DNA of 64,000 nucleotides from a bacterium (lineage in GTDB: Bacteria; Eisenbacteria; RBG-16-71-46; CAIMUX01), in the NCBI GenBank assembly GCA_030431975.1, contig JAUIHP010000004.1, positions 1-64,000 of the forward strand, given 5' to 3'. The notes under the pieces were generated by a model that saw nothing but the letters and a program-made list of their open reading frames with translations, did not search any database and had not been told where the DNA came from. Shown one piece after another: positions 1-64,000 of the stretch (position 1 is the stretch's first letter; each line of letters opens with the position of its first letter). A program made the position numbers and the translations under genes.

Positions 1-205
1 CGCACCCGCTGCGGGTGCGGTGCGCAGCATAAGTCCGAGAAACGTGGGCTTATCGTTCGTTCGCACCCGCTGCGGGTGCGGCGCGCAACATAAGTCCGAG
101 AAACGTGGGTTTATCGCTCGTTCGCACCCGCTGCGGGTACGGCGCGCGGCATAAGTCCGGGGAACGTGGGGTTATCGTTCGTTTGCACCCGCTGTGGGCA
201 CGCGT
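1..205. repeat. Tandem array of 61-bp palindrome-bearing units
   Basis: Three near-complete units and a decaying fourth begin at about 1, 62, 123 and 184. Each opens with a near-perfect inverted repeat, CGCACCCGCTGCGGGTGCG (9-bp arms around one central base), followed by a weaker inverted pair, ATAAGTCC and GGGCTTAT. Units differ by a few substitutions and the fourth decays after about 20 bp. The array lies just past the stop codon of the leftward regulator gene at 246 and may continue beyond the window edge. It resembles REP/BIME-type extragenic palindromes by structure only. I see no other copy of the unit in the window. Confidence 0.85.
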
Positions 206-234
206 CAGCTACCGCTACGCGTCAGCTACGGCTA
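201..234. repeat. Direct repeat, two 17-bp copies
   Basis: CGCGTCAGCTACCGCTA is followed immediately by a copy with one C-to-G change. It joins the decayed end of the 61-bp palindromic array to the 3' end of the neighbouring regulator gene. No function is evident. Confidence 0.7.
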
Positions 235-245
235 CTGAAGGTCCT

Positions 246-1430
246 TCAGATGCTCTCGATATGGACGATCACGGCTGCCCGGTCATCCTCGCATTCGGAT
301 CCGCCGGTGTACTCACGCCACTTTCCCTCTAGCCGGTCCAGCCCTTCCGTCGGGTCATCTGCCGCGAGGGCTTCCTTGGCTCCTTCGTGCAGAGCGTTGA
401 CGCCGTCATAGGTCTCCCCGAAGAAGCGATCTTCAGACGGGTGGGGGCCTTCGTTGTAGCCATCGGTGAGCAGCAGGTAGCGCTCTCCCGGTCGGCGGGG
501 ACGAACGGTCGAACTACGCTGGGACGGAATGCCCATGTTGATCGGAATGCCCGTCGACTCGACCTCGAAGAAGGTCCCGGTGGCCGATCGACCGAGAAGC
601 GGCGGGTGACCGGCCCCGCAAAAACGGACTTCACGTTCGCCGATGATCAGCAGAAACGCGGTAAAGAAGACGCTGATCTGCGAACGCATGAACTCTTCGT
701 CCAGCTCGGCAAAGGCTTTCGCCGGATCCGGCACGTTGCTGGACGCGAGAGACCTCTGCGCCTGGCTCTTGAGAATTCCGGTGATCATGGCCGCAGACGG
801 ACCGTGACCCATGACGTCCGCGACCAGGACCGCGACTGAGCCACAGGGCAACGCCCAGTAGTCGAGGAAGTCTCCGCTCAGCCGTTCCGACGGAATGAAG
901 AGGGAAGACACCGCCACTCCACGTCCGCTCCAAGAAGCTTCGGGCAGCAGCTGCCGCTGAAACTTCCGCGCGGCGTCGAGATCACTTTCCAGTCGCCGAA
1001 TCTGCCGGTCCAGCGTCTCGCTCATTTCCTGACTTTCGACGATACGGTCGGCCAGAGTTTGCAGCAGCGTGAAAGGAAACGGCTTCCGAAGGAAGAAGAA
1101 CGCCTTCCTCCGAATCGAGTCCTCCAAACTTTCGTCGGGGTCGTGCGCACTTCCGGTCATGACCACGACGTCCGTTTCCGGTCTTTGCTCCTTGATTCGG
1201 GTCAGTAGCTCGAGGCCGTTCAGCCCAGGAAGGCGAACGTCGACGATCGCGAAGTGAAAGCTCCGTTGCTCCAGAAGCTCCAGTGCTTCTTCGCCGCTGG
1301 CCGCCTCCGCCACATGGAATCGGCTTTCGAGAACGCGCCGCGCCATGTAACGCATTCCCGGCTCGTCATCGACGATGAGGACGCGCCGCCGAGACTTCGA
1401 GCTGGCGATGGTCTGGGATTCCACACTCAT
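246..1430 (-). CDS. Response regulator with SpoIIE/RsbU-type PP2C phosphatase output
   Basis: This 394-aa cytoplasmic protein has a receiver domain (about residues 15-130). The acidic pocket is at VDDE, the likely phosphoacceptor is Asp64 in IVDVRLPG, and the conserved Lys is in LRKPF. A charged coiled-coil linker (about 130-165) leads to a SpoIIE-type serine phosphatase domain with metal-binding ADVMGHG and a late LLTDGYNE motif. In known relatives, phosphorylation of the receiver controls dephosphorylation of an anti-sigma antagonist, as in partner switching. No anti-sigma or STAS partner is nearby, so the target is unknown. Its ATG overlaps the stop of the upstream histidine kinase gene (ATGA at 1427-1430), which argues for co-translation and a cognate pair. 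Confidence 0.9.
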   Translation of the reverse strand: MSVESQTIASSKSRRRVLIVDDEPGMRYMARRVLESRFHVAEAASGEEALELLEQRSFHFAIVDVRLPGLNGLELLTRIKEQRPETDVVVMTGSAHDPDESLEDSIRRKAFFFLRKPFPFTLLQTLADRIVESQEMSETLDRQIRRLESDLDAARKFQRQLLPEASWSGRGVAVSSLFIPSERLSGDFLDYWALPCGSVAVLVADVMGHGPSAAMITGILKSQAQRSLASSNVPDPAKAFAELDEEFMRSQISVFFTAFLLIIGEREVRFCGAGHPPLLGRSATGTFFEVESTGIPINMGIPSQRSSTVRPRRPGERYLLLTDGYNEGPHPSEDRFFGETYDGVNALHEGAKEALAADDPTEGLDRLEGKWREYTGGSECEDDRAAVIVHIESI

Positions 1431-3538
1431 GAATTGGCAGGCTCTTTTCCGGTCGACTCCGACCGGTCCGGGTCGATCTGCTGCCGAGAAACCACGTCGT
1501 CCGTGTCGACCTGCGGCCGAGGTGCTACGTCGTCCGGGTCGATCTGCGGCCGAGGTGCCACGGCACCCGGGTCGATCTGTCGTCCATCTGCGGTCGCGTC
1601 CGCTTCGACCTGCCGATCAGGACCGTCGGCGTCGGCTTCGACCTTCCCGCCGGGTGCCGCCTCGCTGTCTCCAAGCATCGAAGCCGGCACGCGCTCCGTG
1701 AACCGCGGCAACCAGACCCGTGCGGACGTACCCCCATCCGATTCGGGAAGTAGGTCGATGTTCCCGCCGTACTCCCAGACGATGGAGCGGCAGATGTCGA
1801 GGCCGAGTCCGGTCCCTTCCTGCTTGGTCGTGAAGAACGGCTCGAAGATCTTGGATCGCAGCTCTTCGGAGATGCCCGTGCCGGAGTCGGTGATCCGGAT
1901 GGTGACGCCGCCGTCTTCCGCCCGCGTCGTGAAGCGAATGACTCCGCCTGACCGCATGGCGTCGCGGGCGTTGTAGATCAGGTTGAGCAGAGTTTGTTCG
2001 ATCTCGCCCTGGCGGACGCAGATGGTCGGCGTGTCCCCCAGATCCCATTCGATGGAGATGCCGCGTGACTCAAGATTGGGCGCGACCATTCCGACCGTGG
2101 CCTTCAGCAGGGAATTCGGATGCTTCCACGCGAATTCCTCGTTGCGGCCGCGTCCCATCGAGAGCAAACCGCGGAAGATGCGCGCGCTGTACGACGAGTA
2201 GTGAAGAGCCACTTCGACGTCCCGTTGAATCTGCTTGGGGTCGAACTGACCGTCCTCCAGCTCCCGCGCCGTGTTCTCGAGCAAGGGGATCAAGACCCCA
2301 AAGGCATTGTTGAGATCGTGCGAAATGGCGCGGGCGAGTTCACCGAGTCCGACCTTTCGCTCCGCCGAAACCATCCGCGTGTGCTGCTGCTCGTAGAGTT
2401 CGGAGTTGTAGACCGTGGTCGAAGCCAGGGGCAGAAACTTCTCGAAGGTACGCACGTTCTCGCGGGTGAAGCCCGAACCTTCGCGGCTGAGGAGCTGAAC
2501 GACGCCGAGGAGTTGGTGCCGTCGCCTGAGTACCCCGAGTAGACAAGCCCGAGCGTCAGGAGACCCGGACGCGGGTTCCAACAACGGCTTCGAAATGAAC
2601 ATGTCGAGACGGACGTCCTCTCCGGAGCGGTCTTCGCTCAGCGCGTCCGTTCTCCCCTCGCGCCCATCGCCCTCGTTCCCAGCGCTCTCGGGCCTCCCAC
2701 TCCCGTCGCGTTCCTCATCTCGCGGGCCTGTCCCGCCCCCATCGCCAACATTTTGTACGCGTAGCCCATCCGCGATCCGCCCGGGCCGCAGGACGATGGC
2801 CTTCCGTTGGCCGGCAAGCGCCCGATAGACCTCCGGCTCGATCCGTCCCTGCTCGCCGACCCGGTCCGATTTCGCCTTGGTCCACGAAATGATCTCGGCC
2901 TGCAAGGTCCACGTCTCGCCGTCTGCACCAAAGAGCAGGACCGCGCCGCTGTGGTCATAGCGGAACAGCTTCTTGAGCCCGTGGAGGATCTGGTAGAGAA
3001 CGTCCTTGGGACGCAGTTCCTCGAATATCTTCCTCGAAATCTGGTCGCGCAGAATCTGTCCCCGCGTGCGCTCGCGGTGAAGAAGCCGGGACGAGAGCCG
3101 CTCTCCCACGGAGAGGGCCCACCACAACTCCGGCTTCGAAAAGTCGTGTCCGTGACGGACGGCGCCGATTACGGAGTGTTTGTGATCCGGGGTCGCGGCA
3201 AGCACGGCCATAATGTTTCGCGGCACGCCGGCAGGGATTTTGTGTCCCTTTGCCAGACTGTGCGCGGCGTCCTGGAAGTGGCGGTGCCGATCCGTGGAAT
3301 CCGACAGCTCTCGTCCGAGCGGGGTCAGCGGCGTCTCGTCGATGGACGGGATCTCCGGTCCGCCGCCATCCAGGTCGGCTTGCAGAAAGACGTCTGCTCT
3401 CAGCCCTTCGCCCAGGTGCCGCGCCGCCACTCCGATGAACGAGGAATCCGAGGTCTTCGGAGAGACCCGGTCCAGGGCACGCTCCATTCGGAGCAGCGCA
3501 TTGGCGCGAAAGAGCGCGTTGTCTTCATTCCTGCTCAT
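1427..3538 (-). CDS. Soluble GAF-type sensor histidine kinase with C-terminal repeats
   Basis: About 703 aa from the ATG at 3538. No membrane helix is visible. Two GAF-like regions (about residues 20-155 and 170-380) precede a dimerisation domain with the phospho-acceptor His in AISHDLNNAFG and an HATPase domain with N-box LLNLIYNARDAM and G-boxes DSGTGI and GTGLGLDI. The tail has six 11-residue repeats with consensus near QIDPDDVAPRP. An upstream GTG at 3622 is also in frame. I prefer 3538 because a TATACT box lies 9 nt upstream and no clear Shine-Dalgarno supports either start. It probably phosphorylates the overlapping REC-SpoIIE regulator. Confidence 0.85.
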   Translation of the reverse strand: MSRNEDNALFRANALLRMERALDRVSPKTSDSSFIGVAARHLGEGLRADVFLQADLDGGGPEIPSIDETPLTPLGRELSDSTDRHRHFQDAAHSLAKGHKIPAGVPRNIMAVLAATPDHKHSVIGAVRHGHDFSKPELWWALSVGERLSSRLLHRERTRGQILRDQISRKIFEELRPKDVLYQILHGLKKLFRYDHSGAVLLFGADGETWTLQAEIISWTKAKSDRVGEQGRIEPEVYRALAGQRKAIVLRPGRIADGLRVQNVGDGGGTGPRDEERDGSGRPESAGNEGDGREGRTDALSEDRSGEDVRLDMFISKPLLEPASGSPDARACLLGVLRRRHQLLGVVQLLSREGSGFTRENVRTFEKFLPLASTTVYNSELYEQQHTRMVSAERKVGLGELARAISHDLNNAFGVLIPLLENTARELEDGQFDPKQIQRDVEVALHYSSYSARIFRGLLSMGRGRNEEFAWKHPNSLLKATVGMVAPNLESRGISIEWDLGDTPTICVRQGEIEQTLLNLIYNARDAMRSGGVIRFTTRAEDGGVTIRITDSGTGISEELRSKIFEPFFTTKQEGTGLGLDICRSIVWEYGGNIDLLPESDGGTSARVWLPRFTERVPASMLGDSEAAPGGKVEADADGPDRQVEADATADGRQIDPGAVAPRPQIDPDDVAPRPQVDTDDVVSRQQIDPDRSESTGKEPANS
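1450..1645 (-). repeat. 33-bp in-frame tandem repeats in kinase tail
   Basis: Six 11-codon units encode VEADADGPDR-like units that grade into QIDPGAVAPRP, QIDPDDVAPRP and QVDTDDVVSRQ. The units are diverged and keep the reading frame. They lie after the ATPase domain, in a probably disordered acidic tail. Confidence 0.75.
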
Positions 3539-3723
3539 GGGGTTGGCAGTATAGCCAGCGGGCTGTTCGGCGGTGATGAGAATCTCCCGTTCAGCTGCTC
3601 GTGAATCCCCGTTACATTCCACCTTGAATCAGCAATCCTTGATCAGCCATCGGAAGGACCAAGCCAACTCTCTACCCCAGGTTGCAGGAAGCGGTCGGGG
3701 CGGCGAGCGGCGGAGATTGACGA

Positions 3724-4866
3724 ATGGGATCGACCTTCGGAACTCTGTTCCGACTCTCGACTTGGGGCGAATCGCATGGAGGCGGAGTCGGCGTCGTCGT
3801 GGACGGCTGCCCGCCTCGGTTGGAACTGGATGAGTCCGATGTTCAGCCGCAGCTCGATCGACGCCGACCGGGTCAAAGCGTCCTGACGACCCCCCGGCAG
3901 GAAACGGACACGGTTCGGATCCTTTCGGGCACCTTCGAAGGGCGGACCTTGGGCACTCCGATCCTGTTGGCTGTCGACAACAAGGACGCCCGACCCTCCG
4001 CCTACGAGTCCTTCAAGGACGTCTATCGGCCATCCCACGCCGATTTTACCTACGACGCCAAGTACGGGATCCGTAACTGGCAGGGGGGAGGACGAGCCAG
4101 CGCTCGCGAAACTGTGGGACGGGTCGCGGCGGGAGCGATCGCCGAGAAGATTCTGGCACTCGCCTCGGGCGTTTCGATCGTCTCCTACGTCAAGCGTGTC
4201 GCCGACACGGAAGCCTGTATTCACTTCAAAGAGGAGGGAGTCGACGGCGCGCTCGACCCGCTCAAGCTGACGCGGCGCAAGGTCGACCAGACGCCGGTGC
4301 GTTGTCCCGATCTCAAAGCGGCCGAGGAGATGATTCAGGTCATCGACGAAGCACGAAGGGACGGCGACTCTGTCGGCGGCATCATTGAAACGGTGGTGAG
4401 GAACGTTCCGCCGGGACTCGGAGAGCCCGTCTTTGACCGTCTCGAAGCCGACCTCGCCAAAGCGATGCTCAGTTTGCCCGCCACGAAAGGGTTCGAGATC
4501 GGGTCCGGTTTCGAAGGGACCCGGCTGCGCGGCTCTGAGCACAATGACCCCTACATCCGCCGTCGCGGGCGCATTGGAACGAAGACGAATTTCTCCGGCG
4601 GCGTCCAGGGAGGCATCTCCAACGGCGAGCCGATTCACTTCCGCGTGGCCTTCAAGCCGACGGCGACCATTCGGAAACCGCAGCAGACGGTCGATGACAC
4701 AGGAAAGCGGCGGACGTTGGAGGCGCGGGGAAGACACGATCCCTGTGTGCTACCCCGGGCCGTGCCCCTGGTCGAGGCCATGACCGCGCTGGTTCTGGTC
4801 GACCATTGGCTTCGGCAGACTTCTCGGGAAGAGGCGGTACGGAGAATCGAGGGCGATCGAGCGTGA
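3724..4866 (+). CDS. aroC: Chorismate synthase
   Basis: This 380-aa protein converts 5-enolpyruvylshikimate-3-phosphate to chorismate, the last common step of aromatic amino acid synthesis, using reduced FMN. The family signatures are all present: WGESHG near the N-terminus, [10 protein letters not shown] near residue 120 and [19 protein letters not shown] near 340. The length is normal. The ATG follows a GGAG motif (GGAGATTGACGA). The stop overlaps the GTG start of the downstream substrate-binding protein gene. No other shikimate-pathway gene is in the window. A long antisense reading frame opposite it is a codon-bias artefact. Confidence 0.97.
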
Positions 4867-6752
4867 GTTCTGGCAACCGGCGGAAGAGTAGCGCGGGCTC
4901 GACGGTCACCTCTCGGGGCCGCAATTGTTGGAACCGTCCGCGCACTTGTCCCCGCGCCCAAGCCCAAGCCCAAGCCGGAGCCCAAGCCGGAGCCCAAGCT
5001 GGAGCCCGAGCCCGCGCCCGAGCCCGGTCGCGGGTCGCTTCAATCGGCCTTTGGGCCTGCCTCATTGGGCTCGTCCTCACAGTTGGAACCGGATGTCAGC
5101 GCGAATCGCGACTGCCCGAGACCGACGTGGGCAGGGCCAACGCACTTCCGGACCCGGGCCCGGTCCTTCGCGTCGTCGTTCCCGTAGCACCCTCCCTTCG
5201 TCCCGATGAAGGGCCGAAACCGTTCCAGATCGACCTCTGGCGCTACGCCTATGCGTCCCTGTTGCGTCCCGGAAGAACGGACGGTGCTCCGGACCTGGCC
5301 CGCGCCTGCCTTTGGGACGAAGACTCACGAACCCTGGTCTGCAGCCTCAACGACGCCCGTCGCTGGAGCGACGGAAAGCCGATCCGCGCGGAGTCGGTCA
5401 AAGCCGGCTACCGCTTCCTGGAAGACCGCGGGCTCTTGCCCCTGCGGCCCGGCCCGCACCGTGGCAACTCCGTGATGGCCGACGGTGTGACCTCTGCGTT
5501 TCGGCGCGCCAACCGCGCGCTCATGAACGTCGACGTGACCGATTCCACGACCGTTGTTCTCGAGTTCGCTCCGCGCGTTCCGGAGTGGCTGGCCCGCGAA
5601 ACGGCCATGCTGCCGCTTTACTCGCAGGTGGAGATCGATCGATTGACGGGACGCTTTCAGCCGGAGCCGGGTGTGCCTCCGCCGCAATTGCCGACCGCGG
5701 CCTCCTACCGCCGGTCAGACGACGGTACGACCAGCCTGCGACGAAGCACGGAGGCCGATCCTTCCCAGGTGCCGGTTCGGGCCGTTCAGTCGCTGGTGTT
5801 TCCCGGCCCCGAAGGCCGGGTCGAAAGAGTCATCTCCGGGCACGCGGATGTGGCCGTGGATGTCGAAGTCTCGGTCCTGGAAAACCTGGTCCGGCCGGGT
5901 CAATCCGTACGCATCCACGACGCCGGCCCCGCTTCGGTCGAGCTGCTGCTGTGGAACGTTCGGGACAAGAGCACGAACGTGGACTTTCGGGCCGCGGTCG
6001 GCCTGGCCATCGACCGATCCCGGTTGGCGGAGACCTTCCGGGTCGGAGAGATTTCGGCAGGCCACGCCGGTGTCGGATTCGTCGAGTCGACCTCACTCGG
6101 AGCTTCGGGCGATGAGGGCGGTGCTTCCTCGGAACGTGGCTCCGGGTCGGAAGGGGGCGCCTCCTGGGACCGCGGTTCCGGGCCGGGCGCCGTTGCGAAC
6201 TCGGCTCGCCCACTCGAAGCGGCCAGACGACTCGGTTTCACGGAGCCTCCCGTTCCCGGAACGCCTCCGTGGCGAACCATCGACCTCATCTATGACCGCA
6301 GAAACCCCGGTCGGGAGCGCATGGCAACGTTCCTGGCCGAGGATTTGGCGCATCTCGGAATCCGTCTGCGCCCGCTTCCCCTGGACGGCCCGGAGGTCTG
6401 GGAGCGCTTTCTCGAGGGACGCTTTCAAGCCGTTCTTCTGGGATTCCGGCCACCGCCCTCCGGAGACGTCTCCAGTCTTTGGGCAAGCTGGGGTGCGTAC
6501 AACGGGATGGGCTATTCCAGCTCCGTCGTCGACTCGTTGTACGGGGAGTTCTTCGCCGCTCCGGAGTCCGATCGGGATCGTTTGGCTCGTCTGATCGAGT
6601 CTCAGGTCGAACGCGATGCACCCGCCAACTTTCTTCTCCGGCGCAACCGGCTCGATCTCGTTCATACGCGGGTCCGCGGCTATGCGCCAGCGCCCGGCCT
6701 CCCCTTGGGAGATCTGAGTTCCATTTCCTTCGAGATGCCGCCCGTCCCGTAG
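4863..6752 (+). CDS. Extracellular solute-binding protein, family 5 (peptide-type), probable lipoprotein
   Basis: About 629 aa from the GTG at 4863, whose bases overlap the aroC stop (GTGA). A basic N-terminal stretch of Ala-Gln/Ala-Gly/Ala-Arg repeats precedes a hydrophobic segment ([20 protein letters not shown]) that ends in a non-ideal lipobox. The rest matches the SBP_bac_5 fold, with the typical [14 protein letters not shown] region near residue 190. Homologues bind oligopeptides or nickel for ABC importers, but no permease or ATPase gene is adjacent. A Gly/Ser-rich duplicated linker (about residues 420-443) interrupts the domain. An in-frame ATG at 4806 exists but would lie deep inside aroC. 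Confidence 0.8.
4957..5026 (+). repeat. 6/12-bp tandem repeat in N-terminal codons
   Basis: Units of CCCAAG, CCGGAG and CCCGAG alternate with a partial 12-bp super-period. They encode Ala-Gln and Ala-Gly runs that turn into Ala-Arg just before the hydrophobic signal segment of the solute-binding protein. The period keeps the frame. Confidence 0.85.
6120..6191 (+). repeat. 36-bp direct duplication in solute-binding protein linker
   Basis: Two 12-codon copies encode [12 protein letters not shown] and [12 protein letters not shown]. The insertion lies between conserved parts of the SBP_bac_5 domain and looks like a flexible surface loop. Confidence 0.75.
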
Positions 6753-6848
6753 CGGCACGGCCTTGATGTCGCCGCACGCGGAGCCGCCCTCTTGCCATCC
6801 CCGCCACCTCGGGCGACAATGGTAGTTCAACGTTTTCAAGGAGTGTGC

Positions 6849-7451
6849 ATGAGCTACGTCAAGCAGGTTGCTGAAGAGAACGCCTCGGGCGCCATTCGCC
6901 GGGTCTACGACGCCGCTCGGGCCCGCGACGGTGAAGTTTCGGAACTCGTGCAGGCGACCAGCGTCGACGCCAAGTCGACCCAGGCCTTCCAAAACCTGGA
7001 AACGAACCTCATGAAGGGCAAGGTTCCGTTGGGGGAGAACGGCCCCGAGCGCCGGGCCCTCGTCGGGATCGTGGTCGGCAACGCGAACGTTTCCTATTAC
7101 TGCACGCACGCCTATGCCAAAGAGTACGCCGATGAGACCGGCAACAAGAAGCTGGCCGAGCAACTGACGCTCGATTACCGGAAGGCTCCGCTCGAAGATG
7201 CGGACATGGCCCTTTGCAACTACGCCGTCAAGTTGACGCTGACGCCCGGTGACATGACCGAGGAAGACCTCGAGAAGATGAGGGAGACCGGCCACAACGA
7301 CGACGCCATCGTCGCGGCGACGCAGATCGTGGCCTACGTCAACTACACGAGTCGGATTGCCAACGCCCTCGGCGTCGAGCCCGAGGTCTGGATGATGGCC
7401 GAGCCGGAAGACTGGATGAAGCGTCGGGCGAAGAGCTTTCTGAAGAAGTAG
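6849..7451 (+). CDS. Peroxidase-related/carboxymuconolactone decarboxylase-like protein
   Basis: 200 aa from the ATG at 6849, which follows the Shine-Dalgarno AAGGAG with 6 nt spacing. An ATG 57 bp upstream lacks one. The all-helical sequence resembles the AhpD/CMD superfamily, in particular peroxidase-related enzymes. The usual AhpD CxxC is replaced by a single Cys in SYYCTHAYAKEY, so classical AhpD redox activity is doubtful. The last 113 bp overlap the 3' end of the convergent uvrA. Substrate unknown. The family assignment is moderately sure. Confidence 0.75.
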   Translation: MSYVKQVAEENASGAIRRVYDAARARDGEVSELVQATSVDAKSTQAFQNLETNLMKGKVPLGENGPERRALVGIVVGNANVSYYCTHAYAKEYADETGNKKLAEQLTLDYRKAPLEDADMALCNYAVKLTLTPGDMTEEDLEKMRETGHNDDAIVAATQIVAYVNYTSRIANALGVEPEVWMMAEPEDWMKRRAKSFLKK

Positions 7452-10449
7452 GTGTTCCTGCAGAAGTAAGAGTCCCAGCAGGGGTCAGAGTTCCAGCAGA
7501 CGTAAGTGCCTGCCCAGTGATCGAGGCCTCCACGTCTATCAGGCCTTCGACCGGTCCCGTGTAGAGCACCTTCCCACCCGCGTCCCCACCCCCGGGACCG
7601 AGATCGATCACCCAATCGGACTCCCGAATAAAGTCGAGTTGGTGCTCGACGACGATCACTCCGTTGCCGAACTCGACCAACTGACGCAACGCAGCGAGAA
7701 GCTTCCGGATGTCCTGCGGATGCAAGCCCGAGGTCGGCTCGTCGAACAGAAAGATCTTTCGTTCCCGGCTCGAACCTTCCGCGATCAAAGACGCGAGGCG
7801 AAGCCTTTGTGCTTCTCCGCCGCTCAGGGTCGAAGTGTTCTGGCCGAGCCGTAGGTAGTCGAGTCCGACGCGAATGAGCGGTTCCAGTCGCCGATGGGCT
7901 TCCTTTTCCTGGGAGAAGAACTCCAGAGCTTCCGTCACGGTCAGGTCGAGGATCTGAAGGATCGACTTACCGCGCAGAGTCACTTCGAGCACGTCCTCGC
8001 GGAAACGCTTTCCCTTGCAGACTTCGCATGTCACTTCGACATCGGCCATGAAATGCATTTCGAGAACGACGGTGCCGAGGCCCTTGCACGTTTCGCAGCG
8101 TCCGCCTTCCACGTTGAACGAGAAGTCGCCGGGACGAAGTCCGTGCTCCTTTGCTTTCGGAGTGGCCGCCAGACGTTTCCGAATGAGGGCAAGGAGGCCC
8201 GAGTAGCTGACCAAAGTGGAACGGGTCGAGCGTCCGAGCGGGTTTTGGGAAACGAGAAGGATCTCTTCGAACGCGTCGAGACCTTCGATCTCGCGGCACT
8301 GGCCGAGATCCTCGACAGACTTGCCGAAGTGACGAAGGCCGTTCCGGTAGAGCACATCATCGACCAGTGTCGACTTCCCGGATCCGGAGACTCCCGTGAT
8401 GACGACGAGTCGGTCCATCGGGATCTCGACGGTCTCAGCGTGCAGGTTGTGCTGGCGAACGTCGTGCAGTCTCAGCAAACATTTCGGTGTTGAGTCGGCA
8501 AGGAGCATCGTGTGACCCGCTGTACTCGTCGCTTGAAAGAAGTGCGGATGCTCGCTGGCAAAGTCTTCCGGATCGCCCTCGAAGAGAACCTCACCGCCTC
8601 GTTCTCCGCCCGAAGGTCCCAGAACGATCAGGTGATCGGCGCCCAATGCGATCTCGGGGTCGTGCTCGACGACGACCGCCGTGTTTCCTTCGTTGCAGAG
8701 AGACCGCAGAATCTCGAGCATCCGCCGGGTGTCCGCAGCGTGCAGTCCCACCGTCGGTTCGTCCAAGACGTACAACGTCTGGGTGAGAGACGTCCCCAAC
8801 GCGGAGGCCAGTCGAATGCGCTGCGTTTCTCCTCCCGACAAAGTCCGCGCCGTTCGGGCGGGGGAGAGGTACTGCAGCCCGACTTCCTGCAGATAGCGCA
8901 ATCGCTCACCGATTTCTTCGAGAACGAGTTGAACGCGCGGCAGGCGAGCTTCAGAAAACAGCTCGGGTTGCAGGAACGTTTCCAGCTCTCCGACGGAGAG
9001 GTGTTCGACTTCCGAAAGATTCCTGCCTCCCAGAGTAACGGACCGGGCCGAGGGGTGAAGTCGCGTGCCTTCACAGTCAGGACAGGTTTCATATCCACGG
9101 TAGCGGGCCAGCATGATTCGAACGTAGGCGCGGTATCGCTTGCGCTCGAGGCGTTCGAACAGCGCCTCGACGCCGCCGAACCCGTGCCCGCCGGAGAAGA
9201 CCCACTCCTGCGCGGTCGACGGAAGCTCGTGGAACGGCGTGTCGAGATCGACCTCCGCGTCCGCGGCCGCGAGAAGCATACGGCGCCGATAGCCGGAGCC
9301 GGTTTTCGTTTCGAACGGCGCGACCGCGCCTTCACGCAGGGTGAGGCTAACATCGGGAACGACTTTGTTCCGGTCGATGGTGATGATGCGCCCGAAGCCG
9401 TTGCAGGTCGGACAGGCCCCGAGAGGTGAGTTGGGAGAGAAGAGCTGGGGGCGAAGCGGTCGGCTCCGAACTCCACAACTCGGACACGACAGTCCCTCGA
9501 CCAACGTGGTCACGGGCTCGGTCTCACCCAGGCGAAAGACGGAAGTTCGGCCGGCGCCGAGGCGCCACGCGGCCTCGATCGACTCGAGGGCGCGGCCCCG
9601 TTTCAGTTTCTCCGGAACAAACCGGTCGATGACGATGCGGACGCGGCCGGTCTTGTAGGGTGGACTCCAGTCGTGGACTTCGCCGCCGTCGTAGACTCTC
9701 GCGTATCCCTGTTCCTGATAACCGAGGGCGACCGCTGCTGCCATTCCGCCACTCTCCGGCTCCGGCGAGTGACGTGCGACCTTGGCCGCGAGGGTCGTCC
9801 GGGCGAGCTTCGCGTCCGTTCGGTTCGCTCCCTTCGTTGCCTTCGATCCCTTCGTTCCTTTCGATCCCTTCGTTCCCTTCCTTCCTTTGGCTTTGCTTGA
9901 GCGGGATCGCGTTTCTTGTTGGGAAGTCTGACCCGAATCGGATTCAGACGTGTCGTTGCGACCCGGCAGACGCACTTCAGCCACCAGAACGTATCGGTCT
10001 CCGGCGGGCAGGTCTCGCAGGGCCTGGGCCGCGCTTTCCGCCGTTTGCAGAACCAACTCGGTTCCGTCCTCGGCGCAGTGCGGCGTTCCACCGTGGGCGA
10101 AGAGTAGGTGCAGTAGATCGGAGAGTTCCGTGATCGAACCCACCGTCGACCGGGCGTTGCGAATCGAGACCTGCTGCTTCAGTGCGACGGGCGGTTGGAT
10201 TTCGCCGATGTGATCGACGTCAGGGCGGTCCAACCGTTGGAGAAACTGTCGCGCGTAGGTGGAGAGACAGTCGACGAAGCGCCGCTGCCCCTCTGCGTAG
10301 AGGACGTCGAAGGCCAGGCTCGACTTGCCGGACCCGGAGACTCCGGTCACCGCCGTGAGCTTGCCGAACGGGATCCGACAGGTGATTCCCTTGAGGTTGT
10401 GAGTACGGGCTCCCTCGATGAGACAGGCAGGAGCCTTGCGTTTGGCCAA
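7339..10449 (-). CDS. uvrA: Excinuclease ABC subunit UvrA, with insertion and extended C-terminus
   Basis: UvrA is the damage-recognition ATPase of nucleotide excision repair. Both ATPase halves are complete: two Walker A motifs (GVSGSGKSS and GVSGSGKST), two LSGGE signatures and two Walker B motifs (LYVLDEPTVGL and FLFDEPTSGL). Cys pairs of the zinc modules are present (CPSCGV with CPTCNG; CETCKG with CEVCKG). An insertion of Lys-Gly-Thr/Ser repeats follows the ETRSRSSK region. The C-terminus adds about 60 residues of Thr/Ser/Ala-Gly repeats and a basic tail, overlapping the convergent gene. I chose TTG at 10449 because GGGAG lies 9 nt upstream. Longer starts would overlap the divergent gene at 10566. 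Confidence 0.93.
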   Translation of the reverse strand: MAKRKAPACLIEGARTHNLKGITCRIPFGKLTAVTGVSGSGKSSLAFDVLYAEGQRRFVDCLSTYARQFLQRLDRPDVDHIGEIQPPVALKQQVSIRNARSTVGSITELSDLLHLLFAHGGTPHCAEDGTELVLQTAESAAQALRDLPAGDRYVLVAEVRLPGRNDTSESDSGQTSQQETRSRSSKAKGRKGTKGSKGTKGSKATKGANRTDAKLARTTLAAKVARHSPEPESGGMAAAVALGYQEQGYARVYDGGEVHDWSPPYKTGRVRIVIDRFVPEKLKRGRALESIEAAWRLGAGRTSVFRLGETEPVTTLVEGLSCPSCGVRSRPLRPQLFSPNSPLGACPTCNGFGRIITIDRNKVVPDVSLTLREGAVAPFETKTGSGYRRRMLLAAADAEVDLDTPFHELPSTAQEWVFSGGHGFGGVEALFERLERKRYRAYVRIMLARYRGYETCPDCEGTRLHPSARSVTLGGRNLSEVEHLSVGELETFLQPELFSEARLPRVQLVLEEIGERLRYLQEVGLQYLSPARTARTLSGGETQRIRLASALGTSLTQTLYVLDEPTVGLHAADTRRMLEILRSLCNEGNTAVVVEHDPEIALGADHLIVLGPSGGERGGEVLFEGDPEDFASEHPHFFQATSTAGHTMLLADSTPKCLLRLHDVRQHNLHAETVEIPMDRLVVITGVSGSGKSTLVDDVLYRNGLRHFGKSVEDLGQCREIEGLDAFEEILLVSQNPLGRSTRSTLVSYSGLLALIRKRLAATPKAKEHGLRPGDFSFNVEGGRCETCKGLGTVVLEMHFMADVEVTCEVCKGKRFREDVLEVTLRGKSILQILDLTVTEALEFFSQEKEAHRRLEPLIRVGLDYLRLGQNTSTLSGGEAQRLRLASLIAEGSSRERKIFLFDEPTSGLHPQDIRKLLAALRQLVEFGNGVIVVEHQLDFIRESDWVIDLGPGGGDAGGKVLYTGPVEGLIDVEASITGQALTSAGTLTPAGTLTSAGTPTSSESSSPDASSSLPARPSSRPRARRRGRWQSDSCS
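7454..7507 (-). repeat. 18-bp tandem repeat in uvrA C-terminal codons
   Basis: Three 18-bp units encode LTSAGT, LTPAGT and LTSAGT. They begin 3 bp past the stop of the convergent peroxidase-related gene and are read through as the low-complexity C-terminal extension of UvrA. Confidence 0.75.
9829..9892 (-). repeat. 9-bp tandem repeat inserted in uvrA
   Basis: About seven units of a 9-mer near TCCCTTCGT (plus strand) encode KGT/KGS/KAT triplets, a lysine-rich loop. The insert lies in the N-terminal half, within the region that normally holds the UvrB-binding and signature modules. Confidence 0.85.
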
Positions 10450-10565
10450 GTGTTCGATCTCCCTGCGGACGGACGCCGGAGCGTACCAGAAAGAGGCCGG
10501 GTGCCGCGGGTCTCGAATCCCCGCTAGAATCTGGAGATGATGAATCCGGAAGCGAAGAACCGAAG

Positions 10566-12083
10566 ATGATGACCCGGCGACCATTGACCCGGCCACCATT
10601 GACCCGACGAAGCCCCCGCCTCTACAGGCTTTCGCTTCGGGCGAAGCTCCCCATGTTTCTGTTGATCGCCTGCGCATCGACGGCCCTCACCGGTACGGCC
10701 ATCGAACGTCATGTCGACGAGAACGATGACGGACGTCGGGACACCGTCGCAGATTTCTATGAGTACGACACCGACGGGGACGGAACGGCGGACCGAATCG
10801 TCGACTGGGTCGACGTCGACGAAGACGGCGAGGCGGATCGGCAGCTTATCCTGTCTCTCCCCGGCGGGCAGCCCGGTCCGAGATCCTTCGGCTTCCTCAT
10901 CGAAGAGATGAAGCCAGGCCCGGCCACCACAGCAGCCGGTGCCAGGCGGACGTTTTGGCCGGTCCTGGACGGCGTCTACATACAGCCGCGGGACCAGTTT
11001 CATTGCGACTTCCACGGTGATCTGTTCTTCACCTACATGAAGTACGACTCGCGGGAGGCAAAGTGGGTCGTCCAGGAAGAAAACCCCTACTGCTTCTACG
11101 ACCCGGACGGGGACGGTCTCAGTGAGGAGTCACTTCGGTTCGCGGGACTGGGGCCCTCCATCTCGTCGATTCGCTGGAGCTTCGACTGTGACAACGACGG
11201 GTCGCTGGATCGTGGGAAGGCTTCCGCGAGCCCCACCCACGCCGGCGAACGGTCAAACGACCGCGTGACCGACCGCGCGAATGACCGCGCTGCTGATCGC
11301 GAGGGCGACCGTGCGAACACCCGGGTCGACGACCATGCCACCGACCGTGTCGACTATTCGGGTACGTACGACTATGACCTTTCCCTCACCGCCACAGGAC
11401 GTGCGCGCGTTCCCGCGGCGCTGTCCCGAACCATTCCGGTGCGCGGAGAAGATGTGATCACTCTCCTCGATTGGAGTCACGCGCGGGACTACGCGAAGAA
11501 AGCCGTCATGCTTCGGTCGCTCCTCGCCTTTGATGAAAACGACCGCAACGTCGACGTCAAGAATCCGGAAACAGGGGAGCGTTGGGAGGGAGTCATCGCC
11601 AAAGTGCCGCCCGGATTCAGCCAGATAGGGAATCCGAACTGCGGGACCGCGAACAAGCGGTACGAACTTCGAAACGTCCCTTCCCATTTTCTGGAGATCT
11701 ACTTCAGTCCCGTCGACGGCCGCATTCATCTGAAGGGCGCCGGAGAAGGCTGGATCGAGATCGACCGCGACGATGACGGCACCATCGACGCTCGCCTGGA
11801 AATGCAGGACCGCAGCGGTGACGGAACCTTCGACACCTGGTTCTGGGACGGCGACAAGGACGGCGTCTACGAACACGCCTACCGAAAGCCGGAGGGCCCG
11901 GAGTGGGATCCGATTCCCGTTGCCATCGACTTCCACGAACTTCATCGGTATGACTCACTCATTCGTGAGAGGACGGGGCTCGAGCAGGGTGAGCGGTTTC
12001 GTGCCGAGGTCGAACTGTGGTCGGCGCTGGGACGTTTCGTTCCGATCGACAGCTTGAAGACGGCCGGGGCCGTCCAGGATTGA
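10566..12083 (+). CDS. Secreted Asp-rich protein with calcium-loop-like repeats, function unknown
   Basis: 505 aa. A basic leader with Thr-Arg-Pro repeats runs into a hydrophobic signal segment (KLPMFLLIACASTALTGTA), so export is likely. The mature N-terminus and the C-terminal third carry DxDxDG-type motifs (DTDGDGTADR, DVDEDGEADR, DRDDDGTIDA, DGDKDGVYEH) like those of thrombospondin type 3 and EF-hand-like calcium loops. Between them is a stretch of nine DR-rich tetrapeptides. Ten base pairs separate it from the Nramp-type transporter gene, so the two may be co-transcribed. No enzymatic motif recognised. Confidence 0.75.
   Translation: MMTRRPLTRPPLTRRSPRLYRLSLRAKLPMFLLIACASTALTGTAIERHVDENDDGRRDTVADFYEYDTDGDGTADRIVDWVDVDEDGEADRQLILSLPGGQPGPRSFGFLIEEMKPGPATTAAGARRTFWPVLDGVYIQPRDQFHCDFHGDLFFTYMKYDSREAKWVVQEENPYCFYDPDGDGLSEESLRFAGLGPSISSIRWSFDCDNDGSLDRGKASASPTHAGERSNDRVTDRANDRAADREGDRANTRVDDHATDRVDYSGTYDYDLSLTATGRARVPAALSRTIPVRGEDVITLLDWSHARDYAKKAVMLRSLLAFDENDRNVDVKNPETGERWEGVIAKVPPGFSQIGNPNCGTANKRYELRNVPSHFLEIYFSPVDGRIHLKGAGEGWIEIDRDDDGTIDARLEMQDRSGDGTFDTWFWDGDKDGVYEHAYRKPEGPEWDPIPVAIDFHELHRYDSLIRERTGLEQGERFRAEVELWSALGRFVPIDSLKTAGAVQD
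10571..10609. repeat. 15-bp tandem repeat at divergent gene starts
   Basis: Two and a half copies of GACCCGGCGACCATT lie just inside the start of the Asp-rich protein gene, encoding Thr-Arg-Pro-Leu repeats. On the other strand the same DNA would encode a Met-Val-Ala-Gly-Ser repeat if uvrA began further upstream. Confidence 0.8.
11247..11354 (+). repeat. 12-bp tandem repeat encoding DRxx tetrapeptides
   Basis: Nine in-frame 12-bp units near GACCGCGCGAAC encode ERSN, DRVT, DRAN, DRAA, DREG, DRAN, TRVD, DHAT and DRVD. They form a charged linker in the middle of the Asp-rich secreted protein. Confidence 0.85.
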
Positions 12084-12093
12084 GTGACAGACT

Positions 12094-13395
12094 GTGAACC
12101 AGAACGCGCGAGTGAGTCCGTCCACGCCTCCTCCAAAAGGGTTCCGCGGCATGTTGCGCGTCATCGGGCCCGGTTTGGTCGTCGCGGCCACGGGCGTCGG
12201 CGCGGGCGACATGGTTTCGGCCGGAAAAGCGGGAGCGGCCTTCGGCTACGTCGTGCTTTGGGCGGTCGTCGTCGGCACTGTCCTGAAGTTCGTTCTTGCG
12301 GAAGGCATCGCCCGCTGGCAGTTGGTCACGGGTGAAGTCATCCTGGCCACGTGGGCGCGGCGGTTCGCCTGGCCGGTGCGAGCCTACTTCTTTCTTTATC
12401 TGCTCATTTGGACGCAGTTCGTCAGCGCGGCTCTCCTCGCCGGCGCCGGGTTGGCGGCGCACGCGTTGGTGCCGGGACTTTCGGTGGCGCAGTGGGGTGC
12501 ACTGCACGGACTGCTTGCCGCCGCCTTCGTTTGGGCTCAGGGATACGGCGTCTTCGAACGTGCCATGCAGATCGCGATCGGGGTCATGTTCGTGGCCATC
12601 GTCGGAACGGCTCTGATCATCGGAGCGCCACCGGCGGAAGTTCTGCAAGGCGCGGTCATCCCCAGGGTGCCGGATGGATCCGTCGTCCTTCTGCTCGGAG
12701 TGGTCGGCGGAGTGGGCGGAACGCTGACGCTTCTCTCCTACAGCTACTGGATGGCTGAAAAGGGATGGCAGGGTCGGGAATGGCTTCGGGCCGCCCGCGT
12801 CGACCTGTCCGTGGGATACCTCTTCACGGGGATCTTCGGAATCGCACTCGTCGTTCTCGCTGCCCTGGAACTGCATCCGCGCGGAATAGAGATCACCGGA
12901 AGCAAAGGGATCCTGCAAATGGCCGGTGTGTTGGGAGAACGATTCGGACAAGCCGGACAGACCGTCTTCCTGGTCGGATTCTGGGCCGCTGTGGCCAGCT
13001 CCGCCCTCGGTGTGTGGCAGGGCGTTCCGTATCTCTTCGACCATTTCGTCCGCTTGCGTCGCGAAAGAGATACGCAGGCCGAGGCCGCCGGCGGATCGAG
13101 GCTGCCTGACTGGGAAGGCGTCCGGAAGGGCTGGCTCTACCGGGGATACGTCCTGTTCATGACCTTTCCTCCGATGATTCTGCTCTTCATGGATCGACCG
13201 GTATGGTTGGTCGTCCTCTACGCCGCGATCGGATCTCTCTTCATGCCCTTCCTTGCCGGAACTCTTCTCGTGCTCGGTAACGACAAGGCACTGGGTGACC
13301 ACCGAAACGGATGGAAGACGAACCTTGCCCTTGTCGTCTGCCTTCTGCTCTTTGCCAGCCTCGCCGTCATCGAGATCCAGCGCCGCGTCTTTTGA
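12094..13395 (+). CDS. Nramp-family divalent metal transporter (divergent clade)
   Basis: 433 aa with about eleven predicted membrane helices. The first helix region, GPGLVVAATGVGAGDMVSAG, has the position and shape of the Nramp TM1 metal site, but the canonical DPGN is replaced by GAGD. This is seen in a large group of bacterial Nramp homologues of uncertain substrate. Proton-coupled Mn2+, Fe2+ or Mg2+ uptake is therefore a family inference. It starts with GTG 10 bp after the Asp-rich protein gene and has only a weak Shine-Dalgarno, which suggests translational dependence on that gene. Confidence 0.85.
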   Translation: MNQNARVSPSTPPPKGFRGMLRVIGPGLVVAATGVGAGDMVSAGKAGAAFGYVVLWAVVVGTVLKFVLAEGIARWQLVTGEVILATWARRFAWPVRAYFFLYLLIWTQFVSAALLAGAGLAAHALVPGLSVAQWGALHGLLAAAFVWAQGYGVFERAMQIAIGVMFVAIVGTALIIGAPPAEVLQGAVIPRVPDGSVVLLLGVVGGVGGTLTLLSYSYWMAEKGWQGREWLRAARVDLSVGYLFTGIFGIALVVLAALELHPRGIEITGSKGILQMAGVLGERFGQAGQTVFLVGFWAAVASSALGVWQGVPYLFDHFVRLRRERDTQAEAAGGSRLPDWEGVRKGWLYRGYVLFMTFPPMILLFMDRPVWLVVLYAAIGSLFMPFLAGTLLVLGNDKALGDHRNGWKTNLALVVCLLLFASLAVIEIQRRVF

Positions 13396-13603
13396 TCTCG
13401 AAGACGATGCCGTTTCGCGGCTCCAATTCCCCGAGGTCTGCTCCGGCAGACGGGCTGACCGGTTGAGCGCCGGATCCCGCCCGGTTCGCACCCAACCCGA
13501 TGAGCAGTTGGATTCAGGTTCCGTCCATTGCTCCGCGTTTCTCCGGCTGGCAGAATGGCCGAACCTTTGCATCGGCTGACCCGAACCGAACGGAGACCCG
13601 CGA

Positions 13604-15556
13604 ATGTCCGACCGCTACCCACCGAAAGATCACATCCGCGCCAAGGCGCACATCTCCTCGATGGAGGAGTACGAGCGCCTCTACCGGTTGAGCCTCGACG
13701 ATCCCGAGGGCTTCTGGGCAGAGCAGGCCGAGACCCTCGACTGGTTCGTGGACTGGGATACGGTCGTCGAGATGGACTACAACGAGGTCGATTTCCACTG
13801 GTTCAACGGCGGCAAGATCAACGCCTGCCACAACTGTGTGGACCGGCACGTTGCGAAACGCGGCGATCAGGCCGCCATCATTTGGGCCAAGGACGAACCG
13901 GGTGAGTACGAGCACATCACGTATCTCCAGCTGCAACGTCAGGTCGGTCGCATGGCCAACGTCCTCAAGCGGCACGGAGTCCGCAAAGGAGACCGCGTCT
14001 GCATCTACATGCCGATGGTTCCGGAACTGGCCTACACCATGCTGGCCTGCGCGCGGATCGGAGCGATTCACTCCGTCGTCTTTGGTGGATTCAGTGCGGA
14101 GGCATTGCGCGATCGCATCATCGACGCCGGAGCGGAAGTTGTCGTAACCGCCAACCAGGGTTTGCGCGGCGGGAAGGTTCTGGACCTCAAGGAGACGGTC
14201 GACCAGGCGCTTCGGGAGACGGACATCGTTCATACGGTTCTCGTAGCGCATCGGACGCACGCGTCAACGCACATGGAGCCGGGTCGTGACTACTGGCTTC
14301 ATGAAGAGATGGCCGCCCAGCGCGCGACTTGCCCGGTCGAGTGGATGGATGCAGAGGATCCTCTCTACATTCTCTACACGTCCGGTTCGACAGGAAAGCC
14401 CAAGGGCGTCATGCATACGACCGGCGGCTATCTGCTCTACACTTCGCTGACGCACCGGCTCGTCTTCGACTACCACGAAGGCGACATCTACGCATGTGTT
14501 GCCGACATCGGATGGGTCACCGGGCACAGCTACATTCTGTACGGTCCGCTTGCCAACGGCGCGACGACTGTCATGTTTGAGTCGACTCCGCTCTACCCGG
14601 ATCCGGGGCGTTACTGGCGACTGGTCGACGATCTCAAGGTCAACATTTTCTACACGGCTCCCACCGCCATTCGCGCCATCGCTCGCGAGGGCAATGAGTG
14701 GGTGGAAAAACATTCAAGGGAGTCGCTGCGCGTCCTGGGAACGGTAGGTGAGCCCATCAATCCTGAGATCTGGAAGTGGTACCACGACGTCGTCGGCTCG
14801 AAGCGTTGTGCCGTCGTCGATACCTGGTGGCAAACGGAAACCGGCGGCATCCTCATCACACCGCTGCCCGGAGTCACCGATGCGAAGCCCGGCTCCGCGA
14901 CGTTGCCCTTCTTCGGAGTGAAACCGACACTGATGGACGCGGAAGGCGGAGTCATCGAAGGGAACGACGTCTCGGGCAACCTTTGTTTGGAACAGTCGTG
15001 GCCGGGTCAGGCCCGAACTATTTACGGTGACCATGGGCGCTTCCGGGAGACCTACTTCACGACCTATCCGGGGCGCTACTTCACCGGTGACGGTTGTCGC
15101 CGCGACGAAGACGGTTACTACTGGATCACCGGTCGCGTCGATGACGTCATCAACGTCAGCGGTCACCGGATGGGAACGGCGGAAGTCGAGTCCGCTCTGG
15201 TCGCCCACGAGTTCGTCGCCGAGGCCGCGGTGGTCGGGTTCCCTCACGAGATCAAGGGACAGGGGATTTTCGCCTACGTCATTCCCAATGCTCACGTGAA
15301 GGAAGAGCCTGAGGAAGCCGTCATCGAGGCGCTCAAGAAGCAGGTGCGCGAAGTCATCGGCCCGATTGCGACTCCCGACCAGATCCTCATCTCACCCGGT
15401 CTGCCAAAGACCCGAAGCGGAAAGATCATGAGGCGAATTCTTCGCAAGGTCGCGGCCGGGGAATACGAAGGCTTGGGTGATGTCTCGACGCTGGGCGAGC
15501 CGGCAGTCGTCGAGACTCTCATCGAGAAACACGAACGGATGATGAAGAAGAAGTAG
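13604..15556 (+). CDS. acs: Acetyl-CoA synthetase (AMP-forming)
   Basis: 650 aa, the usual family length. It activates acetate to acetyl-CoA through acetyl-AMP. The adenylate-forming signature [15 protein letters not shown], the WWQTETGG motif, the [16 protein letters not shown] hinge region and the C-terminal [13 protein letters not shown] are all visible. The Lys in the last motif is the one that is reversibly acetylated in studied Acs enzymes. GGAG lies ahead of the ATG. It is preceded by about 200 bp without a gene and followed by a convergent secreted-protein gene. Confidence 0.97.
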
Positions 15557-15592
15557 GCCCGAGCCTCGGCGCAGGCCGCTTCTCTTCTGGAT

Positions 15593-18500
15593 TCACTGGA
15601 CCCGGGTCACTTTGGCCGTAGCCGTCCGTCCCTCCGTTCGAACCTGATAGAAATAGACGCCGGGCGGCGTGCGTTCTCCGAACTGGTTCCGTCCGTCCCA
15701 GGCCAGACTCCATTCTCCGGCGTCACGGGTTTCGGTTGCATACTTCCGAACGAGGCGTCCTCCCGCGTCGTAGATGGAGATTCCGACGGCACTGGGCGCG
15801 TCCAGTTGAAAGCGAAGCACCGACTGATCCTGGAACGGGTTCGGGGCCGCCGACCACGAGACGAGCGGACTCGCGCCCGGTTCGTCGGTCCGCGGGCCGC
15901 CCTCCGGAGCGTCCACCGTGATTCCCGGCTCGTGCGAGACCAGCACGTACTCGCCGCCTTCGGCGTGCCAATCGATGTTCAGTTCGACGACATCGTGCAT
16001 CGTCCGCGGGTCGCGCTCCACAGCCGCCTGGAACAACGGATCCGACGTCACGATCGCCGGCGCGTCGACGTCGTAGTGGTAGACCTCTTTCACTTCCAGC
16101 ATCAAGGGATCGGAGTCGCCATCGAAGTTCTCGATGGTCCACTGGAACGAGTCCATCGCTCCATCTGCGGCCGGGATGATGGTGGTCCCGTTCGGGCCGA
16201 GATCGACGAACCTGTTGAAGAACGGAGTAACGATCCGGATCTTTGTCACCCGGTCACTGCGGTTGGTTACCAGCATCTCTCCGTGGGACTCAAACGGAAC
16301 GATTTCGAAGGGAACGGAGTCGTTCTGATCGAGTTCCAACTCGGAACTGCGACTGACCGTGACGGTGGCATCGAGCGGGGCCACGTCCAGGTTGGCCTGG
16401 AAGAGATCGAACTGCACCGCGGAGAGGTCGGATGGATGGGCCGAGAAGCGATAGGCGCGTCCCAACTGTGGCCGGATCGCTTCACGGACCGACAGATACT
16501 CGTAGTACCAGGGCTCGTACTGTTGGAACCCACCGCAGGCATTGAGAGCGATGTTGATGTAGTTGTTGAGTTCGGTGCCCCAGGGCGAGTTCGTGAGAAG
16601 GTCGAACGCCGTGAAAACTGCATTCCCGAAAGGTCCGGCGGCTGCCATGCAGAACGTCGTGCCCGCCGCAGGAGTCCAGCCGCCCTTGACTCCCAAACCG
16701 TTGATGTTGGGATTGTCGAGGATCCACTTCTGGAAGCTGTCGAACTGGTGCATGAGAAGCCCATCGGGCTGCCAACGCTGCGCGGTGCAGGTCGGAGTGG
16801 TTGCGATCTCCCGGAACAGTTCGTTCTGCAGAGCGGCGCGGGTCAGAATGGCCATGTCGTAGGCCGTTGAGTAGTGGTCTCCCAGGTCGTAACCGACCGC
16901 TTCCTGCTCGAAACCATTCGCGTTGTTGAAGCGCGTATCGTACATGCCCAGCTCGATCGCTCGGGTGTTCATCGCCGCGATGAAGGAAGGGATGGACTTC
17001 CACGGCCCCTGGGCGCCGTGCAGCATGTCACCGATCGCATGTGCTCCGTCGTTGGCGGAGATGTGAAGAGTTAGATAGATCAGGTCGCGAAGCGTGAGCC
17101 GCTCGTCTTCGATGAGATTTGCGGTGGATCCGCCGATGTCCGTCTCGACCCAATCGGGAACGGTATAGGTGGCGTCGAGTGAGACGTAGTCGGGATGGTT
17201 GGTCGGCAATTGGGTGCGTTCGCAGGCCAGCAGCACCGTCATGATCTTGGTCGTGCTCGCAATGAAGACCTGGTCGAAGGGCTTCTGGGTGAAGACGAGT
17301 TCCCCGGTGCAGTTCATGGCGCATGCGGTTTTGTGCGTATGGAAATAGGACTGCCGCCATGGGGCAAGCACGTGGACGGATCCCGCATTGGCGTCTTCTC
17401 CCGGAGAGCCGACGACCAACGTTCCTTCTTCGGCATCGTCGAACTCTCCGCCGAGGGAAACAGCCTCGGCGAAGCGGTCACCGGTTTCGTTGAAGTCCCC
17501 GATGATGCCCTGGTTGTATCCGTACCATCCGTGACCTCCGAATCCGGACGGACCGCCCAATGAGACGTGGACGACTCCGGAAGAGTTGTTCGGGAAGTCC
17601 TCACCCGGTGCGCCGATCGCCAGGTCGTGCCAGGTGTCGTTGAGGAAGCGGCCGGTCGCAAGTGAGAACCCGAACTCGTCGTGGTGTTCGGGCGTATCTC
17701 CGAAGTCCGACTGGGTCAGCGCATACCCCGAACCTGCCGGAGGGCCGCCGGCTTGCCCGGTCGCGATGACGATTCGTCCGGCCCATTCGGCCGAACCGAT
17801 CGTTCGCTTGGGTTCGCCGACGATGAGAATGTCGTAGCCCGGAACGGGCGCTACCGCGACGGCATGACCGAATGCCGCGCGACCGGAAAGTGCGCCCGCC
17901 AGGTTGTTGTAGCGCGTGATGCCCTGGTTGTGATCGATGCCGGCCGGTGTGCCCGGGATGATGTGAACCGCTCCCGCGTTGAGATAGGAAGTGGTGGCAT
18001 GCCGTCCGGGCGAGCCGACGATGAGATCCGGGTTCGAGTCCCCGATGATGTTCCCCGTGGCTAGCGAGAACGCGAACTGGTCGCTGTTCTGGTAGTCCAG
18101 CCCCAGGTCTTCGGCGGACGTCTCCGTCACCGTGCCGAAAGGTCCGGTGTTCACGCCGTACGAAACGAAGACCGACCCCGCGGTCACGCCGCGGCCGGAA
18201 GCTCCCATTGCGATGTCCGGATAGCCGTCGTTGTTGAAGTCGTCGATGGCGAGAGAAGCGCCGAAGTACTCGTTGGTGACGGATGTTCCGCCGATATTTT
18301 CCTGGCCGAATCCGAACCAGGCCGTCAAACCGGTCGGTCCACCGTAGAAACCGTAGACGCGACCGGCATTCGTGACCCCACCCACGATTTCTCCCGGAAC
18401 GCCGATGAGGAGGTCGGAGTATCCGTCGCCGTTCAGGTCGGCGGCAGCGAGAGCGTGTCCCAATCTCGACCCGTCATTCAAAGGCACCCCGAAGATCCCC

Positions 18501-18808
18501 GGTAGGATGAGAGCCGCAGCTACGTGGGTCAGCCCGTGCTCCGAGCCGTAGTTGATGGTGACCGCGCCGGTTTCCGTGTGGTTCTGGCTGTCCTCATCCG
18601 GACTTCCCACCGCGAGGTCTTCGTAGCCGTCGCCGTTGAAGTCGCCGTAGGCCAGGGCCGCGCCAAACCGGTCTCCCGACTCGCGGAATCCGTGGGACTC
18701 CCGGCCCTGACGAATGATCGAGAGGTGCGCTTCGGCGATCGAGCTTTGTAGCAAGAGGACCGCCATGGCCGCGAGCAGCCAGTGGGTTCGTGGTGAGGTC
18801 CGGAGCAT
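15593..18808 (-). CDS. Secreted FG-GAP propeller / D-Ala-D-Ala carboxypeptidase fusion with C-terminal sorting domain
   Basis: 1071 aa with a signal peptide (residues 1-27). Seven FG-GAP repeats (about 42-480; for example FGAALAYGDFNGDGYEDLAVG) suggest a complete seven-bladed integrin-alpha-like beta-propeller with calcium loops. A peptidase S11 (PBP5-like) domain follows: Ser518-Thr-Thr-Lys521 is the SxxK motif, Ser584-Ala-Asn586 the SxN motif and Lys708-Gly-Gly the KTG-like motif. The tail has PNPF near residue 990 and ends with PGVYFYQVRTEG, a FlgD/T9SS-type sorting module. GAGGAG precedes the ATG. Known S11 enzymes trim peptidoglycan pentapeptides. The propeller could instead redirect it to another ligand. 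Confidence 0.9.
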   Translation of the reverse strand: MLRTSPRTHWLLAAMAVLLLQSSIAEAHLSIIRQGRESHGFRESGDRFGAALAYGDFNGDGYEDLAVGSPDEDSQNHTETGAVTINYGSEHGLTHVAAALILPGIFGVPLNDGSRLGHALAAADLNGDGYSDLLIGVPGEIVGGVTNAGRVYGFYGGPTGLTAWFGFGQENIGGTSVTNEYFGASLAIDDFNNDGYPDIAMGASGRGVTAGSVFVSYGVNTGPFGTVTETSAEDLGLDYQNSDQFAFSLATGNIIGDSNPDLIVGSPGRHATTSYLNAGAVHIIPGTPAGIDHNQGITRYNNLAGALSGRAAFGHAVAVAPVPGYDILIVGEPKRTIGSAEWAGRIVIATGQAGGPPAGSGYALTQSDFGDTPEHHDEFGFSLATGRFLNDTWHDLAIGAPGEDFPNNSSGVVHVSLGGPSGFGGHGWYGYNQGIIGDFNETGDRFAEAVSLGGEFDDAEEGTLVVGSPGEDANAGSVHVLAPWRQSYFHTHKTACAMNCTGELVFTQKPFDQVFIASTTKIMTVLLACERTQLPTNHPDYVSLDATYTVPDWVETDIGGSTANLIEDERLTLRDLIYLTLHISANDGAHAIGDMLHGAQGPWKSIPSFIAAMNTRAIELGMYDTRFNNANGFEQEAVGYDLGDHYSTAYDMAILTRAALQNELFREIATTPTCTAQRWQPDGLLMHQFDSFQKWILDNPNINGLGVKGGWTPAAGTTFCMAAAGPFGNAVFTAFDLLTNSPWGTELNNYINIALNACGGFQQYEPWYYEYLSVREAIRPQLGRAYRFSAHPSDLSAVQFDLFQANLDVAPLDATVTVSRSSELELDQNDSVPFEIVPFESHGEMLVTNRSDRVTKIRIVTPFFNRFVDLGPNGTTIIPAADGAMDSFQWTIENFDGDSDPLMLEVKEVYHYDVDAPAIVTSDPLFQAAVERDPRTMHDVVELNIDWHAEGGEYVLVSHEPGITVDAPEGGPRTDEPGASPLVSWSAAPNPFQDQSVLRFQLDAPSAVGISIYDAGGRLVRKYATETRDAGEWSLAWDGRNQFGERTPPGVYFYQVRTEGRTATAKVTRVQ

Positions 18809-19030
18809 TTCGACGTCTCCTCGGCGTGAAGTGGGATGTCTGGGGAGCCAAGGGGAACGACCACGCGAAAATCGTCAGGCCGAACCCGGGCCCCTGTCTG
18901 TCCCTGCAACGACGGGAAGCCGAAAGAGTGCACAACGAAGAGTGACCGAACATATGTTTGCGAGTGATGTCGCAGCTTGCGCCGATACCACGCGACGAAT
19001 GGGAGGGAAGATCACGGTTCGGGGTTCGGT

Positions 19031-20854
19031 CTAGAACGGAACGATCGCCCCTCCCTGCAGCTGAATCCCTGCGGCCCCGCTCGCCGAATCGACGACAAAG
19101 TTTCCGAAGGCGGCCCCGTTGCGAAGGATTGTCCCCGAGCCTTTGTAGATCCGGTCGATGCGGTTGCTGTCCACCCAGCCGTAGCTCAGCCCGGAGAAGC
19201 TGAAGGAGACGCTCCCATTCGTTCCCTGGTTGCGGACGGAATTCGTCTCGTTGCTGGTCGAGCTGCTTCCGCTGGTTTGGAACTCGTACGACTGGTCCTG
19301 TGCGATCGTCACCGAAGTCGTACCGGACGTCAGTGTGCCGGAGAACGAGTAGTTGTCCGATGTTAGCGAGTACCCTTCACCACCGGTGTCGATGAAGAAG
19401 GACTCCTGCCCCTGGATCTGCCCGTTGACTTCCCAGGTTCGGCCGTCGAGTAAGACGGCGCCTTGCACGATTTGGTCAACGTTGTTGGTAGTGCTGTCCT
19501 TCGGAAAGCGTGCGCTCACCACGCCGAGTGCGACGTTGGGTCCTTCGATCGTGTACTGCGCGCCGTGGGCGCGATCGATGGACCGCCAGTCTTCACAGTC
19601 GATACTCGACTCGTCCGTTTCCAGGGAAGTCACGCGAACGTCGTAGGAGACGCTGTTCAGAGTGACCACGAGCCGATCGTTCGGCGTATTCGAATACTCG
19701 AACTGTCCGGAGCCGGGTGGGTTTTCGGTTACCGATCCTGTGACGGTGGCCTGACCCGTGGTGCAGCTGGCAAAGAGCACGGCTTGGAAGACGAACTGGT
19801 TGACCTCTCCAATCGTGCTCTGCAGGTTGAATCCCGCCAGGTATGTCCCGATCAGTAGTTCAAGTTCGTCCGCGGGAATCGGCCCACCGCCGCCGGTGAT
19901 GGTCACGACCGCTTCGCCGAAGGCCGATGGATCTGCCGCGCTGGTGGCGCGGACACGGACCTGACTTGGATTGGGAACGGAGTTGGGTGCGGTGTAGAGG
20001 CCGCCGCTCGTGACGGTTCCGTTCGTGGCTCCGCCGGTCACCGTCCAGTTGACTGTCGTGTTTGCTGTCCCGGAAACGGAGGCACTCAGTTGCAGTGTCG
20101 CGCCGACCTCCACGCTTCCGGTCGGCGGAGTGACCGATACGGTGATTTGGCCGCCGCCGCCTCGATCGAAAAGAACCGTTGCGGTTCCGGTTGCGCCTCC
20201 ATCGGCGACGCTCGTGGCCCGAATCGTTGCCGAGTTGTTGCTCGGCAGGGTTGCGGGCGCCGTGTAGAGGCCGGACGATGTGATGGTTCCGTTGGTTGCG
20301 CCGCCGTCGACCGCCCAGTTCACGCTTTGGTTGTCCGCGCCGATGACCTGAGCTGAGAAATTCTGAGTCGCTCCTGCGCCCAGTTGCACGGATGCCGGAA
20401 CGATGACCACGGCCACGCCACCGCCCTCGTTGCTGACGATGACGGTTGCTGTGTCCTCCGCAGTCTGATCTCCATTCGTGGCGACCGCCTTCAAGGTCTT
20501 TTGCCCATTCGGGACCGTGCTCGAGTTCCATTCCAGGAAGTAGGGCGAATCGGTTTTCGTCCCGATGAGCGCGTCATCGATGTAGAAACTGACGCTGGCC
20601 GCGGCGGCGCGGCTTTGGGTCGGCCACGCGGAGGAGGCTGGGCGATCTCCGGCCACAGTGGCGCGGACTCCAACGGCGGTCCCGGTGACGGTGCTGCCGT
20701 CGAGGGGCAAGGTCAGGCTCACGCTGAGGCCGATCGGGACCGTCGATCCGTCGTCGGAGTCGCTGCCGCATCCGATCGTCGTGACCAGACTGGCCACGGT
20801 GATGAGGGACAGGACGAAAAACGTCGAGTAGCGGGGGAGCAGTGATAGAAGCAA
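19031..20854 (-). CDS. Lipoprotein with bacterial Ig-like repeats
   Basis: 607 aa from TTG at 20854, preceded by AAGGAAAGG. A hydrophobic leader ends in a lipobox (VTTIGCG). Three Ig-like domains follow: one near residues 40-145 and two clearly duplicated ones (about 148-235 and 236-320) that share NWTVTGGATNGTVTSGGLY and TAP motifs, the pattern of Big2-type surface domains. The remaining 270 residues are unrecognised, with beta-rich sequence and few cysteines. It probably sits on the cell surface or the periplasmic face. Domains of this type often mediate adhesion, but that is not shown here. Confidence 0.8.
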   Translation of the reverse strand: MLLSLLPRYSTFFVLSLITVASLVTTIGCGSDSDDGSTVPIGLSVSLTLPLDGSTVTGTAVGVRATVAGDRPASSAWPTQSRAAAASVSFYIDDALIGTKTDSPYFLEWNSSTVPNGQKTLKAVATNGDQTAEDTATVIVSNEGGGVAVVIVPASVQLGAGATQNFSAQVIGADNQSVNWAVDGGATNGTITSSGLYTAPATLPSNNSATIRATSVADGGATGTATVLFDRGGGGQITVSVTPPTGSVEVGATLQLSASVSGTANTTVNWTVTGGATNGTVTSGGLYTAPNSVPNPSQVRVRATSAADPSAFGEAVVTITGGGGPIPADELELLIGTYLAGFNLQSTIGEVNQFVFQAVLFASCTTGQATVTGSVTENPPGSGQFEYSNTPNDRLVVTLNSVSYDVRVTSLETDESSIDCEDWRSIDRAHGAQYTIEGPNVALGVVSARFPKDSTTNNVDQIVQGAVLLDGRTWEVNGQIQGQESFFIDTGGEGYSLTSDNYSFSGTLTSGTTSVTIAQDQSYEFQTSGSSSTSNETNSVRNQGTNGSVSFSFSGLSYGWVDSNRIDRIYKGSGTILRNGAAFGNFVVDSASGAAGIQLQGGAIVPF

Positions 20855-21035
20855 GAGACGACCTTTCCTTACAGATCAAAAAGCATCAGCCCGTTCACGA
20901 ATCCGTTGGCTAGTGGTCGGGCCGCTGCAGTCCGCCACCCTCTCAAGGCGACAACGAGCGGCCGAGGGCGACAGCCTTATCGCTCTTCCTCCACAAAGGT
21001 TGCTCCGGAAGCGACGAGGGTAGCACGGGATCGAA

Positions 21036-21064
21036 TTGCTCCGGCCCCGGGTCCGGCCTATTCT
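21036..21064 (+). promoter_or_regulatory. Predicted sigma70-type promoter for leaderless EEP gene
   Basis: TTGCTC, 17 bp, then TATTCT. The -10 box ends 7 nt before the GTG at 21072, so transcription would begin at or next to the start codon. No Shine-Dalgarno is present. Confidence 0.5.
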
Positions 21065-21071
21065 GCCTTCC

Positions 21072-22262
21072 GTGAACGAACTCTGGCCCGGCATGCCCTA
21101 CACGACCTTCCGCGAGGCGGCGCTTTCCTGTTCCACGGAAGCCGAGTTTCGGAACTCGGACTACTTTCGGCAGCACGGGACGCGTCTCCGGGAGTTCCTG
21201 GAGACCCCCCAGGTTTTCTCGAACCCGAACCCGAACCCGAACCATGAGCCCGCCGAACCCGCGGCAGCTCACGGTCCCGCCGACCTCCCGCTTCGAGTCG
21301 TCCAGTGGAACATCGAGAAGGGCAAGGAGCTGGACCGAATCCGGGAACGGCTGACCCAGGAGCCGGACCTGGCCCGAGCGGACATCTACTGCCTGAACGA
21401 AGTCGACTGGGGAATGGCCCGGTCCGCCGGAAACGCGGACATCGCGCGGGAACTGGCCGAAGCCCTGGGATGCCACTGGGTCTACCTCCCTTGCTATCTG
21501 GAGTGCACCAAAGGGCCCCTGGAAGACGAGATGCAGGCCCCTGGGGACAACGAAAGAGGGCTCCACGGGCTGGCTATTCTCTCGCGCCACCCGATCCGTG
21601 ACGCCCGGGGCGGCCCCCTTCCGCACTGCTGGGACTACTTCGACTACTTCGAGAAGCGCTTCGGCTACCGCCAGGTCCTCGCCGCCCGAATCGAGGTCGG
21701 GGGACGGGACATCGTGGTCGCAACGACCCACCTGGAGGTCCGGAACGTTCCGGCCTGCCGGGCTCGTCAAATGAAAGTCGCCGTCCAACATCTCTCCGCG
21801 GCGGCGAAAGATTGGGGAGTGGAGGCTGCCGTCCTCACCGGCGACTTCAACTCGAATTCCTTCCGGCGGGGAGGACTCTGGAACACGGTCCGGGAGTTCC
21901 TCCGCATCGTCACGACGCCGGAACACGCCCTCGACGCCGAACTTCGGGCTCCATTCGACCGGGAACCTCTGTTCCGGGAACTGCAGTCGGCCGGCTTCCA
22001 GTTTCGGGAGCTGACCGACGGAGAGGCCACGGCCGAGCAGCTCCTGGGGTCGGCCGAGGATCTGGAGATTCTCCCGAAGTGGCTGGCGGACTGGGTCTCC
22101 CGGAGGTTCGGGCTCGGGTCCCGGATCATCCATATGCGCCTCGATTGGATCACGGCGCGAAATCTTCGGGCGGTTGTGGAGTCCAAGACCGTAGCTCGGG
22201 GTAGAGACCCACAACATCCGGCGTCGGATCACGATGTGGTCTTTTGTGACCTTACGTTCTGA
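21072..22262 (+). CDS. Endonuclease/exonuclease/phosphatase (EEP) family hydrolase
   Basis: 396 aa from GTG at 21072. Family motifs are in order: VQWNIEKG (start of the fold), CLNEVDWG (metal-binding Glu), GLAILSRHP, VATTHLEV, LTGDFNSNS (catalytic Asp and Asn) and the terminal ASDHDVVFCDL (catalytic His). The set matches the Mg2+-dependent phosphodiesterase fold of exonuclease III, sphingomyelinases and related enzymes. No signal peptide, so it is probably cytoplasmic. The substrate cannot be deduced. A short Asn-Pro repeat (about residues 51-57) precedes the catalytic domain. A TTG at 21036 is in frame but coincides with the predicted -35 box. Confidence 0.85.
   Translation: MNELWPGMPYTTFREAALSCSTEAEFRNSDYFRQHGTRLREFLETPQVFSNPNPNPNHEPAEPAAAHGPADLPLRVVQWNIEKGKELDRIRERLTQEPDLARADIYCLNEVDWGMARSAGNADIARELAEALGCHWVYLPCYLECTKGPLEDEMQAPGDNERGLHGLAILSRHPIRDARGGPLPHCWDYFDYFEKRFGYRQVLAARIEVGGRDIVVATTHLEVRNVPACRARQMKVAVQHLSAAAKDWGVEAAVLTGDFNSNSFRRGGLWNTVREFLRIVTTPEHALDAELRAPFDREPLFRELQSAGFQFRELTDGEATAEQLLGSAEDLEILPKWLADWVSRRFGLGSRIIHMRLDWITARNLRAVVESKTVARGRDPQHPASDHDVVFCDLTF
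21221..21243 (+). repeat. 6-bp tandem repeat encoding Asn-Pro run
   Basis: Nearly four copies of GAACCC encode NPNPNPN in the linker ahead of the EEP catalytic domain. The period preserves the frame. Confidence 0.75.
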
Positions 22263-22433
22263 CCGCCGGCTGGAATCCGGTCACACCTGGCGAGGCGGGC
22301 CGGTAGCCCCAATGGGAGCCAGCAGATATACTCTCGAATTCCAGAAGGGCGGGGGGAGTCCGGGAAACCGACCGGGGTAAACTCCACAAGCAACTCTTTG
22401 CGTTCTGCGTTCCACTCAGGAGAAGTGTTCACG

Positions 22434-24380
22434 ATGCGATCAGCCGTAGCCCCTCGTTCATGGATTTGGATCCTGTCCGCCTGCCTGGCCCTGGTTGCCG
22501 GAATCCAATCGGTGTGGGCCGCCCCGGGGGACGACCCCTTCGGTGCGATGGACGACACGCCGACCTCGGTGGATGTCCCGGTCGTGACGGTCCTCTCCCA
22601 TGATGCTCTGAAGCCGGGGGAGACCGGGCACCTCGCAGTGGTCTACGCCGTTCCGCCCCAGTCCCACATCCAGCTCAATGACTTCTTCTACGTCGAGTTG
22701 GCCGAGGGCGCGCCTGCGACGCTGGGTAAGCCGATTCATCCGGCGACCATCGAGTTCATGGACGAGCCGGTCTTCATGGGCGAGACCAAGGTCTTCGTCC
22801 CGATCACGCTGAACAAGGACGCACCGTCCGGTCCGATCGAACTCGAGGTCAAGGCGGGCTACCAGGCCTGTCTGGAAGAGCCGGTCTTCGTTTGCTACGC
22901 CCCGGACGAGAAGTCGAGCACGGTCCGTCTGGAATCCGGAGCCAACCGCGAAAGCTCCCAGAACAAAGCCATCTTCGCTTCGCTGGCGGCGGCCAAGGCC
23001 GCGGGAGGAAGTTCGGCCCACGGATCCGGCGACTCCGACGGTTCCGGCGGCGACGGTGAGGCCTGGTTGGACCAGGCCGAATCCAGTGAGGGGGATACCG
23101 ACCTCGCCGGCCGTTTGGAGGCGGCGCTGGCCAAGGGATCGTTCCTGGCCTTCGTCCTCGTCTTTGTCGGTGGTTTCCTGACCAGCTTTACGCCCTGCGT
23201 CTACCCGATGATTCCCATCACGATCAGCTACATCGGCGGAAGCAGTAAGAGCAAGTTCGGCGGCTTCGTCCTCTCGCTCTTCTTCGTTCTGGGTATTGCC
23301 CTCATGTACTCGACGCTCGGGTTGATTGCCGCGATGACCGGCGGACTCTTCGGATCTGCGATGCAGTCCACTCCCGTGCTCGTGACGGTGGCGGCGGTCT
23401 TTGCCTTGATGGGGGCGTCGATGCTGGGTGCATTCGACCTCGCCCTGCCATCCAGCATGCAGACCAAGCTGCAGTCCGGTCCCCGAACGGGGCCGATCGG
23501 CGCGGTGCTCATGGGAATGGTCACGGGAATCGTGGCCTCTCCGTGCGTCGGGCCCGTGCTCGTCGTCCTTCTGACGTGGGTCGCGCAGAACAGTACACCC
23601 ATCTACGGTTTCTTCCTGCTCTTCACTTTCGCCGTGGGGCTCGGGATGCTGTTCATCGTCATCGGGACCTTTGCCGGCGCGCTCAATGCGTTGCCGCAGG
23701 CCGGTGAGTGGATGGACACGGTCAAGCACGTCTTCGGAGTCATCCTTTTCGGGATGGCCATCTACTACCTGCGCTCCATCATCGGGCCGAACCTGACCTG
23801 GCTGCTGACGGGACTCCTCGTGCTTCTGACCGGAACGGTCTACGGGGCGTTCCGGCCCGTGCCTGAGGATGCCCCGATCAAACTACTCTTCCGAAAAGGA
23901 CTCGGGATCGCGATGGTGTTGTGCGGAGGCTTCGCTCTGCTTCTCGGCTTTGCGGGAATGAGCGGGATCAACTTCGCCACTGCCGGAACCGGCGCGGTTG
24001 CAGGAGGCGGCGGTGGGGCAGCCGAAGCCCATGCCGGCCTCGACTGGGTCGTCAACGACGATGAGGCGGCTCTGGCCCAGGCCTTGTCAGAAGGCAAGCC
24101 GGTCGTCATCGACTTCTACGCCGACTGGTGCACTGCCTGCAAAGAGCTCGATCACAAGACGTGGGTCGACGATTCGGTCCGCGCCGAGGCCGAGCGCTTC
24201 GTGGCCATCAAGATGGACTTCACGGAGAAATCAGATTGGGCGCAGTCGAAGTATCAGGAGTACGGGGTTTCCGGACTCCCGACCGTCATCTTCCTCGACT
24301 CGAGCGGACAGGAGCAGGAGCGGTTCTTCGGTTTCCGGGACGCGAACTCCGTACTGAGTTCGATGCGCGACGTCGACTAA
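22434..24380 (+). CDS. dsbD: Thiol:disulfide interchange protein DsbD
   Basis: 648 aa from the ATG at 22434, 10 nt after AGGAG. A signal peptide ends near SVWAA. The periplasmic N-terminal domain (about 25-190) has two Cys in the YQACLEEPVFVCYAP region. The eight-helix core has the paired redox Cys motifs FTPCVYPMIPI (near 252) and SPCVGPVLVV (near 370). The C-terminal thioredoxin domain has DWCTACKE (Cys near 566). DsbD passes electrons from cytoplasmic thioredoxin to the periplasm, keeping substrates such as TlpA/CcmG-type proteins reduced. A TlpA-like protein (31168-31749) and a thioredoxin (47551-47877) are in the same window. Confidence 0.95.
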   Translation: MRSAVAPRSWIWILSACLALVAGIQSVWAAPGDDPFGAMDDTPTSVDVPVVTVLSHDALKPGETGHLAVVYAVPPQSHIQLNDFFYVELAEGAPATLGKPIHPATIEFMDEPVFMGETKVFVPITLNKDAPSGPIELEVKAGYQACLEEPVFVCYAPDEKSSTVRLESGANRESSQNKAIFASLAAAKAAGGSSAHGSGDSDGSGGDGEAWLDQAESSEGDTDLAGRLEAALAKGSFLAFVLVFVGGFLTSFTPCVYPMIPITISYIGGSSKSKFGGFVLSLFFVLGIALMYSTLGLIAAMTGGLFGSAMQSTPVLVTVAAVFALMGASMLGAFDLALPSSMQTKLQSGPRTGPIGAVLMGMVTGIVASPCVGPVLVVLLTWVAQNSTPIYGFFLLFTFAVGLGMLFIVIGTFAGALNALPQAGEWMDTVKHVFGVILFGMAIYYLRSIIGPNLTWLLTGLLVLLTGTVYGAFRPVPEDAPIKLLFRKGLGIAMVLCGGFALLLGFAGMSGINFATAGTGAVAGGGGGAAEAHAGLDWVVNDDEAALAQALSEGKPVVIDFYADWCTACKELDHKTWVDDSVRAEAERFVAIKMDFTEKSDWAQSKYQEYGVSGLPTVIFLDSSGQEQERFFGFRDANSVLSSMRDVD

Positions 24381-24400
24381 TTCACGATCCGGAGTTTGTC

Positions 24401-24955
24401 CTACGAAACGACGAGGCCGGGAATGTTCGTCTCGACGAGACGGAACTTGAACCCGCCGCCTTCGCCCAAAAAGGGTGAGCTCTTCGACCCGCCAACCGCG
24501 AATCCGGTCGTTACGTCGTAGAGCCACTCGCCGCGCAGAGCTCCACCCACACCAAACGATGCTTCAATGGAGGCGACGCTCCGCCCGTGTTCCTGCCGAA
24601 CTGCGGAGACCGGTGAACCGTAGACACGCTTCCCCTCCTTCAAACTCGACGGGGAGGCCCAGATCGGGCCGAAGGAAGCAACTTCGAGAGGAACGCCGGA
24701 CTCTGTGTAGAGCTTGGAGTTTACCTTTTCGTCGTGTCCGGGCATTCCCACCGCCGATTCCTGACTTCCGTCATCCTCGGTAACGACGCCGACCGTGCGG
24801 TACTTACCGCTTCCGGCGTCTTCGAACGTGATGCGCACGCGGGTGTCACCGATTTCGTACGTCACGTAGCTACCATCGGTGATCGGCGCTCCGCCTCCGG
24901 AGCAGCCGGCGAGTGCGAGCAGAGCAAGACAGAAGGAACAGAACAGCAGTCGCAT
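24401..24955 (-). CDS. Small lipoprotein, unknown function
   Basis: 184 aa from the ATG at 24955, which has a strong Shine-Dalgarno (GGAGGAG). An upstream in-frame ATG at 25048 lacks one. The leader LFCSFCLALLALAGC ends in a clear lipobox. The mature protein is beta-rich (SYVTYEIGDTRVRITFED) with no recognised domain, perhaps a small beta-sandwich or lipocalin-like fold. It converges on dsbD with a 20-bp gap. Confidence 0.8.
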   Translation of the reverse strand: MRLLFCSFCLALLALAGCSGGGAPITDGSYVTYEIGDTRVRITFEDAGSGKYRTVGVVTEDDGSQESAVGMPGHDEKVNSKLYTESGVPLEVASFGPIWASPSSLKEGKRVYGSPVSAVRQEHGRSVASIEASFGVGGALRGEWLYDVTTGFAVGGSKSSPFLGEGGGFKFRLVETNIPGLVVS

Positions 24956-25169
24956 GGAATCTCCTCCGTGGGGGTGGGAATAGCCCGATTCTTTGTTCGT
25001 ATCGGCGGGAAAGGACCGCATTCCAACGACGAAGTCGGGAAGGCGCATAGGACGAAGTCCAGGAGGGTCTTAGGGGAGAACGCGATGGAAGGCTCGGAAT
25101 GTTTTGAAGCCCCGAATCCCGAACCCTCCGAATCCCGAATCCCCCGAAGTCTTCAGGAGGTCGGAGGCC

Positions 25170-27170
25170 CTATTCGGCGATCAGAAGTTTGACCGTCTCT
25201 TTCCAGGCACCCACTCGAAGTCGGACGAAGTAGGTTCCGGCCGGCAAGGACCGTCCGGAGTCGTCCGATCGATCCCAACTCCATTCGTGAAGTCCCGGAG
25301 ACTGGGTCCCCGGAGCCCGCGTGCGCACCACGCGTCCCTGCACGTCACAAACCTGCAGCGTCACGCGGGAGGCTTCGGGTAGGCGGTACGAAATCGTCGC
25401 CAGACCTCGGACCGGGTTGGGCGCGGTAGAGAGATCGAACGGGGACGAAGGTCCTTCTTCCAAGATCGACACTTCGGTTGCGCTATCCAGCTCGTCGGCG
25501 CCCAGGTCGACGAACCCGTCCGATACGCGCGGGTCTCCATCGATATCCTCGGTTCCGATCACGGTCTCCGGCAAGGCTTCCCCCAAGTTCAGCGCCGGGG
25601 ATCCTGGCTGAATGTGAAGGTCGCCTGCGGACGGATCCACCAACTGTGGGTCGTCCGTGGAAACGACTCCGGGAGTCGAGCCTTGATCACTTCCGAAGTA
25701 GAGCTGTGTCCCCCACACGTTCCCCGAATTCATTGCGCCGTCGATGGCGACGCGGCGCTTGCCTGATCGGGCCACGACGATGTTGTTCTTGTAGAGGTTG
25801 TCGATGTTGCGGCTTTGAAGAAGGATCTCCGCGCCCCAATTGTCCTCGGGACGATCGGACGTCGTGTTGCGGTAGAGCGTGTTGTTGACGACGGTGTTGT
25901 CCCTCGCTTCGCCGCCTCCCGGTCCGTTGCCGGAGCTGTATCCGCCGGTCGCGATCCCCAACACGTGGCAGTCGAGAACGAAGTTGTTGCGCACGGTGAT
26001 CTGTTCGGTGGCCCGGCCGAAGTGTTCGCTGGCGAGCTCGATGCCCAGATTGTTTTGGCGGGATACGTTTCGTTCGAAGACGATGTTGGCGCCGCCGTCG
26101 ACGTAGAAACCGGCCGCACTACGCTGCCCTTCGTAGACCGGGTTTACGATCGTGTCGATGGCGTAGGCCAGGTTTCCGACGACAAGTCCGTCCCGGGCGC
26201 GATCGACGTTGTCCCCGAAGTCTCCGGAGCATCCCCCACATTCCCCTTCATAGCCGATGAAGTCGAAGGCGATGTTGTCGCAGTCGTGAACGATGTTCTC
26301 CCGAAGTTCAAAGCCCCGGACATTGCCGTTCAGAACGAAGGCTTCGCTCCACATCAGGTTGCAATCGAAGACCTCGTTTCCCCGGAAAAGAAGTTCGTGA
26401 GCGGCGGCGGACGCGTCCGTCCCGAAGACACCGATTCCGTGCGCGCCACCGTCGCTGGGATTCAACTGACGAATGCCGTGAACCGTGTTGTCGAGGATCT
26501 CCAGGTGGTTCGAACGACCCTCGACATAGATTCCGACCGGCGTGTCGGAGGCGGAAGTCGTCGTGAAGTCTCGGATTTCGATAGCTGAGACCCGTACATA
26601 CTCGGCATCCCGAATCGAGATGAGTCCTTCGCGTCCGTCGGGGGTGAGGACCTGTCCGTCGATCACGGGCGTTTCGCCGGGAAACGCCGTCAACGTGACG
26701 AAGCCGTCTGCCTCTGATCCCGAGTCTTCCGCGCCGTCGAAGGACACCTTTTCTGAGTAGATCCCGTCGCGGACGAAGATCGTGTCTCCGGGACCGACTT
26801 GGTCGATGGCGAACTGCAGCGTTTGCCAGGGCTCTTCTTGCGTTCCGGAATTCGAGTTGCTTCCGGAAACGCCGTCGACGTACACGTCTGCTGCCAAGGC
26901 AGAGCCGCCAACGCGAAGACTCGCTGGAAGCAAGAGGAGCCACGGGAGAATCCAGCTGAGGAATGAGCGTCGAATCCATTCGACGAGTAGAACAGGAGAT
27001 GGGCCCGGGCGTGGACCGAGGCATGAACCGAGGCATGAACCGAAGCATGAACCGAAGCATGAACCGAAGCATGAACCGAAGCATGAACCGAAGCATGAAC
27101 CGAGGCATGAACCGAGGCATGAACCGAAGCATGAACCGAGCCATAGACCAGAGATCCTGGACACGGGCAT
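25170..27170 (-). CDS. Secreted right-handed parallel beta-helix protein with C-terminal sorting domain
   Basis: 666 aa. An N-terminal run of GSCF/GSCL tetrapeptides (about residues 12-50) precedes a signal-like segment (SFLSWILPWLLLLPASLR) ending near ALAAD. The body matches a DUF1565/NosD-like beta-helix: it begins VYVDGVSGSNSNSGT, has the phrase PWQTLQFAIDQVGPGDTIFV, and has repeated NNTV/NTVH-type turns. Relatives include polysaccharide lyases and surface proteins. The tail has PNPV near residue 585 and ends in PAGTYFVRLRVG. ATG at 27170 lies 1 bp past the methyltransferase stop, so translation is probably coupled. I see no ATG, GTG or TTG between the repeats and the signal segment. Confidence 0.82.
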   Translation of the reverse strand: MPVSRISGLWLGSCFGSCLGSCLGSCFGSCFGSCFGSCFGSCFGSCLGSCLGPRPGPSPVLLVEWIRRSFLSWILPWLLLLPASLRVGGSALAADVYVDGVSGSNSNSGTQEEPWQTLQFAIDQVGPGDTIFVRDGIYSEKVSFDGAEDSGSEADGFVTLTAFPGETPVIDGQVLTPDGREGLISIRDAEYVRVSAIEIRDFTTTSASDTPVGIYVEGRSNHLEILDNTVHGIRQLNPSDGGAHGIGVFGTDASAAAHELLFRGNEVFDCNLMWSEAFVLNGNVRGFELRENIVHDCDNIAFDFIGYEGECGGCSGDFGDNVDRARDGLVVGNLAYAIDTIVNPVYEGQRSAAGFYVDGGANIVFERNVSRQNNLGIELASEHFGRATEQITVRNNFVLDCHVLGIATGGYSSGNGPGGGEARDNTVVNNTLYRNTTSDRPEDNWGAEILLQSRNIDNLYKNNIVVARSGKRRVAIDGAMNSGNVWGTQLYFGSDQGSTPGVVSTDDPQLVDPSAGDLHIQPGSPALNLGEALPETVIGTEDIDGDPRVSDGFVDLGADELDSATEVSILEEGPSSPFDLSTAPNPVRGLATISYRLPEASRVTLQVCDVQGRVVRTRAPGTQSPGLHEWSWDRSDDSGRSLPAGTYFVRLRVGAWKETVKLLIAE
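27015..27146 (-). repeat. 12-bp tandem repeat encoding GSCF/GSCL units
   Basis: Eleven head-to-tail copies of ACCGAAGCATGA, varying mainly A/G at one position (the last is more diverged). On the minus strand they encode ten Gly-Ser-Cys-Phe/Leu units at the N-terminus of the beta-helix protein. This is the cleanest short tandem repeat in the window. Confidence 0.95.
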
Positions 27171-27171
27171 T

Positions 27172-27972
27172 CTAAGGGCGCTTCCGTTCCATCAGTTCGA
27201 TGATCCAGTACGGTCGTCGAGAGCTAATCAGTTTGTTCATTCCATCCAGTGCAAACGACAGAGGGTTGTGACGGAACTCGGGAAACGTGGTCTGCCCGCA
27301 CTGAGGGCAGATGTTGCCTCCCAGTCCCGACATCTCCGAGAAGCGCCGGGCTACGTTGTGCCGCATCCACAGCAGTGGCGCGCGATAGTCCCGAACCGGC
27401 GGTCCACAAACCTGGGACCAGCGCGTCTCGAAGTCCGGAAAGAGAGAGCCGAGCCGTTGCGAGTCGAAGCTCTGGAGGTGACCCGTGCGGTTGAAGCGGG
27501 AGCCGCAGGATGGACAACGCAGGTGGTTGCGAAGAAGGTTCTCCCGATGGGGAACGCCAATCAGCAACCAGCTGGATGACACCCGCGCGATCTCGTCCGC
27601 CATCGGGTTCAGGAGTTCATCCGGAATGTGTTCGAGAACCTCCAGGGAGGCGACGAGGTCGAACTCCCGACTGCGATGGGGAAGTTCGAGGGCGCTGGAT
27701 TGAAACGCATGGGGAGGACCGGTCAGCAACCCTTCGATGCTGAGGTCTGTCGAGAAAACGCGCCGGCCGGTGGCTGCGACCGCTCTACCGAAGACACCGG
27801 GACCCGAGCCGACGTCGAGAACGGACGCCACATCCTCGGGAAGGTTGGAAATGAGAAGACGATTCCGCTCTTCCAAGTGCGGGTTGGATTCGTAGGTTTC
27901 ATACACTTGCGCGTCATGAAAGCGCTGTACGGAAGCCTCTTCCCGACCGGCAGTTCTTTCTTTGGAGGTCAC
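27172..27972 (-). CDS. Class I SAM-dependent methyltransferase with zinc-ribbon insert
   Basis: 266 aa. The SAM-binding motif I is VLDVGSGPGVFGRAV, followed by an acidic motif II region (STDLSIEG) and LVASLEVLEHI, as in Methyltransf_11/UbiE-like enzymes. A cysteine pair RCPSCGSRF near residue 155 and a second, ICPQCGQTTFP, near 225 could form a zinc ribbon around the C-terminal part. This is seen in methyltransferases of surface-glycan clusters, but the substrate here is unknown. It is the first gene of a probable two-gene operon with the beta-helix protein. Confidence 0.85.
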   Translation of the reverse strand: MTSKERTAGREEASVQRFHDAQVYETYESNPHLEERNRLLISNLPEDVASVLDVGSGPGVFGRAVAATGRRVFSTDLSIEGLLTGPPHAFQSSALELPHRSREFDLVASLEVLEHIPDELLNPMADEIARVSSSWLLIGVPHRENLLRNHLRCPSCGSRFNRTGHLQSFDSQRLGSLFPDFETRWSQVCGPPVRDYRAPLLWMRHNVARRFSEMSGLGGNICPQCGQTTFPEFRHNPLSFALDGMNKLISSRRPYWIIELMERKRP

Positions 27973-28077
27973 GAGCGGAAATCTACCACAGCCTCCAAAC
28001 CAGGGCCGAGGTCAAAGGCCCCTTAGGGTTGCAAGACCAGGCTCAGAAGTGGCCGGGGACGGCCGAAGAATCCTTGT

Positions 28078-28371
28078 ATGAACGAGTTTCTATGGGCAGT
28101 CATGGCGCAGCTACGCGGCTCCGGCGGAGGTCGATCGGCCCTGGTTCTCGGCCTTCTCACCATGGCATCGGTCGGATGCTCGGATCCCCGCCGTCAGACA
28201 CAGACCGTAGTTGAGGTAGGGAAGAGCACCGTCGTCGTCCGCTACGAAGACGGAAGACTCGCGGAAGTTCTCAACGACATGGACTATGACCTCGCCCCGG
28301 ACCAGGAGGTCAAAGTCGTGGAGAATTGCGACGGGCATCTGCACGTGGTTGCGGCCTACGCCCGAGAGTAG
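28078..28371 (+). CDS. Small probable lipoprotein
   Basis: 97 aa. A basic start is followed by a hydrophobic segment ending in MASVGCSD, a plausible lipobox. The remaining 60 residues are a short beta-rich domain (VVEVGKSTVVVRYEDG) with one further Cys. No family recognised. A later ATG at 28102 is an alternative start, and neither has a good Shine-Dalgarno. Confidence 0.55.
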   Translation: MNEFLWAVMAQLRGSGGGRSALVLGLLTMASVGCSDPRRQTQTVVEVGKSTVVVRYEDGRLAEVLNDMDYDLAPDQEVKVVENCDGHLHVVAAYARE

Positions 28372-28394
28372 CGTCGTTGGACGTGCCGTCGGCG

Positions 28395-28422
28395 GCGTAC
28401 GTCCCCGTTACGGGACGTACGC
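28395..28422. terminator. Strong hairpin at convergent gene ends
   Basis: GCGTACGTCCC, a 6-nt loop CGTTAC, and GGGACGTACGC form a perfect 11-bp stem. It sits between the small lipoprotein gene and the convergent Omp28-like gene, and the loop contains the latter's stop codon. There is no T-tract, so Rho-independent function is uncertain. Confidence 0.5.
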
Positions 28423-29697
28423 GTGACGGACGTTGTAGATTTCCTTCGTCGAAAGATCCTGAACGAAGCCGACGACTCCCATTCCGTCCTCATGCCACTC
28501 GGTGTCACCACTCAGGTCGAAGACGTACTCGAATTCGGCCCAGTCGCCGCGCTCGAGAAGTCCCAGATCAACGCACGTACCCGCGCTGTCGATGTTTCGG
28601 ATGACCCGGTAGAACGGCTCATCCGCGTCATGGAGCCGGACATAGGTGATCAGGTTGTGCTTGTAGTTCATTCCGAAGACCTGAGTCTCCTCCGGATTCT
28701 CGACCGCCTCGAGAACGACTACACGGAGGGTCGCACGGACTTCCATTCCTTCGGTGTACTCCGGCTGGGACCAGTAGAGTGCGAAGTGGGGCCCGCCCTG
28801 ATCGCCTGCGAGGAAGGGGTCGACCTCTCCCCGGATCTGATTACGGATTCGTTCGATATCGCCATCGCCGGCGCCGACGGTCCGGACGATGCCATTGATC
28901 ATCCGAATCGGGTGCCCACCGTTGCGCGCTCCGTAAAAGATGTTCCGATTGAATGTGTCGTCATTGAAGAAAGGATCGGACTCACCGGCCCAAGGGTGGT
29001 GGACCTGAACCGTAACGGCGCCGGCGTCGACGCGCGCTTGATCCATCCTCCAAATGTCCTCCGCTGCTTCATCGACGGGCAGACAGTTCGGGCATTCGGT
29101 CGCCGTGAGGATCTCGACCAGGGCGCCGCGGGTCTGCTCTGCAGGACTCAGATCGAGAGTGACTCGCAGTACGTCGTCGGAGACTTCGATCGTTTGAGGG
29201 GCTTCTTCGATGAACCCTTCGTGTACCAACTGGACCTCATGCGTTCCCACGGGTACGCACTCGAGCGTTGCCGGCGTGACGAGGCCAGTGTCCTCGTCGT
29301 CCAGCCAGATGGCAGCGCCATCCACGTTCGATGTGACTTCGACACCGCCGTTGATCCCGACGATCCAGGCCACGTTGCGGTCTCCGCCGGCTTGGACATC
29401 GACCGTGACTTCGGCTGCCGGAGTGACCGAGGCACACTCCTTCTCGAACCGAAAGGTGCGGGGTCCTTCTTCCAGTTCGAAACGATAGTTCGGACTGGAG
29501 ACGGACGCTTGCTCCAGCACCCCGTCGATGTAGATTTGCCCACCGTCGAAGGCTCCGGCAGTCAGCGCGCTTAGATTGACCGATACCGTACCCATTGTCG
29601 GGGGAGCGATATCGTCCTTGCAGCTCGTCGCTCCAAGAGTCCAAAGAACAGCGGCTCCGACGAGGAGGCAGCTTCTAAAACGTAGTGAGGAATTCAA
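28408..29697 (-). CDS. Lipoprotein with PEGA domain and Omp28-like thioredoxin-fold domain
   Basis: 429 aa. The leader ends at LGATSCKDD, a lipobox. A PEGA-like carbohydrate-binding domain (about 105-170; VDGAAIWLDDEDTG and GTHEVQLVHEGF) is followed by an Omp28-related domain that begins ALVEILTATECPNCLP, with a CxxC at the thioredoxin position. Omp28-type proteins are FCB-group outer-membrane lipoproteins of unclear role. The CPNC pair suggests redox or metal chemistry. It is the third gene of an operon after a TlpA-like protein and a barrel protein, and overlaps the barrel gene by 23 bp. Confidence 0.82.
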   Translation of the reverse strand: MNSSLRFRSCLLVGAAVLWTLGATSCKDDIAPPTMGTVSVNLSALTAGAFDGGQIYIDGVLEQASVSSPNYRFELEEGPRTFRFEKECASVTPAAEVTVDVQAGGDRNVAWIVGINGGVEVTSNVDGAAIWLDDEDTGLVTPATLECVPVGTHEVQLVHEGFIEEAPQTIEVSDDVLRVTLDLSPAEQTRGALVEILTATECPNCLPVDEAAEDIWRMDQARVDAGAVTVQVHHPWAGESDPFFNDDTFNRNIFYGARNGGHPIRMINGIVRTVGAGDGDIERIRNQIRGEVDPFLAGDQGGPHFALYWSQPEYTEGMEVRATLRVVVLEAVENPEETQVFGMNYKHNLITYVRLHDADEPFYRVIRNIDSAGTCVDLGLLERGDWAEFEYVFDLSGDTEWHEDGMGVVGFVQDLSTKEIYNVRHAYVP

Positions 29698-31171
29698 CTT
29701 TCACCCCCTGAAAAGGGTCGACCAGTTTACAGACGCCGCCCGAGCAAAGCTGCCCGCCTCGCAGCTGTCCGCCGGCGAGATTGAGCTGATGCCGATCGCC
29801 GACGGCGATGTTCCATTCACCCCAGACCCAGTTGTCGCGGTCTTCGCGCGGATTGTCCGACCACTCTACAGTTACGGCCCAGGACATGTTTGGTGACTTG
29901 TTTAGCGTAGCGGAAATCACATTGTCACGGTACTCGAGGGGAAAACGCGTGTTCTGCAGGCTCTTGTTCACTTCCTGAACTTCCTGCGTTTCGACCGTGA
30001 GGTCGACACTGAGGACATCGTTCAGGGGGTGGACGAGTGTTCCCGAGTAGGTGATCCGTTCGAAGAAGATGTCGTCGGACCCTTCCCGAATCGTCTCCTC
30101 CGTCTCGGCAGCTCGCAGCACCAGCTCTGAGTGACCGAACCATTGTTCGATTTCGCCATAGGCTTCCCAGGCGGGGAAGTTGCCCTTCCGCGCCACGGTC
30201 TCACCGTAACTGGCAGCGATACGAGTCTGATCCGTCACAGTGAGCAGCGCTTCGACGAGTCCGCCCTTTTCATCTGCAAAGCTGAGATTGGCGACGTGAC
30301 TGCCTCGGTTGAGCAGGGTCGACGCGTGCGACCGAAATGCTGTCGGCGGGTTGATGTTCTCCGTGACGTAGCGAAGAAAGTCTTTGTACTCACCCAGCAA
30401 CTGCAATTGGCCCAGGTACAGGCTCACGTTCGCGTACCCGCCGTGTCCCTGTGCGGGTTCCGATCCACCCTCCCGGAAGTTCCTGGCGTCGCGGACGACG
30501 TACTCCCCGTAGTAGTCGATGTACTCGGTCAGCGATCCGCCGGCGTGGCCTCCGTAGAGCCGGTCACCACCGGGGCGGCCGGTCAGTTCCGTTCCCAGCG
30601 AGTCCGACCAAACGCCCTCGAGCCCCACGGTCACGTTCTTGGGCAGGTAGAAGCTGGCCTGTGCGCCTTTCAGCGTCTGGAACTCGTCCCCAAGGGAGTT
30701 CGTTCCGGAGATGACTTCGAGGGTCACGCGGTCGTTGAGGTCCGCCGAGCCGTAGAAACCATCCAGGACATTGTCGAAGTCGACGGTCTGGTCTTCAAAG
30801 ATGTTCAGGATCAGTCCGCGCCCGAAGGTGGCGTACACGTCACCGACGCGAGCCCGGAAATCATCGGTCTGTACTTCGAGCCAGCGCTTGCGAAGTCCCT
30901 GGACCTGCTCTCCGAAGTCGTTGGGATCCAAACGGCCCGGGTCGGAAGGGGAGTGACTGAGGAAGGTTCCGCCGAGCGTGAAGGCTCCGCGCGAGACGGT
31001 GACGTCGAGGCGGTCGTCGACGACCGTCTCTTCCACATCGTTGTCCCAATAGAACTCAAACTGGTTCGCCGCTTGGATGAACGTATCGTCGCCGAGACCC
31101 AACTGGGCCTCGGCGACGGTGGAAATGACAAGAGCTGTGGCGGCGAGAACGAGAGGGGTTTCTCGCCTCAA
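29675..31171 (-). CDS. Outer-membrane beta-barrel protein (DUF6029-like)
   Basis: 498 aa with a signal peptide cleaved near VAEAQ. The sequence alternates in the manner of barrel strands (for example RLDVTVSRGAFTLGGTFLSH, RVTLEVISGTNSLG and ADKTRI-like segments) and ends in an aromatic residue (VEFLTTF), as barrel proteins do. It resembles FCB-group DUF6029-type proteins. The start overlaps the stop of the TlpA-like gene (ATGA at 31168-31171). The operon context suggests a barrel working with one periplasmic thioredoxin-fold protein and one outer-membrane thioredoxin-fold lipoprotein. Confidence 0.75.
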   Translation of the reverse strand: MRRETPLVLAATALVISTVAEAQLGLGDDTFIQAANQFEFYWDNDVEETVVDDRLDVTVSRGAFTLGGTFLSHSPSDPGRLDPNDFGEQVQGLRKRWLEVQTDDFRARVGDVYATFGRGLILNIFEDQTVDFDNVLDGFYGSADLNDRVTLEVISGTNSLGDEFQTLKGAQASFYLPKNVTVGLEGVWSDSLGTELTGRPGGDRLYGGHAGGSLTEYIDYYGEYVVRDARNFREGGSEPAQGHGGYANVSLYLGQLQLLGEYKDFLRYVTENINPPTAFRSHASTLLNRGSHVANLSFADEKGGLVEALLTVTDQTRIAASYGETVARKGNFPAWEAYGEIEQWFGHSELVLRAAETEETIREGSDDIFFERITYSGTLVHPLNDVLSVDLTVETQEVQEVNKSLQNTRFPLEYRDNVISATLNKSPNMSWAVTVEWSDNPREDRDNWVWGEWNIAVGDRHQLNLAGGQLRGGQLCSGGVCKLVDPFQGVKVEFLTTF

Positions 31172-31749
31172 TTCGAGCCTCCCTCACTCTCAATGCCGAC
31201 GGCAGCCTTCTTCTCCGGAAGCAGAGCCACGATCTCCTGCTCGAGCTTCTTTTCGTCACCCGGACGGTACCCGATGTGAACGGAGTGGATCTTGCCGTCC
31301 TGACCGATGAGGTAGGAGGTCGGGTAGTTGCGGACGCTGTACTGGTTTCCGATCTCCCGCTTGGGATCGAGAATGACCGGGAACTCCCACTTGCGAGACT
31401 TGACGAGCGGCTTGACCTTGGAAACGGTCTTCTGATCATCGCTGGCCACCGTCAGCAGGGTGAAACCCTGAGCTTTGTACTTCTCGTGAATCTCAGCAAG
31501 CTTGGGAAGTGCGATCTGACACGGCTTGCACCAGGTCGTCCAGAAGTCGAGGAAGACGGGTCCTTCCTTCAAGAGCTCGGAGAGCTTGTATTCGTTTCCG
31601 TCGAGAGCCTCGCCGACGAAGTCGGGTGCGGAGGAGGCCCCTTCATCGCCCTCGGCAGCAGCCGGACCGATGTGGGTGAAGAGAAGCGCCAGGGCGGCGA
31701 TTCCGGTGAAGATGGAGCGGCGGCGGTTAAGCATCCCTTGGAAGCGCAT
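31168..31749 (-). CDS. TlpA/ResA-like periplasmic thioredoxin-fold protein
   Basis: 193 aa with a signal peptide ending near GPAAAEG. The thioredoxin-like domain has the redox motif TTWCKPCQIALPKL near residue 75 and the cis-Pro region YPTSYLIGQDGK. Relatives reduce cytochrome c or other envelope thiols and are recharged by DsbD-type proteins, one of which is encoded at 22434. It is the first gene of the three-gene barrel/Omp28-like operon. Its exact substrate is unknown, but the neighbours suggest it serves the operon's own CPNC lipoprotein. Confidence 0.88.
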   Translation of the reverse strand: MRFQGMLNRRRSIFTGIAALALLFTHIGPAAAEGDEGASSAPDFVGEALDGNEYKLSELLKEGPVFLDFWTTWCKPCQIALPKLAEIHEKYKAQGFTLLTVASDDQKTVSKVKPLVKSRKWEFPVILDPKREIGNQYSVRNYPTSYLIGQDGKIHSVHIGYRPGDEKKLEQEIVALLPEKKAAVGIESEGGSN

Positions 31750-32143
31750 GTCTCGGACATCCCCCTTTTCAGGCTGGTTCGACTGCGGCGGTGGTTCGTG
31801 GCCCGCAGCAGTGCTGGATTTTAGCGGATTGGATCACGGCGAGACAGTCCCGAGACTCGTGAGTCGTACCGAGGCTGTTTGTTGCCTACTGATCGGTCAG
31901 ATTCGATTGACCCATTTCAGACTGCCGTCTCAGTTGTTTGACGGCTGGCCGGACAGGTATAATCGGGCCTCTCGGGGTTCCTGTGCCTTGGCCGCAGGTC
32001 CCGTACTTAGTACCACAATTTCTTAGCGGCGTTCCGTCCCGGACCACTCGCAAACAACTCCGGACCATGGTACGCCATCACATCGCAATCGTGACCATCA
32101 GGCCGGAGAGGCCCAGAGGTTCTCGGTTTCAGGGGGTTCCAGA
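31750..32143. other. Intergenic region between divergent envelope genes
   Basis: 394 bp without a credible gene. It holds a good plus-strand promoter at 31934-31963 for the secreted protein at 32144, giving a 5' leader of roughly 170 nt. I see no recognisable riboswitch motif in that leader. The half nearer 31749 must contain the minus-strand promoter of the TlpA-like operon, but I could not identify clear boxes. Confidence 0.6.
31934..31963 (+). promoter_or_regulatory. Sigma70-type promoter
   Basis: TTGTTT, an 18-bp spacer, and a perfect TATAAT. An overlapping TTGACG at 31938 would give only 14 bp. It is the best -10 box on the plus strand of this stretch and reads toward the duplicated-domain secreted protein. 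Confidence 0.6.
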
Positions 32144-33241
32144 ATGACATTTCGCCACATCGGCGCCGCTGTCGCCGCCGTGCTCGTTTTCTGTACCGTC
32201 GCCGTTGGATCCGTTCAGGCGCGGGACTTCTCGTTCACGTGCAACACGGATCCGTCGGTAGAGATCACTCTTGGCACGCCGATCGTGGAGTTCGCCACGG
32301 AGATCGAGAACCTGAATGCGTTCGGGGACTCGGTGGAGATCACCGTGACTCCGTACCTGCCGGACGGCTGGTTTTGGCAGGTCTGTCAGGTCTCGTCGGG
32401 CGTTTGCTACTTCGCTGATGTGACCGTTTTTGTCGAGGACACGGACGAGTTCCGCGTCGACTTCTTCCCGAACACGGGCACGCCGGGTGTCGGGAACATT
32501 CAGATCGAGGTTCGTTCCAAGGCCGATCCACTCGAGGTCTACCACTGCTCTTACGCCGTCTTCAACGGCGAGAGCGAGGTGGATGCACAGTTCGATATCT
32601 CCTGCATCGACACGATCTACTCTCCGACCGAAGAGACTCTCTACGAGTTCTTCGCCGACCTCACGAACCCGACGGCCTTCGACGACTCCGTGACCATCGT
32701 TCCGGAGAACTTCTTCCCGGCGGGATGGTTCGGTCAGTTCTGCCAGACGTCGACGGGTATCTGCTACTTCGGCGAAGCAACGATTGAACTGCCGGCCGGT
32801 TTCACCGAGACGCTCCGTGTCGACTTCTTCCCGCAGCCGGGAGATGACTTCGCGCAGACGCAGCTCGCCGTGTTCTCGACGAACAATCCGAGCGAGTACA
32901 CGCGTTGTGTCTACAACGTCTATCAGGGCGCGACCACCGACACTCCGGACGGCTTCCAGGTTCCGTCGACGGCTTCGAGCTTTGCCGCTCCGAATCCGTT
33001 CCGCAGTGGAACCGCCATCTCGTTCCAGCTGGATCAGGATGTCGAGGCCGATCTCACCATCTACAACGCTGACGGTCGGGAAGTCCGCCGCCTGCGTGAC
33101 CTGCGCATTCCGTCCGGCGAGTCGAACGTGACCTGGGACGGACAGGATGCTGCCGGCAACCACACTCCGGCCGGTGTCTACTTCTATCGTCTCGAGGGCG
33201 CCCCGGTCGAGGCGAAGGGATTGATGGTCAAGAGCAACTAG
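32144..33241 (+). CDS. Secreted protein with two tandem cysteine-containing domains and C-terminal sorting module
   Basis: 365 aa with a signal peptide ending near SVQARD. Two homologous domains of about 110 residues (about 25-135 and 140-255) share GWFWQVCQVSSGVCYF versus GWFGQFCQTSTGICYF, RVDFFP, and a YxCxYxVxxG end. Each has four cysteines, suggesting conserved disulfides. The C-terminal module begins AAPNPFRSG and ends TPAGVYFYRLEG. No known function. The dedicated promoter and the strong terminator suggest a monocistronic, possibly abundant product. Confidence 0.8.
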   Translation: MTFRHIGAAVAAVLVFCTVAVGSVQARDFSFTCNTDPSVEITLGTPIVEFATEIENLNAFGDSVEITVTPYLPDGWFWQVCQVSSGVCYFADVTVFVEDTDEFRVDFFPNTGTPGVGNIQIEVRSKADPLEVYHCSYAVFNGESEVDAQFDISCIDTIYSPTEETLYEFFADLTNPTAFDDSVTIVPENFFPAGWFGQFCQTSTGICYFGEATIELPAGFTETLRVDFFPQPGDDFAQTQLAVFSTNNPSEYTRCVYNVYQGATTDTPDGFQVPSTASSFAAPNPFRSGTAISFQLDQDVEADLTIYNADGREVRRLRDLRIPSGESNVTWDGQDAAGNHTPAGVYFYRLEGAPVEAKGLMVKSN

Positions 33242-33303
33242 TTGGGATGACTGGGCGGGCGGCGGGATTGTCGCTCGTTCTGCTCAGCTGGTCGACGAAA
33301 AGA

Positions 33304-33320
33304 GCCCGTTGTGTTCGGGC
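33304..33320 (+). terminator. Small hairpin after secreted-protein gene
   Basis: GCCCG, 7-nt loop, CGGGC. It precedes the stronger hairpin at 33328 by a few bases and may act with it. Confidence 0.35.
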
Positions 33321-33327
33321 CACTCGC

Positions 33328-33365
33328 AGAAAGAGGAGCTGCTTCACAGAGCGGCTCCTCTTTCT
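33328..33365 (+). terminator. Rho-independent-type terminator
   Basis: AGAAAGAGGAGC and GCTCCTCTTTCT pair as a perfect 12-bp stem around a loop containing TTCACAGA. A TTTTT run occurs 5 nt further on. It lies about 90 bp after the stop of the duplicated-domain secreted protein. Confidence 0.75.
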
Positions 33366-33530
33366 ATGACTTTTTGGAACCACCTTTGGGGAACAAAGGT
33401 GGTAGCTTGCATCGACCGTTGCGACTCAACGGGAACGCGAACTTGTGCGCGTTGGCACCGTGATGCGGTGGCTTTGCCCGGACCGCATCACTTCGAATCA
33501 AGGGCCGCTACCCGGAGAACCGACGTCCCG

Positions 33531-33704
33531 ATGTTGCGATTCCTAGCCATCTTCCTGCTCTTCTTCGGACTGAACATGATCATCCGAAGGTTGGTACGAG
33601 GGAAGATGAGCCAGTTCAGTGGTCCGAAGCCGACCCGCCGTCGTGGGAATCGCCCGGAGCCCGCCGACTTCGAGATCGTCGACGACGATCCGCCCACCCG
33701 CTAG
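33531..33704 (+). CDS. Small single-pass membrane protein
   Basis: 57 aa. MLRFLAIFLLFFGLNMIIRRL is a membrane helix at the extreme N-terminus, followed by a basic stretch (KPTRRRGNRPE) and an acidic end (ADFEIVDDDPPTR). The layout recalls DUF4834-type small FCB membrane proteins, an impression rather than a match. The start has a GGAG 13 nt upstream. The 3' 89 bp overlap the convergent DUF2330 gene, which lowers certainty. Confidence 0.5.
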   Translation: MLRFLAIFLLFFGLNMIIRRLVRGKMSQFSGPKPTRRRGNRPEPADFEIVDDDPPTR

Positions 33705-34698
33705 CCTGCAGACAAACGGCGAGCAGACCGAGCCCCATCAACGACTGCGGAAGACCCGCGTCGGCGACACCCTGCCGAAACTCATCATCATTGGATGCTC
33801 GTTCGATAGGCCGGCGTCCTTCCCGATTGTCTCCGGTCTGAAACGTGTGATCGAGCCGGGTGATGAACAATCCCGGTTCCACGAAGGCGCGTAGCGTCGG
33901 GTAGCGCTCCTGGATGGCGCGGAACTCCGACTCGGTGAGCCGATTCGCGTAGCTCGTCTGGAAGCCTTCGATCGCTGCGCGGTGCGTGTCGACCACGTAA
34001 AAGGTGACCGGCAGGGTCGCGGCGCTGCGAATCGAAAGCAGCCCGATCGGAATTTCAAAGTCGGTTCCACTCCAGGCAAACTCCACAGGGTCGACGGACG
34101 TGTCCCAACCCGGTGCGGGCATGGGAACGCCGTCCAGCTTCATCGCGGTGAAGAACCATCCATCCTCGGCCAGTTCCGTAAGAAGCTCCGCTTGTCGGTT
34201 GGTGACCGGATAACCGTTGTCTTCCAGCCACGTCAGAAGTGCGTTCGGAACCTTCGAACTCAGAATCGTCGCGATGAACGCGCCGACCGTTTCCTGAGAG
34301 TGGATGACGACATCGTCCTCAGGGGGAGCGGTGGCGATGTCGACGCTGCGAGTGGTTCCGCATCCGGTGTCATCCGAGATCGGGAATCGATTGACCGGTG
34401 CGGTCAGAAGCGCCGCGTCCCACCAGATGTTCTGCGGCGCTTCGTTGAGCACCGGCAGCCGCGGTGTCGGAACGACCAGCGCGAAGTCCTCGGCCTCTCC
34501 AACGATGCGTATGTTCGGGATCAGCCGCGTCAGATCCCGGTCCCGGTCGAGCACGACGAAGTTGAGTTGTCCTGAGTTGGTCAGATTGCAATCCGGGCAA
34601 AAGGGGACGCAAAGGCCGAGCACGGTCTTCGACGGGAACACCAAAGCGCTGGCGCCGAGGAGCAGGATCGCAGAGAGGGAGGTGAGTCGTTGTTTCAT
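33616..34698 (-). CDS. DUF2330 family exported protein
   Basis: About 360 aa from the ATG at 34698, which follows AAGGAA. A longer frame to 34845 would overlap the upstream gene. The signal segment SAILLLGASALVFPSKTVLG is followed by cysteines (CVPFCPDC) and the DUF2330 core with phrases such as FALVVPTPRLP and FFTAMKL. DUF2330 proteins are exported and uncharacterised. The C-terminus has a hydrophobic stretch (SLMGLGLLAVCLQASG) and an Arg/Ser tail, perhaps an anchor. It follows a barrel-like gene by 26 bp in the same direction. Confidence 0.75.
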   Translation of the reverse strand: MKQRLTSLSAILLLGASALVFPSKTVLGLCVPFCPDCNLTNSGQLNFVVLDRDRDLTRLIPNIRIVGEAEDFALVVPTPRLPVLNEAPQNIWWDAALLTAPVNRFPISDDTGCGTTRSVDIATAPPEDDVVIHSQETVGAFIATILSSKVPNALLTWLEDNGYPVTNRQAELLTELAEDGWFFTAMKLDGVPMPAPGWDTSVDPVEFAWSGTDFEIPIGLLSIRSAATLPVTFYVVDTHRAAIEGFQTSYANRLTESEFRAIQERYPTLRAFVEPGLFITRLDHTFQTGDNREGRRPIERASNDDEFRQGVADAGLPQSLMGLGLLAVCLQASGWADRRRRSRSRRAPGDSHDGGSASDH

Positions 34699-34724
34699 GG
34701 ATTCATTCCTTGTCGTCGCATGCC

Positions 34725-35363
34725 TCATCGGAGGATCTCCCCGAACGCGTAGCGGACTCCGGCAGAGAAAAAGACGCCGCTGTCCGTGACGTCCGAACTT
34801 AGAAACGTGACTTCCGAAGTGCCCATCAACCGTTGGCGAACCCAAAGGTGCCAGCCGGGAAGCACACGCAGTTCCGGCCGCAGATCTCCATAGACGCCGT
34901 AGGCAATGCCGGTGCGCTCATCCGAGCCGGGTGTGTCCCAGGCCAGGCGGTGGGCCACGACTCCGATGCCCATGTGCAGCTCAAAGGGTGAGCCTTCATA
35001 GGTGCTGAAGAATCGCGTCGCTCCGACGGCCGTGCCCCAGACCTTCAGCTTGGTCTCGTCGATTTCGAAGGTCGGGTCCACCGAGTAGAAATGGCCGGAG
35101 GACGAGGTCCACGAAACCTCGAGCTGCAGTCGCGCCTTTACTTCGGAGTCAAAGACGGAAGAGTACCCGGCAACGATGTAGTAGTCGGTGTCAAACCCGT
35201 TCCGCAGTCGTTCCTGCATGGGGATCTGGTTTCCAAACCCCAGCTCGAAGCCGTGGCGGTAACCGGCGGTCGCTTCTGCCGTGTCGGAAGAGGCGGCCAG
35301 CATGGAAAGGAGAGTGGCAAAGAGAGTGGTGGTGAGGGACCACGGTTTTCGTCGCATCGTCAT
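34725..35363 (-). CDS. Small outer-membrane-type beta-barrel protein
   Basis: 212 aa with a signal peptide ending near AEATA. Alternating aromatic and Gly-rich strands (GYRHGFELGFGNQI, LQLEVSWTSSSGHFY, GVFFSAGVRYAFG) suggest an eight-stranded barrel like OmpA/OmpW-type proteins. The last residues, RYAFGEILR, resemble a barrel end, though the final residue is not aromatic. It is the first gene of a probable pair with the DUF2330 protein. Confidence 0.65.
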   Translation of the reverse strand: MTMRRKPWSLTTTLFATLLSMLAASSDTAEATAGYRHGFELGFGNQIPMQERLRNGFDTDYYIVAGYSSVFDSEVKARLQLEVSWTSSSGHFYSVDPTFEIDETKLKVWGTAVGATRFFSTYEGSPFELHMGIGVVAHRLAWDTPGSDERTGIAYGVYGDLRPELRVLPGWHLWVRQRLMGTSEVTFLSSDVTDSGVFFSAGVRYAFGEILR

Positions 35364-35501
35364 TCCTGTTTTCGAGTCGGTTGGAGACGAGGTCGAAACG
35401 CAGGGCTTGGTTCATGACACGATCGTTGGAGAGCCGATCTGTCTTTGGCCAACCAAACGATAGCACAGTCCTGGCGAGGATGAGACCCAGGTCGGTCCGG
35501 G

Positions 35502-37256
35502 TTAGATCCGGGCCTGGTAGGTATAGAGCTCGTGGTAACGCCCCTCATGGGCGATGAGCTCATCGTGGGTGCCGCGTTCGACGATGCGTCCGGCTTCCAG
35601 GACGAGGATCTGATCCGCTCTTCGAATCGTGCTCAGACGGTGGGCAATGACGAACGTGGTCCGCCCGGCCAGCAGCTGATCCAAACTGTCCTGAATCAAA
35701 GCTTCGCTCTCGGTGTCGAGGCTGGAGGTTGCCTCGTCGAGGATGAGAATCCGCGGATTCGCGATGAGCGCCCGGGCAATGGCGACCCTCTGACGTTGTC
35801 CGCCCGAGAGTTTGACCCCGCGCTCCCCGATGATCGTGTCGAGTCCCTTGTCGAACCGGTCGCTGAACTCGTGGACGTGGGACGCGCGGACCGCCGCCTC
35901 GACCTCTTCGTCCGTTGCATCGGGTTTGGCAAAGACGATGTTCTCGCGGATTGATCCCTCGAAGAGGAACTCGTCCTGGAGGACCACCCCGAGGTGCCGG
36001 CGATAACTGTCGAGACGGATCGTGGCCAGATCCGTTCCGTCAACCAGGACGCGGCCTTCTCGCGGCTTCAGGAAGGAGGCCGCCAGAGCGGCGATCGTGG
36101 ACTTGCCTGAACCGGAGCTTCCGACCAGTGCGGTGACCGACCCGGCGGGAGCGATGAAGTCGACTTCTTTGAGTACATCGACCCCTTCTTCGTAGGCGAA
36201 GGTGACGTTCTGAAACTCGATCTCCGCCTTCGGCTCCGGCACCTCGACGATCCGATTCGGCTCTGCGCCCTCGGGATCCATGCCGAGGATTTCTTCCATA
36301 CGATCGAGTCCGGCGAATGCTTCCGTGATCTGCGTTCCAATGTTGCTCATCTGAACGATGGGGGCGACCAGGAATCCCAGGTAGAGCGTGAAGGCAAAGA
36401 AGTCTCCAACCGTCAGGTGGCCATTGACCACGCGGTAGGCGCCCGCGCCCATGATCAGCACACTGCTGACGCCCATGAGCAGAGTCGCGCTGCTCGTGAC
36501 CACACTGGTCGTCAGGAGCGACTTGCGAACGTTGTCGAACAGCCGGGTCGCGCCATCCATGAAGACCTTGCGCTCCGCCTCTTCCGCATGGAAACCACGA
36601 ACGACGCGGATGCCGCCCAACGTCTCGGTCAGGCGTCCGGTGACGTCGGCTTGAATCGCACCACGCTCGCGGAAGATAGGCCGGATGAACTTGAACGCGC
36701 GCAGGGAAACCAGTCCGAAGGTTGCCAGGGGAAGGATCGCCACCAACGTCAGAATCGGGTCGAGGCGAACGAGCAGGACTCCCGCGACGATCGCGGTCAG
36801 TGTCCCGCCCAACAGCTGCACCAGTCCCGTCCCGACGAGATTGCGCACACCTTCGACGTCGTTCATGACGCGGGAGACGATCGAACCGGTCTTCGTGTCG
36901 TCGAAGAACTTCACCGGAAGAAGCAGGACCTGATTTTGAATCCGAACCCTGAGGTCGCGGATCAATCCGTGCGCCTGGACGCTTAGAACCAACGTCAGAA
37001 GCAGCGAGGTAATGGCTTGAACAGCGATGGCCACTCCGACGGCGGTCAGGAGCAGTTTGAGCATCCCCAGGTCTTCCTTGCCGATGACCTCATCGACAAG
37101 GTACTTGGTCGCTCCGGGAAGGATCAGCCCGGCCAGCCGGTTGATGAGGATGAGCAGCAGGCCGACGAAGAGGATCTTCCGACGCGGCCAGATGAGCTGG
37201 CCAAAGACGCGGCGGACGCTGGCGAGTTCAACTTTTTTCTTCTTGGGTGGAGAGAT
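35502..37256 (-). CDS. MsbA-like ABC exporter (fused TMD-NBD), apparent ATC start
   Basis: About 584 aa if read from ATC at 37254-37256, a normal length. The first ATG in frame is at 37064 and would remove the first transmembrane helix. Upstream codons encode SPPKKKKVELASVRRVFGQL and then a helix (ILFVGLLLILINRLAGLI), as exporters require, and GGAAGGA lies 9 nt before the ATC. No ATG, GTG or TTG occurs between the upstream stop near 37320 and 37064. NBD motifs: GSSGSGKST, LQDEFLFEG, LSGGQRQRVAIAR, ILILDEATSSLD, IAHRLST. Relatives flip lipid A, lipids or drugs. It may share the upstream sigma-factor operon. Confidence 0.85.
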   Translation of the reverse strand: MSPPKKKKVELASVRRVFGQLIWPRRKILFVGLLLILINRLAGLILPGATKYLVDEVIGKEDLGMLKLLLTAVGVAIAVQAITSLLLTLVLSVQAHGLIRDLRVRIQNQVLLLPVKFFDDTKTGSIVSRVMNDVEGVRNLVGTGLVQLLGGTLTAIVAGVLLVRLDPILTLVAILPLATFGLVSLRAFKFIRPIFRERGAIQADVTGRLTETLGGIRVVRGFHAEEAERKVFMDGATRLFDNVRKSLLTTSVVTSSATLLMGVSSVLIMGAGAYRVVNGHLTVGDFFAFTLYLGFLVAPIVQMSNIGTQITEAFAGLDRMEEILGMDPEGAEPNRIVEVPEPKAEIEFQNVTFAYEEGVDVLKEVDFIAPAGSVTALVGSSGSGKSTIAALAASFLKPREGRVLVDGTDLATIRLDSYRRHLGVVLQDEFLFEGSIRENIVFAKPDATDEEVEAAVRASHVHEFSDRFDKGLDTIIGERGVKLSGGQRQRVAIARALIANPRILILDEATSSLDTESEALIQDSLDQLLAGRTTFVIAHRLSTIRRADQILVLEAGRIVERGTHDELIAHEGRYHELYTYQARI

Positions 37257-37328
37257 GACCGAGGTTCCTTCCTGACGTCCTGTAAGGATGCGCGACGGGG
37301 TAGGAAGGTAACATGGTCAGTGCTGATC

Positions 37329-37646
37329 TTATGGCTTCAGCTTGACGGCAGTCCCATAGACGAGGATCTCTGCGGCGTTGTCCATGACCTGGGATGTCGC
37401 GATCCGAACGCCGACGATGGCATCCGCGCCCAGCCGTTGCGCCTCTTCGATCATGCGGTCGCGCGCCTGCTCGCGGCTTTCGCCCATCAGCTTTGTGTAC
37501 TCGCCGACTTCGCCGCCGACGATGCCGCGGAATGCGGCGAGGATGTCGCGTCCGAGGTGGCGGGCTCTGATGGTGCTGCCCCGGACCAGCCCAAGGGTTT
37601 CGGAGATTTCACGTCCGGCGACTTCGTTGGTCGTGGTCAGGATCAT
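37329..37646 (-). CDS. YbjQ/UPF0145-like heavy-metal-binding-domain protein
   Basis: 105 aa from the ATG at 37646, 7 nt after GGAAGG. The sequence matches the UPF0145 family: MILTTTNEVAGREI, GLVRGSTIRARH, GEYTKLM, and GADAIVGVRIATSQVMDNAAEILVYGTAV. The family forms pentamers. The heavy-metal-binding name is historical and the role is unclear. Its ATGA overlaps the stop of the anti-sigma gene, placing it third in the sigma operon. Confidence 0.85.
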   Translation of the reverse strand: MILTTTNEVAGREISETLGLVRGSTIRARHLGRDILAAFRGIVGGEVGEYTKLMGESREQARDRMIEEAQRLGADAIVGVRIATSQVMDNAAEILVYGTAVKLKP

Positions 37647-38089
37647 CGTTTCACCTTCCGGTAGGGGTCCGTCGAGCGAACGAAGATCCGTTCCCGAAGG
37701 ACTGAGACGAACAAAGCGCCCAGGCCGAGCGCCACGAAGGCGGTGCCCAGGCGGATCCACCACGGACTCGATGGGTCTTCGATGAGTGAGCGGAGGAATT
37801 GGTAGGCGCCTGCGGAACAGAGGATGACGGCGCCTATGGAGAGGAAGATCCAACCGATGCCTCGTTCCAGGCGATTGTAGGTCTGGCTCCAGAAACCGTC
37901 CCAGACCTCGTCTGGAAACGAAGCCAGCTTCACCGAGCTGGTGACTTCCGTCATCGCTTTCATCTCCTCGAACTCCTGCCGCGAAATCTCTCCGCTGGCG
38001 AGCTTTCGTTCGAACTCGGCGCGTTCCGCCGGACTCAGCTCGCCGTCGAGATAGGCGCTGATGAGTTCGTTCGAGTCCCGAGACATCAA
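37643..38089 (-). CDS. Anti-sigma factor-like membrane protein
   Basis: 148 aa. The N-terminal ELISAYLDGELSPAERAEFE is typical of anti-sigma domains of the zf-HC2/RsiW type, but the HxxxCxxC zinc ligands are absent. Two membrane helices follow (IGWIFLSIGAVILCSAGAY and LGTAFVALGLGALFVSVL), with a short cytoplasmic tail. It overlaps the ECF sigma gene by 4 bp, the usual arrangement for a sigma/anti-sigma pair. It probably holds the sigma factor at the membrane until an envelope signal. Confidence 0.82.
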   Translation of the reverse strand: MMSRDSNELISAYLDGELSPAERAEFERKLASGEISRQEFEEMKAMTEVTSSVKLASFPDEVWDGFWSQTYNRLERGIGWIFLSIGAVILCSAGAYQFLRSLIEDPSSPWWIRLGTAFVALGLGALFVSVLRERIFVRSTDPYRKVKR

Positions 38090-38718
38090 GTCTCCTCCCT
38101 GCCGACCTTTTCCGGAACCAGGGTTGTCAGTTTGTCTTTGAGCCGTCGCCGCGCATTGTGCAGCCGGCTCATGACCGTGCCCTTGGGGATCTCCAGGGAC
38201 TCGGCAATTTCGGTGTAGCTCAGACCCTGAAACTCCCTCAGAACGAGAATCTCACGGTCCTGTTCGGAAAGCTGCTCAATGCCCGCCCAGACTGCAGCCC
38301 GAAGCTCGGAACGTTCCGCATGCTCGAGCGGAGACAGCTCGCGACCCCGCAGAGGGTAGTCGTCTTCGAGCGGCACTTCCTTTTGATACTTCGCCCGGCC
38401 GATGTAATTGATGCAGAGGTTGCGAAGGATGCGGTGAAACCACGGATAAAAGGGCCGGTCCGCTTCGAAGCGAGGCAGGGCTTTGTAGGCTCGAGCAAAC
38501 GCATCCTGGGACAGGTCCAACGCGTCTTCCCGGTTTCCGACCCAACCCAGCGCAAACGCGGCCGCCCGCCGCATGTAGCGCGTAACAATCGGCTCGAAAG
38601 CGGCTTTGTCACCGCTTTGGCATCGGAGAATGAGATCGCGCTCGTCCAGATCCTCGAGCGGAATCGCCACCATGCCCCCGTCGGATTGATTCATATGGAT
38701 CGACAGTCCAGAACCCAT
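38086..38718 (-). CDS. ECF-type RNA polymerase sigma factor
   Basis: 210 aa. Region 2 (about 45-110) has DLSQDAFARAYKAL and RPFYPWFHRILRNLCIN. Region 4 (about 150-200) has LSEQDREILVLREFQGLSYTEIAESL and IPKGTVMSRLHNARRRL, the helix-turn-helix that reads the -35 box. AGGAGG lies 10 nt before the ATG. The operon continues with the anti-sigma factor, the YbjQ-like protein and probably the ABC exporter, so the exporter is a plausible regulon member. Confidence 0.95.
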   Translation of the reverse strand: MGSGLSIHMNQSDGGMVAIPLEDLDERDLILRCQSGDKAAFEPIVTRYMRRAAAFALGWVGNREDALDLSQDAFARAYKALPRFEADRPFYPWFHRILRNLCINYIGRAKYQKEVPLEDDYPLRGRELSPLEHAERSELRAAVWAGIEQLSEQDREILVLREFQGLSYTEIAESLEIPKGTVMSRLHNARRRLKDKLTTLVPEKVGREET

Positions 38719-39050
38719 TTGCGGCTGACCTCCTGAAGGGAGTACCGCCGCGTGGGTCTGTTATTCGTTCGCCGGCCGGAGAATACGCCTTTCGGCCGCG
38801 CGTCGCCCGGTTCATCCGCCCGGTTTTGTCGCCGGGGCGGCGACGCGGGCGAATTGACCCAGTCCGGATGCAGAGTTTCGGGTGCTGTAACTATTTGTTG
38901 GGTATGGCGTTGCGGGGCTGCTACGCGCCGGTTTTGCGTCACGCGTTCAGGGGCCGGGTCCGGACCCGATAAGAAGACTACGGGGCCGAAAACGACACAG
39001 AAATCGGCGCAACGAGAATCTCAATCCTCGGACGGGAGGAGACCGCCCCC
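38719..39050. other. Divergent intergenic region with palindrome
   Basis: 332 bp between the ECF sigma gene and the bactofilin gene, with no gene in it. It holds a perfect 14-bp palindrome CGGGTCCGGACCCG at 38955-38968 and a TTGACC at 38854. I could not assign a convincing -10 box in either direction. Sigma-factor autoregulation would be expected to act here. Confidence 0.5.
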
Positions 39051-39512
39051 ATGTTTCGGAACAACAAGGATTCCAAGAGCACAGAGACCATTCAGCCCGT
39101 GAAGGACCCAAGCCCCCGACCCCGCGCGGGAGGCGGCACCATCACCTCCGTCGCCCCCGGCGCCGGAATCTCCGGATCGCTAGAGACCGCCGGGAACCTC
39201 GTCGTCGAGGGCAGGATCGAAGGCTCGGTCAAAGCCGACGGCAACGTCCAGATCGGCGCCAGCGGAGTCGTCGAGGCCGAAGTCAACGGCAACGACGTCA
39301 CCGTCGCCGGAACGGTCAAAGGCCGGATCTACGCTGCGGGGAAGGTCATCCTTCTTTCCGGCGCGCGGGTCGAGGGAGACATTCATGCACAGTCTCTCAA
39401 GATCGAAGATTCGGTATTCTTCCAGGGTGGATGCGTCATGGGCGACGACGCCCGACGCGCGCACGCGGGAGATGCAGCGCTGCCCAAGTCGGTAACGGCG
39501 AAGGCGGCCTAA
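39051..39512 (+). CDS. Bactofilin
   Basis: 153 aa. A disordered N-terminus (about 1-30) is followed by the bactofilin beta-helical core of roughly 100 residues with regular hydrophobic Gly/Val repeats (GISGSLETAGNLVVEGRIEG, GNVQIGASGVVEAEV, VTVAGTVKGRIYA). Bactofilins polymerise into cytoskeletal filaments that localise cell-wall or division proteins. GGAGGAG precedes the ATG. It stands alone next to an unrecognised gene. Confidence 0.93.
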   Translation: MFRNNKDSKSTETIQPVKDPSPRPRAGGGTITSVAPGAGISGSLETAGNLVVEGRIEGSVKADGNVQIGASGVVEAEVNGNDVTVAGTVKGRIYAAGKVILLSGARVEGDIHAQSLKIEDSVFFQGGCVMGDDARRAHAGDAALPKSVTAKAA

Positions 39513-39595
39513 GCAATCACCCGCGATGTTGCCCGGTCAGCGGCGATACCGCCGGATCGGCAGGTCCGCTCAAACTGCAAAGACAGGAAGTCTAG

Positions 39596-40075
39596 TTGGC
39601 TGACACGATTGATCTGAGAGAGGTCCTGACCGACCGCATTCGTGTGCTCTATCGGCATATGAAGGAGCATGCGGCGGAGATCATGGAGAAGCATGATCGG
39701 CATTTTCCTCCGCGCATCCTGGCTTGGGATGCGGAGGGGAATGAGACGATGGAAGAGTTTGTTGAGGGACCGACTGCAAGTCGCATCGAGAGTGGCGGAG
39801 AAGCTTTGCGCCGGCTCGCTTTAGAATCCCAGCGACTTGGTCTGATCTATCTAGACCCCAACACAGCCTCGCAAGACGGGGCTTGGGGCCGTGAGGTCGG
39901 AGAAGGAGGAATGGGCGGCGATAGTGCGGGAGAGCATCTTTGCCTCCGACTCTTCGATCGGAAGAGCCCTTTTCAGGTCGATCTAGAAGTTCCACTCCTC
40001 TTCGAGAACGGAAAGTGTGTCTTCGATCCCCCGGCTGTGACAGCCGTTCGACCAACGACGAGTCTGGTTGAGTAG
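39596..40075 (+). CDS. Hypothetical protein
   Basis: 159 aa from TTG at 39596, 5 nt after AGGAAG. No signal peptide or membrane helix. The N-terminal half is helical and charged (LTDRIRVLYRHMKEHAAEIMEK) and the C-terminal half is probably beta-rich. I recognise no family. It lies 83 bp after the bactofilin gene in the same direction and may be co-transcribed. Confidence 0.6.
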   Translation: MADTIDLREVLTDRIRVLYRHMKEHAAEIMEKHDRHFPPRILAWDAEGNETMEEFVEGPTASRIESGGEALRRLALESQRLGLIYLDPNTASQDGAWGREVGEGGMGGDSAGEHLCLRLFDRKSPFQVDLEVPLLFENGKCVFDPPAVTAVRPTTSLVE

Positions 40076-40185
40076 ATCCGGTGCGGCCTTGGAGGATCGG
40101 GTCCTTCTGTTTGGCGCGGAAGGCTGTCGGTGCCGTTCGGATCCGGTATCTATCGGCATTGTCGGACTGTTGAAAACTGAGGCTG

Positions 40186-40207
40186 GTCCGGGGATTGCTC
40201 CCCGGAC
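40186..40207. terminator. Hairpin between convergent genes
   Basis: GTCCGGGGA, loop TTGC, TCCCCGGAC: a perfect 9-bp stem midway between the stops at 40075 and 40219. No T-tract follows, so it may act only as a stable 3' end or with Rho. Confidence 0.5.
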
Positions 40208-40218
40208 TAGAGCCCTTC

Positions 40219-40692
40219 CTACGGCGTTTGGCCTTCGTTGCCCGATCCGTACTTGACGCGGATGTGGCCGTTGTGGATGTCGTCCCAGCATCCCCCTCCG
40301 GGGCTGGGCGGGAAGGAAGCAACGTAGTCGCCGCCTTCGCTGCCCTCGAGGCCTGAATCGTCGTAGCTGTAGTGATGAAAGTCGCTCTGGCTCTCACCGG
40401 TTGGAGTCATATAGACCTTTATGTAGTCACCGGACTGCGAAGCCTCGATCGTCACGTCGAAGTGCCCGAACCCGTCCGCCGTGCCCGTATATGAGTACTT
40501 TAGCGCGTTCGTGTCGTCGTAGTGGTCGATGACCACCGCAGCGTTGGGCGCAAAACCTGCGCACTTGGCGAAGATGAACTCGACGTCGACGTCGACTCCT
40601 TCACCGATGGACCTTCCCGCCGTCGGGAAGGATACCGCCAAGGCGATTGCTGCAGTCATAGAAACCAAAGTTCGAAGCGTCTTCATATTCAC
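40219..40692 (-). CDS. Small secreted protein coupled to the kinase gene
   Basis: 157 aa with a signal peptide (TLVSMTAAIALAVSFPTAGRS). The mature part has two Cys and a beta-sandwich feel (AVVIDHYDDTNALKYSYTG, FGHFDVTIEASQSGDYIKVY), possibly a carbohydrate-binding-like fold. No family recognised. Its ATG overlaps the stop of the large kinase/TPR gene (ATGA at 40689-40692), so the two are probably translated together. Confidence 0.7.
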   Translation of the reverse strand: MNMKTLRTLVSMTAAIALAVSFPTAGRSIGEGVDVDVEFIFAKCAGFAPNAAVVIDHYDDTNALKYSYTGTADGFGHFDVTIEASQSGDYIKVYMTPTGESQSDFHHYSYDDSGLEGSEGGDYVASFPPSPGGGCWDDIHNGHIRVKYGSGNEGQTP

Positions 40693-43600
40693 ACATCCTT
40701 CTTGGGAGTTGGTTGCACACTGATTCTTGCTCGTAGCTTCAAGCTCCGGGCGAGAATCCCTTTGAAACCGTCTTGTCGAGCGGCTTCAACGATCTGGTCC
40801 AGCTCGGCTGGTTCGCACACTTGCAGCGCTTCCACCAGGTCCAGTCGCCACCTAAGGCGTGCATAGGGACCGCAAACTGATGGGAGGCGTTCGAGGGCGG
40901 CCGCAATGTCGTTCGCAGCCGCAGAGAAGTCGCCGACCGTCATGCGGATGCGCCCCCGCAGCCGCGTCAGTCGGGCCGCTTGAAAGTCGGAGGCCCGGCC
41001 TTCTAGCGCTGTCTCGATTCGCTGAATCGCTAGATCATAGCTTTGGCCGTCCGCGAAGGCGCGTATTGATGCGACCGTAGCGTCTGATAAGTCGGATATC
41101 CGATCGGGCAAATGTGGTATCGCGAGGAGCCTTGTTGCGAGATCCCTGCGGCCTGTATCAAATACCACTTCAGAAGCTATACTGATGGCCGTACGTATCA
41201 GTTGGGATGCGGCTGTTGTTATAGCAGCCTGCCACGAAGCTTCGGCTTGTAAGGCCGCCCGCGCCTCAGCGCCACGTTGAAGGTTTACCAGAGCGGCTTG
41301 GGCTAGGACCGGAGATTCTGACCACTGTGAATCGGTAGTGCCTGGAGATCGAAAGGCAAAGTCCAGGTGAGACTCAGCACCGTCCAAGTCACCGGTCCAG
41401 CAGGCCATTCCGCAAAGTAGGACGCGCGAGTGCCTTTCCTGTCTTCGGATCCCGGCACTTGAGGCCAGTTGCATCGACCGTCGAGCATGAGTTTCGCACG
41501 ATGACAGTTGCCCCATCCGCTCGTAGTGCATCGCGAGGTTGTACTCCATCGCGGATCGCCAAACCTTAGTGCTGGCAAGCTTGATCGCTGACTTCATGAG
41601 TCGAACTGCGTCTTCCGGGTCTTCTTCGAACCTGAGAATCGATAGGAAAGCTTGGAACTCCCTGAGTCCGACTTCCGGGCCGTCGGCATCCATCTCCAAC
41701 GCAGCATTTATCATTCGAGTTGCTGACTCGCGGTCACCGCTACGTAGCGCGAGGCGCCCTTCGTAATACGATACGAACCCGGGTGTCAGGAACTCGCTAA
41801 GTTCTTGCAGCCTTCGACGTGCGCCCTCCGTGCTCAATCCTGGCAACGAGTACTCCATCAGGATTCTGGCGCTGTTCAGAGAGAATCGGGGATCCTGCAA
41901 GCAGTAGTCCTGCAGAAGTAGGATCGCTTCTCGACTACCAAACTGCGAGGTCGCGAGCGCCGTATAGTAGGCGAGTTCCGAGCGAGACTCTGGATCACAG
42001 CCGCCAAACTCGGTTCGAAATGCATCCCGAACAGATAGACCACTATCCATCGCCCACGACCTGAAGAGGAGATCCAGGTCTTGGAAGCGTTCGTTCTCTC
42101 CATACTCCACTACCATCGACTCGACGAGGTCGCGGGACTCGGCCTCGAGTCCGTATTGCCTCTGGATCCGGGCAACGTGGGCCACGTTCTCGATTGAGTC
42201 GGAATTCGGAGTAATGGACTGGAGAAGTTCGGGTCCGAAGGCACTTACCTCGGTCTCACAATCCACGTCCTGCTCGAACCCGATCGAGTGGTCGGCGTAC
42301 TCCCAAGCCGCGCCCAGATTCTCCAGTTCGGTCCAACTCGATGCGTCACCCCCTGACATCGCAAGCTGCGACTCAGCAGCATCGCGGCGGGCTCCCGGGC
42401 CGATGACATGCAGGTGCGCGAGGCCGCGACGCACGTTTGGATCTGCCTCCGCGCTGTGTCCCGGATAGCTCCATGAATGGGGTGCCACGATCCTATAGAG
42501 GGAGGGGGCCCCATCGCCCCGCTCGACTTGAAGGTTGCGGATAAGGGCACTGGTTGAGCCAGTTGCTCGGTCGAAGAAACTCGACGGGATGTTGGCGGAC
42601 ACTTCGTTTGTGAGAGCAAGATCTACTGAGGTACGTAGCTCCTTAGCTCTTAAAGGTAGGAGCGTGATGACTTCATCGGCCCCCTCCGCGCAGGCTGGAC
42701 GTAGTGGGCTCCACTCGTTGGCCCTGATCAGTACTCCAGGATGGCTGGAAGTTCCCGACGCGGGTTGTGTGCTCTCCGTTTGAACCTCAGCATTCCCGGT
42801 GGCGAGAGTGAGGGCGAGCATTTGTGCCGCTCTTAGCGGATCCGTTCCACGGCGCCCCTGTACGAGTATGACGCTTCGGCGGTCTGGTGGAGTCGGGCGC
42901 TCCTGCCGGGTAGCCGGGCGTACTGGAACAACGGGCCGGTTGTCAAAGTTGAGCAATCGAGGCGAAGGTGAGATCCGCTTTGATTCTTCGATCGACTGGG
43001 CAACCTCCAACGCGTGCTTAGGTCTGGAAGACACGCTATGTTCCAGTGCCGATTCCAAGAGTCCCATTTCGTCGATTCTGACGCCGGAATGCTCGAGAAC
43101 ACGAGCGAGGGAGTAGAGGTCCGATCTTGCATCGGCGGTCCAGCGACCAAGGATTTCCGGGGCCACGAACGAAGGATCCACCTGAGTGCGATACCCATCC
43201 AACCCGGTGACGGAACGAAGGTCGTAGGCGGAGCCGAAGTCGATTAACCGGAGCTGCCGACCGTCTGGCTCTCCTACCACGAGCAGATTCTCTGGCCGGA
43301 TGTCGAGGTGTAGGTACCCCGTTCGGTGAAGATGGTGAAGGTCGATAAGGACGTCCCGAATCAGCGTCGGCCATTCGTCCTCGACGATTGTGTCTACCAC
43401 CTCCGGGAATGGGCGGCCACGAAGTGCCTCCATCGCAACCGTCAGCGCAGCACCATCCCAAAGAAGGTCGCAGACTTTCGGTCCGACGTGACGAGGGATC
43501 GAGATCAGGACTTCGACTTCATGGCGAATTCGATCGGGAAGGTCCGTCTTGAGGACGACGTGGTTTCCGGTAGCGAGTTCCTCGGCCAGTATTGTGGATC

Positions 43601-43916
43601 GACTCTCGGCTTGCTGCAGATTCCGAATCGGCCGGTAGCGGCGCGAAAGTAACTCGGACAGGGACAGCTTGCTGGTTGCCGCGAATTGGGCAGGCCGTTG
43701 GGGCATCGTTGCCATCAGTTCCATGCACTTGGTGCAGAAAGTATCGTGCCGTTCGCTAAGTGAGGTGTTTTCGTTCACTCGTGCGAAACAGGTGCATCCA
43801 CGGGGGCGATCCTGTTCGTATCCGCACGAACAGGAATGTGCGCTGACGGCATCAGCCCCTCTCCCAACGGGTGGGTCGACGGGAGCATCAGCATTCCGAC
43901 GCGTTGTTGTGGCCAA
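40689..43916 (-). CDS. Large Ser/Thr kinase-like protein with central ATPase-like region and TPR tail
   Basis: 1075 aa, from TTG at 43916 with no clear Shine-Dalgarno, so the start is uncertain. A Cys-rich segment (residues 29-64; CSCGY, CTCF and CTKC) may bind zinc. The kinase domain (about 94-330) has VLKTD (Lys123), YLHLDIRPENLL (Asp205), DFGSAYD (Asp226) and APE, but the Gly-rich loop is eroded (LQQAESRST). A central region has a degenerate P-loop (VQGRRGTDPLRA). From about residue 580 to the end, helical pairs look like TPRs. The order kinase, STAND-like ATPase, TPR resembles PknK-type regulators. Codon use looks less GC-rich than in its neighbours, perhaps indicating transfer. Confidence 0.78.
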   Translation of the reverse strand: MATTTRRNADAPVDPPVGRGADAVSAHSCSCGYEQDRPRGCTCFARVNENTSLSERHDTFCTKCMELMATMPQRPAQFAATSKLSLSELLSRRYRPIRNLQQAESRSTILAEELATGNHVVLKTDLPDRIRHEVEVLISIPRHVGPKVCDLLWDGAALTVAMEALRGRPFPEVVDTIVEDEWPTLIRDVLIDLHHLHRTGYLHLDIRPENLLVVGEPDGRQLRLIDFGSAYDLRSVTGLDGYRTQVDPSFVAPEILGRWTADARSDLYSLARVLEHSGVRIDEMGLLESALEHSVSSRPKHALEVAQSIEESKRISPSPRLLNFDNRPVVPVRPATRQERPTPPDRRSVILVQGRRGTDPLRAAQMLALTLATGNAEVQTESTQPASGTSSHPGVLIRANEWSPLRPACAEGADEVITLLPLRAKELRTSVDLALTNEVSANIPSSFFDRATGSTSALIRNLQVERGDGAPSLYRIVAPHSWSYPGHSAEADPNVRRGLAHLHVIGPGARRDAAESQLAMSGGDASSWTELENLGAAWEYADHSIGFEQDVDCETEVSAFGPELLQSITPNSDSIENVAHVARIQRQYGLEAESRDLVESMVVEYGENERFQDLDLLFRSWAMDSGLSVRDAFRTEFGGCDPESRSELAYYTALATSQFGSREAILLLQDYCLQDPRFSLNSARILMEYSLPGLSTEGARRRLQELSEFLTPGFVSYYEGRLALRSGDRESATRMINAALEMDADGPEVGLREFQAFLSILRFEEDPEDAVRLMKSAIKLASTKVWRSAMEYNLAMHYERMGQLSSCETHARRSMQLASSAGIRRQERHSRVLLCGMACWTGDLDGAESHLDFAFRSPGTTDSQWSESPVLAQAALVNLQRGAEARAALQAEASWQAAITTAASQLIRTAISIASEVVFDTGRRDLATRLLAIPHLPDRISDLSDATVASIRAFADGQSYDLAIQRIETALEGRASDFQAARLTRLRGRIRMTVGDFSAAANDIAAALERLPSVCGPYARLRWRLDLVEALQVCEPAELDQIVEAARQDGFKGILARSLKLRARISVQPTPKKDV

Positions 43917-44191
43917 GAGACCGAAGACGAAATGAAGTAGGGCTCGGGAAGCTGTCGCAGGGAGGAGGCGGGTTGAGCGTAGAGCCTAAGGGGAATTCCC
44001 AACCCCTGAAAGGCGCCTAGTCGGGGCAGAATTCACGGTTCGAAGGTTTGCTAACTGCCAACATCAGGGGCGAAGATTCGAGGACTCGAATCGGAGCTAT
44101 CTTGAGATGGCTGGGGTCGGACGACAAAGAGCCTCCCTCCGGAGACTTGTCGCGGCGGAGGCAACCTTGACCGATCGGCGCCTCCAGTCTG
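43917..44191. other. Intergenic region upstream of the kinase gene
   Basis: 275 bp between the kinase gene and the end of rho, both read leftward. It should contain the rho 3' end and the kinase promoter. I see only short imperfect inverted repeats and no clear promoter. Confidence 0.4.
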
Positions 44192-45655
44192 TTAGTCCTG
44201 CACACCCCCACCCACCAACGCCGCCAACAAATCCGCATTGGTCGGATACCGCTCCATCATCCGGATCAGCCCCAGCATCGCTTCATCCGCATGCCGATCG
44301 GCCAGGAACCTCCGCAGCGTATGCAGCGCCCGGACTTCATCCATGCTGTAGAGCTTCTCTTCCTTGCGGCTGCCGCTTCCGAGGATGTCGATGGCGGGGA
44401 AGATCCGTTTGTCCGCCAGCTTGCGGCTGAGCATGACCTCGGTGTTTCCCGTTCCTTTGAACTCCTGGAAGATGACCTCGTCCATCCGGGATCCGGTGTC
44501 GACGAGGGCGGTTCCGAGGATGGTCAGGCTTCCGCCGTTTTCGATCTTGCGGGCGGCCCCGAAGATGCGGCGGGGGCCGTACATCGTCGAGGCGTCGATT
44601 CCTCCGGACAGGGTTCGTCCGGATCCTTCACTGGTCAGGTTGTAGGCGCGGGCGAGCCGCGTGATGGAGTCCAACAGCAGGACGACGTCCTTGCCTTCGA
44701 CGACGCTCTCCGCAACACGGACAACGGCCTCTTCGGCGGTCTTCACGTGATCACTGGGATGCATGTCGTTCGAGCTGGCCACGACTTCACAGTCGACGCC
44801 GCGCTTGAAGTACGTGACCTCCTCGGGCCGCTCGTCGATGAGCAGGCACATGACTTCGACTTCGGGATGGTTCTTGATCAATGCCTCGGCGACGGCCATG
44901 AGCAGCATCGTCTTTCCGGCCTTGGGCGGAGACGTGATCAGGCAGCGCTGGCCTTTTCCGATGGGGGCGACGAGGTCGAAAACGCGGTTCGAGTAGGCGT
45001 CGGGTTCGGTCTCGAGAACGAGTCTCTCATGGGGATCGATGCTGATGCCGCGGTGCAGCATCTTCAGGCTGTCGAGCAGATCGCGTCGGCGACCTCCTCC
45101 GCCGCGTCGGCCTCCTCGCGGACCACCGCCTCCTCCGCCTCGGGGGCCTCCGCGGGGACGGGATCCGCCGCCTCCGCCGCCTCGGCTTCGCGGGTCGCCG
45201 TTCCTTGAAGATCGTCCGCCGGGGCCACCGGGGCCGCCGCTGCGTCCGGGACCGGATCCGGGGCCTCTCGAGCCGCGGGAGCTGTTTCCGCCTCCGCCGC
45301 GACCGCCGCGCTCACTGCGGTTTCCGTCCCGGCCGGAGCCGCCTCCCTGACCTCCTCGGCCGGAAGATCGGCGGGACCGGGTGCCCGTGCCTCCCTCGGA
45401 GTTGCCGCCGCCGGAACTGTCCGAGGAGCGTCGACGCCGCGGGCGCCGGGGACGGTCGGATCCGCCGTTGCCGTCTCCGTCGGCTGTGGCTTCGGATGCG
45501 CCTTCGGGGCGATCGCTACCGGTGGACTTGCTGGAACGGCGGGGACGCCGCCGACGACTCGGGCTCGACGTAGAATCCGTCTTTTTCTCGGTCAAAGAGA
45601 CTCCTGTAGGAACGGGCTCGACCCTGACGTTCGGCAGGGGAGCTTTGGTGGGCAT
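44192..45655 (-). CDS. rho: Transcription termination factor Rho with Arg/Gly-rich N-terminus and no OB fold
   Basis: 487 aa from the ATG at 45655, 8 nt after AGGA. The C-terminal ATPase core (about 195-487) is well conserved: SPIGKGQR-like VAPIGKGQRCLITS, Walker A PPKAGKT, CLLIDERPEEVTYFKR, LLLDSITRLARAY, FKGTGN and FPAID. This hexameric helicase terminates transcription. Residues 25-192 are a long Arg/Gly/Ser-rich, probably disordered stretch with many RGG motifs. The Rho_N and cold-shock/OB-fold RNA-binding domains that normally precede SLKMLHRGISIDPHERL are not present. The RGG region may replace primary RNA binding. Confidence 0.95.
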   Translation of the reverse strand: MPTKAPLPNVRVEPVPTGVSLTEKKTDSTSSPSRRRRPRRSSKSTGSDRPEGASEATADGDGNGGSDRPRRPRRRRSSDSSGGGNSEGGTGTRSRRSSGRGGQGGGSGRDGNRSERGGRGGGGNSSRGSRGPGSGPGRSGGPGGPGGRSSRNGDPRSRGGGGGGSRPRGGPRGGGGGGPRGGRRGGGGRRRDLLDSLKMLHRGISIDPHERLVLETEPDAYSNRVFDLVAPIGKGQRCLITSPPKAGKTMLLMAVAEALIKNHPEVEVMCLLIDERPEEVTYFKRGVDCEVVASSNDMHPSDHVKTAEEAVVRVAESVVEGKDVVLLLDSITRLARAYNLTSEGSGRTLSGGIDASTMYGPRRIFGAARKIENGGSLTILGTALVDTGSRMDEVIFQEFKGTGNTEVMLSRKLADKRIFPAIDILGSGSRKEEKLYSMDEVRALHTLRRFLADRHADEAMLGLIRMMERYPTNADLLAALVGGGVQD

Positions 45656-45836
45656 GGGCACATCCTGGTGCGATCTGGTGCCCCGTGGATCGCCTTGGAT
45701 CCGTGCCCAGAGGGTAGCACAGGGGATCGAGATTGCTGCAAGGCCCGATTGAGGGCACCACAGGTGTGGATTGCCGATTCCCGGGGGGCTATCATCCGTG
45801 GATTGTTTGCGAATCGAGGCGAAAAGGAGACGCGTT

Positions 45837-47348
45837 ATGACGGATTTCTTGGCCGATCTCGGCATCTCTGAGGTCAACTCCGGAGCCTACTCCGACCATT
45901 GGATCGAGAAGCCCTCGGGCGAGGCGTTGGTCAGTTTCAACCCGGCGACGGGCGAGCCCATTTCCACCGTCATGATGGCGGGCGCGGATGACTATGAGGC
46001 GGCGGTCGCCGCAGCGGAGAAGACCTTCGGAAAGTGGCGCATGATGCCCGCTCCGCAGCGTGGCGAAGTGGTCCGCAAGGTCGGCGAGGAGCTTCGCCGT
46101 TTCAAAGAGCCGCTTGGCCGTCTGGTCACTCTCGAGATGGGTAAGATCCTGACCGAGGGCGAAGGCGAAGTGCAGGAGATGATCGACATCGCCGACTTCG
46201 CGGTCGGGCTGTCGCGTCAGCTCTACGGCAACGCGATGCACAGCGAGCGTCCGCTCCACCGGATGTACGAGCAGTGGCATCCGCTGGGACCGATCGGAAT
46301 CATCTCGGCCTTCAACTTTCCGGTCGCGGTGTGGTCCTGGAACGCGATGATCGCCGCCGTCTGCGGCGACACCATGCTCTGGAAGCCGTCTCCGGAAACG
46401 CCGCTCACCGCCATTGCGGTTCAGAATATCGTCAACCGTGTCACGGACGCGGAAGGACTGCAGGGACTCTTCACGCTGGCGATGGGCGATGTCCCTAATG
46501 TCGGCGAGCGGATGATCGCGGACCGTCGCCTCCCGCTCATTTCGGCAACTGGATCCTGCGCCATGGGACGCCGGGTCGGGCAGGTCGTGGCGGGACGCAT
46601 GGGCCGGTCTCTTCTCGAACTGGGCGGTAACAACGCGCTCATCGTTCTGGACGATGCGGACACCGATCTCGCCATGCGGGCCATTCTCTTCGGCGCCGTC
46701 GGGACGGCCGGGCAGCGTTGCACGAGCACGCGTCGCGTCTTCATGCAAAAGGGGGTGGCGGAGAAGATCACCGACCAGCTTCTCGGCGCCTACAAGACGA
46801 TCTCGATCGGCGATCCCCAGGATCCCAAGACCCTGATGGGTCCGCTCATCACGCAGGACGCGGTTCAGAACGTCGTCAACGCCGTCGTCAAGGTTCGCGA
46901 GCAGGGCGGAGAGGTCCTCTGCGGAGGCGAGGCCATCGACGGTCCTGGTTACTTCTGCCAGCCGACCATCGTTCGGGGCCGGCCGGACATGGACATCGTC
47001 AAGCACGAAACCTTCGGCCCGCTGCTCTACCTCTTCACCGTCGATTCGCTGGACGAGGCCATGCAGCACCACAACTCGGTCGACCAGGGACTCTCGAGCG
47101 CCATCTTCACGCGGAACCTGCAGAAGGCCGAGGAGTTCCTCTCTCACCGGGGCAGTGACTGCGGCATCGCCAACGTCAACATCGGTACCTCCGGGGCCGA
47201 GATCGGTGGAGCCTTCGGTGGGGAAAAGGACACAGGTGGCGGCCGCGAGGCGGGCAGCGACTCGTGGAAGGCCTATATGAGACGCCAGACGAACACGATA
47301 AACTGGTCCAACGAGTTGCCGCTGGCCCAGGGCGTTCAGTTCGGCTAG
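45837..47348 (+). CDS. Aldehyde dehydrogenase, ALDH7 (antiquitin-like) family
   Basis: 503 aa from the ATG at 45837, 9 nt after AAGGAG. NAD-dependent aldehyde oxidation is expected. Catalytic-region motifs: LLELGGNNALIVLDDAD, GTAGQRCTSTRR (nucleophilic Cys), and the ALDH7-specific end IGGAFGGEKDTGGGREAGSD with the tail NTINWSNELPLAQGVQFG. Relatives oxidise alpha-aminoadipate semialdehyde in lysine degradation. No other lysine-pathway gene is near, so the substrate stays open. It is divergent from rho. Confidence 0.92.
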   Translation: MTDFLADLGISEVNSGAYSDHWIEKPSGEALVSFNPATGEPISTVMMAGADDYEAAVAAAEKTFGKWRMMPAPQRGEVVRKVGEELRRFKEPLGRLVTLEMGKILTEGEGEVQEMIDIADFAVGLSRQLYGNAMHSERPLHRMYEQWHPLGPIGIISAFNFPVAVWSWNAMIAAVCGDTMLWKPSPETPLTAIAVQNIVNRVTDAEGLQGLFTLAMGDVPNVGERMIADRRLPLISATGSCAMGRRVGQVVAGRMGRSLLELGGNNALIVLDDADTDLAMRAILFGAVGTAGQRCTSTRRVFMQKGVAEKITDQLLGAYKTISIGDPQDPKTLMGPLITQDAVQNVVNAVVKVREQGGEVLCGGEAIDGPGYFCQPTIVRGRPDMDIVKHETFGPLLYLFTVDSLDEAMQHHNSVDQGLSSAIFTRNLQKAEEFLSHRGSDCGIANVNIGTSGAEIGGAFGGEKDTGGGREAGSDSWKAYMRRQTNTINWSNELPLAQGVQFG

Positions 47349-47446
47349 CCGGACCGTGCGACGGCGGCTTAGGCAAGGCCAGGCTAGTCATGCAACGCCT
47401 GGTCATGCTGGTCCGTTGCCGCCGTGGCAGTCTGAGAAGTAACCGC

Positions 47447-47466
47447 CCGATGCCGGTTTGCATCGG
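47447..47466 (+). other. Hairpin in the leader of the thioredoxin gene
   Basis: CCGATGC, a 6-nt loop CGGTTT, and GCATCGG form a 7-bp stem followed by purines, not T. It sits in the roughly 200-bp region between the ALDH7 and thioredoxin genes and could be a weak terminator or an RNA-stability element. Confidence 0.4.
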
Positions 47467-47550
47467 AAAGGCGGAATCAACAAGGGGGCAGCAGCCCCAG
47501 CAAGGCGGGGCCCGTAGTGGGGACGCCCGAAGTTAAGGAGCGAAGAACTC

Positions 47551-47877
47551 ATGGTCATCGTGAACAACGACAACTACGACGAGCTGGTCGCCAAGTCTGA
47601 CGTCCCCGTCGTCCTGGACTTCGGAGCCACCTGGTGCGGCCCCTGCAAGAAGCTCGAGCCGGTCATCGAGGAGCTTGCCGGTGAGATGGAAGGCAAGGTC
47701 TTCGTCGGCAAGGTCGACGTGGAGAAGGCCCGCGACGTGGCCGCCAAGTTCGGCGTCATGAGCGTCCCGACCGTCATCTTCCTGAAGGGCGGCGAGCCGG
47801 TTCACCAGTTCGTGGGCGTCGAGTCCAAGGAGAAGATCACGGGCATGATTTCGCAGCACTTCGGAGTCGGCGTCTAA
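47551..47877 (+). CDS. trxA: Thioredoxin
   Basis: 108 aa, the standard length, with no signal peptide. The active site is ATWCGPCKKLEPV near residue 30, and the cis-Pro is in SVPTVIFLKGG. It reduces cytoplasmic disulfides and is the expected electron donor for DsbD. AAGGAG precedes the ATG by 10 nt. A strong terminator lies about 90 bp downstream, so this is the last gene of its transcript. Confidence 0.96.
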   Translation: MVIVNNDNYDELVAKSDVPVVLDFGATWCGPCKKLEPVIEELAGEMEGKVFVGKVDVEKARDVAAKFGVMSVPTVIFLKGGEPVHQFVGVESKEKITGMISQHFGVGV

Positions 47878-47968
47878 GACCCCGTCCGATTTCGCTGACC
47901 CTCCCGGTAGCGCGCCTGAGTGAAGTCCTTCACCGGCCGCGTTCGAGAGTGGTGTTGTGAACTGAATG

Positions 47969-48002
47969 AGCACCGAGACCTACCGTCTCGGTGCTTTTCT
48001 TA
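47969..48002 (+). terminator. Rho-independent terminator after trxA
   Basis: AGCACCGAGAC, loop CTACC, GTCTCGGTGCT, then TTTCTTA. A perfect 11-bp stem with a T-rich 3' end. Confidence 0.85.
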
Positions 48003-48067
48003 GTCGTGTTCGCACCTCATTCGTGTTGTTCCGCAAGCGCGATCGCTCAAAGTCGCCGGAGCTTCGT

Positions 48068-50248
48068 TCATTTCGGTGAAGAGGAAGCTCTGAGCCGCTC
48101 CAACGCTTCCAGCGCGGTGGGATTCTGGCCCCCGAGCTGCGCATAGGTCTCATAGGCCTGAAGCGCGGCGGCGGTCTCTCCGAGTCCTTCGCGGGCCCGG
48201 CCGAGGTGACGGTAGGCCTCGGCGAAGTTTGGTAGGTCGGTGACGGCCTGGGTCGCGTCTTCGGCGGCCCCGGCAAAGTCCCCGAGTCCGAGTTTGGCCA
48301 TGGCCCGATTGGTTCGGGCTGTTGCCGTTTCCGGACTGGGCTCTTTCGTGGCGAGGTAGGCGTTGTAGTTTTCCAACGCCTCGGCGTGACGGTCCATCGC
48401 GACCAGAATGTCTCCGCGCGTCACACGAACGCGATCCCGTTCGGATTCGGTTCCGGCTCTGTCCGCCGCACTTTCCAGGACTTCCAGTGCTTCGTCCGGA
48501 CGACGCAGTTGATTGAGTGCTGCCGCCAAAAGGACGCGAGGCGAGGCCACATGCGGTGAACATTGGATGGCGAGCCGGTACTGTTCCGCCGCGCGGTCGT
48601 AGGCGCCGATGCGAAACAAGAACTGGCCGAGGCTGATCTCCGCCCACGGAAAACTTCGCGAACCGAAGAGAGTGGACATCGGGCCGGGGTTGGGCGGCAG
48701 CAGGGGAGGTGCGCCCGGTCCGGCCGCTTTCAACGCGGCGGCCGTGTTTTCGATGTTCTCCGCGCCCAGTTGGTTCGCAGCCAGGTACGCTTCGTTTTCT
48801 GGTGTTCGCCTCACCAGAATGATGACCTGTCCGTCGAGGTAACAGAGCGACCAACTGCCGTCCCGGATCATTCGGCTGGTCAACGACGAAGCGGCGCCGT
48901 GGTCGAGGACGACGGTTTGGAAACCGAACTCCGTGAGGGCCGATTCCCAAACTGCCGGCTCGCGCAACATGCGGATGTATCGATCGAAGTGCTCGGTCGA
49001 GTGGACTTCGAGACGGCCATCTATGAAGACGGGATACTCGGGCGCGGCCCCCATCAGGTACGAGCCGACCGACAACGTGCTGAAGATGGGCTGCGGCGGA
49101 TCGGTCTCCCGAAGAAACGCGGCGGCTCCCGGAGAGAACGCGATGTCGGCCAGCCCGGCTCCAAAGCTGCGATTGGATTCGATGGCAGCGTAGGTCCGAT
49201 CCGTCACGATACCGAAAACGTAGAGCACGGTTGCCGCCGCGAACCCGATGGAAAACGCACCGGTGAGTGTGCGTCTTGCCGACGGTCCGGCGCTCTCCAG
49301 AATCTTGGAGATTGGCGCGGCCTCACGAGCGAGGTAAAGCCATCGCGCCAGGATGGGGGCGGTTCCAATCGCAAGAATGGCCAGGTTCCGTCTCGCCTTG
49401 AAGGAAAGAAAGACGAACGCAGCGACGATGATGATCTCGCTGATCCGCGGGCGCCGCGAGGCGAGCAGTGCGAGGGCAAGGAGTCCGAGGTACCACGGAA
49501 ACAGGTAGGCCGCCGGATGCCGCACCGACGCGTCGAACGCGCTCAGAAACTCGCCGATCGTCGTCGAGTAGATCTCGATCGAGCCGTCGATCCGCGTGAA
49601 GAGAACGAGAGGGTGGAGGGCTCCTTCAACAAAGAACGGGTTCAGCAAAGTCGCAACGATCGATGCCGCGAGAACCAGCCACAGCCTGCGGTCGCGGAAC
49701 TGTTCGAGCACATGGGCGCCCAGCGCGCCGATTCCCACGACGAAGATGCCTTCCGAGTTCACCCAAAGGACGAAGAGCAGCGGAATCCACCAGACGAAAC
49801 TTCCGGGTCGGTCGCGATACCTCTGTAGGACGAGAAGCAGAACGGCCAACAGGAGGAAGGTGAAGATCTCCGGCCTTACCATGAACCGTTCGCTGGCCAG
49901 TACGACGCCGAGAATGGCCGCGACCGCAGCCACCCCGGGTGCTGACTGGCGTGCGGCATGGAAGTACACGAGGACAAAGGTCACCCCAACAAGGACCGCT
50001 TTGACCCAGATGGCGAGCTTCACACCTCCAAGTTGATGGATCCCGTAGAGGAACAGCTGAAAGAGCCAGTGGAGGTCGACATAGGGCCGGCCGGACGAGG
50101 GAAAGCTGTAGCTGTCGACGCGCGGAATGGAGCCGCCGGCAACGTCGGACCCCGCGCGAAGGTGAAACCAGTAGTCGGCGTTGATGAGGGTGTGGAATGC
50201 GGCCAGAAAGGCGAAGACGAAGACGACCAGAGAAAGTGCGCGCGCCAT
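48068..50248 (-). CDS. Polytopic membrane protein with C-terminal TPR domain
   Basis: About 726 aa from the ATG at 50248 (an upstream ATG at 50296 is also in frame; neither has a clear Shine-Dalgarno). About ten membrane helices (residues 5-355) include an early luminal-loop motif (INADYWFHLRAGSDVA), as in GT-C-type integral glycosyltransferases and related membrane proteins. A large extracytoplasmic region (about 360-520) follows. The last 200 residues are TPR repeats (FRIGAYDRAAEQYRLAIQCS, GLGETAAALQAYETYAQLGG). Function unknown. The layout recalls O-glycan or surface-glycan transferases, but no catalytic motif is certain. Confidence 0.75.
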   Translation of the reverse strand: MARALSLVVFVFAFLAAFHTLINADYWFHLRAGSDVAGGSIPRVDSYSFPSSGRPYVDLHWLFQLFLYGIHQLGGVKLAIWVKAVLVGVTFVLVYFHAARQSAPGVAAVAAILGVVLASERFMVRPEIFTFLLLAVLLLVLQRYRDRPGSFVWWIPLLFVLWVNSEGIFVVGIGALGAHVLEQFRDRRLWLVLAASIVATLLNPFFVEGALHPLVLFTRIDGSIEIYSTTIGEFLSAFDASVRHPAAYLFPWYLGLLALALLASRRPRISEIIIVAAFVFLSFKARRNLAILAIGTAPILARWLYLAREAAPISKILESAGPSARRTLTGAFSIGFAAATVLYVFGIVTDRTYAAIESNRSFGAGLADIAFSPGAAAFLRETDPPQPIFSTLSVGSYLMGAAPEYPVFIDGRLEVHSTEHFDRYIRMLREPAVWESALTEFGFQTVVLDHGAASSLTSRMIRDGSWSLCYLDGQVIILVRRTPENEAYLAANQLGAENIENTAAALKAAGPGAPPLLPPNPGPMSTLFGSRSFPWAEISLGQFLFRIGAYDRAAEQYRLAIQCSPHVASPRVLLAAALNQLRRPDEALEVLESAADRAGTESERDRVRVTRGDILVAMDRHAEALENYNAYLATKEPSPETATARTNRAMAKLGLGDFAGAAEDATQAVTDLPNFAEAYRHLGRAREGLGETAAALQAYETYAQLGGQNPTALEALERLRASSSPK

Positions 50249-50341
50249 CCCGGTGTTTACGCGCGGTCTGCCGGTCTGCAAGCGAGCCCCTCCCATCCGC
50301 CGTTTCGGCCACTTCGGCCACTGCGCCCGTCGGCTGCGAAC

Positions 50342-50401
50342 AAGGCTGCAGTCAAGGCCGGAGTCGGGGCTGCAACCAAGGCTGGAATCAGGGCTGTGTC
50401 C
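50342..50401. repeat. 12-bp tandem repeat in intergenic DNA
   Basis: Five diverged units near AAGGCTGCAGTC lie between the GAPDH-like gene end and the start of the membrane/TPR gene. They are just outside any gene I accept, although each period is a multiple of three. A 9-bp pattern (CACTTCGGC) precedes them near 50303. Confidence 0.8.
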
Positions 50402-50453
50402 CAGCCGGAGAGGCCACCGATGGCGCGAACCAACGACGGCCTCCCGTTTTGGA

Positions 50454-51527
50454 TCAGATCTCGTGGAAGAGGTACGGCTTCAGGCAATCGAGACGTGCGC
50501 TGATATCGTTCGGATCGAGATACCAGCAGGCGACCGCGACCGTGGAGAGCAGCGGGTTTCCGTCCTGCGGCGTGAAGGCGAATCCGACGATCTCGTTGTC
50601 TCCGACGACGGAGAGCGACTTCACCGGCACGACCGTCTGCGACAGGATGCGTCCATAGTGCCCATGATCACGGCCGAACGAGTAGATCTGGTTGGCCGAA
50701 GTCTTTTCGGTCGTCGCGATCCGGCGATTGTCCTTCAGACGCTGCATGACCTGCGGCAGCGTGATCTTCTCCTTCAGCCGCATGTTGAACCACAACGCGT
50801 GCATGTACTGCGTGTTCAGCTTGACCGCTGAAGAGTAGAGGTTCAGGTCGTAGCCGAGGGTCTGGAAGATGTGCCAGGCGTCGCGTGCGTGGTGCGTTCC
50901 GAACCGCGGATCGTCGTGCTTCCCGACCTTCGGCGCCGGAAGGAAGTCTCCGTCCTGCGAGGTGTCGCTGGCGCGACGCATCATGACGAACTTCGCCTCG
51001 AGCAGGTTCTCCGGATTGTTGTTGGGGAAGCCCAGGGACTTGAGCAGCACCGAAATGTTGTGGGTGTTGCAGCTGACGACGTGGACGAACTTGTCTTCCT
51101 TGGGATCGAGCGCTTCATCGTTGATGCCGCGCGCATACATCTTCCCGAAACCGAACTCGCTTCCCTGGGCGATGAAGCCCTTGGTGTTGTGGGTGAAGCG
51201 CTCGTAGTACTTGTTCTTGTTCTCGTGGCCGACGCCCGAGGGCGTGCAGTCGATGACGACGTCCGCGCGGTCGATGGCCTCTTCGGTTTCCCAGCTCACC
51301 TTGAGGCCCTGGTCCTCGAACTTGGGAATGGCCGCTTCGTCGGTACAGAGAAGGGCGCCGCGGTCCATCATGCTCCGCACCTTTGCGACCTCGGTCGTGA
51401 GCGGGGTCCGCTTGTGGAAGGAGACGACGTTGATGCCGAGTTGTTCTCGGAAGTCGGCCAGGAGACCGATCAACGGCTCCCCGATGGTCCCGGTACCGAT
51501 CACGTGAACATGCTTGGCGTCACCCAT
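50454..51527 (-). CDS. Archaeal-type (type II) glyceraldehyde-3-phosphate dehydrogenase-like protein
   Basis: 357 aa. The Rossmann start is HVIGTGTIGEPL. The sequence then follows the archaeal GAPDH pattern: ADVVIDCTPSGVGHENKNKYY, FIAQGSEFGF, VVSCNTHNI (catalytic Cys), MMRRASD, a TQYMHALWFNM stretch at the archaeal MHQHN position, and VVGDNEIVGFAF near the end. Archaeal type II GAPDH oxidises glyceraldehyde-3-phosphate with NAD or NADP and is rare in bacteria. The assignment is by motif order and is moderately sure. A homoserine-dehydrogenase-like relative is the alternative. No other glycolytic gene is adjacent. Confidence 0.72.
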   Translation of the reverse strand: MGDAKHVHVIGTGTIGEPLIGLLADFREQLGINVVSFHKRTPLTTEVAKVRSMMDRGALLCTDEAAIPKFEDQGLKVSWETEEAIDRADVVIDCTPSGVGHENKNKYYERFTHNTKGFIAQGSEFGFGKMYARGINDEALDPKEDKFVHVVSCNTHNISVLLKSLGFPNNNPENLLEAKFVMMRRASDTSQDGDFLPAPKVGKHDDPRFGTHHARDAWHIFQTLGYDLNLYSSAVKLNTQYMHALWFNMRLKEKITLPQVMQRLKDNRRIATTEKTSANQIYSFGRDHGHYGRILSQTVVPVKSLSVVGDNEIVGFAFTPQDGNPLLSTVAVACWYLDPNDISARLDCLKPYLFHEI

Positions 51528-51623
51528 TTCCGATCTCCCTTTCTCGGCCGAAAAAAACGTGAAGAGGGAAAGTCTAGCGGCCCCGGTTGCCGCATGTCAA
51601 TTTTCGCGAGTCTGGATCCGCGC

Positions 51624-51629
51624 TACAAT
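51624..51629 (+). promoter_or_regulatory. Predicted -10 box of a leaderless gene
   Basis: TACAAT ends 7 nt before the ATG at 51637. The -35 position (TTTTCG at 51601) is weak. There is no Shine-Dalgarno ahead of the start, so the transcript probably begins at the ATG. Confidence 0.45.
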
Positions 51630-51636
51630 GCCGCGC

Positions 51637-53658
51637 ATGTCTGCCCGCCGAAACTGGCCCTGGGATGGCCTCTGCCTTGGGGTCCTGGCCGTACTCTACG
51701 GACTGACCGTCAGCCGTGATCTCGGGAGCATCGACAGCGGGGAACTGGCCGCCGTCTGCGCCACTCTCGGCATCGCGCATCCGACGGGCTACCCGCTCTA
51801 CTCCTTGGTGGGGAAGGCCTTCCTCACGGCTTGGCCCGGCTCGGTCATCCATGGAATGAACATGCTTTCGGCGGTCTTTGCGTTGGCCGCGTCGGCCCTG
51901 TTGCTGCGGGAGACCCGGTTCTGGACACGCCGATTGTCCGAAGGAACCGGCGGACGGCGAGGCGAGGGCGTGACGGGGAAGGCTCGCCCCCGGGCCGCCG
52001 CGACGCGAGGCGGAGCGACCCGGAAACCCGGCGACGCCGCGACGAAGCCCCAAGGAGCCACGCGGAACTCGAGCCCGGCCGCAACGAGCCGGGGCGGCGC
52101 GGTGGAGTTTGTCGATCGGAACCTCATCGCGTTGGAATCATGGCTGCCGAGATTCCTCGCCGTGGCCTTTGGGCTTTCTGGATTGCTCTGGTCCCAGGCC
52201 ACTACGAACGAAGTCTATTCCCTGCATGCGGTGCTCGCGGTGGCCATCATGGGCGCTGCCCTCCGTCTGGCTTCCGGTGACCTTGCCGATCGCACCCTCT
52301 TCTTCATGGCCTACGCGCTGGGGTTGGCCGGCGCCCACCACCTGTCGATCGTCTTTCTCGGACCCGCCGTCGTCATGGTCCTGGTCTATGCCATTCGCGT
52401 TTGGCCCGGGGACCGAGTCCGCAGTTTCGCCGGGGCATTGCTTTGCCTCGTCCTCGGCTTCAGTGTCGTCCTCTATCTGCCCGTGCGGTCGGGAGCGGAG
52501 CCGGTCCTGGACTGGGGGGATCCCGAAGGTTGGGCGACCTTCAAGCGGCATCTGTTGGCGGCGCAGTACAGTGTTTGGCACTTCCAGTCCTCCGCGCGTT
52601 TCGTGGAGAACCTGACCGGCTACTTTGCGCGACTGCCGATGGAGCTCGGGTTCGCTTTCGTCGCGCTGGTTCCTGCGGGAATCTACTTCGCTCGTTCGAT
52701 GTGGCGGCCGCTGACGGTGTTGCTCCTCGTCGCTCTGACGACGTTGGTTTGGGCCTCCGGTTACGAGATCTTCGATCTGGAGCCCTACTATCTGCCCGCG
52801 GACATCGCCTTCCTCTTTCTGGCCGGGGCCGGATTGCATGGGATACTTCGTCAGGCGGGGCAGGCCGGGAAGGTTGGACAGGCGGGGCACGCCGGGCACG
52901 CCGGGCGGACGGGGCAGGCGTGGCGATGGGCGGGAGCCATCTGCGTTGCCGTCACCCTCGTTCAAGGGCTGCTTCGCTATCCGGAACAGGACCGGTCCGG
53001 CGATCGATTCGTGCGTTTCCATCTCGAAGAGTCCCTCGCGGACACGCCACCGGACGCCATCGTGTTGTCGGCTTTTTGGGACGCGTTCGTCTCGCCATCC
53101 ATCTACGTGCAAGAGGTGGAGCGGACGCGGCGGGACCTCACCATCGTCGATCCCGAGTTGTTGCGGCGGAGCTGGTACTTCGAACAACTCCGTCGTTGGG
53201 ATCCGGAACTCCTTCGTCCTCTCGAGCCCTTGGTCGATGAGTTTCTGGTCCACCTCGCTGCTTTCGAAGCCGGGCAACCTTACGATCCGCAGCGGATCGA
53301 ATCGCGTTACCGAGCGGTCATCGAAGAGATCGCGCATACGCACCGGCCCGAGCGGCCGACGGTGTTCACGGCGGACGTAACTCCCGAGTTTGCCCGAAAC
53401 CTCACACCGGTGCCGGAAGGGTTGATCTATGTGTTGAGGGAGGACCCGGCGACCTCACCGAAGTTGGAGCCGCCCTCGGCGGACGCGCTCGTCGATGCCG
53501 GCTTCGATCCGGATGACCGGATCCATCAGTACGTTCTGGAGTTTTGGGTACGGATGGTTCGGAACCGGGTTGCGTATCTCAATGCCTTCGGTCGGGACGC
53601 GGAGCGGTCCGCATGGGAGGCGGAACTCACCAAGTTATCGACCTTGGCGAGCTCCTGA
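51637..53658 (+). CDS. DUF2723 membrane protein (protein O-mannosyltransferase-like)
   Basis: 673 aa from the ATG at 51637. It starts WDGLCLGVLAVLYGLTVSRD and has the DUF2723 signature LGSIDSGELAAVCATLGIAHPTGYPLYSLVG. The acidic residues of IDSGE align with the catalytic position of GT-C enzymes. Roughly ten membrane helices lie in the first 480 residues, then a soluble C-terminal domain (about 490-673). A charged linker rich in RGGATRKPG-type sequence is inserted after the second or third helix, and QAG/HAG repeats sit in a loop near residue 410. It probably transfers sugars to exported proteins. In-frame starts upstream overlap the divergent GAPDH-like gene. Confidence 0.8.
   Translation: MSARRNWPWDGLCLGVLAVLYGLTVSRDLGSIDSGELAAVCATLGIAHPTGYPLYSLVGKAFLTAWPGSVIHGMNMLSAVFALAASALLLRETRFWTRRLSEGTGGRRGEGVTGKARPRAAATRGGATRKPGDAATKPQGATRNSSPAATSRGGAVEFVDRNLIALESWLPRFLAVAFGLSGLLWSQATTNEVYSLHAVLAVAIMGAALRLASGDLADRTLFFMAYALGLAGAHHLSIVFLGPAVVMVLVYAIRVWPGDRVRSFAGALLCLVLGFSVVLYLPVRSGAEPVLDWGDPEGWATFKRHLLAAQYSVWHFQSSARFVENLTGYFARLPMELGFAFVALVPAGIYFARSMWRPLTVLLLVALTTLVWASGYEIFDLEPYYLPADIAFLFLAGAGLHGILRQAGQAGKVGQAGHAGHAGRTGQAWRWAGAICVAVTLVQGLLRYPEQDRSGDRFVRFHLEESLADTPPDAIVLSAFWDAFVSPSIYVQEVERTRRDLTIVDPELLRRSWYFEQLRRWDPELLRPLEPLVDEFLVHLAAFEAGQPYDPQRIESRYRAVIEEIAHTHRPERPTVFTADVTPEFARNLTPVPEGLIYVLREDPATSPKLEPPSADALVDAGFDPDDRIHQYVLEFWVRMVRNRVAYLNAFGRDAERSAWEAELTKLSTLASS
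52852..52920 (+). repeat. 9-bp tandem repeat encoding QAG/HAG triplets
   Basis: About seven and a half units near CAGGCGGGG encode QAG, QAG, KVG, QAG, HAG, HAG, RTG and QA in a loop between two membrane helices of the DUF2723 protein. Confidence 0.85.
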
Positions 53659-55353
53659 GTTCGGAACGCGGCTGCGGAGGATCTTTTCGATCTTGGGCTT
53701 CGGGTCTCCAAAGTCCGGATCGACTTCCAAGGACTTTCGGAAGTACTCGAGCGCGGCCGTCTCGTCTCCTTCCGCCAATAGAGCGTCTCCGTAGCTGTCG
53801 TAAACGTTGGCGGAATCCGGGTGCCGCTCGATGTTGAACTGAAAGACCTGCTTGGCCTCGTCGAAGCGCTCGGCCCAGATCAGACTGTGGCCGACGACGT
53901 TCATCTCCCACTCGCTGGTGGTGTAGCGGTCATCGTTTGCGAGTCGCCGCCACTCGGCTTTGGCTGCCTCGAAACCTCGGGTCTCCATGGTGCGGCCGAA
54001 GGGAATCCGCGCCGGGATCTTGTACGGCTTGATGGGAAGATCGAACAGCGCCTCTGCCGTGGCGTTGGCCAGTCGGGCCGTCCGTGAATAGTCCCGGTTG
54101 GCCACGACGACAATGGACACGTCTTCCTCCGGATAGAGGACCATCTGCGTACTGAATCCGTGGTTCTCTCCGGTGTGAAGGATCGTTGGCCGGCCTTCGT
54201 ACTCCTGTAGGTACCAACTGAGTCCGATATCCTGTCCCCAAGGAGTCTTCGCCTGCGGCGTCAAAAGCTGACTGTGCGATTCCGGACGCAGGACGGTGCT
54301 TCCATCGAAGCTTCCGTTCTGAAGCGTGATCCGACCCCATCGGCACATGTCGAGCACACTGGCGTGGAGCCCGGCGCTTCCGCCGTAACGGCGACGATAC
54401 GGATAGTCTTCCGAAACTTCAGTGGTCAGGACGAGCACATGCGGCGTAGCCCACTCGTCCGGGCGTGACTCCGGAGCCCGGAAGGAACTCGATCGCATCC
54501 CCGCTGCAGCGAGAATCTGCGTGTCCATGAAGTCACGAAAACTCATGCCCGAAGCCTTGGCAATCACGTCTGCCAGGCAGTTGAATCCGACGTTGCTGTA
54601 TCCGTAGCCCTCTCCGGGCGCGAACTGCATTTCCTGGTGACGGAGACTGCGAACGAGAGTTTCCAGAGCTTGATCGCCCTCATCCTTGCGGTCCGGGTAG
54701 TCCGGTGGAACGTTGCGAGGCAGCCCCGAGGTGTGAGTCAGGATCTGACGAATCGTAACGTTCCGGTAGTCGCCGTTCTTCAGCCTGAAGTAGGGAAGAT
54801 GACGGATGACGGGATCATCCAGATGAAGCCGACCCTGCTGTTGCAGTTTCAGAATCGCCGCTGCAACGAATGGCTTGGAGACCGATGCCATGTGGTACCG
54901 GGACTGCAGGGTTGCCGGTTGCCGGGTCTCCGCGTTGGCGAACCCGAAAGCGCGGGCGTAGATGATGTCGTCACCCTGGGTGACCCCGATGACGATGCTG
55001 ACGGCATCGTGGTCGCCCATGATCCGTTCCACGAACGGAGTGAGGGTGCGATCGAGTTTGCTTCCGAGTTCTCCTTGGACGATGGCGCGCGACGGGCTCG
55101 AGTTTGGGCCGGCGTCGGGCCGTCCCCAGCCTTCGGCGTGGCTGGCGCCGACGATCACTGTGAGAAGGAGTAGGGGAAGTAGGCGGAGGAACGAAAGGAC
55201 GGAAAGGACGGAAAGAGCTGAAAGAGCTGAAAGGGCGGAAAAGGCGGAAAAGGCGGAAAAGGCGGAAAAGGCGGGGAGGATCGGGAGGATGGTAAGGAAG
55301 GGAATGGGCATCTGTGGGGTCGCGGTGGAGACCCTTCCAACGGTACTTATCAT
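53635..55353 (-). CDS. Serine hydrolase (class C beta-lactamase-like) with C-terminal TPR
   Basis: 572 aa. A long hydrophobic leader with LSA/FSA repeats (about residues 15-70) ends near GASHAEG. The beta-lactamase-fold domain has Ser in MASVSKPFV (SxxK), YSN in GYGYSNVGF, and HTG in ILHTGENHGF, the three motifs of the AmpC/DD-peptidase/esterase family. The last 90 residues hold about two TPR units (FDEAKQVFQFNIERHPDS, ALEYFRKSLEVDPDFGD). Such proteins may be peptidases or esterases, so beta-lactamase activity should not be assumed. The 3' end overlaps the convergent DUF2723 gene by 24 bp. ATG at 55311 is an alternative start. Confidence 0.85.
   Translation of the reverse strand: MISTVGRVSTATPQMPIPFLTILPILPAFSAFSAFSAFSALSALSALSVLSVLSFLRLLPLLLLTVIVGASHAEGWGRPDAGPNSSPSRAIVQGELGSKLDRTLTPFVERIMGDHDAVSIVIGVTQGDDIIYARAFGFANAETRQPATLQSRYHMASVSKPFVAAAILKLQQQGRLHLDDPVIRHLPYFRLKNGDYRNVTIRQILTHTSGLPRNVPPDYPDRKDEGDQALETLVRSLRHQEMQFAPGEGYGYSNVGFNCLADVIAKASGMSFRDFMDTQILAAAGMRSSSFRAPESRPDEWATPHVLVLTTEVSEDYPYRRRYGGSAGLHASVLDMCRWGRITLQNGSFDGSTVLRPESHSQLLTPQAKTPWGQDIGLSWYLQEYEGRPTILHTGENHGFSTQMVLYPEEDVSIVVVANRDYSRTARLANATAEALFDLPIKPYKIPARIPFGRTMETRGFEAAKAEWRRLANDDRYTTSEWEMNVVGHSLIWAERFDEAKQVFQFNIERHPDSANVYDSYGDALLAEGDETAALEYFRKSLEVDPDFGDPKPKIEKILRSRVPNSGARQGR
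55189..55278 (-). repeat. 9-bp tandem repeat in a signal-peptide region
   Basis: Ten units near GGCGGAAAA or GACGGAAAG encode FSA, LSA and LSV triplets on the minus strand, making most of the hydrophobic N-terminus of the serine hydrolase. The last four full units are identical. Confidence 0.9.
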
Positions 55354-55471
55354 GGCTTCTACTCCCGGTTGCGACTTCGGCCGAAGTTTTGCGGCTCTGC
55401 TTGCGGGAGACTACGGAGAACGAGGGCGATACGAAAGGTGCTTCCTGGGAGGATGCGCGCGTTCGATCGAA

Positions 55472-55915
55472 CTATCTGATCGATAGTTCGTCGTCGCTAT
55501 CGAGGATGATCAGTGTCGTCATGACGCTAACCGCGAGTAGCGCCGCGATGCCTATCGCATCTCCGAGGTCGTCCTCCGAAACCTTGGGGGTGTCCAGAAC
55601 CTCCAGCGACGAGACACCGGCGAGCGGGACGACCGCGATGGAGTCTCGTGGGGAGCTGTGGTGGACATCCAGGATCATCGTAGGAAGACTCTGACAATCC
55701 ACATTGAGGAGACTTCCGATGAACACGACACCCGACTCGCCTGTGACCCGCAGCACATGCCCCTGTTCTTGTGCGACGGCGTCACAAGTGAGCGGGATGG
55801 CGTACGGGTAGCGGAGTTTGGTTCCAGGAGCGGTGCGGCCTGGACCGCACCCGACGGACGAAGACAGGAAGGCCGTACCCACAGCGAAGACAATCACTCT
55901 CTTCAGCACGCTCAT
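55472..55915 (-). CDS. Small lipoprotein with C-terminal membrane helix
   Basis: 147 aa from the ATG at 55915, which has an excellent Shine-Dalgarno (AAAGGAGG, 8 nt). The leader VIVFAVGTAFLSSSVGCG ends in a lipobox. The C-terminus has a helix (IGIAALLAVSVMTTLIILD) and an acidic end (DSDDELSIR). No domain recognised. It may be tethered at both ends. It stands alone between two leftward genes. Confidence 0.75.
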   Translation of the reverse strand: MSVLKRVIVFAVGTAFLSSSVGCGPGRTAPGTKLRYPYAIPLTCDAVAQEQGHVLRVTGESGVVFIGSLLNVDCQSLPTMILDVHHSSPRDSIAVVPLAGVSSLEVLDTPKVSEDDLGDAIGIAALLAVSVMTTLIILDSDDELSIR

Positions 55916-56135
55916 TGCCAGATCCTCCTTTGTTCGTGTCCAACGAAAGAAGAATCGAACGCAGCTGCCTGTGGAACTACGACAATGGGTGACGAGAGGA
56001 GCGGAAAACGTCACTTCGTCGCGGTGTCCAAACGATGGTCGTATCGGGCGGAGTGATTTACGAACCGAAAGTGCCTCGACATCGAGGGTTGTCGGCGTGC
56101 TCAGCGGTCAACGTCGCTTCGGGAGTCTGCCCGCC

Positions 56136-57944
56136 TCAACGCAGTAGCGTCATCTTGGCCGAGGCGGAGTAACCGGAAACCTGACAGCGAAGATAGAAGA
56201 TTCCAGGCGCGACTTCGTGCCCTCGACCGTCGACTCCGCTCCATTCGAACCGGTGAATGCCGGCTCCCACCGTCTGTGATTCAACGGCCGTAACAAACCG
56301 CCCGCGTGAGTCAAAGACGGCTCCTTCGACAATATTCGATCCAGAGTAGTGACCACCGTTTGCTACTGCGGGGACTTCGAAGGTCGCGACGCTTCGTTTG
56401 CGGAACGGATTGGGAGTCACGTCGCGGAGCCGGATATGACCGGTCCGGTCCGATTCGTTATCAAGATCCAGCCCGCTGGTTCCGCCGTCGAGGGAGAAGT
56501 CGGCGACGAGGGCGGCGTGGTCACTTGCGACTTCTGTGTCCAGCGGCTGCAGTCCGGCTGCGGCGAGCGAAGCCGGAGTCATGGTTCGTGTTTCGATCGT
56601 GAAGTTGTTGTGTAGTTGCGCCGCCGCACCGGTGAAACAGATGTAGTCGAGTTTGCCCGGATAGAACGAGCTGGAGTCGCGGCGCCAGGTATAGGTAAGC
56701 CGTGCGTCGGGGTGACGATTCGGCACGACATCGAACTCCGAACCGTCCCAGTCCGGCGCGTCGTCAGGACCCCAGGTGCCGTTGTCTTCGATGTCTCCGG
56801 TTGTCAGCGTTTCCAGCTGTCTGCGAAGGCCGACCAGATTGAAGTCTCCGCCGGCGATGATCGGAGTGTCCGGCGCCAGGTCGATCTCTCCACCCGAAGT
56901 TTTTGCATCCCGCAGGAAAGCGATCAGGGCATCCGCCTGGGTCTGTCGATTGTCATCGGCGGTACAACAGCTCCAGTGATTGGCAATCACGAGGAGGTCG
57001 GTGTCGTACCGTGGGCGAGGATCCACCAGAGCGGCCGTCAGCCGCGAGCCGGGCAGGATCTCCCACGTATTCAGGATCGGAAACCGGCTGACGATGACGT
57101 TTCCCGCATCCAGTTTGACCGCGTTCCAACTTTCTCCTCCGGAACTGGGGAGAAAGAACTCGAGGCGAGTCTCGGTCTCTGCAGCCGAGTGGTCCCAGAT
57201 CTCGCAGAAGAGAAAGACATCGGGGTCCGACGCCGTGAGAATCCGCGACAATGCATCCTCCCGGCTGCCGGTTTCGAAGAGTCCGTTGTTCTCGACGTTG
57301 TAGGCGACCACACGGACGTGGTTCGCGTCGTCTCTGGCGAAAGGAGTGGAAACGACGGGCTGCTCCCCAGCCGCGAACTCATAGGTCGCGGGCCCGATCG
57401 TGTCGCCGTTGTCGTCGTCCACAACGACCAGGTCAAAGTCCGCGTTCGGAAAGAGAGACTGTCCGGATGGTTCGGCTTCGCGGTCGAGTGCGAGTTCGAA
57501 CTGTTGGTCGCTGACCGTGGCAGCGAGGACCAGCCCAATCTCCCAGTGTTCGACAGGAGTCGTTCCACCGCCGTCGTGAAAGGTTCCCTCTCTGTCTCCC
57601 AGCCGCCAGACAAGTTCCGCACCGATTCCGGCGAAGGCGAGACCGGTTCCGGGATTGCGATCCGAGTCGATCGCGAAGACGAGGTTCTGTCCTTCATCCC
57701 CCTGCACTTCCTGCGTTGTATCGAATCGAAAGAACAGCCGATCACCGTCGTTCGCGATCGAGAGCTCGGTGAAGTCGATTCCGGAGCTTCCGTCGTCCCC
57801 GGCTGGGTCCGTCGCGATGACGGCGGACGGCGGCCAGTCGCCGTAGGCGCCGTCGATTTGAACCGGGAGGTTCTCCGCGGTTGCAGGACTCGCGACGGAG
57901 GCCAGGATGATCGCGAGGCGGGCTGAGTATTGGGAAAGGGGCAT
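56136..57944 (-). CDS. Secreted EEP-family hydrolase with C-terminal sorting module
   Basis: 602 aa from the ATG at 57944, 5 nt after GGAG. A signal peptide ends near SPATAEN. A CBM9-like or lamin-tail-like beta domain (about 25-205) is followed by an endonuclease/exonuclease/phosphatase domain with VRVVAYNVENNG, FLFCEIWDHS, VIANHWSC, IIAGGDFNLVG, LDYICF and ASDHAALVADF, a full set of metal and catalytic positions. The C-terminal module has TPNPFRKRS and ends VAPGIFYLRCQVSGYS. It is probably an extracellular nuclease or phosphodiesterase. The cytoplasmic relative at 21072 shares only the catalytic fold. Confidence 0.87.
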   Translation of the reverse strand: MPLSQYSARLAIILASVASPATAENLPVQIDGAYGDWPPSAVIATDPAGDDGSSGIDFTELSIANDGDRLFFRFDTTQEVQGDEGQNLVFAIDSDRNPGTGLAFAGIGAELVWRLGDREGTFHDGGGTTPVEHWEIGLVLAATVSDQQFELALDREAEPSGQSLFPNADFDLVVVDDDNGDTIGPATYEFAAGEQPVVSTPFARDDANHVRVVAYNVENNGLFETGSREDALSRILTASDPDVFLFCEIWDHSAAETETRLEFFLPSSGGESWNAVKLDAGNVIVSRFPILNTWEILPGSRLTAALVDPRPRYDTDLLVIANHWSCCTADDNRQTQADALIAFLRDAKTSGGEIDLAPDTPIIAGGDFNLVGLRRQLETLTTGDIEDNGTWGPDDAPDWDGSEFDVVPNRHPDARLTYTWRRDSSSFYPGKLDYICFTGAAAQLHNNFTIETRTMTPASLAAAGLQPLDTEVASDHAALVADFSLDGGTSGLDLDNESDRTGHIRLRDVTPNPFRKRSVATFEVPAVANGGHYSGSNIVEGAVFDSRGRFVTAVESQTVGAGIHRFEWSGVDGRGHEVAPGIFYLRCQVSGYSASAKMTLLR

Positions 57945-57965
57945 GAGAACTCCAGGCGGTGGCAA

Positions 57966-58277
57966 AGGACGATGGCGAAATGGCCGACGTTGACGACAGG
58001 GTCGACGTTGGTGACAGGGTCGACGAAAGTTCGGTTCTACCCTCTCGGTCCCGTCCGACTGTAGCAGCTACGGGGTCCGGATCTTGGAATCGGGATCGAG
58101 GTCCGAGTCAAAGCCGGGGAAGCGGGGGCGAGACCCGGCCCATTTTCCCGATTGGTTCTGACCTGGATCAGATAGATTGGCCAAGGATTGTGATATCCTT
58201 TACGTGAACTTTCCGGGCTGTTGCCCTGAAACCTTACAGCACAAGCAGTTACGGCTGTCCGCAGATGCGAGAGGTCC
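57966..58277. other. Divergent intergenic region with repeats and palindrome
   Basis: 312 bp between the secreted EEP gene and the desaturase gene. The first 70 bp hold an 18-bp-period repeat (GACAGGGTCGACG at about 57987 and 58014). A perfect 6-6-6 inverted repeat, AAGGAT-TGTGAT-ATCCTT, lies at 58183-58200, about 80 bp before the desaturase ATG, a typical operator position. No certain promoter boxes. Confidence 0.5.
58183..58200. promoter_or_regulatory. Possible operator ahead of desaturase gene
   Basis: A perfect dyad of two 6-bp arms with a 6-bp centre. The position would suit a repressor or activator of fatty-acid genes. The regulator is not identifiable from the window. Confidence 0.35.
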
Positions 58278-59279
58278 ATGACGCGAAAGTCCCGCAGCTA
58301 CTTCCAATCCGCCGAACAACTCCAGCAGGATCTCAAGGAATTCTTCGACCGCGAGGAACTCCGCCGTCTCCATAAGCGTGAGCCTATCAAGCACTTCGCC
58401 TTTGTTGCCTGGCAGTTTCTGCTCCTCTTCGGCTGCGGTTGGATCCTGTGGAGCTTCTCCAATCCGCTCATTTGGATTCCGACGGCCCTCGTGATGGGAT
58501 TCACGATCTTCAATTTCACCGTGCTCCTCCATGAGCAGGTCCACCGTCTGATCTTCAACGGCCGCTACAAGAAGACCATGCGCTTCCTTGGGTGGCTCTA
58601 CGCCTTCCCGAGTGGAATCTCGGCCACCCAGTTCAAGGTGTGGCACACCGATCACCACGAGAACCTTGGGGACGATGAAGAGGATCCCAAGCGTTTCCAT
58701 CTGTCCCCGAAGCGCGTGGCTCGTTGGTACAAGTTGCTCTACTGCACTCCGGTGCTCTTCCCGATCTATTTCCGCGCCGCCCGCGCGGAGACGGCGACGT
58801 ACGACGAGGCTACGCAAAAGACGATCTCGCTGGAGCGGACGTTGACCATCGGCGGGCATCTTGCCATCGCAGCGTTGCTCTGGTGGGGAGGTGGTTGGGA
58901 AGCGATGGCTCGTGTTTGGGCCGTGCCTTACTTTTTTGTTTTTCCGGTCGCCTTCACCCTGAACCGGCTTGGGCAGCACTACTTCATCAATCCGGACGAT
59001 CCGGCGGCCTGGGGAACGCGTGTCGATGGAAACTGGTTTTGGCGACTCGCCTTTCTCAACAGCAACCATCACCTCGAGCACCACTACTTCCAGAGCGTTC
59101 CGCTCTACAACCTGCCGGAGCTGAATCGACAGCTTCGTCCCTTCTTCGAGCAGCGCGGCATCCGTAACTTCGGTTACGGGGAGATGCTCTACGGTTGGTT
59201 CATCAAGAACCACGTTCCGCATACGAAGATGGAGGATGAGCCGGTTCAGGCGACGATGGCAGGCAGCCCTCAAGGCTGA
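58278..59279 (+). CDS. Membrane fatty acid desaturase
   Basis: 333 aa. Three His boxes of the membrane di-iron desaturase/hydroxylase family are present: HEQVHRL (near residue 84), HTDHHENLG (near 125) and NSNHHLEHHYF (near 275). Helices flank them (FAFVAWQFLLLFGCGWILW, IPTALVMGFTIFNFTVL, VWAVPYFFVFPVAFTL). It probably introduces double bonds or hydroxyls into acyl lipids or carotenoids using O2. GAGAGG precedes the ATG. It is followed by the haem-binding protein gene after about 150 bp. Confidence 0.9.
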   Translation: MTRKSRSYFQSAEQLQQDLKEFFDREELRRLHKREPIKHFAFVAWQFLLLFGCGWILWSFSNPLIWIPTALVMGFTIFNFTVLLHEQVHRLIFNGRYKKTMRFLGWLYAFPSGISATQFKVWHTDHHENLGDDEEDPKRFHLSPKRVARWYKLLYCTPVLFPIYFRAARAETATYDEATQKTISLERTLTIGGHLAIAALLWWGGGWEAMARVWAVPYFFVFPVAFTLNRLGQHYFINPDDPAAWGTRVDGNWFWRLAFLNSNHHLEHHYFQSVPLYNLPELNRQLRPFFEQRGIRNFGYGEMLYGWFIKNHVPHTKMEDEPVQATMAGSPQG

Positions 59280-59428
59280 TTGCGAGGCACAGCGGTCGCC
59301 GAACCAGACCGCGGTTCGGATGCTCTGTCAGGCCGTGGCGGGTCTCCGTGCGTGGCGAGGCGCGTCACAGGACGGGACGTTGAGTCCGTATCTCGACAAC
59401 CGCGTCCTGCTGTGTGAATCTCGGTGGC

Positions 59429-59893
59429 ATGAAACCACTACGTATCGTTCTCTTCGTCTTCCTGCTGGTCTTCGTCGGGCTGCAGCTTGTCCCGCGGGGA
59501 CGCAATCACACGAACCCACCGGTGACCGGTTCCCCCGAGTGGAGTTCTCCCCGAGTCGAGGAACTCGCCCGCCGTGCCTGTTTCGATTGCCACAGCAACG
59601 AGACGAAGTGGCCGTGGTACTCGAACATCGCTCCGATCTCCTGGCGAGTGGTCGAACACGTCGAGCACGGAAGGTCGGAACTCAACTTCTCTGAGTTCGA
59701 CAAGCCTCAGCGCCATGCGGACGAGGCGGCCCGGGAGGTCCGGAAGGGTTCCATGCCGCTGAACGACTACCTTCTGCTGCATCCGGAAGCGCGGTTGTCC
59801 GAGGAGGAGACGCAGGAGCTGATCGCTGGGCTCGAAGCGACCTTTGGGACGCGGGAGCCGCGCGAGCCCAGCGACGATGGAGGTGGCCGATAG
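59429..59893 (+). CDS. Haem-binding domain protein (single CxxCH)
   Basis: 154 aa from the ATG at 59429 (a GTG at 59414 is also possible). One N-terminal membrane helix (IVLFVFLLVFVGLQLVP) anchors a periplasmic domain with the haem c motif ACFDCHSNETKWPWY and the haem_bd-type phrase SNIAPISWRVVEHVEHGR. The family is membrane-anchored and of unknown electron partner. The gene ends 2 bp before the left arm of the inverted-repeat element at 59896. Confidence 0.85.
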   Translation: MKPLRIVLFVFLLVFVGLQLVPRGRNHTNPPVTGSPEWSSPRVEELARRACFDCHSNETKWPWYSNIAPISWRVVEHVEHGRSELNFSEFDKPQRHADEAAREVRKGSMPLNDYLLLHPEARLSEEETQELIAGLEATFGTREPREPSDDGGGR

Positions 59894-59895
59894 GT

Positions 59896-60054
59896 TGTGG
59901 ACGGAAGATTGCGGACGCTGATCCCCTAACTCGCGAGGGTGCAATCACCTTGCGAACTCAATACGACGCTCCAGAGAACCATCGGTCGTTTCTCCCCGCA
60001 CTCCAGAGCTGCAGAAGCAGTTAGCCCGATCCCATCCGCAATCTTCCGTCCACA
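59896..60054. mobile_element. 159-bp element with perfect 20-bp terminal inverted repeats (MITE-like)
   Basis: TGTGGACGGAAGATTGCGGA at 59896-59915 is the exact reverse complement of 60035-60054. Pairing continues imperfectly inward (GATC and CTAACT blocks) for about 40 bp in total on each side. There is no open reading frame inside. The right end abuts the remnant of an ArsR-family gene whose N-terminus is missing. No target-site duplication is obvious. A stable RNA hairpin would also have this structure. I saw no second copy in the window. Confidence 0.6.
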
Positions 60055-60057
60055 CAG

Positions 60058-60222
60058 GGAGAGACCAAGCTCTCCGACATCGCCGAGCCGTTCGAGATGA
60101 GCCAGACCGCCGTCTCGAAACACGTTCGCGTGCTCGAGAGCGCGGGGCTGGTTCGGTTGCACAAACCTCCGGCGCGGCGTCGGCGGGGGATGGAGCGACT
60201 CCTTTGCGAGTATGGGACGTAG
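60058..60222 (+). pseudogene. ArsR-family regulator remnant
   Basis: In frame from 60058 the translation begins GETKLSDIAEPFEMSQTAVS and continues into KHVRVLESAGLVRLHK, a clear ArsR winged-helix recognition segment. An in-frame stop lies upstream at 60022-60024. The part before the helix-turn-helix is absent, and after LVR the sequence degenerates into an Arg-rich stretch ending at TAG. It is on the plus strand, opposite to the intact ArsR gene at 60744. Truncation at the inverted-repeat element suggests insertion or deletion there. Confidence 0.65.
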
Positions 60223-60234
60223 CTCGGGCAGCGG

Positions 60235-60747
60235 TTACGAATGTTCGGCCAGAACGTTCTCGAGATTGTCCAAGGTCTCGGTCAAACCTTGTTCCATTCC
60301 CATGGCAAGCACCTGCGCCAACGCCTCCGGCGTGTCGTACTCGGTTCGAATGACAATCCTGGTCTTGCCGTCGACTTCGGACATGGTGAGGAGAGTGCGG
60401 GACACAGGCATGTCCGGAATCGGATCTCCATTCTCGTCACAAAACGCGTCGGTGTACTCGAAGGAGTTCTGAGGGGTGATGTTCGCGAAGTGGGCTTTGC
60501 CCCAACTGGTTTTCCCGAACCAGTCTCCCTGACTCTTGTCTTCGCATGTCATCCCATAGTGCCAGTACCCACCGTCGACGAACTCCATGTGCTTGATCGT
60601 CGTCTTCCAACCTCGGGGACCCCACCAGCGCTGCAGTAGGTCAGCTTTCGTGTACGCCGCCCAGACCTTCTCTTTCGGCGCGTCGAAAGTGCGCTCTACG
60701 GTCAGGGTCTTCTTGTCATCCGCTACGGTGAACGTGGTCTTGCTCAT
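60235..60747 (-). CDS. SRPBCC/AHSA1-domain protein
   Basis: 170 aa. Typical AHSA1 (Aha1-like START superfamily) sequence: LTVERTFDAPKEKVWAAYT, LLQRWWGPRGWKT, FANITPQNSFEYTDAF, and the C-terminal GMEQGLTETLDNLENVL helix. It forms a hydrophobic-ligand-binding fold. The pairing with an ArsR-type regulator in one operon is common, but the ligand is unknown. The start overlaps the arsR-like stop by 4 bp (60744-60747). Confidence 0.9.
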   Translation of the reverse strand: MSKTTFTVADDKKTLTVERTFDAPKEKVWAAYTKADLLQRWWGPRGWKTTIKHMEFVDGGYWHYGMTCEDKSQGDWFGKTSWGKAHFANITPQNSFEYTDAFCDENGDPIPDMPVSRTLLTMSEVDGKTRIVIRTEYDTPEALAQVLAMGMEQGLTETLDNLENVLAEHS

Positions 60748-61076
60748 GAAGTCTTGTCCTCTTTCAGAATGTCTTCCAACTGGTCGAACCGGTCGGCCCA
60801 GATCTCGGCGTACCTTTCAAGGTGGTGTTTCGCCACCTCCACGGAGGAGGGGACGATCAACACGACCTGTTCCTTGCCTCGACGGCGTTTGGCCACGAGT
60901 CGGGCGTTTTCCAGGACCTTGATGTGCTTGGAGATGGCCCCGAACGTCAGGTCGAAATGAACGGCGATCTCCCCGATGCTGAGCTCGGTTTCCGCGACCA
61001 GCGAAAGGATGCGTCGCCGAGTGCTGTCGGAGAGCGCCTGAAACAGCAAGTCCAGCTGAGCTGTTGATTCTACCAT
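60744..61076 (-). CDS. ArsR-family transcriptional regulator
   Basis: 110 aa from the ATG at 61076. Winged helix: LDLLFQALSDSTRRRILSLV, IGEIAVHFDLTFGAISKHIK, VLENARLVAKRRRGKEQ. No Cys pair of the metal-sensing kind is visible, so it belongs with the non-metal regulators paired with AHSA1 proteins. The start codon lies inside a perfect palindrome and 8 nt after a -10 box, so the mRNA is probably leaderless and autorepressed. A longer frame upstream (to 61709) lies opposite the divergent gene and is not credible. Confidence 0.9.
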   Translation of the reverse strand: MVESTAQLDLLFQALSDSTRRRILSLVAETELSIGEIAVHFDLTFGAISKHIKVLENARLVAKRRRGKEQVVLIVPSSVEVAKHHLERYAEIWADRFDQLEDILKEDKTS

Positions 61077-61112
61077 TTGGTAGAATGATAGTGAGTGACG
61101 TCTGGGTGTCAA
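61064..61112. promoter_or_regulatory. Divergent promoters with palindromic operator
   Basis: ATTCTACCATTTGGTAGAAT at 61067-61086 is a perfect 9-2-9 palindrome that covers the arsR-like start codon. Leftward promoter: TTGACA (61107-61112), 16 bp, TATCAT (61085-61090), then 8 nt to the ATG at 61076. Rightward candidate: TTGATT (61064-61069), 16 bp, TGATAG (61086-61091), toward the gene at 61131. Binding by the ArsR protein could control both. Confidence 0.7.
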
Positions 61113-61130
61113 GCGGGGAGAATGTCTGCT

Positions 61131-62120
61131 ATGTCGACGAACCGAAAAGATTCCGTGACCGAGTGGCTCCTTGACTCCGACCCGGCCATCCGGTGGCAGG
61201 TGATGCGCGATCTGCTCGGTGCACCTGAAGCCGAGTGGGCAGCGGAACGAGCCAAGGTCGAGACCGAGGGTTGGGGTGCGCAACTTCTGGCCTGCCAGGA
61301 TTCGGACGGACAGTGGGCGGGCGGCGCTTTCGCTCCCTCCGACTTCACCCAAGAGCTCTGGGAAAAGGAAGGCCAGCCCTGGACCGCGACCACCCACTCT
61401 CTTACCCAACTTCGCGAGTTTGGTCTCGACCCGGAGGCGTCGGCGGCGAAGCGCACCGTCCAACAAGTGGGCGCGAACTCGCGATGGGAGGAAGGCGGAC
61501 AGCCCTTCTGGGAAGGCGAGGTCGAAGAGTGCATCAACGGACGGACGGTTGCCGACGGAGCCTACTTCGGTGTCGATGTAGAGCCGATCGTTGCGCGTTT
61601 GCTCGACGATCGTCAACCGGACGGCGGCTGGAACTGTGAGCGCGCAAACGGATCGAGTTGCTCGTCGTTTGACACCACGATCAACGTCCTCGAAGGGCTT
61701 CTCGAACACGAGAAGGCCACGGGAGGGACGGCGGACACTCGGGAGGCCCGCGCTGCGGGCGAGAACTATCTGCTCGAGCGAGCACTCTTCCGCCGGCTCA
61801 GCACGGGTAAGCCGGCGGACGTGAACTTCCTTTCATTGGTTCATCCGAACCGCTGGCACTACGACGTTCTTCGGGCGCTCGACTACTTTCGTGCGAGTGC
61901 CCGGTTGGCCGGCGCGGGTACCCGCCCGGATCCCCGGCTGGCCGATGCAATCGATGTTGTGGTGTCCAAGCGTGGCGTGGACGGGACCTGGCCGCTCGAC
62001 CGGTCGCTTCGTGGTCGGGTGTGGTTCGCGATCGACGACGGCCCCGGCCGACCGTCGCGTTGGCTGACTCTTCGCGCGATGCGGGTGATGGCATGGTGGA
62101 CCTCGAAACCACTACGATAG
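61131..62120 (+). CDS. Squalene-cyclase/prenyltransferase-repeat-like protein
   Basis: 329 aa from the ATG at 61131 (GGGGAG 11 nt upstream). No signal peptide. The sequence has alpha-alpha-barrel-like repeats with QDSDGQWAGGAF, DRQPDGGWNCERANG and SKRGVDGTWPLDRS, which resemble the QW motifs of squalene cyclases and prenyltransferases. At this length it is only half a typical cyclase, and the catalytic DxDD motif is not evident, so it may be a non-catalytic or unusual relative. It is divergent from, and may be controlled by, the ArsR-family regulator. Confidence 0.75.
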   Translation: MSTNRKDSVTEWLLDSDPAIRWQVMRDLLGAPEAEWAAERAKVETEGWGAQLLACQDSDGQWAGGAFAPSDFTQELWEKEGQPWTATTHSLTQLREFGLDPEASAAKRTVQQVGANSRWEEGGQPFWEGEVEECINGRTVADGAYFGVDVEPIVARLLDDRQPDGGWNCERANGSSCSSFDTTINVLEGLLEHEKATGGTADTREARAAGENYLLERALFRRLSTGKPADVNFLSLVHPNRWHYDVLRALDYFRASARLAGAGTRPDPRLADAIDVVVSKRGVDGTWPLDRSLRGRVWFAIDDGPGRPSRWLTLRAMRVMAWWTSKPLR

Positions 62121-62154
62121 GAGGGACTCGTAGACCCGCCCGAAGGAGGAACCG

Positions 62155-62985
62155 TTGTTTCGTCAGACCTCGATCGTATTCGCCATGGCACTAGCCGCCC
62201 TCTCATTCGCATTGTCCGCTCAGGCTTCCCAAGAGGCTGAAGAACTGGAAGCGGCTTTCGACGCCGTGCTGGCTGCACATGTCCAGGACGGGTGGGTGGA
62301 CTATGCCGCCCTCAAGGCCTCACCCAAAGCGTTGGACACGTGGCTCGGTCAGGTCGCAAAGGTCTCTCAGTCGGAACTCTCCGAGTGGAGCAAGAACCAT
62401 CAGATCGCGTTCTACATCAACGCCTACAACGGTCATGCGTTGCGGATCGTTCGCGATCGATATCCGATCCGGGGGAAGAACTCCGAGTTTCCCGAGTCTT
62501 CGATCCAGCAGATCCCGGACGTTTGGAAACTGCCGATCGACATAGCCGGCGAGACACTGAACTTGGACAAGGTGGAAAAGGAGATCGTGCTTGGAGAATT
62601 GGGCACCTACAAAGCTCACTTCGGCTTTGTCTGCGCATCGGTGGGATGTCCCGCCCTCAAGAACGAAGCGTTCCACGGAGGGACGCTGGATCGTGAGCTC
62701 AATCTCGCCGCCCAAGTCTTCCTGAGGAGTCCCCAGGGCGCCCAGGTTGACCGGAAAGCGAAGAAACTGCGCGTCTCCCAACTCTTCAACTGGTACGCAG
62801 CGGATTTCGCGCACCTTCGCGGAACAGCGGCGACCGTTCAGCAGGTCTTTGCGGAGAGGGCACCGATCATCGAGTTCGTTGGAAGTTACCTGGAGAAGGC
62901 CGATCGGGATTGGATCCGGCGCGGTAACTATGACCTCGAGTATCTGCCCTACGACTGGACCCTCAACGACATCTCGAATCGGTAG
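62155..62985 (+). CDS. DUF547 family exported protein
   Basis: 276 aa from TTG at 62155, with AAGGAGG 5 nt upstream. A signal peptide ends near ALSAQASQ. The DUF547 core shows VQDGWVDYAALKASP, IAFYINAYNGHALRIV, FGFVCASVGCPALKNEAFHG and VSQLFNWYAADF. The invariant Cys in the CASVGCP motif suggests a papain/transglutaminase-like fold, but the family function is unknown. It lies 34 bp after the cyclase-like gene, so a shared transcript is likely. Confidence 0.88.
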   Translation: MFRQTSIVFAMALAALSFALSAQASQEAEELEAAFDAVLAAHVQDGWVDYAALKASPKALDTWLGQVAKVSQSELSEWSKNHQIAFYINAYNGHALRIVRDRYPIRGKNSEFPESSIQQIPDVWKLPIDIAGETLNLDKVEKEIVLGELGTYKAHFGFVCASVGCPALKNEAFHGGTLDRELNLAAQVFLRSPQGAQVDRKAKKLRVSQLFNWYAADFAHLRGTAATVQQVFAERAPIIEFVGSYLEKADRDWIRRGNYDLEYLPYDWTLNDISNR

Positions 62986-63078
62986 TCGTCGAAGCGGCCC
63001 CGATAGCGGGGATCTACGTTCCGGTCCCTTCTGCTGCAGATTGGAAGGGAACGGTGACCGTCGGAAACACCAGCCACG

Positions 63079-63108
63079 AAAAAGCCGGAATCGTTCTCGA
63101 TTCCGGCT
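63079..63108 (-). terminator. Rho-independent terminator for the leftward omega-like gene
   Basis: AGCCGGAATCG and CGATTCCGGCT form a perfect 11-bp stem with a 4-nt loop. Read leftward, the stem is followed by TTTTT (63079-63083). It lies 55 bp past the stop of the omega-like gene, and the stem may also serve the convergent DUF547 gene. Confidence 0.8.
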
Positions 63109-63162
63109 GACTCTCTTCGCAAACGGTTTACGTCGAAGAAACCTGGCTTCGGGATGCGGCTC

Positions 63163-63438
63163 CTACCCGAAGAAGTAGGTGCTTTCCTTCTTCGTTTCTT
63201 CTTCGGCCGGCTTCGGCTCTTCGTAGACGATCCGGGACAGTCCCTCACGAATCCGTCCGATGGCTTCGCTCGTGACCTTGAGGTCGGGCTGAATCCCGTG
63301 GTTCCGGTAGTACTCGTTCAGGCGCTCGGCCTCGCGGGCCGCAGCGATGACGAATTCGTACTTGCTGCGGATCTCGCGGAAATCGGGCTCGGCAGCAACC
63401 TGCTCTTCCTCGATGGGAGCTCCGTTTTCTTCGTTCAT
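63163..63438 (-). CDS. rpoZ: RNA polymerase omega-subunit-like protein
   Basis: 91 aa from the ATG at 63438, 5 nt after AAGGAGG. The core EIRSKYEFVIAAAREAERLN followed by LKVTSEAIGRIREGL matches the omega/Rpb6 pattern (helix ending in ARxxN, then a KVTxxAxxxIxxG helix). Acidic extensions flank both ends. Omega stabilises the beta-prime subunit. It lies downstream of the HtrA-type gene in the same direction. The assignment is by short motifs, so moderate certainty. Confidence 0.7.
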   Translation of the reverse strand: MNEENGAPIEEEQVAAEPDFREIRSKYEFVIAAAREAERLNEYYRNHGIQPDLKVTSEAIGRIREGLSRIVYEEPKPAEEETKKESTYFFG

Positions 63439-63542
63439 CGAGTCCTCCTTCGGGATCCGGCTCAGGGATCTGGCGACAAACGGGGCCCGGCGGCGAGCCC
63501 GGCCCCGTGTCACATCACAGTAGATCGAATCCGGTACTATAG

Positions 63543-64000
63543 CTAGTCCGGCATCCTCATGGCTAGGAACAATTCGTTGCCTCCGCGGAGAACCAGGAAG
63601 AGCACCGGCTTGCCGTCTTCCTTGCCTTCCAGCTCGCGACGGAGCTGAGACTCTGAATCGATCCAGGCGCTGTCGACCTTGATGATGATGTCTCCCGAAC
63701 GAAGGTTCGCCTTCCCGGCGGGGGAGAGCGCCTTCACGTCGGTGACGAGCGCGCCCTCGACATCGCGGTCGAGCTCCAACTCCTCGCGGGTCGCGCGAGT
63801 CACGTCCTCGGCCTCGAAGCCCAAGGCGTCGAAGCTGGAGGAGGTCTTGGGCTGATCCTCACTCTCGTTGCCGGCAAAGGCATCGGGGCGCTCGGTCAGC
63901 TTCAGGGTGACGTTCCGGGTGCGCCCGTCACGGATGATCTCAACGTCGACTTCGGTGCCCGGACGCATCTTGGCGACGCGGAGCATGAGGTCGTTGACGT
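63543..64000 (-). CDS. HtrA/DegP-type serine protease, C-terminal PDZ region (partial, 5' end outside window)
   Basis: Read leftward from the window edge, the frame is open at 64000 and stops at 63543. The visible 152 residues include the end of one PDZ domain (MRPGTEVDVEIIRDGRTRNV, VTLKLTERP) and a second (VTDVKALSPAGKANLRSGDI, IIKVDSAWIDS, a terminal FLAMRMPD). That is the two-PDZ tail of DegP/DegQ-type periplasmic proteases. The protease domain is not in the window, so another PDZ protein remains possible. Confidence 0.8.
   Translation of the reverse strand, partial: VNDLMLRVAKMRPGTEVDVEIIRDGRTRNVTLKLTERPDAFAGNESEDQPKTSSSFDALGFEAEDVTRATREELELDRDVEGALVTDVKALSPAGKANLRSGDIIIKVDSAWIDSESQLRRELEGKEDGKPVLFLVLRGGNELFLAMRMPD

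Follow-up and report, generated by a model that had tools for sequence, protein, structure and literature searches.

Domain architecture of the 1071-aa protein

The window (the whole 64,000-nucleotide stretch of DNA that was analysed) comes from an assembly of 6.19 Mb in 59 contigs, referred to below as the source genome. Its minus strand carries an open reading frame with an ATG start that encodes 1071 aa, with exactly the limits given in an earlier sequence-only reading. The gene and its domains are laid out as follows.

15593..18808, minus strand: whole gene, 1071 aa, with a signal-like N-terminus, a seven-bladed FG-GAP propeller, an S11 domain, a double beta-sandwich and a T9SS tail
18728..18808, minus strand: signal-peptide-like N-terminus, residues 1-27, read from the sequence as a hydrophobic stretch with SIAEA at its end and H next
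17351..18727, minus strand: integrin-type FG-GAP beta-propeller of seven blades, residues 28-486 (Pfam FG-GAP, blade spacing, model and Foldseek)
18617..18643, minus strand: Ca-type loop of blade 1, DFNGDGYED, residues 56-64 (sequence motif)
18413..18439, minus strand: Ca-type loop of blade 2, DLNGDGYSD, residues 124-132 (sequence motif)
18215..18241, minus strand: Ca-type loop of blade 3, DFNNDGYPD, residues 190-198 (sequence motif)
16523..17350, minus strand: Peptidase_S11 domain (DD-peptidase / beta-lactamase fold), residues 487-762 (Pfam; structure match to K15 and DacB)
15869..16522, minus strand: all-beta region of two beta-sandwich-like units, residues 763-980 (model; no family match)
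15608..15847, minus strand: T9SS type A sorting / FlgD_ig-like C-terminal domain, residues 988-1067 (TIGR04183, FlgD_ig)

The sequence-only reading had placed a propeller, an S11 peptidase and a sorting tail in one chain, and Pfam matched all three: FG-GAP (E 7.9e-41), Peptidase_S11 (E 1e-26, 94.3 bits against a cut-off of 27.6) and FlgD_ig (E 1.4e-10). HMMER recognised six FG-GAP stretches, and seven FG-type blade starts were found at residues 48, 116, 182, 245, 313, 379 and 446. Their regular spacing of ~66 residues and the Foldseek match of the model to the integrin alpha propeller (E down to 2.9e-20) bear out the seven integrin-like blades proposed in that reading. The putative start of the mature chain after the signal-like segment, AHLSIIRQG, is conserved across the family alignments.

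Integrin alpha, which likewise has seven blades with DxDxDG loops, was the top match of the propeller in both sequence and fold. The 1071-aa protein differs from it in that the Ca loops lie chiefly in blades 1-3 and in that it is a predicted secreted enzyme of a bacterium, without an integrin partner. Elsewhere in the source genome (L126, G000:C56:112000-120000), adjoining genes encode large FG-GAP-only proteins, among them a many-bladed one of 1125 aa that also bears a sorting tail; the FG-GAP propeller is therefore an export module of which this genome makes common use.

The AlphaFold2 model, computed from 28 aligned rows, had a mean pLDDT of 88.3 and a pTM of 0.73. Foldseek matched its S11 part to the Streptomyces K15 DD-transpeptidase (1esi; TM 0.84 by target length, rmsd 2.9) and also to B. 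subtilis DacB (3mfd), and in the predicted model both the fold and the motif residues agree with those of solved S11 enzymes. Residues 763-980 were modelled with a pLDDT of 84. Their best PDB matches (virus capsids, PirA and Cry5B) were weak, with TMq at most 0.33, and for this reason a reading as a toxin or as any other fold was dropped.

Occurrence of the fusion

The source genome contains six S11 domains, which belong to two ordinary KTG enzymes of ~400-440 aa and to four fusions of 1071-1089 aa. The four fusions share one architecture and lie on contigs C22 (the 1071-aa gene), C52 and C11 (two copies). Since four copies occur on three contigs and homologs occur in unrelated assemblies, a chimera or assembly artefact was ruled out. 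A profile built from the four fusions retrieved full-length relatives in G006 and G002, which represent two further genera of the order. A second profile, covering the S11 domain and the last blade, added a contig-truncated copy in G039 and no further ones among 47 genomes of the window's phylum. In a second phylum, named here from the label of one genome (G047, Candidatus Krumholzibacteriota), 80 genomes yielded copies in G047 (two), G489, G482, G504 and G480. The fusion was also found in 1 of 392 genomes of Planctomycetota, there without the FlgD/T9SS tail. These three phyla together gave 15 related chains, two of which are incomplete. A divergent propeller-S11 chain was present in 2 of 388 genomes of Verrucomicrobiota; it has an N-terminal extension and a KGG motif, is without the main-family cysteine, and showed no sorting tail. 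The fusion is real and old, and its distribution is patchy and sparse over four bacterial phyla.

The Planctomycetota copy (L042:4989-8216, plus strand) ends in DxDxD-type repeats which resemble a dockerin-like segment and gave no Pfam hit. This suggests that its core may carry a different sorting or anchoring module.

The sequence-only reading had allowed that the two halves might be separate genes in relatives. Such an arrangement was not seen: propeller and S11 domain formed a single chain in every relative found, and the best stand-alone S11 matches begin at the S11 domain. Their motif 3 is KTG except in two proteins of the Krumholzibacteriota-labelled phylum (L174 and L175, in G441 and G442), which have KPG. 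These two keep the NxN motif and, ranked by profile score, come closest to the fusions among the stand-alone enzymes.

An all-against-all blastp of the open reading frames around 16 copies returned nothing beyond shadow frames and sorting tails held in common, and no conserved operon hinting at a substrate was found around them. The domains are already known; the literature searched contained no report of the architecture, no description of a fusion of FG-GAP with a D-alanyl-D-alanine carboxypeptidase, and no function for the fusions.

Sorting tail and export machinery

The C-terminal tail resembles that of T9SS type A cargo, scoring 35.5 bits against the NCBI model TIGR04183 (cut-off 23). It differs from such cargo in being closer to FlgD_ig, and Pfam Por_Secre_tail matched it below the cut-off. 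The source genome encodes SprA (SprA_N, PF14349; E 1e-15; a 2312-aa frame on contig C49) as well as two PorU-type sortases (540 and 456 bits; NCBI cut-off 420), and many of its other proteins bear similar sorting tails. SprA_N was detected in 38 of the 46 genomes searched of the class, against 0 of 14 control genomes. Because the tail passes the T9SS cut-off and SprA and two PorU proteins are encoded, a surface or extracellular location of the 1071-aa protein is likely, which upholds the export by a sorting system put forward earlier. S11 enzymes are normally periplasmic, low-molecular-mass PBPs being taken as enzymes of the cell's own wall, and no report of an S11 domain as T9SS cargo was found in the literature searched.

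Active site of the fusions

The active sites of 13 catalytically intact fusions (~30% identity) were compared with those of 66 stand-alone S11 domains, mostly from the same phyla. The relevant positions in the 1071-aa protein are the following.

17309..17311, minus strand: Cys500, invariant in the fusions, absent from stand-alone S11
17246..17257, minus strand: SxxK motif, S518-T-T-K521, with the nucleophile Ser and the base Lys
17051..17059, minus strand: SxN motif, S584-A-N586
16679..16687, minus strand: altered motif 3, K708-G709-G710 (KTG in ordinary S11)
16535..16537, minus strand: Cys758, invariant in the fusions, absent from stand-alone S11

Ser518, Lys521, Ser584, Asn586, Lys708 and Gly710 were identical in 13/13 intact fusions and 66/66 stand-alone domains. 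The STTK, SAN and KGG motifs named in the sequence-only reading are thus all present, and SxxK, SxN and K-x-G are invariant, but KGG departs from the canonical motif 3 of S11 enzymes, which is K-T/S-G. The middle residue of this motif was Gly in nine of the intact fusions, Pro in three and Ser in one, with no Thr (0/13), whereas the stand-alone domains had Thr in 64 and Pro in 2 of 66; the Fisher p for Thr (4e-13) overstates this contrast, because the compared sequences share descent, which the counts ignore.

Arg was found at position 743 in only 1 of the 13 intact fusions, in contrast to 62 of the 66 stand-alone domains, and the fusions have for the most part lost the NxN motif that precedes the KTG strand. 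From where it falls in the alignment and from what is generally known of the fold, we take residue 743 to be the equivalent of Arg248 of E. coli PBP5, and we read the KTG Thr and the NxN region as further holders of the carboxylate that this Arg binds. In PBP5, Arg248 contacts the carboxylate of penicillin, and likewise that of a cyclic boronate, in bidentate fashion (PMC4979060). With the carboxylate-recognition positions changed in this way, the identity as a D-Ala-D-Ala carboxypeptidase suggested in the sequence-only reading is not supported, although the argument for altered specificity is not strict, because Bacillus DacB-type S11 enzymes also appear in the alignment to be without the Arg and one fusion has KSG.

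Cys500 and Cys758 were both present in 13/13 intact fusions and in two catalytically dead paralogs, compared with 0/66 stand-alone domains. Since the pair occurs in all main-family fusions and in no stand-alone enzyme, a disulfide is suggested, which may pin the ends of the S11 domain and would fit an oxidising extracellular setting. Judged by their sequences, the fusions are a distinct S11 subgroup, set apart by the cysteine pair and by the change in motif 3. They share with the low-molecular-mass PBPs of the S11 family (K15, DacB, E. coli PBP5 and PBP7) the profile, the fold and the order of SxxK and SxN. They differ from these enzymes in having K[G/P/S]G instead of KTG, in the loss of NxN and Arg from most members, in the extra cysteine pair, and in the fusion with a propeller and a T9SS tail, which gives ~1070 aa as against 300-450 aa.

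The two dead paralogs, the second copy on contig C11 (L006) and one of the copies in G002 (L124), are without the Ser and Lys of SxxK and the Asn of SxN, and their motif 3 is changed. Their frames are uninterrupted, and propeller, cysteine pair and tail are kept. Since the open frame and the scaffold are retained in these catalytically dead members, part of the family's job apparently needs no catalysis, which argues that binding by the scaffold has a value of its own. The two did not group in the tree, where they sit on long branches with poorly supported forks, and a single origin is undecided. On contig C11 of the source genome, the dead paralog (19649-22915, minus strand) and a live paralog (52213-55434, plus strand) lie ~30 kb apart in opposite orientation.

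Proposed function and alternatives

We lean, if only slightly, towards the view that the fusions form a small family of serine hydrolases which are exported and probably displayed on the surface, and in which the propeller targets an acyl-enzyme that is probably not a classical D-Ala-D-Ala carboxypeptidase. The architecture, conservation, sorting system and altered subsite are read from sequence; that the protein is exported, binds calcium and a ligand, reacts through an acyl-enzyme and has the substrate proposed here is inferred. Secretion would run first through Sec and then, by means of the C-terminal tail, through the type IX system. The Ca-binding propeller would bind an extracellular ligand, on a surface or in a matrix, and keep the S11 domain there. 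Ser518 would form the acyl-enzyme with Lys521 as base and with assistance from Ser584/Asn586 and Lys708, and the acyl-enzyme would then be hydrolysed or transferred. Since other residues stand in place of the KTG Thr, of NxN and of the Arg that binds the carboxylate, a free D-Ala-D-Ala terminus is an improbable substrate; more likely is another amide or ester, for instance in non-self or modified peptidoglycan or in other extracellular material. That the catalytic residues are kept in most members argues for real catalysis.

More tentatively, the family may consist of extracellular acyl-enzyme hydrolases or transferases that arose from low-molecular-mass PBPs, with a rebuilt pocket that has K[G/P]G, is pinned by a disulfide and is without an anchor for the carboxylate, for a substrate other than D-Ala-D-Ala, aimed by the propeller, and with the dead paralogs acting as partner binders. 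If so, a PBP fold has been recruited for work outside the cell with its acylation machinery kept and its pocket rebuilt, in groups known almost solely from environmental DNA, and the beta-lactam binding of these proteins, together with their substrate, would show the role of the KTG Thr when evolution removes it.

A less probable explanation is that the fusions are exported DD-carboxypeptidases or endopeptidases which, targeted by the propeller, trim or cleave other cells' peptidoglycan or wall material that has been shed, as the secreted predatory enzymes of Bdellovibrio do; action on the peptidoglycan of foreign cells was among the possibilities raised in the sequence-only reading. The S11 fold with five of the six key residues and the predicted T9SS export (tail, SprA and PorU) would fit such a role, and Bd3459, a secreted DD-endo/carboxypeptidase acting on the prey wall, offers a precedent by analogy (PMC3276566). 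Bd0816 and Bd3459 share with the fusions the penicillin-binding fold and export for action outside the producer (PMC3276566), but they are of PBP4-type architecture without a propeller or T9SS tail rather than propeller-S11 fusions, so that the analogy is functional only. Moreover, the positions that hold the carboxylate of the D-residue are altered in nearly all members, and no predation machinery or wall-degrading genes were seen near the 1071-aa gene.

It is improbable that the proteins act mainly as adhesins or receptors, in which the S11 fold serves for binding or structure, with catalysis secondary or vestigial. The integrin-like propeller with its Ca loops and the retention of propeller, cysteine pair and tail by both dead paralogs are what such proteins would show, but all catalytic residues are invariant in 13 members at ~30% identity, which requires selection on catalysis. 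A periplasmic housekeeping or stress D,D-peptidase of the own wall, whose tail only spans the outer membrane or fastens the protein there while the enzyme points inward, is very improbable in spite of the usual location of S11 enzymes, given that ordinary S11 enzymes accompany the fusion in most fusion genomes checked (two in the source genome, one each in G489, G482, G504 and G480), that T9SS tails send their cargo outside, and that most genomes of the source class are without the fusion.

Other unusual genes

Two Planctomycetota genomes (G422 and G306) contain chains of ~700 aa (L182:2435-4516, plus strand; L183:3424-5553, minus strand) in which two serine-hydrolase domains apparently occur in one protein: a class-A-beta-lactamase-like domain and an S11 domain with KTG seem to be combined with a peptidoglycan-binding-like segment. 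The window itself encodes at 53635-55353 (minus strand) a 572-aa protein with an S12 beta-lactamase-family domain (252 bits) and then TPR repeats, a serine hydrolase of the same fold as S11 in another unusual architecture. A UvrA-like ABC ATPase of 1112 aa is encoded at 7339-10677 (minus strand), and a DUF6029 protein at 29675-31749 (minus strand) adjoins an AhpC/TSA-type redoxin and a PEGA-domain protein.
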